From: Cryomorphaceae bacterium BACL11 MAG-121001-bin54
Lineage (GTDB): Bacteria > Bacteroidota > Bacteroidia > Flavobacteriales > BACL11
DNA: 34,081 nt
Reading direction: 5' to 3'
Assembly: GCA_905182255.1 (NCBI GenBank)
Contig: CAJJAH010000003.1
Location: forward strand, 92,101-126,181
Shown: positions 1 through 34,081 of the stretch, piece after piece
How positions within the stretch are numbered: the stretch's first letter is position 1
Layout of the letters: the number at the start of each line of letters is the position of its first letter
Program-made: the position numbers and the translations under genes
Notes under the pieces: generated by a model
Told to the model about the DNA's origin: nothing
What the model saw: the letters and a program-made list of their open reading frames with translations, nothing else
The model's database searches: none

Positions 1-1
1 A

Positions 2-1510
2 CTTTTTCTTGAAGGACCCCTTTTAGGAAACAAAAAATCTTCATTTATTTTTTCAGGCAAAACCTCTTACCTTGATAAAAGTTCAGAACTATTATATAAA
101 TATCCAACTCTTTATTTTGACGAAAAAGGCTTGCCATATTCTTATACAGATCTATATGGTAAATTCTCATTAAACGGAAATAATGGTAGTAAGATAAATA
201 TATTTGGTTTCAATTTTCAAGATAAAGTAGATTATGAAGGTATTTCAGAACTTAATTGGACATCAAAAGGTATAGGTTCAGAGTTCATTATTATTCCAGG
301 AGCATCACCTGTTTTAATTGAAGGTAATTTTGCATATTCATCTTATGATATTTCTTTGAATGAGTCAGCCTCTCCACTAAGAAAAAGTGGAATAGATGGA
401 TTTAATATGGGTTTTGATTTTACTTATTTTCAACCTAAAGGAAAAATAAAATATGGTTTTGATATTCATGGATTCTCAACTGATTTCACCACTTACAATT
501 CTGTAAATTCTAAAATCGAACAAAAAGAAAATACTTCGGAATTTTCAGCTTACATTAATTACCAGTTTAACAGTACTCGCTTTATAATTGAGCCTGGATT
601 TCGTTTGCAGAAATACACCTTAGGCGTTTCACCTGAGCCAAGATTAGGAATGAAATATATTGCAAGTGACAAAATGAGATTTAAAGTATCATCTGGTTAT
701 TATTCGCAAAATATATTGAGTACAACATCTGATAGAGATATTGTGAATTTATTTTCTGGGATCATATCTTCTCCAGAAGAAATTCCTGATCAATCAAATG
801 GAAATCCTTACAAAAATAAGTTCCAAAAAGCAAGACACTTAATTGCTGGATTAGAGTATGATATTAGTAGAAGGATTGACTTTCAAATAGAAGGATATAT
901 TAAAGATTTCACACAGCTGACAAACATTAACCGAAATATGACTTCCAATTTAGATGATGAATTTATTATTGAAAGTGGAGTTGCAAAAGGAGTAGATGTT
1001 CTACTCAAGTTTAAAAGTAAAAAATTATACATATGGGCGGTATACTCTATTGGTATCATCTCAAGAAATGATGGAAAAAAAACATATAACCCACACTTTG
1101 ATAGAAGACATAATATGAATTTTGTTACCTCATACAAATTTGGTAAAAATGAAAGTTGGAAAGCAGATATGAGATGGAATTTAGGATCAGGCTTTCCATT
1201 CACTCAGACTCAAGGGTTTTACGAAAATCTAATTTTTTCTGATGGTATAAATACCGACTATACAACTACAAATGGAGAACTAGGAATTGAGTATGCAGAA
1301 CTTAATGAGGGAAGACTTCCTTACTACCATAGGTTAGATGCTTCAATTTCAAAAAGTATTAAACTAAATAAAATATCTGAACTTGATATGACTTTATCTG
1401 TAACAAATGCTTATAATCGAGAAAATATTTTTTATTTTAACAGGGTAAAAAATGAAAGAGTGAATCAATTACCACTTATGCCTAGCTTTGGCGCAAGTAT
1501 CACATTTTAA
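2..1510 (+). CDS. TonB-dependent receptor, C-terminal part (5' end outside window)
   Basis: The open frame is already running at base 2 and ends with TAA at 1508-1510, so about 502 residues are present and the N-terminus is missing. The visible part begins inside the plug/early barrel region (an EGPL segment, then SGKTSYLD and GLPYSYTDLYGKFS). It continues as many short amphipathic beta-strands with aromatic girdles and ends in the typical outer-membrane terminal strand (PSFGASITF, C-terminal Phe). The RRHNMNFVTSYKFG and WRWNLGSGFPFTQTQG-like stretches are characteristic of Bacteroidota TonB receptors with a carboxypeptidase-like N-terminal domain. It would import an unknown ligand across the outer membrane using TonB/ExbBD energy. 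No SusD partner follows. The family call is firm; the substrate cannot be read from this fragment. Confidence 0.85.
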   Translation, partial: LFLEGPLLGNKKSSFIFSGKTSYLDKSSELLYKYPTLYFDEKGLPYSYTDLYGKFSLNGNNGSKINIFGFNFQDKVDYEGISELNWTSKGIGSEFIIIPGASPVLIEGNFAYSSYDISLNESASPLRKSGIDGFNMGFDFTYFQPKGKIKYGFDIHGFSTDFTTYNSVNSKIEQKENTSEFSAYINYQFNSTRFIIEPGFRLQKYTLGVSPEPRLGMKYIASDKMRFKVSSGYYSQNILSTTSDRDIVNLFSGIISSPEEIPDQSNGNPYKNKFQKARHLIAGLEYDISRRIDFQIEGYIKDFTQLTNINRNMTSNLDDEFIIESGVAKGVDVLLKFKSKKLYIWAVYSIGIISRNDGKKTYNPHFDRRHNMNFVTSYKFGKNESWKADMRWNLGSGFPFTQTQGFYENLIFSDGINTDYTTTNGELGIEYAELNEGRLPYYHRLDASISKSIKLNKISELDMTLSVTNAYNRENIFYFNRVKNERVNQLPLMPSFGASITF

Positions 1511-1580
1511 ATTACTTAGATGATTTTTAAAAAAAATTAATAAAACTTTTATCAATAAAAGAATAATCAGTAACAAATAG

Positions 1581-1588
1581 TATTTTTG
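1581..1588 (+). promoter_or_regulatory. Candidate -7 element of the pyrG promoter
   Basis: TATTTTTG matches the Bacteroidota -7 consensus TAnnTTTG and lies 24 bases before the GTG start of pyrG, in the 102-base gap after the receptor gene. No clear -33 TTG is present at the right spacing. Confidence 0.5.
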
Positions 1589-1609
1589 TAAAAACAAAAA
1601 CTACTGTAA

Positions 1610-3223
<1,614 letters not shown>

Positions 3224-3235
3224 TAAAGCTTTATA

Positions 3236-5044
3236 ATGAAAAAATACGATAAAAATTCACTAATTGGCTTTGCGTTAATGGCTGTCATTTTGATAGTATT
3301 TAATACTTTCTTTTTCCCTGAAATACCACAAGAACAAGCCCCAGTTTCAGCACCAACTGAAGCTATAATTACAGAAAATCAATTTTCAGAAACGACATTT
3401 TCGACTCCTAAATTAAGTAACTCCGTTATTAGTGAGGAGCAAAAAACAAAATATGGTGTTTTTGCTTCAGCTGCAAAAGGGACAGATGAATTTCAAATTA
3501 TTGAAAATGATAAATTAAAAATTACAGTTGCTAATAAAGGTGGTAGAATTGTATCCGTAATTTTAAAAGAATATCAAACCTTTGACTCGATAGCACTTGA
3601 TTTATTCGATGCAGATAGTTCTCGTTTCAATCTTCAATTTACCACGGGACACAACATAAATACTGCTGACTTGTATTTTGTTGCAGAACAAAGTAGTAAC
3701 ACTTTAAGTATGAAACTAAAGGCTGATGACAGCCGTTATGTAGAGTATTTATATACGCTTACTAACGACTATCTTATTAATTTTGACATTAAATTTATAG
3801 GAATGGAAAGCCTTATTCCAACAGGAATAAATTATATGAATCTGGAGTGGCAAATGAAAACACCACAAACAGAGAAAAGCAAAACTAATCAGGATATGTA
3901 TACTGGAATTCAGTACCAGTATAGTGCTGACAATGAAGGGGATTATTTAAGCTTCACATCAACTGATGAAGACAAAATAAATGCTCGTCTAAATTGGGTA
4001 GCATTCAAGCAACAATTCTTTAGTGCAATTTTTATTGCTAAGGATGGATTTGAAAAGCCAACTCACTTAATTTCTACAAAAAGTGAAGGATCAAAATTCA
4101 TAAAGGATTTATCTGCTAAGTTCGAACTTCCTTATAAACACAAATCAGAAGAGCAGCTAAGCTTTCAATTCTATTTTGGACCAAATCACTACAAAACCTT
4201 AAAAGCTTACGAATCAGGATTTGAAGAATTAGTTCCACTTGGATGGGGAATGTTTGGATGGGTAAATCAATATATAATTATACCAATATTTGATTTCTTA
4301 AGTAAATTTGGTTTTAATTATGGAATAATCATCCTACTTCTTACACTAATTATTAAAATAGGCCTTGCTCCATTCACATATAAAGCATTTTTATCACAAG
4401 CAAAAATGAAGGTATTAAAGCCAGAGATTGATAAAATTAATGAAAAGTTAAAAGGAAAAGATCCAATGAAAGCCCAACAAGAAACTATGGGGCTTTATCG
4501 AAAGGCAGGCGTAAACCCAATGGGAGGTTGCTTACCGATGTTATTCCAATTTCCTATACTAATTGCAATGTTTCGTTTCTTTCCTGCCTCAATTGAATTA
4601 AGACAAGAAAGTTTCCTTTGGGCTGATGATCTTTCTTCATATGATTCTATTTATGACTTAGGATTTAACATTCCTTTTTATGGTGATCATATTAGTTTAT
4701 TTACATTACTAATGACCATTTCTACTTTACTGTACACAAGTATGAATTCTTCAATGGCAACTGGCCAAATGGCGCAAATGAAATGGATGATGTACTTAAT
4801 GCCAATCATGTTCCTTGGATTCTTTAATAATTATGCTGCAGGACTCTCATACTATTATTTTTTAGCAAATATGTTTACTTTCACTCAGCAATATTTCATG
4901 AAACGTTTTATTAATGAAGATAAAATATTTGCTCAATTGGAAGCTAACAAAAAGAAACCTGCTAAACCAAAATCTAAGTTTCAAAAGAAACTAGAGGAAA
5001 TGCAAAAAAAGCAAGAACAACAAAAGAGTAAAAAGAAAAAGTAA
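3236..5044 (+). CDS. yidC: Membrane protein insertase YidC
   Basis: YidC inserts and folds inner-membrane proteins, with SecYEG or alone. The 602-residue protein has the Gram-negative layout. An N-terminal membrane anchor (about residues 9-27) is followed by a large periplasmic beta-rich domain (about 60-340). The conserved five-helix-type insertase core starts near residue 358 with NYGIIILLLTLIIKIGLAPF, followed by the cytoplasmic hairpin (YKAFLSQAKMKVLKPEIDK) and the GGCLPMLFQFPILIAMF segment. The tail from about residue 570 is very rich in Lys and Gln, as is common in Bacteroidota YidC, and is likely to contact ribosomes. It lies 12 bases after pyrG. Its 3' end is only 2 bases from the convergent mqnA 3' end, and no terminator is visible there. 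Confidence 0.97.
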   Translation: MKKYDKNSLIGFALMAVILIVFNTFFFPEIPQEQAPVSAPTEAIITENQFSETTFSTPKLSNSVISEEQKTKYGVFASAAKGTDEFQIIENDKLKITVANKGGRIVSVILKEYQTFDSIALDLFDADSSRFNLQFTTGHNINTADLYFVAEQSSNTLSMKLKADDSRYVEYLYTLTNDYLINFDIKFIGMESLIPTGINYMNLEWQMKTPQTEKSKTNQDMYTGIQYQYSADNEGDYLSFTSTDEDKINARLNWVAFKQQFFSAIFIAKDGFEKPTHLISTKSEGSKFIKDLSAKFELPYKHKSEEQLSFQFYFGPNHYKTLKAYESGFEELVPLGWGMFGWVNQYIIIPIFDFLSKFGFNYGIIILLLTLIIKIGLAPFTYKAFLSQAKMKVLKPEIDKINEKLKGKDPMKAQQETMGLYRKAGVNPMGGCLPMLFQFPILIAMFRFFPASIELRQESFLWADDLSSYDSIYDLGFNIPFYGDHISLFTLLMTISTLLYTSMNSSMATGQMAQMKWMMYLMPIMFLGFFNNYAAGLSYYYFLANMFTFTQQYFMKRFINEDKIFAQLEANKKKPAKPKSKFQKKLEEMQKKQEQQKSKKKK

Positions 5045-5046
5045 GT

Positions 5047-5784
5047 TTAAATTATTTTTCTCAAAAATAGTTCCATACCCTTCTTCTTTTCAGAATCTAA
5101 GCTATATGAAATTTTATTATTCAAATAATCTTCAGGATTTTTACAATTAGGGTAACTATCAACTTCAAAGGCCAAAGCTCTATCAATATTTGTTAATCCT
5201 TTTTCAAGAGCTTTATTAAAAGCATTGATAAAATCTTGTGATAACTGAGAATTAGATACCCAAGCTGCAAATACAAAAGGTAATCCAGTCATTTCTGTCC
5301 AAATAGCAGACAAATCATAAATAAATTTATGCTTATCGTTCATAGCAAAAGCTCTATCTCCAATTACCAAAGCAGCATGTTTTCCTTTAATTTTATCTTC
5401 AAAACCAACTTCTTCATTTATAAGTATGGGATTTAACCGCCAATAATCTTTTAATAAAAGCTTAAGCAAGGCGACAGAAGTACGCGATTGATAATCCAAC
5501 GCTATACTTTCAATTTCTTCAATAGGAACATCCGAATACAAACAAACCGTATCCACAGCTCCATTAGCGCCTATGCAATAGTCCGAAATAATATAAGCCT
5601 CTTTTAATTTTAGAATAGCAACAACAGGAACTAAGGCTAAATCTACAGTCCCATTAATAAGTTTATCAGCACAAATAGAAGGATAGTCCAGCTGTAAATC
5701 TATAGTCTTAATCAAGTCACTTTGTTTTAACCCATGTATAAAAGGTATCGTGTTTAAATAAGAAACAGCTGATATTTTTAGCAT
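5047..5784 (-). CDS. mqnA: Menaquinone biosynthesis protein MqnA (chorismate dehydratase)
   Basis: MqnA dehydrates chorismate to 3-enolpyruvylbenzoate, the first step of the futalosine route to menaquinone. The protein starts MLKISAVSYLNTIPF, the family's hallmark N-terminus, and shows the periplasmic-binding-protein-like fold pattern of the DUF178 family, with conserved DYQSRTSVAL and LVIGDRAF segments. The start is the ATG at 5784, although the frame is open to 5856. That ATG overlaps the TGA of the upstream DUF456 gene as TGATG, so the two are likely translationally coupled. The resulting 245 residues fit the family. No other futalosine-pathway gene is in the window. Confidence 0.9.
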   Translation of the reverse strand: MLKISAVSYLNTIPFIHGLKQSDLIKTIDLQLDYPSICADKLINGTVDLALVPVVAILKLKEAYIISDYCIGANGAVDTVCLYSDVPIEEIESIALDYQSRTSVALLKLLLKDYWRLNPILINEEVGFEDKIKGKHAALVIGDRAFAMNDKHKFIYDLSAIWTEMTGLPFVFAAWVSNSQLSQDFINAFNKALEKGLTNIDRALAFEVDSYPNCKNPEDYLNNKISYSLDSEKKKGMELFLRKII

Positions 5785-6242
5785 CAGAAAAGTAAGACAT
5801 AAATGATATAACAACAAGTACACAATTTTAGAATTGTACCTGTGATAAAACCCCAAAGTGCACCAAAAGCTATTTTCACTTCATTGCTATTCGCTTCAAT
5901 TTTTGCTCCAATATAAGCACCAACAAAAGCACCTACTAAAATCCCAAAAGGTGGAAATAAGAAAATTCCTAATAACATACCTACTAACGAACCTCTAATT
6001 GCATACTTACCACCGCCTGCTTTTTTTACACCATATATCTGCAAATAATAATCTAAAACAGTAATAAAAACTACAAATACTCCCAGCCATAAAATAAAAT
6101 TAACCTCCATTTTACTAATATAGAAGTGAGAAAGTAATAAACCCAAATAAGAAAGAGGAAGGCCAGGCAAAGCTGGAATAATACTTCCTATTAATCCTAA
6201 AATCAATAAGGTCCCAATTCCAATCATTATTAGTATTTCCAT
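5784..6242 (-). CDS. DUF456 domain-containing membrane protein
   Basis: A 152-residue hydrophobic protein of unknown function. It has an N-terminal membrane helix followed by the family motif GSIIPALPGLPLSYLG (about residues 19-34), a second helix (about 48-65), then a Gly-rich pair of helices (GMLLGIFLFPPFGILVGAFVGAYIGA, split over residues about 88-113) and a terminal helix. This is the usual DUF456 arrangement. It is the first gene of a two-gene unit with mqnA (stop/start overlap TGATG at 5782-5786). A role in menaquinone synthesis is not implied by the sequence. Confidence 0.85.
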   Translation of the reverse strand: MEILIMIGIGTLLILGLIGSIIPALPGLPLSYLGLLLSHFYISKMEVNFILWLGVFVVFITVLDYYLQIYGVKKAGGGKYAIRGSLVGMLLGIFLFPPFGILVGAFVGAYIGAKIEANSNEVKIAFGALWGFITGTILKLCTCCYIIYVLLF

Positions 6243-6263
6243 TTACCAAAAGTAGTAAAAAAG

Positions 6264-6271
6264 CAAATGTA
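6264..6271 (-). promoter_or_regulatory. Candidate -7 element for the DUF456-mqnA unit
   Basis: Read on the minus strand this is TACATTTG, a full match to TAnnTTTG, 21 bases before the DUF456 start codon in the divergent gap shared with purB. Confidence 0.5.
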
Positions 6272-6308
6272 AAATTCATTTCTCAAAGAACATCTTATTT
6301 AAAATGCT

Positions 6309-6316
6309 TAAATTTG
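6309..6316 (+). promoter_or_regulatory. Candidate -7 element of the purB promoter
   Basis: TAAATTTG matches TAnnTTTG and lies 24 bases before the purB ATG. With the divergent -7 box at 6264-6271 it indicates back-to-back promoters in a 98-base gap. Confidence 0.5.
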
Positions 6317-6340
6317 CAACTCTAATTAACAAAAGAAAAA

Positions 6341-7684
6341 ATGGCACTTACTCCTTTAACTGCAGTTACCCCTATTGACGGAAGATATATCAGTAAAACC
6401 TCTAGCCTACAAGCTTACTTTTCTGAAGCTGCTTTAATCAAATTCAGAGTAAAGGTTGAAATAGAATATTTTATCGCACTTTGCAATAGTTCTATCATTC
6501 AACTAAATCATTTTCCTAATAATAAATTCTCAGAATTAAGAGATTTATACACAAATTTTAAAGAAAGTGATGCACAAAGAATTAAGGACATTGAAAGCAT
6601 TACTAACCATGATGTAAAAGCAGTAGAATACTTTATTAAAGAAGAATTTGATAAATTAGGACTACAAGAGTTTAAAGAGTTTATCCATTTCGGATTAACT
6701 TCACAAGACATCAATAATACTGCAGTTCCTTATTCTATAAAAGAAGCTATAAACAAAGTTTATTTACCTCAATTAACTAAAATTATTACTTTACTAAAAG
6801 ATAGGGCTCTGCAATGGAAAGCAATTCCATTGTTAGCCCGCACGCACGGACAGGCTGCTTCACCAACAAGAATGGGAAAAGAAATTCAAGTATTTGTTGA
6901 GCGTATTGAAAAGCAACTATTCCTTTTAGAAACAATTCCTTTTAGTGCAAAGTTTGGTGGCGCAACAGGTAACTTTAATGCACATCATGTTGCTTTTCCT
7001 GAAATTGATTGGGTAAGTTTTTCAAACAACTTTACAGCTGATGCTTTAGGATTGGAAAGACAACAAACAACTACTCAAATTGAGCATTATGATAATTTGG
7101 CAGCACTCATGGATAACATCAGTAGAATCAATACTATTTTAATTGATTTCTCTAGAGATATTTGGACTTATGTTTCTATGGATTATTTCAAACAAAAAAT
7201 CAAACAAGGAGAAGTAGGTTCATCAGCAATGCCACATAAAGTAAATCCCATTGACTTTGAAAATGCTGAAGGCAACTTAGGTATGGGAAATGCAATTTTC
7301 TCATTCTTATCGAGCAAACTACCTATCTCTCGCTTGCAAAGAGATTTAACCGATAGTACAGTTTTAAGAAATATTGGCGTTCCCTTTGCACATACCCTTA
7401 TCGCTTTCGCATCATTAAACAAAGGAATAAATAGGTTAATTATTAATGAAGAAAACATTGCTAATGATTTAGAAAAAAACTGGGCAGTTGTAGCAGAAGC
7501 AATTCAAACAATATTAAGAAGAGAGGGCTACCCTAATCCTTATGAAGTACTTAAAGAATTGACAAGAACAAACTCAGTTGTTAATGCCGAAAGTATTTCT
7601 TTATTTATTGATACTTTAAATATTAATGATGCTATTAAAGCTGAATTAAAAGCAATTAATCCAAGTAATTACACGGGAATATAA
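6341..7684 (+). CDS. purB: Adenylosuccinate lyase
   Basis: PurB cleaves adenylosuccinate to AMP and fumarate, and SAICAR to AICAR and fumarate, in purine synthesis. The 447 residues are collinear with the longer (E. coli-type) PurB enzymes. The start LTPLTAVTPIDGRY is characteristic. TSQDINN and ARTHGQAASPT (His169) line the active site, and the fumarase/aspartase superfamily signature GSSAMPHKVNPIDFENAEGN begins at Gly293 with the catalytic Ser at 295. It is a single-gene unit between a divergent promoter and a strong terminator. Confidence 0.97.
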   Translation: MALTPLTAVTPIDGRYISKTSSLQAYFSEAALIKFRVKVEIEYFIALCNSSIIQLNHFPNNKFSELRDLYTNFKESDAQRIKDIESITNHDVKAVEYFIKEEFDKLGLQEFKEFIHFGLTSQDINNTAVPYSIKEAINKVYLPQLTKIITLLKDRALQWKAIPLLARTHGQAASPTRMGKEIQVFVERIEKQLFLLETIPFSAKFGGATGNFNAHHVAFPEIDWVSFSNNFTADALGLERQQTTTQIEHYDNLAALMDNISRINTILIDFSRDIWTYVSMDYFKQKIKQGEVGSSAMPHKVNPIDFENAEGNLGMGNAIFSFLSSKLPISRLQRDLTDSTVLRNIGVPFAHTLIAFASLNKGINRLIINEENIANDLEKNWAVVAEAIQTILRREGYPNPYEVLKELTRTNSVVNAESISLFIDTLNINDAIKAELKAINPSNYTGI

Positions 7685-7707
7685 ATATAATACTTAGCTT
7701 AAGAAAT

Positions 7708-7737
7708 AATAAAGCTGAGCAAATACTCAGCTTTATT
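7708..7737. terminator. Bidirectional intrinsic terminator between purB and the convergent six-gene run
   Basis: A 12-bp perfect stem, AATAAAGCTGAG / CTCAGCTTTATT, with a 6-base loop. The arms end in A-rich and T-rich bases, so it can act in both directions. It sits 23 bases after the purB stop and 4 bases after the stop of the minus-strand gene at 7742. Confidence 0.85.
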
Positions 7738-7741
7738 ATTT

Positions 7742-8299
7742 TTAGAAACTTAGTTTGTTCTTTTCCAAGTAATCTTCCCAATTCCAAATAAAATGTGTTA
7801 GTAGATTCTTCAACTCATTGTAAAATATAGGATTTGGTTTATTCTTTCTCTTAAATAAATCCCCCTGAAATTGATTTATATTATATTTTTCAAAAATACC
7901 ATACGCCATAGCGCTTATAGAATGTTCAGTATCTATTAATAATTCATTAAAATAGGTTTCATAATCAAGGAATCGCTCAATTGCTAAATGCTGTTCACTT
8001 TCAGGTAATTCTTTATGCATTTCATTTAAAATATATCCTCTTAATGTAGCTGAATCCTTTTCTTCAAAAAATATATCTAAATTTTTTATATTCCCTAAGA
8101 AGACAATATTTTTAAACCAATCAATATCAAGATTAGTAAGGTTTGGATTATCTTCTAAATTATTGTTATTGTTAATAAAATCCTTAATTTCAACAAAGCC
8201 AACCTCAATTACATTATTAAGTAGATTTACATAAATAGTAGCAGCCAGTTCGGCCTTTACTTTTTTCTTTTTTGATAATAAACCTAAAAACTTTATCAT
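7742..8299 (-). CDS. Hypothetical protein, last gene of the minus-strand run
   Basis: A 185-residue, mostly alpha-helical, acidic protein with no signal peptide or membrane segment. It opens with a short basic patch (SKKKKVKAE, about residues 9-17) and has an Asn-rich stretch near residue 45. I do not recognise a domain. It starts 5 bases after the L-2-hydroxyglutarate oxidase stop, so it is almost certainly co-transcribed with it. A terminator follows directly. Confidence 0.75.
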   Translation of the reverse strand: MIKFLGLLSKKKKVKAELAATIYVNLLNNVIEVGFVEIKDFINNNNNLEDNPNLTNLDIDWFKNIVFLGNIKNLDIFFEEKDSATLRGYILNEMHKELPESEQHLAIERFLDYETYFNELLIDTEHSISAMAYGIFEKYNINQFQGDLFKRKNKPNPIFYNELKNLLTHFIWNWEDYLEKNKLSF

Positions 8300-8304
8300 A
8301 TAAA

Positions 8305-9516
8305 TTATAGATTAAAATGTGATTTCGCTTCTGCCATTATCTGTTTTCCAATTGCTAAACAAGCGGTAGCAGCTGGAGATGGAGCATTTAGCACATGTAT
8401 ATTTTTTTTATTTTTAATTATTTTAAAATCGTCAATCACCTCTCCATCATTAGCTAAGGCCATAGCTCTCACCCCACTTCTTCCCTCTACAATATCATCC
8501 ATTTCTAGTGTCGGCAACATTTTTTGTAACTCCTTCAAAAATAGAGATTTTGAGAACGCCCTTTTATACTCATTGATGCCAAATTTCCAATGATTTATGA
8601 ACAATCTCCAAGTTCCTGAGAAACTGAGAGCCTGAAGGGTATCTCTAAAGCTAAAATCAGTCTTTTTATAACCTTCTCTTTTAAATGTAAATACCGCATT
8701 TGGCCCACACTCAATATCTCCATTCGTCATTCTTGTAAAATGAACTCCTAAAAAAGGAAATTCAGGATTAGGAACAGGATAAACTAAATTATTAATTTTA
8801 GATTTAGCATGTTCAGCTAATTCATAATAATCACCTCTGAAACCTACAATTTGCATATCTAACTTTACTTTGTCTTTTAGTGCTAACCTATCCGCAAACA
8901 AGCCACCACAAAAAATAATATTCTTAATGTTAAATTTACCCTTTGAAGTAATGATGTTGGACTCATTATAATCTAAAACCTCACAATTAGTCATAACTTT
9001 ACTATTAGGGTTCTTTTGCAATAATAACTCAGATAACTTATTGGTTATTCCTTTATAATCAATGATTCCTGATTCAGGAACCCAAAGGGCTTTCAATCCT
9101 TCAATATTAGGTTCTATTTTCTTAAATTCTTCTGGATTTAACAATTCCAAGCCTAACAAACCATTCTTTTCTCCATTCTCTTTTAAATCATTCAATTGTT
9201 TAACTTCAAGAGAAGTTATAGCTACAACTAATTTACCACATACATCATGCTTAATGTTATGTTCTTTGGAAAAAGCAACTAATTCTTTTCTGCCGTCAAC
9301 ACAATTTTTAGCCTTTAAGGAACCGTTCTTGTAATATAACCCTGAATGGATTACACCAGAGTTTCTGCCTGTTTGATGAAAAGCCAATTCTTTTTCTTTT
9401 TCAAAAACAACAATGTTAAGTGTTAAGAATTCTCTTTGAAGTTGATAAGCAGTAGCCAAGCCCACAATTCCACCTCCTACTATTGCTATATCAAATTTAT
9501 TATGTTGGATATTGAT
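8305..9516 (-). CDS. lhgO: L-2-hydroxyglutarate oxidase (FAD-dependent); no regular start codon
   Basis: This DAO-family flavoprotein oxidises L-2-hydroxyglutarate to 2-oxoglutarate and passes electrons to the quinone pool. Family marks are the FAD-binding IAIVGGGIVGLATAYQL at the N-terminus, FHQTGRNSGVIHSGLYY, and the C-terminal RSGVRAMALANDGEVIDDF with SPAATACLAIG. The first conventional start in frame is GTG at 9465, but it falls inside the dinucleotide-binding motif and would delete GGGI. The frame stays open upstream, with FDIAIVGGG encoded from 9495 down, to the stop codon of the preceding gene at 9520-9522. There is no ATG, GTG or TTG in between; the only possible codons are ATC at 9516 and 9510 or ATA further in. 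I give the maximal frame (403 residues). The true start is a rare codon or has been lost. Confidence 0.85.
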   Translation of the reverse strand: MNIQHNKFDIAIVGGGIVGLATAYQLQREFLTLNIVVFEKEKELAFHQTGRNSGVIHSGLYYKNGSLKAKNCVDGRKELVAFSKEHNIKHDVCGKLVVAITSLEVKQLNDLKENGEKNGLLGLELLNPEEFKKIEPNIEGLKALWVPESGIIDYKGITNKLSELLLQKNPNSKVMTNCEVLDYNESNIITSKGKFNIKNIIFCGGLFADRLALKDKVKLDMQIVGFRGDYYELAEHAKSKINNLVYPVPNPEFPFLGVHFTRMTNGDIECGPNAVFTFKREGYKKTDFSFRDTLQALSFSGTWRLFINHWKFGINEYKRAFSKSLFLKELQKMLPTLEMDDIVEGRSGVRAMALANDGEVIDDFKIIKNKKNIHVLNAPSPAATACLAIGKQIMAEAKSHFNL

Positions 9517-9519
9517 AAA

Positions 9520-10371
9520 CTATTTTTTAAGTGTAAAAACTCTAGAAATATTAAAACCAAAATAAATATCTCCATTAGACCATTCACCAGTAGTTTCATG
9601 TATAAAAGCCCGCTCAAACATTGCGGCAGAATTGCTTAAATGCAACTGAAAAACATGACCTCCTGTTTCGATATCTAATCCTAAGGAAAGAGGGTTAATA
9701 CCATTCTCCTTATTTAATTGAAAAAAGTACTCTGCATTAAATGAAATTCTTGAAGTTAATTTATGTCTTGCTCCTAAACCAACAGACAGTAAATCATGTC
9801 CATCATCTTTTATAACACTATTTTTATGTACTAAAGTTGGACTTAGCTGTAATGATAAATCTCTGTTAATTTTACTAGCAAATAACACTTGATGCACATA
9901 ACTCATTTGATCTGACAAAAGATAATCTTCAGCTTGCATATTCTTCCATATTTCTTGTTTAAAGAAAGCTGAAGAATACCAAGCAATGCTAAAAGGAAAA
10001 GAATTTTCACCTTTAATTTGGCTCACTAATTTAATTTTTACATTTGCATCAATTGTTTTTAAGAATGAACTTCTACCCAGACCAATTGAAGACCAGTTAT
10101 TTAATCCATAATCCAAACCAAAACGAACTTGCGCATTATCTAATCCATATAAATTATACGCTCCAGAGTTTAAGGTGCCGAATCGATGCTGTATCAAGAA
10201 AAGTAAATCTCCCTTATTAACTAACTCTACAGATTGACTATTTACAATTTTAACTGCTTTGAAAGTAGAACTAATTTTGTAGTTTGTATCATCATTTAGC
10301 AAAGACATTAAATCATCTTGGGCAGAAATAATTAATGGAAAAAAAAGAAACACTAACATTTTCCGCTTCAT
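9520..10371 (-). CDS. DUF5777 family outer-membrane beta-barrel protein
   Basis: A 283-residue exported protein with an 18-residue signal peptide (MKRKMLVFLFFPLIISAQ). Alternating short beta-strands follow and a Phe-rich C-terminus (GFNISRVFTLKK). The FGLDYGLNNWSSIGLGRSS stretch and overall layout fit the DUF5777 beta-barrel family of Bacteroidota. Its ATG directly follows the TAG of the YceI-like gene (TAGATG), so translation is likely coupled. Its usual company of a c-type cytochrome lipoprotein and a YceI protein suggests a shared envelope function, which is unknown. Confidence 0.75.
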   Translation of the reverse strand: MKRKMLVFLFFPLIISAQDDLMSLLNDDTNYKISSTFKAVKIVNSQSVELVNKGDLLFLIQHRFGTLNSGAYNLYGLDNAQVRFGLDYGLNNWSSIGLGRSSFLKTIDANVKIKLVSQIKGENSFPFSIAWYSSAFFKQEIWKNMQAEDYLLSDQMSYVHQVLFASKINRDLSLQLSPTLVHKNSVIKDDGHDLLSVGLGARHKLTSRISFNAEYFFQLNKENGINPLSLGLDIETGGHVFQLHLSNSAAMFERAFIHETTGEWSNGDIYFGFNISRVFTLKK

Positions 10372-10893
10372 CTATATTTCTTTTAATTTAGCCTTAATAG
10401 AAACATCAATCTCTTCTGCAATCTTGTACATTACTATTTTAGGAATTTTAACATTATAATCTTCAAGCTGTATCGTAAAATTAGCATCTATTATTACGTT
10501 ATCATTAACTTTCACTAAGCTACCCTTAATTGCAACTTGATTAGCTTCACCATGTATTTTTAAAGTACCCGTTGCTACTGAAAATTTATTAATTTCATCA
10601 ATAATACCTGAGAAAGAAGCTTTAGGGAACTTATCAGATTCTAAATAATTCTCATTAAAATGTTCTTGCATTAATGGTCTTGGGAAAATAAAATCCGAAA
10701 TATTTAATTGAAAAACCAATTGTCTAGTTTTAGAATCGTACACAGCACTTACTTTTTTATTTTTTGCTGAAATATCCTCAAGGGGAGTTTCAGAAAAAAA
10801 TGAAATTTCTGCATCTTTTGTTATGAATCTTTGTGAGTAAAGACTAGTACTATATATTAAGAGTAGGAAGAAAATTATTTTATTCACAATCAA
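10372..10893 (-). CDS. YceI-like domain protein, exported
   Basis: A 173-residue protein with a signal peptide (about residues 1-20, ending SLYSQ). One YceI-like lipocalin fold follows; this family binds polyisoprenoid or other amphiphilic lipids in the periplasm. Supporting segments are MQEHFNENYLESDKFPKASF (about residues 75-94) and the paired beta-strands ATGTLKIHGEANQVAIKGSL and DANFTIQLEDYNVKIP. It overlaps the upstream cytochrome gene by 14 bases and abuts the DUF5777 gene without a gap. The ligand is not evident. Confidence 0.8.
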   Translation of the reverse strand: MIVNKIIFFLLLIYSTSLYSQRFITKDAEISFFSETPLEDISAKNKKVSAVYDSKTRQLVFQLNISDFIFPRPLMQEHFNENYLESDKFPKASFSGIIDEINKFSVATGTLKIHGEANQVAIKGSLVKVNDNVIIDANFTIQLEDYNVKIPKIVMYKIAEEIDVSIKAKLKEI

Positions 10894-11200
10894 TCCAGTT
10901 TTTAATAATATTAATTTCTGAAGAACTTAAAGGGGTATATTCATCGATAGGCATCCTACGAGAAACAACCTCTTCTCTTAAAGAATGATTGTTTATGGCA
11001 TCTATAACTTCATTATATGTAACAAGTACAGCAGGACTATCATCAGCTGAAGAATGACAAGAAATACAATTACTTTCAATTATTGGCCGAACTAAGTCCA
11101 AATATATTTGCTCATCAGGTACACAAATAACTTCAGGAAGTTCATTCCAAGTACATGAATTAAAAATAAATAAAATAAATAGAAAGAATAATCTTATCAT
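10880..11200 (-). CDS. Lipoprotein c-type cytochrome (one heme)
   Basis: A 106-residue lipoprotein with signal peptide and lipobox FIFNSC (lipidated Cys16). It carries one heme-binding motif CISCH (Cys45, Cys48, His49) and a likely distal axial ligand in RRMP (Met83), which is the layout of a small cytochrome c domain. It is probably an envelope electron carrier. It starts 19 bases after the MFS gene and overlaps the YceI-like gene by 14 bases. A TAGTTTTG box on the minus strand at 11205-11212 is a possible extra promoter, but it would leave almost no leader. Confidence 0.8.
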   Translation of the reverse strand: MIRLFFLFILFIFNSCTWNELPEVICVPDEQIYLDLVRPIIESNCISCHSSADDSPAVLVTYNEVIDAINNHSLREEVVSRRMPIDEYTPLSSSEINIIKNWIDCE

Positions 11201-11219
11201 AAAGCAAAACTACAAAAAA

Positions 11220-12467
11220 CTAATTAATATCTATTTGCTTCTCACCTGTTCTATTAAATAAAATAAGACCTATCAATAATAAAATAACGACAACCCAAAG
11301 TGCCATTTGCTGGCTGTGAAATTTAGTTATAATTCCAAAAAGCAAAGGACCTAAAAATGAAGTAGCCTTTCCTGTAAGAGCAAAAAAACCAAAAAATTCA
11401 TTTTGTTTTTCTTTTGGCGTAAGCCTTGCCATCAAAGAACGACTACAAGATTGATTCGGACCAACCATAAAGCCAAGTAAAACACCTGCTACCCAAAACC
11501 ATTCTTTTGGATTAGAGGTGTCAGGAGAGTGGTAAGCAATTAATGTTGCTAAAATTAAAACAAATAGAGAAAAATTAATAACCTTTTTAGAACCAATTTT
11601 ATCTTCAATATATCCAAATAAAAATGAGCCCATACCAGCACAAAGGTTAAGTACTATTCCTAGAATCATCACATCTTCAAAACTAAAATCTAAAGTACCA
11701 ACAGCATATACTCCTCCTAAAGCAAAAATGGTAATTAGCCCATCATTAAAAAATAATCTAGCAATTAAAAATCTGTAAATCTGTCTATAATTAGAAATAC
11801 TTTTAAAGGTATCCTTTAAAGAATCAAAAGAGGAATTGAAATGAACTCTATTTAATTTTTCTTTTTTCTTATCATTAACAAATAAGAATGTAGGAATACT
11901 AAAGAGTAAAAACCAAACACCAACAAGAATATTTATCTTTCTAATTTCATCGGAATTATTAATGTCAAATAAAAATAAAGATAAAAACAAAGCAAGTAAA
12001 CCACCAACAAAGCCTAGACCCCAAGAATAACCTGAAATTCTACCAATATTTTTAGAGTTAGATAAGTCAGGTAAATAAGAATTGCAAAAAATACTACCAA
12101 TTTCAAATGCAATATTTGCAATCACAAAACATGTCAGCGCATAATACACTTCACCCTCTTTAGGAAAATACAATAAAATAGAAAATACTGCACATATCAA
12201 CGTAGAAAGAATAAGAAAAAATTTGCGAAAGCCACCCTTATCTGCCAAAGCACCAAGTATAGGAGAAAGTAAAGACACAACCACCGCAGTAATAGCAATT
12301 GCACTAGTCCAAAGAAAAGTTCCTTCTTGCTCATTAACAGCAATTACCTTTACAAAAAAAGCACTATAAATAAAAGTAACAATTATGGTTGTAAAAGGCT
12401 GGTTAGCGAAATCGTATAAAGACCACGCAAAAACTTCCTTTCTATTTTTAATTTTAAATATGCTCAT
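11220..12467 (-). CDS. MFS transporter, UMF1 / Atg22-like family
   Basis: A 415-residue protein with about 12 membrane helices. The first helix holds the UMF1-family motif FAWSLYDFANQPFTT (about residues 13-27). The MFS inter-helix motif appears as GALADKGGFRKF between helices 2 and 3, and there is a second-half counterpart GYIEDKIGSKKV. The start is the ATG at 12467; the open frame extends a few codons to a TTG at 12479, which looks less likely. It is the first gene of the tightly packed minus-strand run that ends at the terminator at 7708. The substrate is unknown. Confidence 0.88.
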   Translation of the reverse strand: MSIFKIKNRKEVFAWSLYDFANQPFTTIIVTFIYSAFFVKVIAVNEQEGTFLWTSAIAITAVVVSLLSPILGALADKGGFRKFFLILSTLICAVFSILLYFPKEGEVYYALTCFVIANIAFEIGSIFCNSYLPDLSNSKNIGRISGYSWGLGFVGGLLALFLSLFLFDINNSDEIRKINILVGVWFLLFSIPTFLFVNDKKKEKLNRVHFNSSFDSLKDTFKSISNYRQIYRFLIARLFFNDGLITIFALGGVYAVGTLDFSFEDVMILGIVLNLCAGMGSFLFGYIEDKIGSKKVINFSLFVLILATLIAYHSPDTSNPKEWFWVAGVLLGFMVGPNQSCSRSLMARLTPKEKQNEFFGFFALTGKATSFLGPLLFGIITKFHSQQMALWVVVILLLIGLILFNRTGEKQIDIN

Positions 12468-12530
12468 AGTAATCACCAATACTACACAATTTATTTCAAA
12501 AACTAATTTAAATTATCCTATTAAAAACTA

Positions 12531-12538
12531 TACATTTG
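12531..12538 (+). promoter_or_regulatory. Candidate -7 element for the DUF5606-peptidase unit
   Basis: TACATTTG matches TAnnTTTG and lies 19 bases before the ATG at 12558, in the divergent gap with the MFS gene. Confidence 0.5.
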
Positions 12539-12557
12539 CATACCAAAAATATAAAAT

Positions 12558-12995
12558 ATGAATTTAGAAGGAATAATAAATGTTGCAGGTAAACCTGGAC
12601 TGTACAAGGTAATTTCTAAAGGTAATAAGAAAATAATTGTTGAATCATTTATAGATGGGAAAAAATCTCCTTTATATTCTGATAATCAAGCAAATATGCT
12701 TGAAGAAATAGGAATATATACTTATGATGATACAAAACCTTTATCAGAAATTTTTGATAACATCGCAAAAAAGGAGAAAGGAGAGCAAGCCTTAAACCAT
12801 AAATCTTCAACCAAACAATTAACTATTTATTTTAGAGAAATTCTTGCAGATTATGATGAGGAAAGGGTTTATATTTCTGATATTAAAAAAGTAATACAAT
12901 GGTATAATGCTATGCAGAAAAAAGGATTAATTATATTACCTAAAATAGAGAAGAAAGAAGTTAAAAGTACAAAAAAAGCAATAAATAAAAAATAA
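12558..12995 (+). CDS. DUF5606 domain-containing protein
   Basis: A 145-residue cytosolic protein. The N-terminal half (IINVAGKPGLYKVISKGNKK, then IIVESFIDGKKSPLYS) matches the DUF5606 family, widespread in Bacteroidota. The C-terminal part is helical with a Lys-rich tail (about residues 130-145). The stop lies 5 bases before the M3 peptidase start, so the two are co-transcribed. In this family the two beta-rich repeats look SH3-like, but the function is unknown. Confidence 0.85.
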   Translation: MNLEGIINVAGKPGLYKVISKGNKKIIVESFIDGKKSPLYSDNQANMLEEIGIYTYDDTKPLSEIFDNIAKKEKGEQALNHKSSTKQLTIYFREILADYDEERVYISDIKKVIQWYNAMQKKGLIILPKIEKKEVKSTKKAINKK

Positions 12996-13000
12996 TAATT

Positions 13001-14722
13001 ATGGGAAATACAATTTCAATACCCACACGTCCAATAAGAAAATTTGTTCCTGAAGATTTAGTAATTAATTCTTGGAATAAAATTAAATCCTTATTTGATA
13101 ACTTAGATGATAGAGAAATCAATTCTGTTCTTGAATTAGAGCAATGGATGTTAGACCAATCTGAACTTTCTGCAGTTTTAGAGGAAGATATGGCTTGGCG
13201 TTATATCAAAATGAACATAGATACTAATGACCAAGAATTAGGAGAGCAATTTTCATTTTGGATTAAAGAAATATCTCCGAAAACAGCTCCTTATTCTCAT
13301 AAATTAAATTTAAAATTAGTTAGTAGTCCTTATTTAAAAGACCTTGAAAAAGAAAAATATCGCATCTATTTAAGAAGTGTGAAAAAACAAATTGAAATTT
13401 TCCGAGAAGATAATATTCCTTTGTTTACTACAATGGAAGAAAAGCAACAGGAATATGGTGCTATTTCTGCAAAAATGTCTATTGAAGTAGATGGTAAAAA
13501 GATGACTATGCAGAAAGCTGCACTATTGTTAAAAAGTACAGATAGAGCTAAAAGAGAAGAAATTTATAATAAGATAAGTAGCAGAAGATTGCAAGATGAA
13601 AAAGTATTAGATGATTTATTTGATGAATTAATTTCTTTAAGACAGAAAATTGCAAAAAATGCTGACTTTGATAACTATCGGGATTATATGTTTGCCGCTA
13701 TGGGTCGTTTTGATTACACTCCTAAAGATTGTTTTAATTTTCATGATGCAATAGCAAAAGAGATTGTCCCAATAATTAACTCTTTTGAACAAAAAAGAAA
13801 AAATAAATTAGGAAATGAGTCCTATAAACCTTGGGACACAGCTGTTGATGTTGATGGACTTCCGCCTTTAAAACCTTTTGATGGAGGGGCAGAACTTACT
13901 GACTTATCCATTGAATGTTTTAATAGGTTAAGACCTTATTTTGGAGAATGTCTTTCCACAATGAAAGCCATGAAACACTTGGATTTAGAATCAAAAAACG
14001 GAAAAGCACCTGGAGGTTTTATGTACCCGCTTTATGAAATTGGTGTCCCATTTATTTATATGAATGCTGTTGGTTCTCAAAGAGATCTCGTTACTATGGT
14101 TCATGAAGGAGGTCATGCTGTACATTCTTTCTTAAGTAGAGATTTATCATTAACAGAATTCAAATCTACTCCTTCTGAAGTTGCTGAATTAGCTTCTATG
14201 GCTATGGAATTATTGTCTATGGATCATTGGGATGTATTTTATTCTGATGCAGCTGATTTAAAAAGAGCAAAACTTGAACAATTAGAAAAAGCTTTAGAAA
14301 CTTTACCTTGGGTAGCTTCTATTGATAAATTCCAACATTGGATTTATACTACTGAACATACAGCACAACAAAGAAAAGAGAAGTGGCTATCCATTTCTGA
14401 TGAATTAGGGAATCAAATTATTGATTGGGAAGGAAATGAAAATGTACACGCAAATCTTTGGCAAAAACAATTGCATTTATATGAAGTACCTTTCTACTAT
14501 ATTGAATATGGAATGGCACAACTAGGAGCAATTGCTATGTGGCGTTCATATAAACAATTAGGAGAGCAAGGACTTGATAATTATATGAATGCACTTAAAT
14601 TGGGATACACAAAAACAATAGGGGAGATATATGAAACAGCAGGAATCAAATTTGATTTCTCAGCAAGCTATGTAAAAGAACTAGCTGATTTCATAAAAGA
14701 AGAATTAGAAAAGTTAAGTTAA
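13001..14722 (+). CDS. M3 family oligoendopeptidase (PepF-like)
   Basis: A zinc metallopeptidase that degrades short peptides in the cytosol. The 573 residues include an N-terminal helical domain and the catalytic motif HEGGH (His368, Glu369, His372). A third zinc ligand is expected in PSEVAE (Glu396), as in thimet-oligopeptidase-like enzymes. Substrate-binding residues appear near FYYIEYGMAQLGAIAMW (about residues 498-514). There is no signal peptide. It is the second gene of a unit with DUF5606. Repeat copy 1 and its 12-bp stem terminator follow. Confidence 0.95.
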   Translation: MGNTISIPTRPIRKFVPEDLVINSWNKIKSLFDNLDDREINSVLELEQWMLDQSELSAVLEEDMAWRYIKMNIDTNDQELGEQFSFWIKEISPKTAPYSHKLNLKLVSSPYLKDLEKEKYRIYLRSVKKQIEIFREDNIPLFTTMEEKQQEYGAISAKMSIEVDGKKMTMQKAALLLKSTDRAKREEIYNKISSRRLQDEKVLDDLFDELISLRQKIAKNADFDNYRDYMFAAMGRFDYTPKDCFNFHDAIAKEIVPIINSFEQKRKNKLGNESYKPWDTAVDVDGLPPLKPFDGGAELTDLSIECFNRLRPYFGECLSTMKAMKHLDLESKNGKAPGGFMYPLYEIGVPFIYMNAVGSQRDLVTMVHEGGHAVHSFLSRDLSLTEFKSTPSEVAELASMAMELLSMDHWDVFYSDAADLKRAKLEQLEKALETLPWVASIDKFQHWIYTTEHTAQQRKEKWLSISDELGNQIIDWEGNENVHANLWQKQLHLYEVPFYYIEYGMAQLGAIAMWRSYKQLGEQGLDNYMNALKLGYTKTIGEIYETAGIKFDFSASYVKELADFIKEELEKLS

Positions 14723-14743
14723 ATTTTAATAAAAAATGATCTC

Positions 14744-14803
14744 AGTTCGATTACCGTAAGGCCCACCAAAAAGAAACCCACTCAATTAAGTGGGTTTCTT
14801 TTT
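14744..14803 (+). repeat. Polar intergenic repeat copy 1 (divergent) with terminator hairpin
   Basis: This is the most degraded copy: AGTTCGA is joined to TTACCGTAAGGCCCACC, with about seven bases missing between them. The loop is GTAA. The terminator hairpin is a perfect 12-bp stem AAGAAACCCACT / AGTGGGTTTCTT (14771-14782 / 14789-14800) with T-runs on both sides. It lies between the convergent peptidase and SnoaL-like genes and probably ends both. Confidence 0.85.
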
Positions 14804-14825
14804 ATAAATTACGATAATTTAATAA

Positions 14826-15317
14826 TTATTCAGATAATTGTTTGTAAAATTTACGAGCATCCCAATAGTCTTGTTCTTGAAATATCTTGCCATCTTTCAT
14901 TTTAACAAGGGTTGCGCCATAAACATTAACTTTTTTACCACTTTCAGCATGGGTCCCTTTAAAATTCCAGTGCTTAATAAGTTGATCACCATCACCAAAT
15001 AAATTGACAATTAAAAATTCAGAGTCAGGAAAACCTGTAATATATCCTGCATAAGCATTTTTAAATTCTTCTGGACCTGTAGCGTTAACAACTCCATCTT
15101 CATTCAGATGGGTAACATTCTCATGAAGGTATTCATCTAATACATTAATATCTCTCTTAAGAAAAGACTTTTCCCAAGCAGATCTATAATTTTCCATATT
15201 GTCGGATAATAATACTTTTGAATTTTTTAGTTCAGTACATGCATCTGATTCTTTATTAGTACAACTAAATATAGAAAGCACTAATGTTATTAATAATAAT
15301 TTTTTCATTTTTTTCAT
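14826..15317 (-). CDS. SnoaL/NTF2-like lipoprotein
   Basis: A 163-residue lipoprotein: signal peptide with lipobox LSIFSC (Cys19), then one NTF2-like (SnoaL-type) domain. Supporting segments are the helix YRSAWEKSFLKRDINVLDEYLHENV-like region (about residues 43-68) and the strands HWNFKGTHAESGKKV and YGATLVKMKDGKIFQEQDYWDA, which resemble secreted ester-cyclase-like proteins. Catalytic activity cannot be assumed. It stands alone between repeat copies 1 and 2. A second ATG three codons in is also possible as the start. Confidence 0.8.
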   Translation of the reverse strand: MKKMKKLLLITLVLSIFSCTNKESDACTELKNSKVLLSDNMENYRSAWEKSFLKRDINVLDEYLHENVTHLNEDGVVNATGPEEFKNAYAGYITGFPDSEFLIVNLFGDGDQLIKHWNFKGTHAESGKKVNVYGATLVKMKDGKIFQEQDYWDARKFYKQLSE

Positions 15318-15374
15318 TTTTTTTATTTAATGTGTAATAATAATTAATATATACCATTTATAATAAATCTTAAT

Positions 15375-15440
15375 AAAAAAGTTCGAAATAAGGACCGAGA
15401 GGCCCACCAAAAAATAAACCCACTCAAATGGGTGGGGTTT
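15375..15440 (+). repeat. Polar intergenic repeat copy 2 with terminator hairpin
   Basis: Block AAAAAAGTTCGAAATAAGG then ACCGAGAGGCCCACC, loop GAGA. The hairpin is CCCACTC AAAT GGGTGGG, where one pair is a T-G wobble on the + strand. It lies 60 bases upstream of the SnoaL-like gene start and ends 3 bases before the stop codon of the esterase gene. Confidence 0.9.
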
Positions 15441-15443
15441 TAT

Positions 15444-16445
15444 TTATTCAAGAATTATTTTCTTCTCCACCGTTCCATCATCATAGATGTAAAAATGAGG
15501 GGTATTTTTTGTATTTATATTTTTTTGTCCCAACAAATTAAATATTGAACTAAGCTTCTTATTATTATTATTATTTTCAGTTAATTCTGTTGTATTATTA
15601 ACAAAAAGTGAGAAAAAATCCCAAATTTCTTGTTCAATAACAATATCACTATCACCCCAATTATGACCATTGTTATGTGAATATAACCACACTTCATTAT
15701 TTGTTGAACTCGAAAAGTGTTTTTTACTAATTGTAATGTTACCATCATTATTTAAATCTGGAAATGTATCAACATTAAAATTTGTTAAGGAATTTTCATT
15801 TATCCAAAAATCGACTAATGTGTCAACACCCAAATATGGACCCCAAAGTTGATCATATAGATCACCATCATAAAAAGAGGTATTATCGTTATACCCATGT
15901 GTCACAAACATAGGTGCTGGCATATTCGGATTAAAAAGGTTATTAATTGTTCCATTTGGAAATACAGTTCCGGCAACAGGAGCAAAAGCCTTAAAAACAT
16001 TAGAGCCATCAAAGGCAAGTAAATAGGATATTTCACCACCATTTGAAAATCCAGTAATAAACGTGTTATTTGAACTTAATTGATAGTTTGATTGAAGAAA
16101 AGATGCTAAAGATTCTAAAAAATCAATATCATCAACAGTTACACCAGAATGAAAATCATAGCCAACATTCCAAAAATTATTACCCCAACTGCCTGTAGTT
16201 CCTTGAGGATAACAAACAGCAAAACCATTTTGGTCGGCAATAGCATTCATTCCAGAAAAGCTCATTATTCCTTGAGCAGACTGTGCGAACCCATGCGCTA
16301 CAAAGACTAATGGTGCATCTAAAGCAAGATTATTTGGAGAATAATATATATAGTCTCTATTTAATCCATCATGTAGAAAATTAAAGGACTGTTGACCAAA
16401 AATTAAAAAAGGAAAAAATAATAATAGAAGCAGTATTTTTTTCAT
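15444..16445 (-). CDS. Secreted PHB-depolymerase-like esterase with variant T9SS sorting tail
   Basis: A 333-residue exported alpha/beta hydrolase of the polyhydroxybutyrate depolymerase / feruloyl esterase group. The signal peptide is residues 1-17. VFVAHGFAQSAQGI (about residue 48 on) supplies the oxyanion region, and GFSNGG holds the nucleophile Ser134. The catalytic His is probably in HNNGHNWGDSD. The C-terminus (SSIFNLLGQ, then FYIYDDGTVEKKIILE) is a variant T9SS sorting signal also seen on the proteins at 24956-26104 and 30925-32082. So it should be exported by T9SS and kept at the cell surface or released. The substrate is not known. It is bounded by repeat copies 2 and 3. Confidence 0.85.
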   Translation of the reverse strand: MKKILLLLLFFPFLIFGQQSFNFLHDGLNRDYIYYSPNNLALDAPLVFVAHGFAQSAQGIMSFSGMNAIADQNGFAVCYPQGTTGSWGNNFWNVGYDFHSGVTVDDIDFLESLASFLQSNYQLSSNNTFITGFSNGGEISYLLAFDGSNVFKAFAPVAGTVFPNGTINNLFNPNMPAPMFVTHGYNDNTSFYDGDLYDQLWGPYLGVDTLVDFWINENSLTNFNVDTFPDLNNDGNITISKKHFSSSTNNEVWLYSHNNGHNWGDSDIVIEQEIWDFFSLFVNNTTELTENNNNNKKLSSIFNLLGQKNINTKNTPHFYIYDDGTVEKKIILE

Positions 16446-16471
16446 TCTAAAAAATTTTAATTATTTAACTT

Positions 16472-16479
16472 CAAAATTA
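16472..16479 (-). promoter_or_regulatory. Candidate -7 element of the esterase gene
   Basis: TAATTTTG on the minus strand, matching TAnnTTTG, 26 bases before the esterase start codon. Confidence 0.45.
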
Positions 16480-16547
16480 ATAAAAAAGCATGAAAGTAAA
16501 GCTAAATTTTATTTTAAAAAAATTTAAGACATAGTTTAATTCTCTAG

Positions 16548-16611
16548 AAAAGTTCGAACTTAGGAGCGTAAGACCCACCAAAAAGAAACCCACTCAAATG
16601 AGTGGTTTTTT
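16548..16611 (+). repeat. Polar intergenic repeat copy 3 with terminator hairpin
   Basis: AAAGTTCGAACTTAGG then AGCGTAAGACCCACC, loop GTAA. Two bases differ in the stem (GGAGC / GACCC), keeping only the loop-closing C-G pair of the inner stem. The hairpin CCACTC AAAT GAGTGG is followed by seven T on the + strand. Confidence 0.88.
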
Positions 16612-16625
16612 TATTTATTCAAGAA

Positions 16626-16952
16626 TTATTTTAAAAATAAAACCATGTCCCAATTCTTAATTATTCTTTTGGATATATATTTATTAGCATACCCCCACCA
16701 CATAGAACCAACAGATGAATTTAATATCTCAATATAATTCTCATCAGAGGTTCTTGCAAAATGTACTTTATAGATATAGTTGCTGACAACAAAAGCTATC
16801 ATTATATTATCTTGCTCAATTATAGGATCATCCCAAGGACTTGTCTGAAGATATAATTCATACAACCAATTAGGCCCTTTGAATAAAACTTCCCTTTTCT
16901 CTTCATCTAAAACAATGGATCTAAAAGTGTCAAAATCTTTTTCAATTTTTAT
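16626..16952 (-). pseudogene. Gene fragment without start codon, wedged between two T9SS gene ends
   Basis: An open frame of 108 codons begins right after the stop of the PNGase F-like gene, in the same frame, and contains no ATG or GTG at its head. It begins ATA AAA ATT GAA AAA; the first usual start is TTG at 16865, giving 79 residues. The protein (NWLYELYLQTSPWDDP, then NIMIAFVVSNYIYKVHF) is not one I recognise. Just after its stop, in another frame, lie the last codons of a T9SS variant tail (KIILE stop): 24 bases at 16609-16632 are identical to the end of the esterase gene at 15438-15461. I read it as a gene fragment inserted in, or replacing, a T9SS gene; a short functional gene with a rare start codon is possible. 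Confidence 0.5.
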
Positions 16953-19900
16953 TTATAGTTTTACTACTTTTTTGATTGTTTTGTTATCATCAGTGGATAT
17001 GAAATAAATTCCTTTTGACAAATTTCTAATATCAATTTTATGAGTATTATTATTTTTATCTATATTAATAGCACTTACGATTCTACCAATATTATCTGTT
17101 AAAATAAGTTTTGAGGAATTTGCTAAATCACCGATTACTATAATCTCATTAGTTGCAGGATTGGGAAATATTGTAATATTTATATCATTAATTTCAGAAT
17201 TTGATGATGCATCCTCAACTCTAAATTCATGATGAATAAATCTCCCAAAATCACCATCAAAAGATTTTAGCCAACTTGCTCCAATCTCACGAAATCTAGC
17301 CATTCCTCCTCCATCATTATTTGCCCAAAAATCGAATCCATCATCATCGGTATCAGTGATTTTAAAAACATAGCAGCCATTATCAAAGGTTAGCGTATCT
17401 CTAAATTGTGTGTTTGAGATTAAATCACCACTAGCATATATTGAGTTCTCATTATTATCAAAGAATTCCCATGAAGATTCGGAAACTTGAGTCGAAGAAT
17501 TTACCACCCCACTATTTGTTTGAAACCACAATGCAAAGGTATTTGGATAGGTAGGAGCAGATTCAAAACTAGAATTCATAATATTATTAAAATAATACTG
17601 ATCAGTTGCATTATTAGGCAACGAAATTATAACATGAAATATATTATTATTGGCAGCTATATTACTCCATAAAGAAGCGGGGTCAGGCAATTCAACTTCT
17701 TCTTTTTCAAGAAAATTAAGATTTCCATTCCATTGATACATTTCATGTGATGTAGCTCCATTAGCCCAATATTCAATTTGTAATGAAGTTAATGTTGTAT
17801 TTCCAGTATTTTGTATTGTAATTTTAGGTTTTGAACATAGAGGATTAGTTCGCACGTGTAGTATTTGATTGGTAGGAGATAAAATATCAACAATAGCAGC
17901 ATCTAAAGAGTGATTAGGAGTCCCGTAACTAACTAATTGACTACTTACCCAATAATTTGAGGCTCCTGTCGCACTACTTACCCCATAATCAATATTATGA
18001 ATTTGTCCTGGATTTACCAATTGTGTAATATCATCCTCTCTTACGTCAGAGGCTTGACCTGGGCACCAACCAGCTCTATCATAAATCCAAGTGCCACCTT
18101 GAGGATAAACAGGATTTTTTGCACACTCTGTCCAAACCGGCCAAATATATTCTTGAGTCCCTCCATCTATATTTAAATAATGATTTTGTGAAATAAATTC
18201 GCCCTGCTGACCGTGCCCAGTAATGGTTGTTCTTAGCTTATATGCTGAAGCATTTAAATGCATCAATACATCTCTTGGCTCAAAGGCATCATCAGCCATA
18301 ATTGCCCCATACCCTTTTGATTGCGGCCTCCATATTTGTTGCATTTCTAATACATCTCTAGTAGGTGTCCCAACAATAAATAAAAATTTAATATCCATAT
18401 CTTCTTGCCATTCTCCACCACCACCCATTGTGATTTGTTTATTTCCTTTTAAAACTGGAGCGTAATCGGTAACATCAAAATACCATGTTTTACCATCTTG
18501 GCCTAAGTCTAGCCCAATTCCGTAAGGAGTAACAAAGGACATAATTTGAAAGGACATTGGATAACGTTTATAATAGATTAGATCTATACTATCCATAATA
18601 GTAATTGATCCATCAATGTTCGTAGTATCTACACTTAATACATTTCCATTTGCATCAAACAAATAAGATAATGCCTCCCAATAAGTGTCAGTAGAAACAG
18701 TAGCAATACTGTCATTTTGTAAAGTTCCATAATTGGGCACTATTGCGTATTGTGTAACAGTATTTGCGCTAGCAATTAATGAATCTAAAATAGTATTAGT
18801 TAATAAAGTTAAATAATATTGACCTTGGTAAAAGTTAATATTTGGTCGAGAATTTACTTCTGTAAAAAACTGACCTATTTCATTTCCTCTGGTATAATTC
18901 CAATTAATATTTCCGCTAAAAGTTGCAATTTGTTGATTTATTGTATTATCTAAAGATGTTGTCCCTTGACCCTCATTTAAAGGATAATGAGCAACTAAAT
19001 TTGAATAATCAGGATGTAAATTATCAATTCGTTTTATCATCCAATCATTTATAGTTGCTCCAGAAAGTTCTTTGTCAAAAATTCTTAACTCTTTAATGTG
19101 ACCATCCCAAAAAAATCCGTTTCCATTACCATTACTTGCTAATTTTAATGTTGCAATATCTATTGTTCTGGTATGTCCAGTTCCTGAGTGCCACAATACA
19201 CCATTTCTGTATATTTTCAAATCTCCTGTAGTTGCATTTTTTGTAAATGCCCAATGACTCCATCCGTCAGTATATTCACTTAATGATGCTGCTTTGTCAA
19301 TTCTATCATAAGATGTGTTTCCGCTATTCCCACAGTCCCAATACATACTGCCATTACTCCATGGGAAGTGTATATTTAAAGTTCTGTAATTATTGGCATC
19401 ATATCCTTCTATTATTGTAGTGTTTTGGGGTAATACATTAGCATTCCCATTTATCCAAAATGAAACAGTAACTTCATTAGAAATGCTGCTTATTGCAGAA
19501 GTTGGCAGATCAATACTTTCAGCAGAATTTACAGTTATATGATTTGCGTCATTTGAAAACAATCCTAAAGTACTGCCCATTTGTTCTCCTTCAATCAAAG
19601 TTATACTTCCATTGGTTGAATTTGTTATTGAGAATTCTACTATAATATTGGACACTGAATCCCAAACAAAATCATTTATGAATTGGAATCGGTTAACTCC
19701 ACTATTAAGAAGTGTATTTGCATTGTAAACTTCCGTAAATCCATTTATATGAGGGTTGATATTGCTTAACACGCTATCAGCAGTCAACTTTAATTTTATT
19801 GTTAAGAAATTTGCTATTTGACTACCACTTAAAACATTTAAAGAAAGAGCGTTGATGGTGTCATTTAAGAATCCTAATGCAACTAACTCATTTGCTTTAT

Positions 19901-20408
19901 ACAAAAACTGAGATTTATGAGAATTTTGATCTGTTGCGATTACGAAATCAAGAGAATCTGAACCACTTCCTACATGAATAGTGTCTTCCGAAATCATTGA
20001 ATTTATTAAAGCGGTTTGCTGCTGATATTGATAATAATTATAAACGGGACTTATTGAATAATTATAAATATTACCAGAAAAAGAGGAAATTGCATAACTT
20101 ACATGATAAGATAAAATAGAATCAACTCTAGAGGAATCATGTATGTATGTGTGGCAGCTATAATCCCATTCTCCACAAGCTACATTATTTCCTCCAGTAG
20201 TATTTATTTGCCCATCTTTACACCTCATATTATAAGATAAAATGATTTTTTCAAAGGTTAGGCTAGTATCAGTTGGAAAATTCGCAATAGTATCTCTAGT
20301 ATTACTTGAATAATCAAAAGTTTGAACAACAATGGTGTCTCCAGGGTTTTGAGCTATAGCGCCCATAATTAAAAACATTGCTGTTAAAAAGTAAAATAGT
20401 TTTTTCAT
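16953..20408 (-). CDS. Secreted PNGase F-like protein with inserted LamG domain and T9SS tail
   Basis: An 1151-residue exported protein; PNGase F-type enzymes cut N-glycans from Asn. The signal peptide covers residues 1-19. The N-terminal region has the motif CGEWDYSCHTYIHD (about residues 78-91), shared with Bacteroidota PNGase-like proteins. A LamG/concanavalin-like domain fills about residues 285-485 (VSFWINGNANV, SHWAFTKNATTGDLKIYRNG, WDGHIKELRIFDKEL). The PNGase F C-terminal jelly roll follows with GHGQQGEF (about residue 730) and PQGGTWIYDRAGWCPGQ (about 766-783). A classical type A T9SS domain ends the protein (FPNPATNEI near 1080, KGIYFISTDDNKTIKKVVKL). Hydrolytic activity is an inference, since the catalytic acids were not aligned. 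Confidence 0.85.
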   Translation of the reverse strand: MKKLFYFLTAMFLIMGAIAQNPGDTIVVQTFDYSSNTRDTIANFPTDTSLTFEKIILSYNMRCKDGQINTTGGNNVACGEWDYSCHTYIHDSSRVDSILSYHVSYAISSFSGNIYNYSISPVYNYYQYQQQTALINSMISEDTIHVGSGSDSLDFVIATDQNSHKSQFLYKANELVALGFLNDTINALSLNVLSGSQIANFLTIKLKLTADSVLSNINPHINGFTEVYNANTLLNSGVNRFQFINDFVWDSVSNIIVEFSITNSTNGSITLIEGEQMGSTLGLFSNDANHITVNSAESIDLPTSAISSISNEVTVSFWINGNANVLPQNTTIIEGYDANNYRTLNIHFPWSNGSMYWDCGNSGNTSYDRIDKAASLSEYTDGWSHWAFTKNATTGDLKIYRNGVLWHSGTGHTRTIDIATLKLASNGNGNGFFWDGHIKELRIFDKELSGATINDWMIKRIDNLHPDYSNLVAHYPLNEGQGTTSLDNTINQQIATFSGNINWNYTRGNEIGQFFTEVNSRPNINFYQGQYYLTLLTNTILDSLIASANTVTQYAIVPNYGTLQNDSIATVSTDTYWEALSYLFDANGNVLSVDTTNIDGSITIMDSIDLIYYKRYPMSFQIMSFVTPYGIGLDLGQDGKTWYFDVTDYAPVLKGNKQITMGGGGEWQEDMDIKFLFIVGTPTRDVLEMQQIWRPQSKGYGAIMADDAFEPRDVLMHLNASAYKLRTTITGHGQQGEFISQNHYLNIDGGTQEYIWPVWTECAKNPVYPQGGTWIYDRAGWCPGQASDVREDDITQLVNPGQIHNIDYGVSSATGASNYWVSSQLVSYGTPNHSLDAAIVDILSPTNQILHVRTNPLCSKPKITIQNTGNTTLTSLQIEYWANGATSHEMYQWNGNLNFLEKEEVELPDPASLWSNIAANNNIFHVIISLPNNATDQYYFNNIMNSSFESAPTYPNTFALWFQTNSGVVNSSTQVSESSWEFFDNNENSIYASGDLISNTQFRDTLTFDNGCYVFKITDTDDDGFDFWANNDGGGMARFREIGASWLKSFDGDFGRFIHHEFRVEDASSNSEINDINITIFPNPATNEIIVIGDLANSSKLILTDNIGRIVSAINIDKNNNTHKIDIRNLSKGIYFISTDDNKTIKKVVKL

Positions 20409-20412
20409 AAAG

Positions 20413-20420
20413 CAAACGTA
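20413..20420 (-). promoter_or_regulatory. Candidate -7 element of the PNGase F-like gene
   Basis: TACGTTTG on the minus strand matches TAnnTTTG; it is only 4 bases from the start codon, so the message would be nearly leaderless if this box is used. The T-rich flank of repeat copy 4 begins 10 bases upstream. Confidence 0.4.
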
Positions 20421-20430
20421 CTTAAAAATT

Positions 20431-20513
20431 TCTTAAAAAAGTTCGAACTTAGGACCGAGAGGCCCACCAAAGCGGAATCCATCTCATTATGAGTTAAGAT
20501 TCCGCTTTTTTTA
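20431..20513 (+). repeat. Polar intergenic repeat copy 4 with exchanged terminator stem
   Basis: The block TCTTAAAAAAGTTCGAACTT, then AGGACCGAGAGGCCCACC, is perfect consensus with loop GAGA. The downstream hairpin is different from all other copies: outer stem AAAGCGGAATC / GATTCCGCTTT (20469-20479 / 20498-20508) around an inner CTCAT T ATGAG, then a T-run. It ends the thrC message in the minus direction. Confidence 0.92.
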
Positions 20514-20537
20514 TTCTCATAAATACCTGAAGATATT

Positions 20538-21830
20538 TTACTTACCTAATAATAAATTTTTAAACTCATTATAATTAGAAATTTTAGTAAATATTTTTTT
20601 CTTCAAAATTATCTTTTCAATAGATTCGGGAGGTTTTAACTTTAAATTTAGGTTCTTTTCAATATGATTTGAGAATTTTATTGGATGGGCTGTTTCAAAA
20701 AAAACACCCTTAAAATTACAATTTAAATTTAGATATTTTTTCAAGCCTAAATAACCAATTGCACCATGAGGATCAAGAATATATTTACAATCCCTATATA
20801 CTCTCTTAATAGTATTAATAGTTTGATCATCATTAAAACTAAAAGATGATAAATTATCTTTAAGTAGATTAAAATCATTGTATAATTCTTCAATTCTAAT
20901 AAAGTTACTAGGACTTGACACATCCATTGCATTTGAGATTGTCTGAACTGTAGTTCTGGGATTATAAGTTTTTGTCTCTAAGTATCTAGGGATTGTATTA
21001 TTAGCATTTGTACTAGCAATAATATGATCAATTGGCAATCCTAGTTTTTTAGCCATTACACCAGCACAAATATTTCCAAAATTACCACTTGGAATACTAA
21101 AAACTAATTTTTTATCAGATTGGATAATTTGTTTGAATGCAAAAAAATAATAAAACATTTGAGGTAACCATCTTGCTATATTTATAGAATTCGCAGATGT
21201 TAAATTTAATTTGATATTTAATTCCTTATCAATAAAAGCATTTTTAACCATATTTTGACAATCATCAAAAGTACCATTCACTCTGTATGCAGTTATATTT
21301 TTTTTATTAGTTGTAAGTTGTCTTTCCTGTATATCACTAACCATATCCTTAGGATATAAAATCACAACATTTACCCCCTTAATATCTAAAAATCCATTGG
21401 CAACTGCAGCACCTGTATCTCCTGAAGTTGCAACAAGAACAGTAGTTATCTCACTATTTGATTGATTAAAATAACTAAGGCAATTTGCCATAAATCGTGC
21501 TCCAACATCTTTGAAGGCAAGAGTTGGTCCATGAAAAAGCTCTAAAGTTTGTATACCCTCTTCAATTTCAACTAGTGGAAAATCAAAATCTAAAGTATTT
21601 TTTATGATTATTTTTAAATCTTTTTCATTAATTTCATCACCAATAAATTGCCTTATTACTTCATAAGCAATATCAGTATTTGAAATATTTTGTAAATTTT
21701 CAAAAAAAGATTTTTCTAGTTTATTAATTTGTTCTGGAAAAAATAAGCCACCATCGTCAGCTAATCCAATTTTTAATGCTGTTTCAAAATTTACACTTGA
21801 TGAAATTCTATTTAAACTCCTATATAACAT
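20538..21830 (-). CDS. thrC: Threonine synthase
   Basis: ThrC converts O-phosphohomoserine to threonine with PLP. The 430-residue protein has the family N-terminus (LYRSLNR, then FETALKIGLADDGGLFFPE) and the PLP lysine in FHGPTLAFKDVGARF (Lys107). The phosphate-binding SGDTGAAVANGF and the SGNFGNICAG segment follow. The start is the ATG at 21830, one base after the thrB TAG (TAGAATG); the frame runs a few codons further to a TTG at 21845 inside thrB, which is less likely. It forms a two-gene unit with thrB and is bounded by repeat copies 4 and 5. Confidence 0.95.
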   Translation of the reverse strand: MLYRSLNRISSSVNFETALKIGLADDGGLFFPEQINKLEKSFFENLQNISNTDIAYEVIRQFIGDEINEKDLKIIIKNTLDFDFPLVEIEEGIQTLELFHGPTLAFKDVGARFMANCLSYFNQSNSEITTVLVATSGDTGAAVANGFLDIKGVNVVILYPKDMVSDIQERQLTTNKKNITAYRVNGTFDDCQNMVKNAFIDKELNIKLNLTSANSINIARWLPQMFYYFFAFKQIIQSDKKLVFSIPSGNFGNICAGVMAKKLGLPIDHIIASTNANNTIPRYLETKTYNPRTTVQTISNAMDVSSPSNFIRIEELYNDFNLLKDNLSSFSFNDDQTINTIKRVYRDCKYILDPHGAIGYLGLKKYLNLNCNFKGVFFETAHPIKFSNHIEKNLNLKLKPPESIEKIILKKKIFTKISNYNEFKNLLLGK

Positions 21831-21831
21831 T

Positions 21832-22761
21832 CTACTTGATTTCAATTATTTTTATTCCTATATCATTTATTGGAGAAACATGAATATCAAATTCAATATC
21901 TATTTTATCATAAATCTCTTTCATAGATAAAGCAATATTGTTTGCTGTAGAAAAACCTTTAGAAAGAGCAAAAACAGATGGCCCCGAACCAGAGATACCA
22001 CAACCTAAAGCTCCATTAGATAGACTTGTTTTTTGTAGTTCATTAAATTTTGGAATTAACTTAGATCGTAAAGGTTCAATTACATTATCCTTAATAGACC
22101 TACCAATTAATTCATAATCCTCAGTATATAGACCAGCTATAAATGACCCAATATTAGCAGATTGTTCTGTCATTTGTTTTAGTGAAATATCTTTTTTTAA
22201 AATCGCTCTAGAATCTTTAGTTCTTACTTCTATCTGAGGATGAATAATTGTAAACACAAGCTCAGAAGGAGTAGATAACTTAAAATAATCATACGCTGAA
22301 CCATCTCTTACAAAAGTAAACCCACCTAAAAGAGCCGCTGCAACATTATCAGCTATTAAGGAGCCGCACGCTACCTTCTCACCTTCCATTGCAAACTTTA
22401 TTAATTCCTTATTTGAATAAGGCTTACCAATTAATTGATTTATTGCAAAAACACTTCCAGCAGCGCTAGCTGCACTACTGCCAATACCACTACCTGGCTT
22501 TACCCCCTTATGAATTTCAATTTCAAAACCACAATTAACATCAGTTTCTTTTAATAAAGCAGAAGCAGAGACACCCGCTACATTTATATTAATATCTTTA
22601 GTAAGTTTTTGCCCGGTTACTTTAGTTATAACTATACCTCTCTCTCTTTTTTTTCTTACAACTATTTCATCACCAACTTTATCAAGACAAGCTCCTAAGA
22701 TATCAAATCCACATGACAGATTTGCAACAGTTGCAGGTGAGAAAACTCTAATTTCATTCAT
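21832..22761 (-). CDS. thrB: Homoserine kinase
   Basis: ThrB phosphorylates homoserine, supplying the substrate for the adjacent thrC product. The 309 residues show the GHMP-kinase layout: SPATVANLSCGFDILG (residues 8-23), the ATP-binding GVKPGSGIGSSAAS (86-99), and the C-terminal GCGISGSGPSVFALS motif. The usual thrA (aspartokinase-homoserine dehydrogenase), which often precedes thrB in Bacteroidota, is not here; repeat copy 5 and lipoprotein genes are upstream instead. Confidence 0.95.
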   Translation of the reverse strand: MNEIRVFSPATVANLSCGFDILGACLDKVGDEIVVRKKRERGIVITKVTGQKLTKDININVAGVSASALLKETDVNCGFEIEIHKGVKPGSGIGSSAASAAGSVFAINQLIGKPYSNKELIKFAMEGEKVACGSLIADNVAAALLGGFTFVRDGSAYDYFKLSTPSELVFTIIHPQIEVRTKDSRAILKKDISLKQMTEQSANIGSFIAGLYTEDYELIGRSIKDNVIEPLRSKLIPKFNELQKTSLSNGALGCGISGSGPSVFALSKGFSTANNIALSMKEIYDKIDIEFDIHVSPINDIGIKIIEIK

Positions 22762-22875
22762 TGTACAAAATTGATGATAAGAATATTAATAAACTAATAA
22801 TATTAAATAAAAATGTTAATTATACGTAAAGTGAGTGAATGAGTTTTTATTTTAAATAAATTAGCTCTAACTATT

Positions 22876-22944
22876 CTTAAAAAAGTTCGAACTTAGGACC
22901 GAGAGGTCCACCAAAAATAAACCCACTCATTTGAGTGGGTTTTT
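22876..22944 (+). repeat. Polar intergenic repeat copy 5 with terminator hairpin
   Basis: CTTAAAAAAGTTCGAACTT, then AGGACCGAGAGGTCCACC. A T replaces the usual C in the right arm and makes GGACC-GAGA-GGTCC a perfect 5-bp hairpin. The terminator hairpin is AAACCCACTC ATTT GAGTGGGTTT. About 18 bases upstream of the repeat (ending CTCTAACTATT) are also shared with copy 7. Confidence 0.92.
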
Positions 22945-22976
22945 ATTTAATACATAATCATGATAGTAACAATTCA

Positions 22977-23666
22977 CTATTGGCAATCTTCACTAAAATA
23001 AATTTGAGAATCAACATTTGTCCAATTATTTGTTGACCAATTACTATCGTCAACCTGAACACAACTAAGATTAGGGCAATCTGATATACTTAGACTTGTT
23101 AAAATATGATTTAATCCATTCTTTAAATCAAGATTCCCTAATGAGGAGCTAAAAATTGATAGGTGTTTTAATGAACTAAAGTCTTCTATACCTGTAAGAT
23201 CAGAAATTCCAACGGTAGGAAGCCAAGATGCAATGATTAAAGATTCTTGATCTAATAATTCAGTAAAAACATAATTATTATTACTGATAAAATCTCCCCT
23301 TGTATTAAAGGGATTTCCAAGGCTAAATTGTTCATTTTCAAGATATGCCTCAAAGTTGTTATCTGGAACATAGGTTTTATTACAATTAGAAAGATAAAGA
23401 CAACCATCATTATTACCAACAACATTATTATAATTATAATTACAGGCAGCAGGATCATTACACCCAAGACATGAATAATCACAACCATAGGCTCCATTAT
23501 GATTTTGAGCACTAGCATTTGCTTCTGGATCATAATTACAAGCTATTGGGTCCATACAACCATGAATAGCATCTGGATCTGGAAGAAACATAAATTGATC
23601 ATTTTCTTCAAATTTCTCACAGGAAACAATTAAAATTGGAATAAATAAGAATAAAAACTTTTTCAT
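22977..23666 (-). CDS. Lipoprotein with Asx/Cys-rich GCxDPxACNY repeats and leucine-rich segment
   Basis: A 229-residue lipoprotein with lipobox ILIVSC (Cys16). Two Cys-rich repeats follow (HGCMDPIACNYDPEANA and LGCNDPAACNYNYNN, about residues 35-80), a motif frequent in marine Bacteroidota surface proteins and possibly calcium-binding. Then comes VPDNNFEAYLENE with a short leucine-rich region (LTGIEDFSSLKHLSIFSSSLGNLDL) and a Cys-containing end. It is probably surface-exposed; no enzymatic motif is visible. It is a single gene between repeat copies 5 and 6, with an unusual palindrome upstream. Confidence 0.75.
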   Translation of the reverse strand: MKKFLFLFIPILIVSCEKFEENDQFMFLPDPDAIHGCMDPIACNYDPEANASAQNHNGAYGCDYSCLGCNDPAACNYNYNNVVGNNDGCLYLSNCNKTYVPDNNFEAYLENEQFSLGNPFNTRGDFISNNNYVFTELLDQESLIIASWLPTVGISDLTGIEDFSSLKHLSIFSSSLGNLDLKNGLNHILTSLSISDCPNLSCVQVDDSNWSTNNWTNVDSQIYFSEDCQ

Positions 23667-23670
23667 GAAA

Positions 23671-23678
23671 CAAAAATA
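23671..23678 (-). promoter_or_regulatory. Candidate -7 element of the Cys-rich lipoprotein gene
   Basis: TATTTTTG on the minus strand, matching TAnnTTTG, only 4 bases before the start codon. Exactly 13 bases further upstream begins the AAAGTATTATGCT element shared with the promoter at 33042-33049. Confidence 0.5.
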
Positions 23679-23691
23679 ATACTTTAAAAAT

Positions 23692-23711
23692 AAAGTATTA
23701 TGCTAAGCATA
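23692..23711. promoter_or_regulatory. Degenerate copy of a palindromic operator-like element
   Basis: AAAGTATTATGCTAAGCATA matches the first 20 bases of the perfect palindrome at 33063-33089. The right arm has decayed after AGCATA. It starts 14 bases upstream of the -7 box, the same spacing as in the other promoter. Confidence 0.6.
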
Positions 23712-23715
23712 GTTT

Positions 23716-23779
23716 CTTAAAGAAGTTCGAAATTAGGAACGAGAGGCCCACTAAAAAGAAACCCGATCATTATGGGTTT
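23716..23779 (+). repeat. Polar intergenic repeat copy 6 (weak hairpin) overlapping a stop codon
   Basis: CTTAAAGAAGTTCGAAATTAGG then AACGAGAGGCCCACT, loop GAGA. The hairpin is short, AAACCC / GGGTTT with a 9-base loop and no T-run on the + strand. The stop codon of the patatin-like gene (23778-23780) lies in its right arm. Confidence 0.85.
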
Positions 23780-24632
23780 ATAGAAAGTTAGTATTAAGGA
23801 AATCTATACCCTTTTTAAAACCACAATGATAATCTCGTATTAAATCTTCTTTGCTAGTTCCAACTACTCCTGACTTTAAGAGATTGTCAGGACAGATCTG
23901 TAGAATCTTTATGTTTTTATGTTTTTTCGTTAAAAAATCTACAGCTTCATTATAATTATTCTTTTCTTTAAAGAAATTATCACTTACATGCGGCTTACTC
24001 TTCCACCAATATCCAGCAAGCAAGGACAAATAACTTAATCCATCTAATTTATAACCTAAAGGGTGTGGTCTAATAACAATTATTTTATTTGCACCAAAAT
24101 CAGATGCTGATTTTGCTGGTATTGCATCAGACCATGCTCCATCCATTAAATTTACCCCATTAACCTTACATTTACCTTTAGTAAAAAATGGCAATGAAGA
24201 AGTTGCTCGTAGACATCTATAAATAGTCTTTTTGTTTGGCTCTAAATAAACAGCTTCACCATTATCTAAATTTGTACCTACTATATAAAATTGTTTATTC
24301 TCAGTAGAATCCTTAATATTTTGTAATTCTAACGGTTTATTTTTTTTAGCATATTCTGTTAAAAACTTTAAATCCATATATCCTTGTTCTGAAAAGGCAT
24401 GTTTATAGCTTAAGAATTCCTCATTAACAGATACTTCTTTTGAAAGCGAAAAATATGATTTGTATTGACCAGTTATATAATAAGTTAAAGACATTGCCCC
24501 ACTTGAAACACCTATATAAATATCAAAAGGATTAAATTTATTCATTAAAAATGCATCTAAAACCCCCGCTGAAAAAACAGATTTAAATCCCCCTCCTTCA
24601 ATTACTAATGCTATTTTTTCTTTTTTCTTCAT
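23778..24632 (-). CDS. Patatin-like phospholipase family protein
   Basis: A 284-residue cytosolic or membrane-associated lipid acyl hydrolase. The oxyanion loop is EGGGFKSVF (GGG at residues 13-15). The nucleophile elbow GVSSG gives Ser43, and the second dyad residue is in MDGAWSDAIP (Asp164). This arrangement and length fit the bacterial patatin group that includes YjjU-like proteins. There is no signal peptide. It is a single gene between repeat copies 6 and 7; its last codons run into repeat copy 6. Confidence 0.88.
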   Translation of the reverse strand: MKKKEKIALVIEGGGFKSVFSAGVLDAFLMNKFNPFDIYIGVSSGAMSLTYYITGQYKSYFSLSKEVSVNEEFLSYKHAFSEQGYMDLKFLTEYAKKNKPLELQNIKDSTENKQFYIVGTNLDNGEAVYLEPNKKTIYRCLRATSSLPFFTKGKCKVNGVNLMDGAWSDAIPAKSASDFGANKIIVIRPHPLGYKLDGLSYLSLLAGYWWKSKPHVSDNFFKEKNNYNEAVDFLTKKHKNIKILQICPDNLLKSGVVGTSKEDLIRDYHCGFKKGIDFLNTNFL

Positions 24633-24648
24633 ATCTGTTTTATTATAG

Positions 24649-24656
24649 CAAATATA
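24649..24656 (-). promoter_or_regulatory. Candidate -7 element of the patatin-like gene
   Basis: TATATTTG on the minus strand matches TAnnTTTG, 16 bases before the start codon. An inverted repeat AAAAACTATGC / GCATAGCTTTTT (24661-24685, one bulged base) sits 4 bases upstream and covers the place of the -33 element. Confidence 0.5.
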
Positions 24657-24708
24657 ATATAAAAACTATGCGTGCATAGCTTTTTATGGTAAATTAACTC
24701 TAACTATT

Positions 24709-24780
24709 CTTAAAAAAGTTCGAAATAAGGACCGAGAGGCCCACCAAAAATAAACCCACTCATTTGAGTGGGTTTTATTT
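24709..24780 (+). repeat. Polar intergenic repeat copy 7 with terminator hairpin
   Basis: CTTAAAAAAGTTCGAAATAAGG then ACCGAGAGGCCCACC, loop GAGA. The hairpin AAACCCACTC ATTT GAGTGGGTTT lies inside an extended AAAT/ATTT pairing. About 18 bases upstream of the repeat match copy 5. Confidence 0.92.
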
Positions 24781-24834
24781 TATAATTAATTATGAAAAAA
24801 ATACTTTTAAATAAAAGCCCCACCGTATTCCCAA

Positions 24835-24932
24835 CTAAATATCCTTAAAGTTAGCGTCAGGTATATTTACATTAGAAGGCTGCCCAAAACCAATAAAAGT
24901 AAGCAAATTAATATTAGTAGTAATTTTTTCAT
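24835..24932 (-). pseudogene. Truncated, frameshifted start of a T9SS leucine-rich-repeat protein gene
   Basis: On the minus strand an ATG at 24932 begins MKKLLLILICLL, a close copy of the signal peptide of the CAP-domain gene upstream. After one frameshift it continues IGFGQPSNVNIPDANFKDI and stops at 24835-24837. NVNIPDANFK is the usual start of leucine-rich-repeat T9SS proteins of this group. The 23-base spacer before it (24933-24955) matches the spacer before the gene at 26104 in 20 of 23 positions. It is a 5' remnant of a duplicated cargo gene. The stretch from 24781 to 24834 holds nothing I can name. Confidence 0.7.
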
Positions 24933-24955
24933 GATCTTAGTTGTTTGTTAATCTT

Positions 24956-26104
24956 TTATTCAAGAATTATTTTTTTCTCAACTGTTCCATCATCATAGAT
25001 GTAAAAGAGTGGTGTATTCTTTTTCTCATTTGTTGATTGACCAAATATGTTTGTAATTTTTAATAGTTCTCTTTTGTTTGGATAAAGTTCAATTGTAGAA
25101 GTACTTTGATTGATACAGGAGCAGGAGTCTTCATCCCATACAGTCAAGTTAGGGCAATTTGGTGGGTGAACTAGATTAGAACCATTCATTTTAGTCATTA
25201 TAATAACTTCATAGCTGTAAGGAGGTACAATAATGGGCGGTTGGTTTGCAATGGGTAGTACTATAGAAAAACTTGATATGTTTATAGTATATTTTTCATC
25301 CTCAGAGCTATTTAGGTTTAAATAAGCCTGATCAGGCACCCATACTATTGTATTATCACCTATTATTGCACCTCCAGGATACGCCGGTTCAATTGTTAGA
25401 GGAATATTTATTCCTTGCTCATCAGTCATAGATATTGTAGTATTACTAAAGTCTGCATCTGGCATAGACAAAGACCATCTCTCAAATACTAAGGGAGCAG
25501 GGAAAAAACCTTCAGATGGATAAGCTACAAATTCATAGAATGGCGCGTTAAAACTCGGGATATCCGCCACCCAGGTTACATTTGTATTATCAGTAGAACC
25601 TGTTCCAAAAGTATTTGCTCTTGTGTATAAGAGCCATCTTCTATGTCCAACAAAGTAATTGTGACTTCCAGGATCCTCTATCATTCCAGTTATAGCTCCT
25701 GAGGAATGTCTACCAATAACTAAATTGGAATTTGCAGCAGCAGATGCTCCATCTGTGGTATAACAATTCCAACTTGCTGGGGGGTAATGATCTACTGTTC
25801 CATTTGCCTCCATCATTAATGCTGATTCTTGGCATTTTTGATTTAAAATTGGGTCAAAGATAATGTCTGAAGGCAATCCTACTAAATCTCTAAAATAGTT
25901 TATTCTATCTAGTGTATTGTTTATTGAGAGAGTTGAGATTGTACCGGGATCACAAGTGTTTATATTTCCCGTCCATCCTAATTGAGGTGTTGAAACCTCA
26001 CTGCCTAAATATATATTATTGTAATTGTCAACTATTTGTTGTCTATCACATTGCCCAAACCCAATAGAGGGTAAGCAAATTAATACTAGTAGTAATTTTT
26101 TCAT
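24956..26104 (-). CDS. Secreted CAP-domain (SCP/PR-1-like) protein with variant T9SS tail
   Basis: A 382-residue exported protein. The signal peptide (MKKLLLVLICLPSIGFGQ) is followed by a CAP domain at about residues 60-200: NTLDRINYFRDLVGLPSD, LNQKCQESALMMEANGTVDHYPP, and DPGSHNYFVGHRRWLLY, which carry the family's His and Glu positions. A beta-rich region (about 215-310) follows, then a linker with Cys-rich CPNLTVWDEDSCSC. The end LLKITNIFGQSTN, then FYIYDDGTVEKKIILE, is the same variant sorting signal as on the esterase. CAP proteins have diverse roles and none can be assigned here. It is co-transcribed with the upstream secreted protein (23-base gap). Confidence 0.82.
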   Translation of the reverse strand: MKKLLLVLICLPSIGFGQCDRQQIVDNYNNIYLGSEVSTPQLGWTGNINTCDPGTISTLSINNTLDRINYFRDLVGLPSDIIFDPILNQKCQESALMMEANGTVDHYPPASWNCYTTDGASAAANSNLVIGRHSSGAITGMIEDPGSHNYFVGHRRWLLYTRANTFGTGSTDNTNVTWVADIPSFNAPFYEFVAYPSEGFFPAPLVFERWSLSMPDADFSNTTISMTDEQGINIPLTIEPAYPGGAIIGDNTIVWVPDQAYLNLNSSEDEKYTINISSFSIVLPIANQPPIIVPPYSYEVIIMTKMNGSNLVHPPNCPNLTVWDEDSCSCINQSTSTIELYPNKRELLKITNIFGQSTNEKKNTPLFYIYDDGTVEKKIILE

Positions 26105-26127
26105 AATCTTAGTTGTTTGTTAAGCGT

Positions 26128-26901
26128 TTATTCTATAATTATTTTTTCACTTACATTTTGACCAGAGTCTAAGTCTGTGATTTTAATTAAATAAGTTCCT
26201 TGAGTTAAGGTTTGAATATCAATTGTAGATTGGTTTGTTGTACTGATCATTATTCTTCCTTGTAAATCATAAATAGTTGCCTCATATTTTAGGTTGCCCG
26301 AAACATCAATATTGATCATATCTATTACCGGATTTGGATAAATAGCGAATGCTCTATCATCTAACTCTATTTGATTAGTACTCAATATGTTTTGATAGAT
26401 TCGTATCTCATGTACGTTGCCCTCACAAGAACTAATAGCTAGTTCGCTTAAAAAGCCTTCAGTAGGGTTTTCAATTATTATGGTTTCAAGCGTACCATTA
26501 ATAGAGTTTCCTGGATTATTGATTGTGTTTCCCACAGTATTTATGATCATCCCAGTACTATCCATTAAATGAGAGAAGGTACATTGTGGACTAAAATAAC
26601 TGCAATAACTTATAACGTCAATCTCTACTTTTTGGATGTTTTGTAAACCTGATAAATCAACAGATAGTCTTGATGGGTAAAGCCATACATATGTTGGCTC
26701 TACATCAAAATAACAAGCTCCTGCCCCACAATCATCACTAGTTCCAATGACAAAGCTAAGATCTAAATTTTGTTCTGTCCAAATATCATTACAATTCGTG
26801 TTTGAAGAAATACTGTCAAGAGTGAGAGTTATAGATTGCCCTGAAGCTATTAACTGTAAAAAGAGTAAAAATGCGAGTGATAAGATCTTGTTTTTTTTCA
26901 T
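26128..26901 (-). CDS. Secreted protein with classical T9SS type A sorting domain
   Basis: A 257-residue exported protein with signal peptide residues 1-21 (ending LIASGQ). The central part (about 25-170) is beta-rich with several Cys residues and no domain I recognise; it reads like a small jelly-roll (VEIDVISYCSYFSPQC, ELAISSCEGNVHEIRIYQN). The C-terminus AIYPNPVIDMINIDVSGN, YDLQGRIM and LTQGTYLIKITD ... SEKIIIE is a full type A T9SS domain. It is the first gene after a duplicated dyad-promoter element and probably forms a unit with the CAP-domain gene. Confidence 0.75.
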   Translation of the reverse strand: MKKNKILSLAFLLFLQLIASGQSITLTLDSISSNTNCNDIWTEQNLDLSFVIGTSDDCGAGACYFDVEPTYVWLYPSRLSVDLSGLQNIQKVEIDVISYCSYFSPQCTFSHLMDSTGMIINTVGNTINNPGNSINGTLETIIIENPTEGFLSELAISSCEGNVHEIRIYQNILSTNQIELDDRAFAIYPNPVIDMINIDVSGNLKYEATIYDLQGRIMISTTNQSTIDIQTLTQGTYLIKITDLDSGQNVSEKIIIE

Positions 26902-26924
26902 AATCGTATTGTTAATTTAGACAA

Positions 26925-26956
26925 CAAAATTAGGTAATAGAGTTAGAGTACCACAA
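26925..26956 (-). promoter_or_regulatory. Promoter of the 26128-26901 gene (TTG-N21-TAATTTTG)
   Basis: On the minus strand a -33 TTG (26954-26956) and a -7 TAATTTTG (26925-26932) are 21 bases apart, the full Bacteroidota pattern, 23 bases before the start codon. The TTG lies in the 30-base direct repeat and directly abuts the dyad at 26957-26972. Confidence 0.65.
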
Positions 26957-26978
26957 TACGCTATAAAGCGTAATTTAA
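26949..26978. repeat. 30-base direct repeat, copy A, with 16-base dyad
   Basis: Thirty bases identical to 27199-27228, exactly 250 bases away. It contains the perfect dyad TACGCTATAAAGCGTA (26957-26972). The dyad centre is at about -43.5 relative to the start expected from the promoter at 26925-26956. Confidence 0.9.
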
Positions 26979-26991
26979 TAAAGGAGTTTAA

Positions 26992-27041
26992 TTAAAAAAC
27001 CATGCATATTTTAAGCATTCTATTAAAAGTGAGAGGATTTA
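26992..27041 (-). pseudogene. 3' remnant of a second LuxR-family regulator gene
   Basis: The minus-strand frame ending here reads ILSLLIECLKYAWFFN followed by TAA. It parallels the end of the intact regulator next door (HFSNCLKYKCFFN and stop). The spacing to the following dyad repeat is also similar. Upstream the frame is closed by a stop and then interrupted by an inverted-repeat element. The 337-base gap 26902-27238 thus contains a gene remnant, two dyad repeats, two promoters and the inverted repeat. Confidence 0.55.
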
Positions 27042-27048
27042 TACCGCC

Positions 27049-27123
27049 ATACACCTAACTTCTCTATACCTATTAAAGCATGTATTATGAAAACTAAGTT
27101 TATTTAGAGAAAGTTAGGTGTAT
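27049..27123. repeat. Inverted-repeat element, about 75 bp
   Basis: Arms ATACACCTAACTTCTCTA (27049-27066) and TAGAGAAAGTTAGGTGTAT (27105-27123) pair perfectly except for one extra A; 38 bases lie between. It follows the LuxR remnant and could be a small MITE-like insertion or a long hairpin. No T-run follows in a way that makes a good terminator. Confidence 0.7.
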
Positions 27124-27175
27124 TTAAGTAATCTATTGAAAAATTAATTTGTATTTAATAATAAGTTTTACAAAA

Positions 27176-27206
27176 CAAAAATAGATTTTATCTTTAGTTA
27201 CCACAA
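27176..27206 (-). promoter_or_regulatory. Promoter after the second dyad repeat (TTG-N20-TATTTTTG)
   Basis: On the minus strand TTG (27204-27206) and TATTTTTG (27176-27183) are 20 bases apart. The dyad directly abuts the TTG. No intact gene starts right after it; it faces the LuxR remnant and, further on, the secreted-protein gene. Confidence 0.6.
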
Positions 27207-27228
27207 TACGCTATAAAGCGTAATTTAA
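27199..27228. repeat. 30-base direct repeat, copy B, with 16-base dyad
   Basis: Identical to 26949-26978. The dyad TACGCTATAAAGCGTA is at 27207-27222 and ends 17 bases from the LuxR-gene stop codon (27239). With the promoter at 27176-27206 its centre falls at about -42.5. Confidence 0.9.
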
Positions 27229-27238
27229 GTCAAGCGGT

Positions 27239-27922
27239 TTAGTTGAAAAAACATTTATATTTCAAGCAATTACTAAAATGCTTAATTTCAAGTTTATGCC
27301 AAATTCTATTTCTATGAGTTCGGATGGTATTGGGAGAAATATGCATTTTTTCAGCTATCTGTTTATTGTCATATCCATTAATGATGAATTTGAGTGTTTC
27401 CCTTTCTCTTTTAGTTAAGCTAGAATATTTATCAGTATTATTCTTCATGAAGTGATGTTGTTCAATAATAGTTTTAAATAAATTGATAATACCATCAAAT
27501 TTTGATGCATCTTCTTTAAACTCAAATACTATTTTTTCATTATCATCTATTCCTTTAAAAGTGATATCTAAATTCTGATTAATAGTCTTATAATCTATAG
27601 CTTTTGATTCTTTACTTAACCAATTAATAGCTTCTATTTCATTTGTAAAATACTTTGGGTTAAATCCAGTATATGGGTTCTCTACTCCTTGCATCAAAAC
27701 CGAAACATCTTGTCCAAAAACAAATGCCAATTGATCATAACCATCAGCCCTTCTCTTTACAAATCCAGATTTAAATATTGGATTTAAAATAACTTCATCA
27801 ACCCATTTTTTTGTAGCAAGATTTGGTTTAAAGGTTTTTTTATCTAGAATCCAAATCATTTGACTAGGCTTAATTTTCTTAGATATGTCTAGATATTCTA
27901 TCAACTCTTCTCTGTACACCAC
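27239..27922 (-). CDS. LuxR-family transcriptional regulator (5' end separated by a frameshift)
   Basis: The readable frame gives 227 residues from a GTG at 27922. The C-terminal DNA-binding domain is a clear LuxR/FixJ helix-turn-helix: LTKRERETLKFIINGYDNKQ, then IAEKMHISPNTIRTHRNRIWHKL (about residues 165-212). The N-terminal part (KIKPSQMIWILDKKTF, YTGFNPKYFTNEIEAINWLS) resembles a STAS/SpoIIAA-like sensor fold seen in Bacteroidota. The proper start is probably the ATG at 28016 in another frame (separate entry), one base out of phase. The gene follows the TPR-like gene closely, so it belongs to that unit. Confidence 0.75.
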   Translation of the reverse strand: MVYREELIEYLDISKKIKPSQMIWILDKKTFKPNLATKKWVDEVILNPIFKSGFVKRRADGYDQLAFVFGQDVSVLMQGVENPYTGFNPKYFTNEIEAINWLSKESKAIDYKTINQNLDITFKGIDDNEKIVFEFKEDASKFDGIINLFKTIIEQHHFMKNNTDKYSSLTKRERETLKFIINGYDNKQIAEKMHISPNTIRTHRNRIWHKLEIKHFSNCLKYKCFFN

Positions 27923-27926
27923 ATCA

Positions 27927-28016
27927 TTATGACGGGTTAGATTTCCAAGTATTAATTAGCCTTGAATTTTCTTTTTCATATTCTATGATTAAATGAGGGC
28001 CATTATATACTTCCAT
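27927..28016 (-). pseudogene. 5' fragment of the LuxR-family gene, before the frameshift
   Basis: ATG at 28016 encodes MEVYNGPHLIIEYEKENSRL and then INTWKSNPS before TAA at 27927-27929. Removing one base around 27930-27932 joins WKSNP to HNDVVYREELIEYLD of the main frame and gives a protein of about 258 residues. The ATG lies 16 bases after the stop of the TPR-like gene, the expected operon spacing. Confidence 0.65.
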
Positions 28017-28032
28017 AATGATATTTTAGTAT

Positions 28033-29463
28033 TTATAGATTATTTCTTAACCAAAGATTATAACTTATTATATCTAAATCTTCTGAATCATAATCTGACA
28101 TATAAGACAATATTCTTTTTTTATCATCTGCGATATCCTCATCATTGATCTTCTTTGATATTATATTTATCATTTCTCTATCTCGAACATACTCTTCATC
28201 CAATAATAATTGCTTATGGTTTCTTCTAATATCTTCAATCTTATCTATAATATTATGTTGTCCATTTTTAAACCTAATTATTACATCAGCAATCAAAATC
28301 TTTAATTGAAAAGCTTTATCTAATAAAAGAAAATCTTCTTGTAGAATTAATCTAGACATATTCTTTTGAGCATCAATAAAATTATCCTGATGAAAATAAA
28401 TTAATGATTTATTTAAATAAATGAAACTAGTGTAAGATGGTAATTTTTTAATGACTTCATTTTTACTTGCTTTATTTAAATAATCTAGTGCTTTATCTTT
28501 ATCAGTCTTAGCATAATTTAACACCAAACTATTATAATAGAAAAACAGATACTTATCATGCAAAAAAGAATCATACTCTTTCATGCTAATTAGTAATAGT
28601 TCAGCATATTTTAATGATTCCTTATGCTTCTTAGTTTTATACAAACAATTTGTTAAATAAGTTAATAGAGTTAACTTTTCATTATGATTTGACCTATCAA
28701 ATAACATATCCTTTTTAAACTCATTATTACTTTCAATTAGAAACTTCTCTAATGATTGATAATCGCGTTCCTGCAGCAATAAACGACTATACATTTTAAA
28801 TAATCTTATTCTAAATCTAGCACTATTTACTAAATTCTTTTCTTTTGAAATCTTTCCGTATTTTGTTTTAATCAGTTGAACTAAGCTAATATCTGATTTG
28901 CCAAAATTCTGTTTTGTTCTTATATCATACATTATTTTAGCTAATAATAAATCCATCTCATCAATCTCAGACAATATCTTAATATTATTTATTTTTAGCT
29001 CAATATAATAATCTACATCAATAGAAAGTATTTCATGAGAAATCTTAATTATCTCTGAATAAATGATAGACAAAACCTCATGTAATTCTGAATCTATTGC
29101 TTCCTTCTCAGCATGCTGTAAGTAATGAAAAGCTAGCTCTAATTCACCTTTATTTTTATATACTCTTGAAAGCAATATATAACTAAAGGATTTAGATTGG
29201 TTATCTTTCCAAATATGCTGCCATACCATAGAATTATTCAATTCATGATAAAGTCGGTTTTTAATTTGATAATAATTATTTGGATTTGTTTCTAGTTTCT
29301 TTAAGACATCTTTAGTAGTGAAATCACCTTTTTTCTTCTTCATATAATCAAAAAGATCTACATCTTTTCGATTCTTATTATCTGTTCTGTTTAGAAATAA
29401 TTTAAAGAATCTAACCTCCTCCTTTGAAAGTGTTGCAACTATAGTGTCTAAAGCATTATTCAT
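28033..29463 (-). CDS. TPR-like helical-repeat protein of unknown function
   Basis: A 476-residue soluble, almost entirely alpha-helical protein. It begins with a conserved-looking helix (LSKEEVRFFKLFLNRTDNKN) and a short winged-helix-like part (residues about 10-75). Degenerate tetratricopeptide-like helix pairs follow, such as SRVYKNKGELELAFHYLQHA, NCLYKTKKHKESLKYAELLL and KSLIYFHQDNFIDAQKNMSR. There is no signal peptide or membrane helix. It starts 8 bases after the secreted leucine-rich protein gene and is followed by the LuxR gene, which suggests a regulatory or scaffold role; this is inference only. Confidence 0.7.
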   Translation of the reverse strand: MNNALDTIVATLSKEEVRFFKLFLNRTDNKNRKDVDLFDYMKKKKGDFTTKDVLKKLETNPNNYYQIKNRLYHELNNSMVWQHIWKDNQSKSFSYILLSRVYKNKGELELAFHYLQHAEKEAIDSELHEVLSIIYSEIIKISHEILSIDVDYYIELKINNIKILSEIDEMDLLLAKIMYDIRTKQNFGKSDISLVQLIKTKYGKISKEKNLVNSARFRIRLFKMYSRLLLQERDYQSLEKFLIESNNEFKKDMLFDRSNHNEKLTLLTYLTNCLYKTKKHKESLKYAELLLISMKEYDSFLHDKYLFFYYNSLVLNYAKTDKDKALDYLNKASKNEVIKKLPSYTSFIYLNKSLIYFHQDNFIDAQKNMSRLILQEDFLLLDKAFQLKILIADVIIRFKNGQHNIIDKIEDIRRNHKQLLLDEEYVRDREMINIISKKINDEDIADDKKRILSYMSDYDSEDLDIISYNLWLRNNL

Positions 29464-29471
29464 TAGAATGA

Positions 29472-30851
29472 TTATTTTTTAATGTATTTCTTACCATCTC
29501 TTATGTACATAACCCCTGAAGGAATATCAATAATATTATCATACCTTCTACCCATCAAATCGTATAAAGAATTATCAAATTCTTCATAAATAGGATAAAT
29601 CATCTCATTAACAGATGTTACAGGTGGAATTACATATAATGGAGTAACACTGGTATCTGAAATGAATGGGACAGCCATAGAAGGCCAGATAACAACTAAA
29701 TTATCTCCTGCTTGTTGATATAATTGAACCCCAACAGGAGGTGAAATATAAATACTATCTCCTGGATAAAAAGCAGCTTGAGGTATAGTTTGTGTAAATG
29801 AAAATGGTTGTAGATTAATTATAGATGCGTTCACTGGAATAATCGCTATGTTAGCAGTAATAGAACTAATGAAGTATGTTGTGATACTATTATTTACAAA
29901 CCAAAAGTCTAAATCTAAAGGGGTTGCATACTGAACTGTATCAGCATGATAGACTCCATTTACACTAATATACTGAGGGAGAGAGAGGCACTGATTCTGA
30001 ACATCTAAAATTGAATTACAATTTGTTTTGTTAGCATAAATAGTAGATGGCCCATACCCCTGGTCAATATATTCACAAATATTATCAAGATTACAGTAAC
30101 TTAAAGAATCATTGTCTGTTAAAATAAGATTAGATATTTGATTTGGAATAATACTGTCTAATCCAAATAAACTTTGTAATGATATATTTTCAACAATTTC
30201 TATATAACCATCTACTGTTAAAACAGATGATAAGCCAATAAGATTATTAAGCATAGGATTTTCAGAAATTTCTAGGTTTCCAATAAATTTCAAATTGTTA
30301 AATCCATTAAGGTTTGTCAAAGATGTTTCTTCTATATATAAGCCCCCTATTAAAGAATCTATATCATCAAAGCCAACAATATTAACAATATTATCACATT
30401 CCACAATTCTAACTTCATTTACACTATTTAAATTTGCAATCCCATTTGTAGAAATAAGATCTCCACATTCCAATAAAGATAGACTCCCTCCAATGTGACT
30501 CAAATTTGTTAAACCATATAAATCTGTAATTATATCATGAGGCTCATCAATATAAACATTTCCACCAACATATTTTAAAGCAGAAAGCCCAGCAAATGAA
30601 GTGATCTCACATTCATTACACACTACACTACCACTTATAGAATCTAATTGAGTTAAGCCAGGATAATTAGTTAGATCTCCTCCATCAAAAGGTAGTCTGA
30701 GTGTACTAGGTAGGTTATTGCAGTTTGGATAATCAACAACAAATTGAGCAATATCAGAACAATTATAGTAACTTGGAAAGCCTATAGTAGGACAATTTTG
30801 CCCAAACCCAATCATTGGTAAGCAAAGTAATAATAGTAGCCCTTTTTTCAT
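29472..30851 (-). CDS. Secreted leucine-rich-repeat protein with short variant sorting tail
   Basis: A 459-residue exported protein with signal peptide MKKGLLLLLCLPMIGFGQ. Receptor-L-like leucine-rich repeats occupy about residues 55-260 (LTQLDSISGSVVCNECEI, FAGLSALKYVGGNVYI, NGFNNLKFIGNLEISENPML). A beta-rich domain of unknown type follows (about 290-410). The last 45 residues (SLYDLMGRRYDNI, then IPSGVMYIRDGKKYIKK) are a second variant of T9SS-like ending. It probably binds something at the cell surface. It heads a unit with the TPR-like and LuxR genes. Confidence 0.78.
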   Translation of the reverse strand: MKKGLLLLLCLPMIGFGQNCPTIGFPSYYNCSDIAQFVVDYPNCNNLPSTLRLPFDGGDLTNYPGLTQLDSISGSVVCNECEITSFAGLSALKYVGGNVYIDEPHDIITDLYGLTNLSHIGGSLSLLECGDLISTNGIANLNSVNEVRIVECDNIVNIVGFDDIDSLIGGLYIEETSLTNLNGFNNLKFIGNLEISENPMLNNLIGLSSVLTVDGYIEIVENISLQSLFGLDSIIPNQISNLILTDNDSLSYCNLDNICEYIDQGYGPSTIYANKTNCNSILDVQNQCLSLPQYISVNGVYHADTVQYATPLDLDFWFVNNSITTYFISSITANIAIIPVNASIINLQPFSFTQTIPQAAFYPGDSIYISPPVGVQLYQQAGDNLVVIWPSMAVPFISDTSVTPLYVIPPVTSVNEMIYPIYEEFDNSLYDLMGRRYDNIIDIPSGVMYIRDGKKYIKK

Positions 30852-30875
30852 ATTTTTAATTTTTATTATATAAAG

Positions 30876-30894
30876 TAGGGGCTTAAAGCCCCTA
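30876..30894. terminator. Hairpin between two secreted-protein genes
   Basis: Seven-pair stem TAGGGGC / GCCCCTA with loop TTAAA. It follows the 30925-32082 gene stop by about 30 bases on the minus strand and precedes the next start by about 25. The T-run is imperfect (ACTTTATATAAT), so it may be a weak terminator or attenuator. Confidence 0.6.
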
Positions 30895-30924
30895 ATATTA
30901 TTACTTATAGATTAACCACTTAAA

Positions 30925-32082
30925 CTATTCTATTATATATTTCTTATCTATTGTACCATCCTCATAGATATAAAATAAGATTTGTTTATTTTTTGGAAAT
31001 GTTTCTCTTCCTAAAACATCTACTATTTTAATCAATTTCTTGGTATCTAAGTTCATTTCATCTAATGAAGTAACACTACCCATCTTAGCCCAAACGCCTG
31101 AATTTGTATCCCATATCCAGGTTACACAACATGTAAAATAACCATTAACATCAAAGTAAGAAATACAAACATTAATAGTGTCATAGGGCTGACCATTATT
31201 CATATTATTAAAAATCTGATGTGAATTAGACATACTATCTACTCCTAAAACTGTTCCATCTGGAGCAGTAGTAATCCAAGAAGCAATATCCATGATGCTA
31301 AACGGTACTTCCGCCATTAAAATTGTTTGTGGTGAACCACCTGTACTAAAAAGAGTCATGGAATCACAAGCAACAAATTGTCCTGCTGAATAAGAATAAT
31401 TAGCAGAATAGACACACCCATTAGCATCAGTAACATCACAATTTCCTGACATACTTAATGAAACAGTAATAGCTTGTGTAGTTTCACCAGTACTCCATAA
31501 ATAAGTATATGGCGCTATTCCTCCAGTAATATTTGCAGTAAAAATGTTTGTGTTCTGAGCGATAGAAGCTACACCAGGACATGGCGCTCCACATCCTAAT
31601 TGACAAGATAACAATGAAGTATATTGTCCTAATCCAGTTCCTGAGTCAGCACAGCCTAATATTGTATTTGGCGCACAATCCCAAGAAGGTGTAGGAGTTC
31701 CTCCTGGAACTGACCAAACACTTCCATCCCAATATTGAAAAAAACAACACATTAAAGTGTCAACATAACCTACTGTATCGGTAAGTGTGTAGGATATACA
31801 AGTTGTAAGTGTATCATAATACGTTCCATTTGGGTTATAGTTGTATACCATATGTGTACAAGGACCACTAAAACAGCTATCTTCAGCTAACATATTTCCA
31901 TCACCATAAGTTACAGCATACAAAGGTGCCATAGTAGGTAAACTATTTCCAGTTACTGGTATTGCTATTTCTAATTGATATTGTGAACCTGTTGTGTAAG
32001 TCATGTTTGGATCACATAAGGTTTGTGCTTGAGCAAATAAGATTGTCAAAGCTGCCATTGTTGTTAATAATAATTTTTTCAT
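30925..32082 (-). CDS. Secreted SprB-repeat protein with variant T9SS tail
   Basis: A 385-residue exported protein with signal peptide residues 1-19 (ending LFAQAQ). It is Cys-rich. One SprB-type repeat lies at about residues 165-235: NITGGIAPYTYLWSTGETTQ, then AITVSL and VTDANGCVYSANYSYS. Two related beta domains flank it (YNPNGTYYDTLTTCISYTLTD near 70 and NGQPYDTINVCISYFDVNGY near 295), which look like an internal duplication. The end LIKIVDVLGRET, then FYIYEDGTIDKKYIIE, is the variant sorting signal. Such proteins are typically surface adhesins; the partner is unknown. Confidence 0.8.
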   Translation of the reverse strand: MKKLLLTTMAALTILFAQAQTLCDPNMTYTTGSQYQLEIAIPVTGNSLPTMAPLYAVTYGDGNMLAEDSCFSGPCTHMVYNYNPNGTYYDTLTTCISYTLTDTVGYVDTLMCCFFQYWDGSVWSVPGGTPTPSWDCAPNTILGCADSGTGLGQYTSLLSCQLGCGAPCPGVASIAQNTNIFTANITGGIAPYTYLWSTGETTQAITVSLSMSGNCDVTDANGCVYSANYSYSAGQFVACDSMTLFSTGGSPQTILMAEVPFSIMDIASWITTAPDGTVLGVDSMSNSHQIFNNMNNGQPYDTINVCISYFDVNGYFTCCVTWIWDTNSGVWAKMGSVTSLDEMNLDTKKLIKIVDVLGRETFPKNKQILFYIYEDGTIDKKYIIE

Positions 32083-32138
32083 AATTTTGTTTTAAATTTA
32101 ATAATTTATTTTAGATGCTTAAATCGATTTTAACAATG

Positions 32139-32168
32139 CAAAATTATGTAGTTTCTTGCAACTTACAA
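32139..32168 (-). promoter_or_regulatory. Promoter of the SprB-repeat protein gene (TTG-N19-TAATTTTG)
   Basis: On the minus strand TTG (32166-32168) and TAATTTTG (32139-32146) are 19 bases apart, a full Bacteroidota-type promoter, leaving a leader of about 50 bases. Confidence 0.6.
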
Positions 32169-32262
32169 TATCTTTTTAAATAACATCTTACGAATTCAAA
32201 AAACTTATAACAATTTTCATATCTAGTAATAGCCTTACATATTCAGATTAATATATCTATGG

Positions 32263-32328
32263 AAAAAATTCGAACTTAGGACCGTAAGGCCCACAAAAAA
32301 TAAAACCCACTCAAATGAGTGGGTTTAA
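32263..32328 (+). repeat. Polar intergenic repeat copy 8 with terminator hairpin
   Basis: AAAAAATTCGAACTTAGG then ACCGTAAGGCCCACA, loop GTAA. The hairpin is AAACCCACTC AAAT GAGTGGGTTT. It lies 180 bases upstream of the SprB-repeat gene and 33 bases after the lipocalin-like gene stop (minus direction). Confidence 0.9.
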
Positions 32329-32360
32329 TTATTTTAGAATTTATGAAAAATAATTTATTT

Positions 32361-33014
32361 TTATTTTTTTAGTTTATTTAATACTCTTTTCAAAATATTA
32401 TCAAATCTCGGTTTTACAAACCAATTATGATTTGTATTTCCAATTCTTTGATTTACATTAGTGTTTATAACTGTACTTCTTGAGGCATTTATTGTCAATG
32501 ATTGATTTGCAGATATAGAAATATTCCCTTCAGGGTAACCAAGAAATATTAACATTGGTTCATTGTAAGATGTATCCATACCGTATGACATTGTTAATGC
32601 AAGAATGTCAGACCCTGTGAATGTACAGGTAAACTCAGTTAATTCTCCATCGTCATTTATTATTGTCACTACATTATTTGAGTAGGAATATATACTTGTA
32701 TCATCATCAGCATCAAAAATTGCTAGTCCATTATCAGTAAACTCCAAATTTCCGTCTATCCCAGCTTCTGCTGGCGTCGTTGTTTCAGTTCCAGAGTATG
32801 TCATTATCTCACCATCCAAATCATTTACTGTTTCTCCATCTATAATAGTTGTCATTGATGTGTCTATAGTAACAGAAGTAGGTGTCCACACACCTACAAT
32901 TGAGGTAGAGTTATTATTATTGTTGTTGTTGCTTGAATTAGTTTCTTCATCTTCTTTCTTGCAAGCAGAAAATATTATGGATACTGCTAATAATGTGTAA
33001 AGTAATTTTTTCAT
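32361..33014 (-). CDS. Lipocalin-like lipoprotein
   Basis: A 217-residue lipoprotein with lipobox SIIFSAC (Cys17) followed by an Asn/Ser-rich linker (about residues 24-37). A lipocalin-like beta domain follows (SIVGVWTPTSVTIDTS, IDGNLEFTDNGLAIFDADDD, FTCTFTGSDILALTMSYG). The last 50 residues turn basic (NHNWFVKPRFDNILKRVLNKLKK, about 195-217) and are unusual for the family. It is a single gene between repeat copies 8 and 9, with a perfect palindrome in the promoter. Confidence 0.75.
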   Translation of the reverse strand: MKKLLYTLLAVSIIFSACKKEDEETNSSNNNNNNNSTSIVGVWTPTSVTIDTSMTTIIDGETVNDLDGEIMTYSGTETTTPAEAGIDGNLEFTDNGLAIFDADDDTSIYSYSNNVVTIINDDGELTEFTCTFTGSDILALTMSYGMDTSYNEPMLIFLGYPEGNISISANQSLTINASRSTVINTNVNQRIGNTNHNWFVKPRFDNILKRVLNKLKK

Positions 33015-33041
33015 TTTTCTTTTTATTTAGTTAATATTTCA

Positions 33042-33049
33042 CAAAAATA
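33042..33049 (-). promoter_or_regulatory. Candidate -7 element of the lipocalin-like gene
   Basis: TATTTTTG on the minus strand matches TAnnTTTG, 27 bases before the start codon; the palindrome at 33063 starts 13 bases upstream, where the -33 element is expected. Confidence 0.55.
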
Positions 33050-33062
33050 AAGGATTTTAAAT

Positions 33063-33089
33063 AAAGTATTATGCTAAGCATAATACTTT
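33063..33089. promoter_or_regulatory. Perfect 27-base palindrome, operator-like
   Basis: Arms AAAGTATTATGCT and AGCATAATACTTT pair over 13 bases around a single A. It sits just upstream of the -7 box of the lipocalin-like gene and immediately left of repeat copy 9. A decayed copy with the same spacing precedes the Cys-rich lipoprotein gene (23692-23711). Confidence 0.7.
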
Positions 33090-33154
33090 AAAATAGTTCG
33101 AACTTAGGACCGAGAGGCCCACCAAAAAGAAACCCACTCAATTGAGTGGGTTTT
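33090..33154 (+). repeat. Polar intergenic repeat copy 9 with terminator hairpin
   Basis: AAAATAGTTCGAACTTAGG then ACCGAGAGGCCCACC, loop GAGA. The hairpin is AAACCCACTC AATT GAGTGGGTTT. It lies between the divergent lipocalin-like and methyltransferase genes, so here it ends no adjacent gene. Confidence 0.92.
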
Positions 33155-33192
33155 ATTATTTTAGCATAATTTAAAGCCAAGAACATTTAAAT

Positions 33193-33978
33193 ATGACAGA
33201 ATTTAAAAAACATATAGAAACCAATAAAAAAGCCTGGAATAAAAGAACTCCTATTCATATAAAATCTAACTTTTATAATAATGAAGAATTTAAGAAAGGT
33301 AAGACTTCATTAAAACCTATTGAACTTAATGCTATCGGAGATGTAAAAGGAAAGTCATTACTTCATCTACAATGTCACTTTGGTCAAGATAGTATTTCTT
33401 TTGCCAGAATGGGAGCTAAAGTAACTGGTGTAGATTTTTCAGATGCAGCAATAAATGAAGCTAAAAGAATAGCAGCAGAAATGAATATGCATGTTAACTT
33501 TATAGAAAGCAATGTTTTAGATTTAAAACTTAACAAAGAGTTTGATATAATTTTTAGCTCTTATGGAGTAATTGGATGGCTTCCTGATTTAGATAAATGG
33601 GCTGCAACCATTGCTACTCACCTAAAAAAAGGAGGACTGTTTCTATTAACTGAATTTCACCCTTTTTTAGATCTCATAAAAGATAATGGATACGACTATT
33701 TCTACGATCCTAAACCTGACATTGAAATTGAAAACGGTACTTATACTGATGGTGGTTCAGAATTAGTAACCAAAACATGTTGGTGGAACCATTCACTAAC
33801 AAATATATTTTCCGCATTAGAATCTAACGGATTAAAACTAACACATTTTGAAGAATTTGATTATAGTCCATTCTTATTGGATGGAATGATTAAAAAGGAA
33901 AAAGGGAAATATGTTTTAGAAAAAAGAGAAAAGAATAGTACTCCTTATGTATTTAATCTAAAAGCTACTAAGAAATAA
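33193..33978 (+). CDS. Class I SAM-dependent methyltransferase
   Basis: A 261-residue cytosolic methyltransferase with a Rossmann-like fold. The SAM-binding motif I is SLLHLQCHFGQDSISFARMG (about residues 55-74; the usual GxGxG is replaced by QCHFGQ, typical of this subgroup). Acidic motif II is in VTGVDFSDAAI, and motifs III and IV follow as FIESNVLDL and FDIIFSSYGVIGWL. The post-strand GGLFLLTEFHPF is also a subgroup mark. The substrate is unknown. The TAA stop directly abuts repeat copy 10. Confidence 0.9.
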   Translation: MTEFKKHIETNKKAWNKRTPIHIKSNFYNNEEFKKGKTSLKPIELNAIGDVKGKSLLHLQCHFGQDSISFARMGAKVTGVDFSDAAINEAKRIAAEMNMHVNFIESNVLDLKLNKEFDIIFSSYGVIGWLPDLDKWAATIATHLKKGGLFLLTEFHPFLDLIKDNGYDYFYDPKPDIEIENGTYTDGGSELVTKTCWWNHSLTNIFSALESNGLKLTHFEEFDYSPFLLDGMIKKEKGKYVLEKREKNSTPYVFNLKATKK

Positions 33979-34044
33979 AAAAGTTCGAACTTAGGACCGT
34001 AAGGCCCACCAAAAAGAAACCCACTCATTTGAGTGGGTTTTATT
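33979..34044 (+). repeat. Polar intergenic repeat copy 10 with terminator hairpin
   Basis: AAAAGTTCGAACTTAGG then ACCGTAAGGCCCACC, loop GTAA. The hairpin is AAACCCACTC ATTT GAGTGGGTTT and a T-rich end. It follows the + strand methyltransferase stop with no spacer and probably terminates it. Confidence 0.92.
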
Positions 34045-34081
34045 AATTCTAATTAGAAGAATTTATTTTATAAAAAAAAGC

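Follow-up and report, generated by a model that had tools for sequence, protein, structure and literature searches.

Repeats that mimic tRNA 3′ ends as probable junctions between mobile gene cassettes in a Cryomorphaceae bacterium

Classical integrons are, to our knowledge, thought to be rare in Bacteroidota, and the tycheposons credited to Hackl et al. 2023 are said to be aquatic, tRNA-bound elements with a tyrosine recombinase and turnover of cargo. Islands that grow by the addition of cassettes at tRNA genes are known from Alteromonas and Ca. Methylopumilus, and for the latter the cassettes are described as separated by repeats of a tRNA 3′ end (PMC4119200, PMC5217437, PMC10872708); PMC10872708 also describes tycheposons. 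The locus reported here resembles such additive flexible genomic islands in that cassettes appear to be added behind a conserved tRNA, with fast turnover and metabolic cargo, and in that insertion appears to proceed by site-specific recombination at that tRNA, as judged here from sequence alone. It differs from the islands of Ca. Methylopumilus in that the repeat, which we call the block, is not a copy of the 3′ end of the adjoining tRNA and in that one block serves several tRNAs; moreover, the cassettes are often single genes with their own promoter-like box and terminator. The likeness to tycheposons lies in the aquatic setting, the tRNA at one end of many block arrays and the turnover of cargo. 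The differences are that no recombinase was found among the 25 commonest of the 142 Pfam families in block cassettes (109 cassette proteins), and that the cassettes in the window, i.e., the whole 34,081-nucleotide stretch of DNA analysed, are only 0.6-4 kb, plus one interval of 7.5 kb.

Chromosomal integrons share with this locus an array of single-gene cassettes, a site at one cassette end, an anchor site and shuffling. In contrast to them, no integrase above the cut-off was found, the block is short and tRNA-like, most genes lie on the strand opposite to the site, and the cassettes carry their own predicted promoters (TAnnTTTG at a fixed position) instead of being promoter-less and read from one array promoter. 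The block system works like an integron without the integron's tested features, and a canonical integron is not supported. Searches of open-licence PubMed Central gave no account of this block.

We propose that each copy of the block very probably marks the place where two mobile gene cassettes meet, joined at CCAC, with the block as an attachment site that mimics a tRNA 3′ end. The sequences themselves show the shuffled order of the cassettes, the pooled crossover at CCAC, the presence of cassettes at tRNA 3′ ends and transfer between species. On the + strand of the window, the candidate cassettes are a SnoaL cassette (14763-15407); an esterase-like cassette (15404-16578); the cassette of a 1151-aa protein with Laminin_G_3, N-glycanase_C and Por_Secre_tail domains (16575-20467); a thrC-thrB cassette (20464-22911), within which thrC (20538-21845) and a thrB-like GHMP kinase gene (21832-22761) lie on the - strand; a cassette for a 229-aa protein without Pfam match (22908-23751); a patatin-like phospholipase cassette (23748-24744), found behind another block in contig C2 of the same assembly; a 7.5-kb multi-gene interval between two blocks, with six ORFs of at least 90 aa (24741-32294); a cassette for a 217-aa protein without Pfam match (32291-33122); and a methyltransferase cassette (33119-34009), whose gene lies on the block's strand and which occurs in contigs C1 and C5 with other neighbours. 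Besides copy 4, type-A blocks lie on the + strand at 15381-15407, 16552-16578, 22885-22911, 23725-23751, 24718-24744, 32268-32294, 33096-33122 and 33983-34009. The 7.5-kb interval also contains a 51-bp direct repeat (26949-26999 and 27199-27249; 80% identical, 250 bp apart).

Copy 4 is the putative meeting point of the 1151-aa gene cassette and the thrC-thrB cassette, which brings a different hairpin type. Its block GTTCGAACTTAGGACCGAGAGGCCCAC (20441-20467, + strand), a type-A attachment site at the right end of the cassette with gene 16953-20408, agrees with the predicted consensus at 27/27 positions. The CCAC at 20464-20467 (+ strand) is the putative crossover point. The hairpin behind it (20469-20508, + strand), with which the thrC-thrB cassette starts, has the unusual arms that had been described, AAAGCGGAATC (20469-20479) and GATTCCGCTTT (20498-20508), which are perfectly complementary over 11 bp, and it retains the inner CTCAT (20483-20487) and ATGAG (20489-20493). 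Folded by itself, the hairpin stretch reaches -18.5 kcal/mol (z -6.8, with 0/200 dinucleotide-shuffled sequences as good), and folding of the block by itself (20431-20468) is not significant (z 0.28).

The hairpins behind other blocks bear on what had been concluded from copy 4. After repeated, short or N-containing right flanks were left out, 216 sites gave 202 distinct right flanks, of which 157 have a hairpin and 45 have none by the criterion used (z-scores from single-base shuffles). The arms are of the CCCAC/CCCGC type in 101 of the 157, GCGGAA in 11 and other in 45; several stems thus stand behind the same block, as the original prediction anticipated, and the type of copy 4 is not unique. 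The prediction had ascribed the joint change of both arms to selection for a stem but not for its sequence. Given the diversity of arms and the presence of a hairpin in 157/202 flanks, the stem is indeed mostly kept and its sequence free, but through exchange: the arms of copy 4 did not evolve jointly under selection, and a whole neighbouring cassette, bringing its own terminator, would have been joined at CCAC. The further proposal that the block is a separate module is borne out by site pairs that share one flank, in which the block tracks the left neighbour and the hairpin the right neighbour. Copy 4's own hairpin also occurs in identical form without a block, directly behind tRNA-Val in genomes G007 and G013, and this is explained because the 3′ end of the tRNA stands in the block's place there. 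GTGGG is present in 109/202 right flanks, consistent with the earlier argument against a general CCCAC/GTGGG switch; a riboswitch or attenuator pairing the two was rejected, GTGGG being absent from copy 4 and many other hairpins and the two halves coming from different cassettes. A small RNA was likewise rejected, because a search of the window against Rfam at gathering score gave 0 matches and the block alone does not fold significantly.

In the source genome (G000; a 1.04-Mb assembly, 53% complete), a tolerant block pattern gave 24 clustered matches and the reversed-pattern control 0, and the family is therefore not due to chance. The pattern was found in 39/100 genomes, i.e., G000, 37/51 other genomes of the same family and 1/48 from other families, with no match in 14/51 same-family genomes; most of the relatives are MAGs. 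A scan of the genome_contigs collection yielded 142 exact block sites on 105 stretches, which record titles place in Flavobacteriales or elsewhere in Bacteroidota; the exceptions are L089, L112 and L121, whose labels, like those of L127 and L140, may be binning errors. The viral collection gave no exact block. A GNRA loop pattern is present in 89/95 unique blocks.

The order of the units is not fixed, even within the source assembly. In contig C5, window segments 15413-16618, 14755-15411, 20423-22958 and 33054-33871 are reordered at 98.5-99.7% identity, and the gene units meet at the repeats; further joints lie in C2 and C1. At the six C5/C2/C1 joints, wherever a partner is recognisable, the block variant matches the partner on the left or the hairpin matches the partner on the right. 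At C5:1781, for example, the thrC-thrB hairpin stands directly behind the block of the SnoaL cassette. Contigs C3, C5 and C2 could be strain variants or partly misassembled; yet the same joints occur in other genomes. As a separate observation, window 23719-34081 matches C2:1-10364, such that C2 and C3 overlap by 10 kb at 99.8% and diverge at a block, and the G000 bin apparently contains at least two strains.

Across the 216 sites, there were 21 independent pairs with a shared left flank and a dissimilar right one, and 14 pairs with the reverse (thinned greedily from 45 and 22, respectively, each site being used once). Pairs of the left-shared kind agree at 0.95-1.00 over +24 to +26 and at 0.38 at +27; for pairs of the right-shared kind, agreement is close to the background level at the variable positions of the block and 0.86-1.00 over +27 to +31. 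From these profiles, linkage switches at the invariant CCAC (+23 to +26; 20464-20467 in copy 4). All nine left-shared pairs (9/9) with left flanks at least 98.8% identical are unchanged at block positions 0 to +22. Over the whole set of 21, those positions carry no change in 11 pairs, one change in 1 and at least two in 9, the left flanks of these last being 95-98% identical; exchange or conversion left of CCAC therefore also happens. Fresh joints are thus apparently made at CCAC, and over longer times blocks seem also to change or convert.

The same CCAC serves at the 3′ ends of tRNA genes. On the 809-kb contig L114, titled Cyclobacteriaceae, one cassette lies exactly behind the ..GGTTCGAGTCCTGGTGGGCCCAC of a CAT-anticodon tRNA; a G008 cassette matches it at 99.4% identity over 687 bp. 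What this tRNA and the block of the donor have in common is GGNCCAC at the joint and GTTCGA at a different spacing, and little else; the distance from GTTCGA to CCAC is 23 nt in the block and 18 nt in both tRNA-Val and the L114 tRNA. ARAGORN predictions on block-bearing loci showed that the cassette hairpin starts at the same point behind tRNA-Val, tRNA-Met (CAT), tRNA-Arg and tRNA-Phe. A survey of 82 tRNAs, after removal of repeated ones, included 39 distinct tRNAs with a CCAC end: in 24 cases a block follows on the same strand within the next 3 kb, with none on the other strand and none upstream, where the orientation bias is the informative part and 24/39 is not a genome-wide rate, the loci having been picked for holding blocks. 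The equivalent counts for the 43 other tRNAs are 6 downstream on the same strand, 0 on the other strand and 1 upstream. At the tRNA-Val locus, which is marked by an upstream gene for a 403-aa core protein and is also present in G000 (L001:4573-4650), the sequence right behind CCAC differs between genomes; in G007, thrC-thrB comes next after the copy 4 hairpin. Arrays thus appear to start at tRNA genes ending in ..CCAC, chiefly tRNA-Val.

The array in the window, where no tRNA gene was found, starts instead behind peptidase M3 (13001-14722). A degenerate anchor site stands there (14745-14766, + strand), which can be read as a block that has lost 5 nt and has the 18-nt spacing of the tRNA targets. 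Behind peptidase M3 in G000, G004 and G006, a common AAAAAATRATCTCAGTTCGA..AGGYCCACC is followed by three different cassettes. Further versions of the anchor occur in G005, G002 and G001, decayed in the latter two, and the sequence behind each differs. In G011, a full-length block behind peptidase M3 runs straight into the end of the rRNA operon. The 5S rRNA gene faces peptidase M3 in G011, G016 and G027, and there is no block between them in G016 and G027, which suggests that the array entered between these two genes. No anchor was seen by eye in thirteen more distant loci (L218-L230).

Cassettes are also shared by genomes whose core genes have diverged. Measured from one CCAC to the next, the thrC-thrB cassette is identical at 2448/2448 bp between G000 (both the window and C5) and G007, with different neighbours, and the 403-aa core protein beside tRNA-Val is identical at 347/403 positions (86%) between the same genomes. 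Five other genomes (G013, G008, G014 and two further records) have the SnoaL protein at 97.5-100% identity; G000 and G013 agree at 162/162 positions of this protein and at 285/403 of the core protein, for which G000 and G008 agree at 334/403.

In the orientation of its gene, the unit reads CCAC end, block, TTTTTTAGAAAATTATT..GTAAGTTTGC..ATG, gene and hairpin. At 28/87 mapped sites, exactly 33 bp separate the block from the nearest start codon, and an ATG stands at 33 bp at 42/216 sites; TAnnTTTG, which we take to be the Bacteroidota -7 box, is found in 28/37 distinct leaders of the latter kind and in 67/213 left flanks, where single-base shuffles give an expectation of 14.5. The 1151-aa gene has such a promoter-like module (20409-20440, - strand), with a TACGTTTG box, and its start codon likewise lies at the 33-bp distance. 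The blocks enclose 109 non-redundant genes, of which 89 are on the strand opposite to the block; the products of the 109, six of them Por_Secre_tail proteins, represent 142 Pfam families.

Alternatively, ordinary homologous recombination between scattered promoter/terminator repeats could reorder genes, with the block as a shared promoter element and not an attachment site. The repeats, at 60-90 bp and often 80-90% alike, would suit such exchange, as would the fixed distance of the block upstream of many start codons and the block changes in 9/21 left-shared pairs. We nevertheless consider it improbable: linkage switches at CCAC in the pooled pairs and in 9/9 of the closest ones, the tRNA and donor block at L114 share little beyond the short similarity described above, and blocks lie only downstream of CCAC tRNAs and on the same strand (24/39 versus 0/39). 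A canonical or degenerate chromosomal integron, with IntI and unusual attC sites, is more improbable still. It would account for single-gene cassettes with a site at one end, a crossover at the site edge and an anchor-like end site, and XerA/IntI-like genes do exist in some relatives. However, 0/51 genomes reach the curated TIGR02249 cut-off for IntI (G000 being only 53% complete), the targets are tRNA genes, and attC sites have inverted RYYYAAC/GTTRRRY ends, which the 27-bp block lacks. The IntI-like gene (273 aa) has a shared place in G019, G033 and G022, where a contig end cuts it, with no blocks nearby. It was rejected as a general partner, because it falls below the cut-off, is broken in G013 (26 sites) and has no block site found beside it; moreover, the tyrosine-recombinase loci of five genomes that are 97-98% complete and carry block sites (G001, G006, G025, G034 and G024) are at most 37% identical to it, and the remnants in G013 and G012 are 93-95% identical to it. 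This XerA/integron-like tyrosine recombinase (L190:9128-9949, L192:9270-10026, L193:282-1103) keeps common neighbours across several genera.

No recombinase could be tied to the block sites. Larger elements with tyrosine integrases of about 400 aa lie behind tRNA-Val, tRNA-Pro and tRNA-Asp in these genomes, and the 409-aa tRNA-Val integrase might move block cassettes in trans, which would be compatible with the explanation we favour. In G004, G028 and G008 this integrase is found some 270 bp behind tRNA-Val, and its junction falls at the same CCCAC; however, the attR that belongs to it closely copies tRNA-Val (AGTTCAAGTCCCTCATTGCCCAC) and is not a block, block cassettes also stand behind tRNA-Met (CAT), tRNA-Arg and tRNA-Phe, and it is present in G028, where the pattern finds no block. 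We regard its involvement as rather unlikely. The roughly 7-kb tRNA-Val element (L253:649-7750 and L251:12850-5750) is itself 99.4% identical in two genera (G004 and G028), with an integrase protein 100% identical. The integrases at tRNA-Pro and tRNA-Asp and the other ~400-aa ones were rejected, the readable att-like sequences upstream of them matching other tRNA ends (several have no assignable att). The tRNA-Asp integrase (L237:6197-7761 and L243:325-1557), a tRNA-specific member of the same recombinase group, is 94% identical between G008 and G001. A second repeat of about 103 bp, GGTGCAAAAAGTGGTGCAAA .. GTAATCCTGCTACC, occurs in the same arrays (L151, L146, L042, L200, L204 and L150:1233-1335); its end resembles a tRNA-Pro 3′ end and it accompanies the ~400-aa tRNA-Pro integrases, and as a separate repeat tied to tRNA-Pro it was rejected as a terminal anchor. 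Use of the repeats by IS200/605-like, IS110-like or serine-recombinase elements is extremely improbable. The ends of IS200/605 elements have a hairpin next to a fixed tetranucleotide, which the joints resemble; however, Y1_Tnp (IS200/605, REP/RAYT) is found in only 2/32 same-family genomes searched, the DEDD domain of IS110 in 0/14 genomes and a resolvase in 4/14, with none in the block-carrying G006, G025, G034, G012 and G021. XerC and XerD genes were seen in relatives.

For the cassette junctions that we favour, the following mechanism can be proposed. On the + strand, a cassette would run from CCAC through a terminator hairpin, one or more genes, usually antisense, and the gene's promoter to a block ending in CCAC. 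The block would be the cassette's attachment site, imitating a tRNA 3′ end with a T-loop-like GTTCGA followed by ..CCACCA. Cassettes would join at CCAC, either at a block already in place or at the 3′ end of ..CCAC tRNAs (chiefly tRNA-Val); repeated joining would build arrays and reshuffle them. The hairpin, a putative intrinsic terminator brought by the cassette, would end the tRNA transcript when it stands behind a tRNA, and would also serve the convergent cassette gene. We infer that the cassette moves as a circle, and that the hairpin and box have terminator and promoter function, respectively; our best guess for the site-specific recombinase is one acting in trans, most likely of the tyrosine family. 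More tentatively, an as yet undescribed recombinase family, or a known one in a new role, might recognise both the 3′ ends of tRNAs and a compact imitation of them (GTTCGA, spacer, CC-GNRA-GG, CCACCA) and run an integron-like capture in Flavobacteriales, with tRNA genes as landing sites and cassette terminators that keep the tRNA working. The substrates would then perhaps be recognised as folded single strands, by analogy to attC.

Finally, we note what such a system would mean for these bacteria. It raises the question of which recombinase accepts both a tRNA 3′ end and its mimic. The exact cassette borders would make gene flow among streamlined aquatic bacteria countable in metagenomes. If the explanation is true, a core pathway, thrC-thrB, rides on a mobile cassette, and Bacteroidota possess a system of their own for exchanging genes one at a time. 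In a manner resembling integrons, these bacteria apparently rearrange and exchange individual genes, including those for threonine synthesis.
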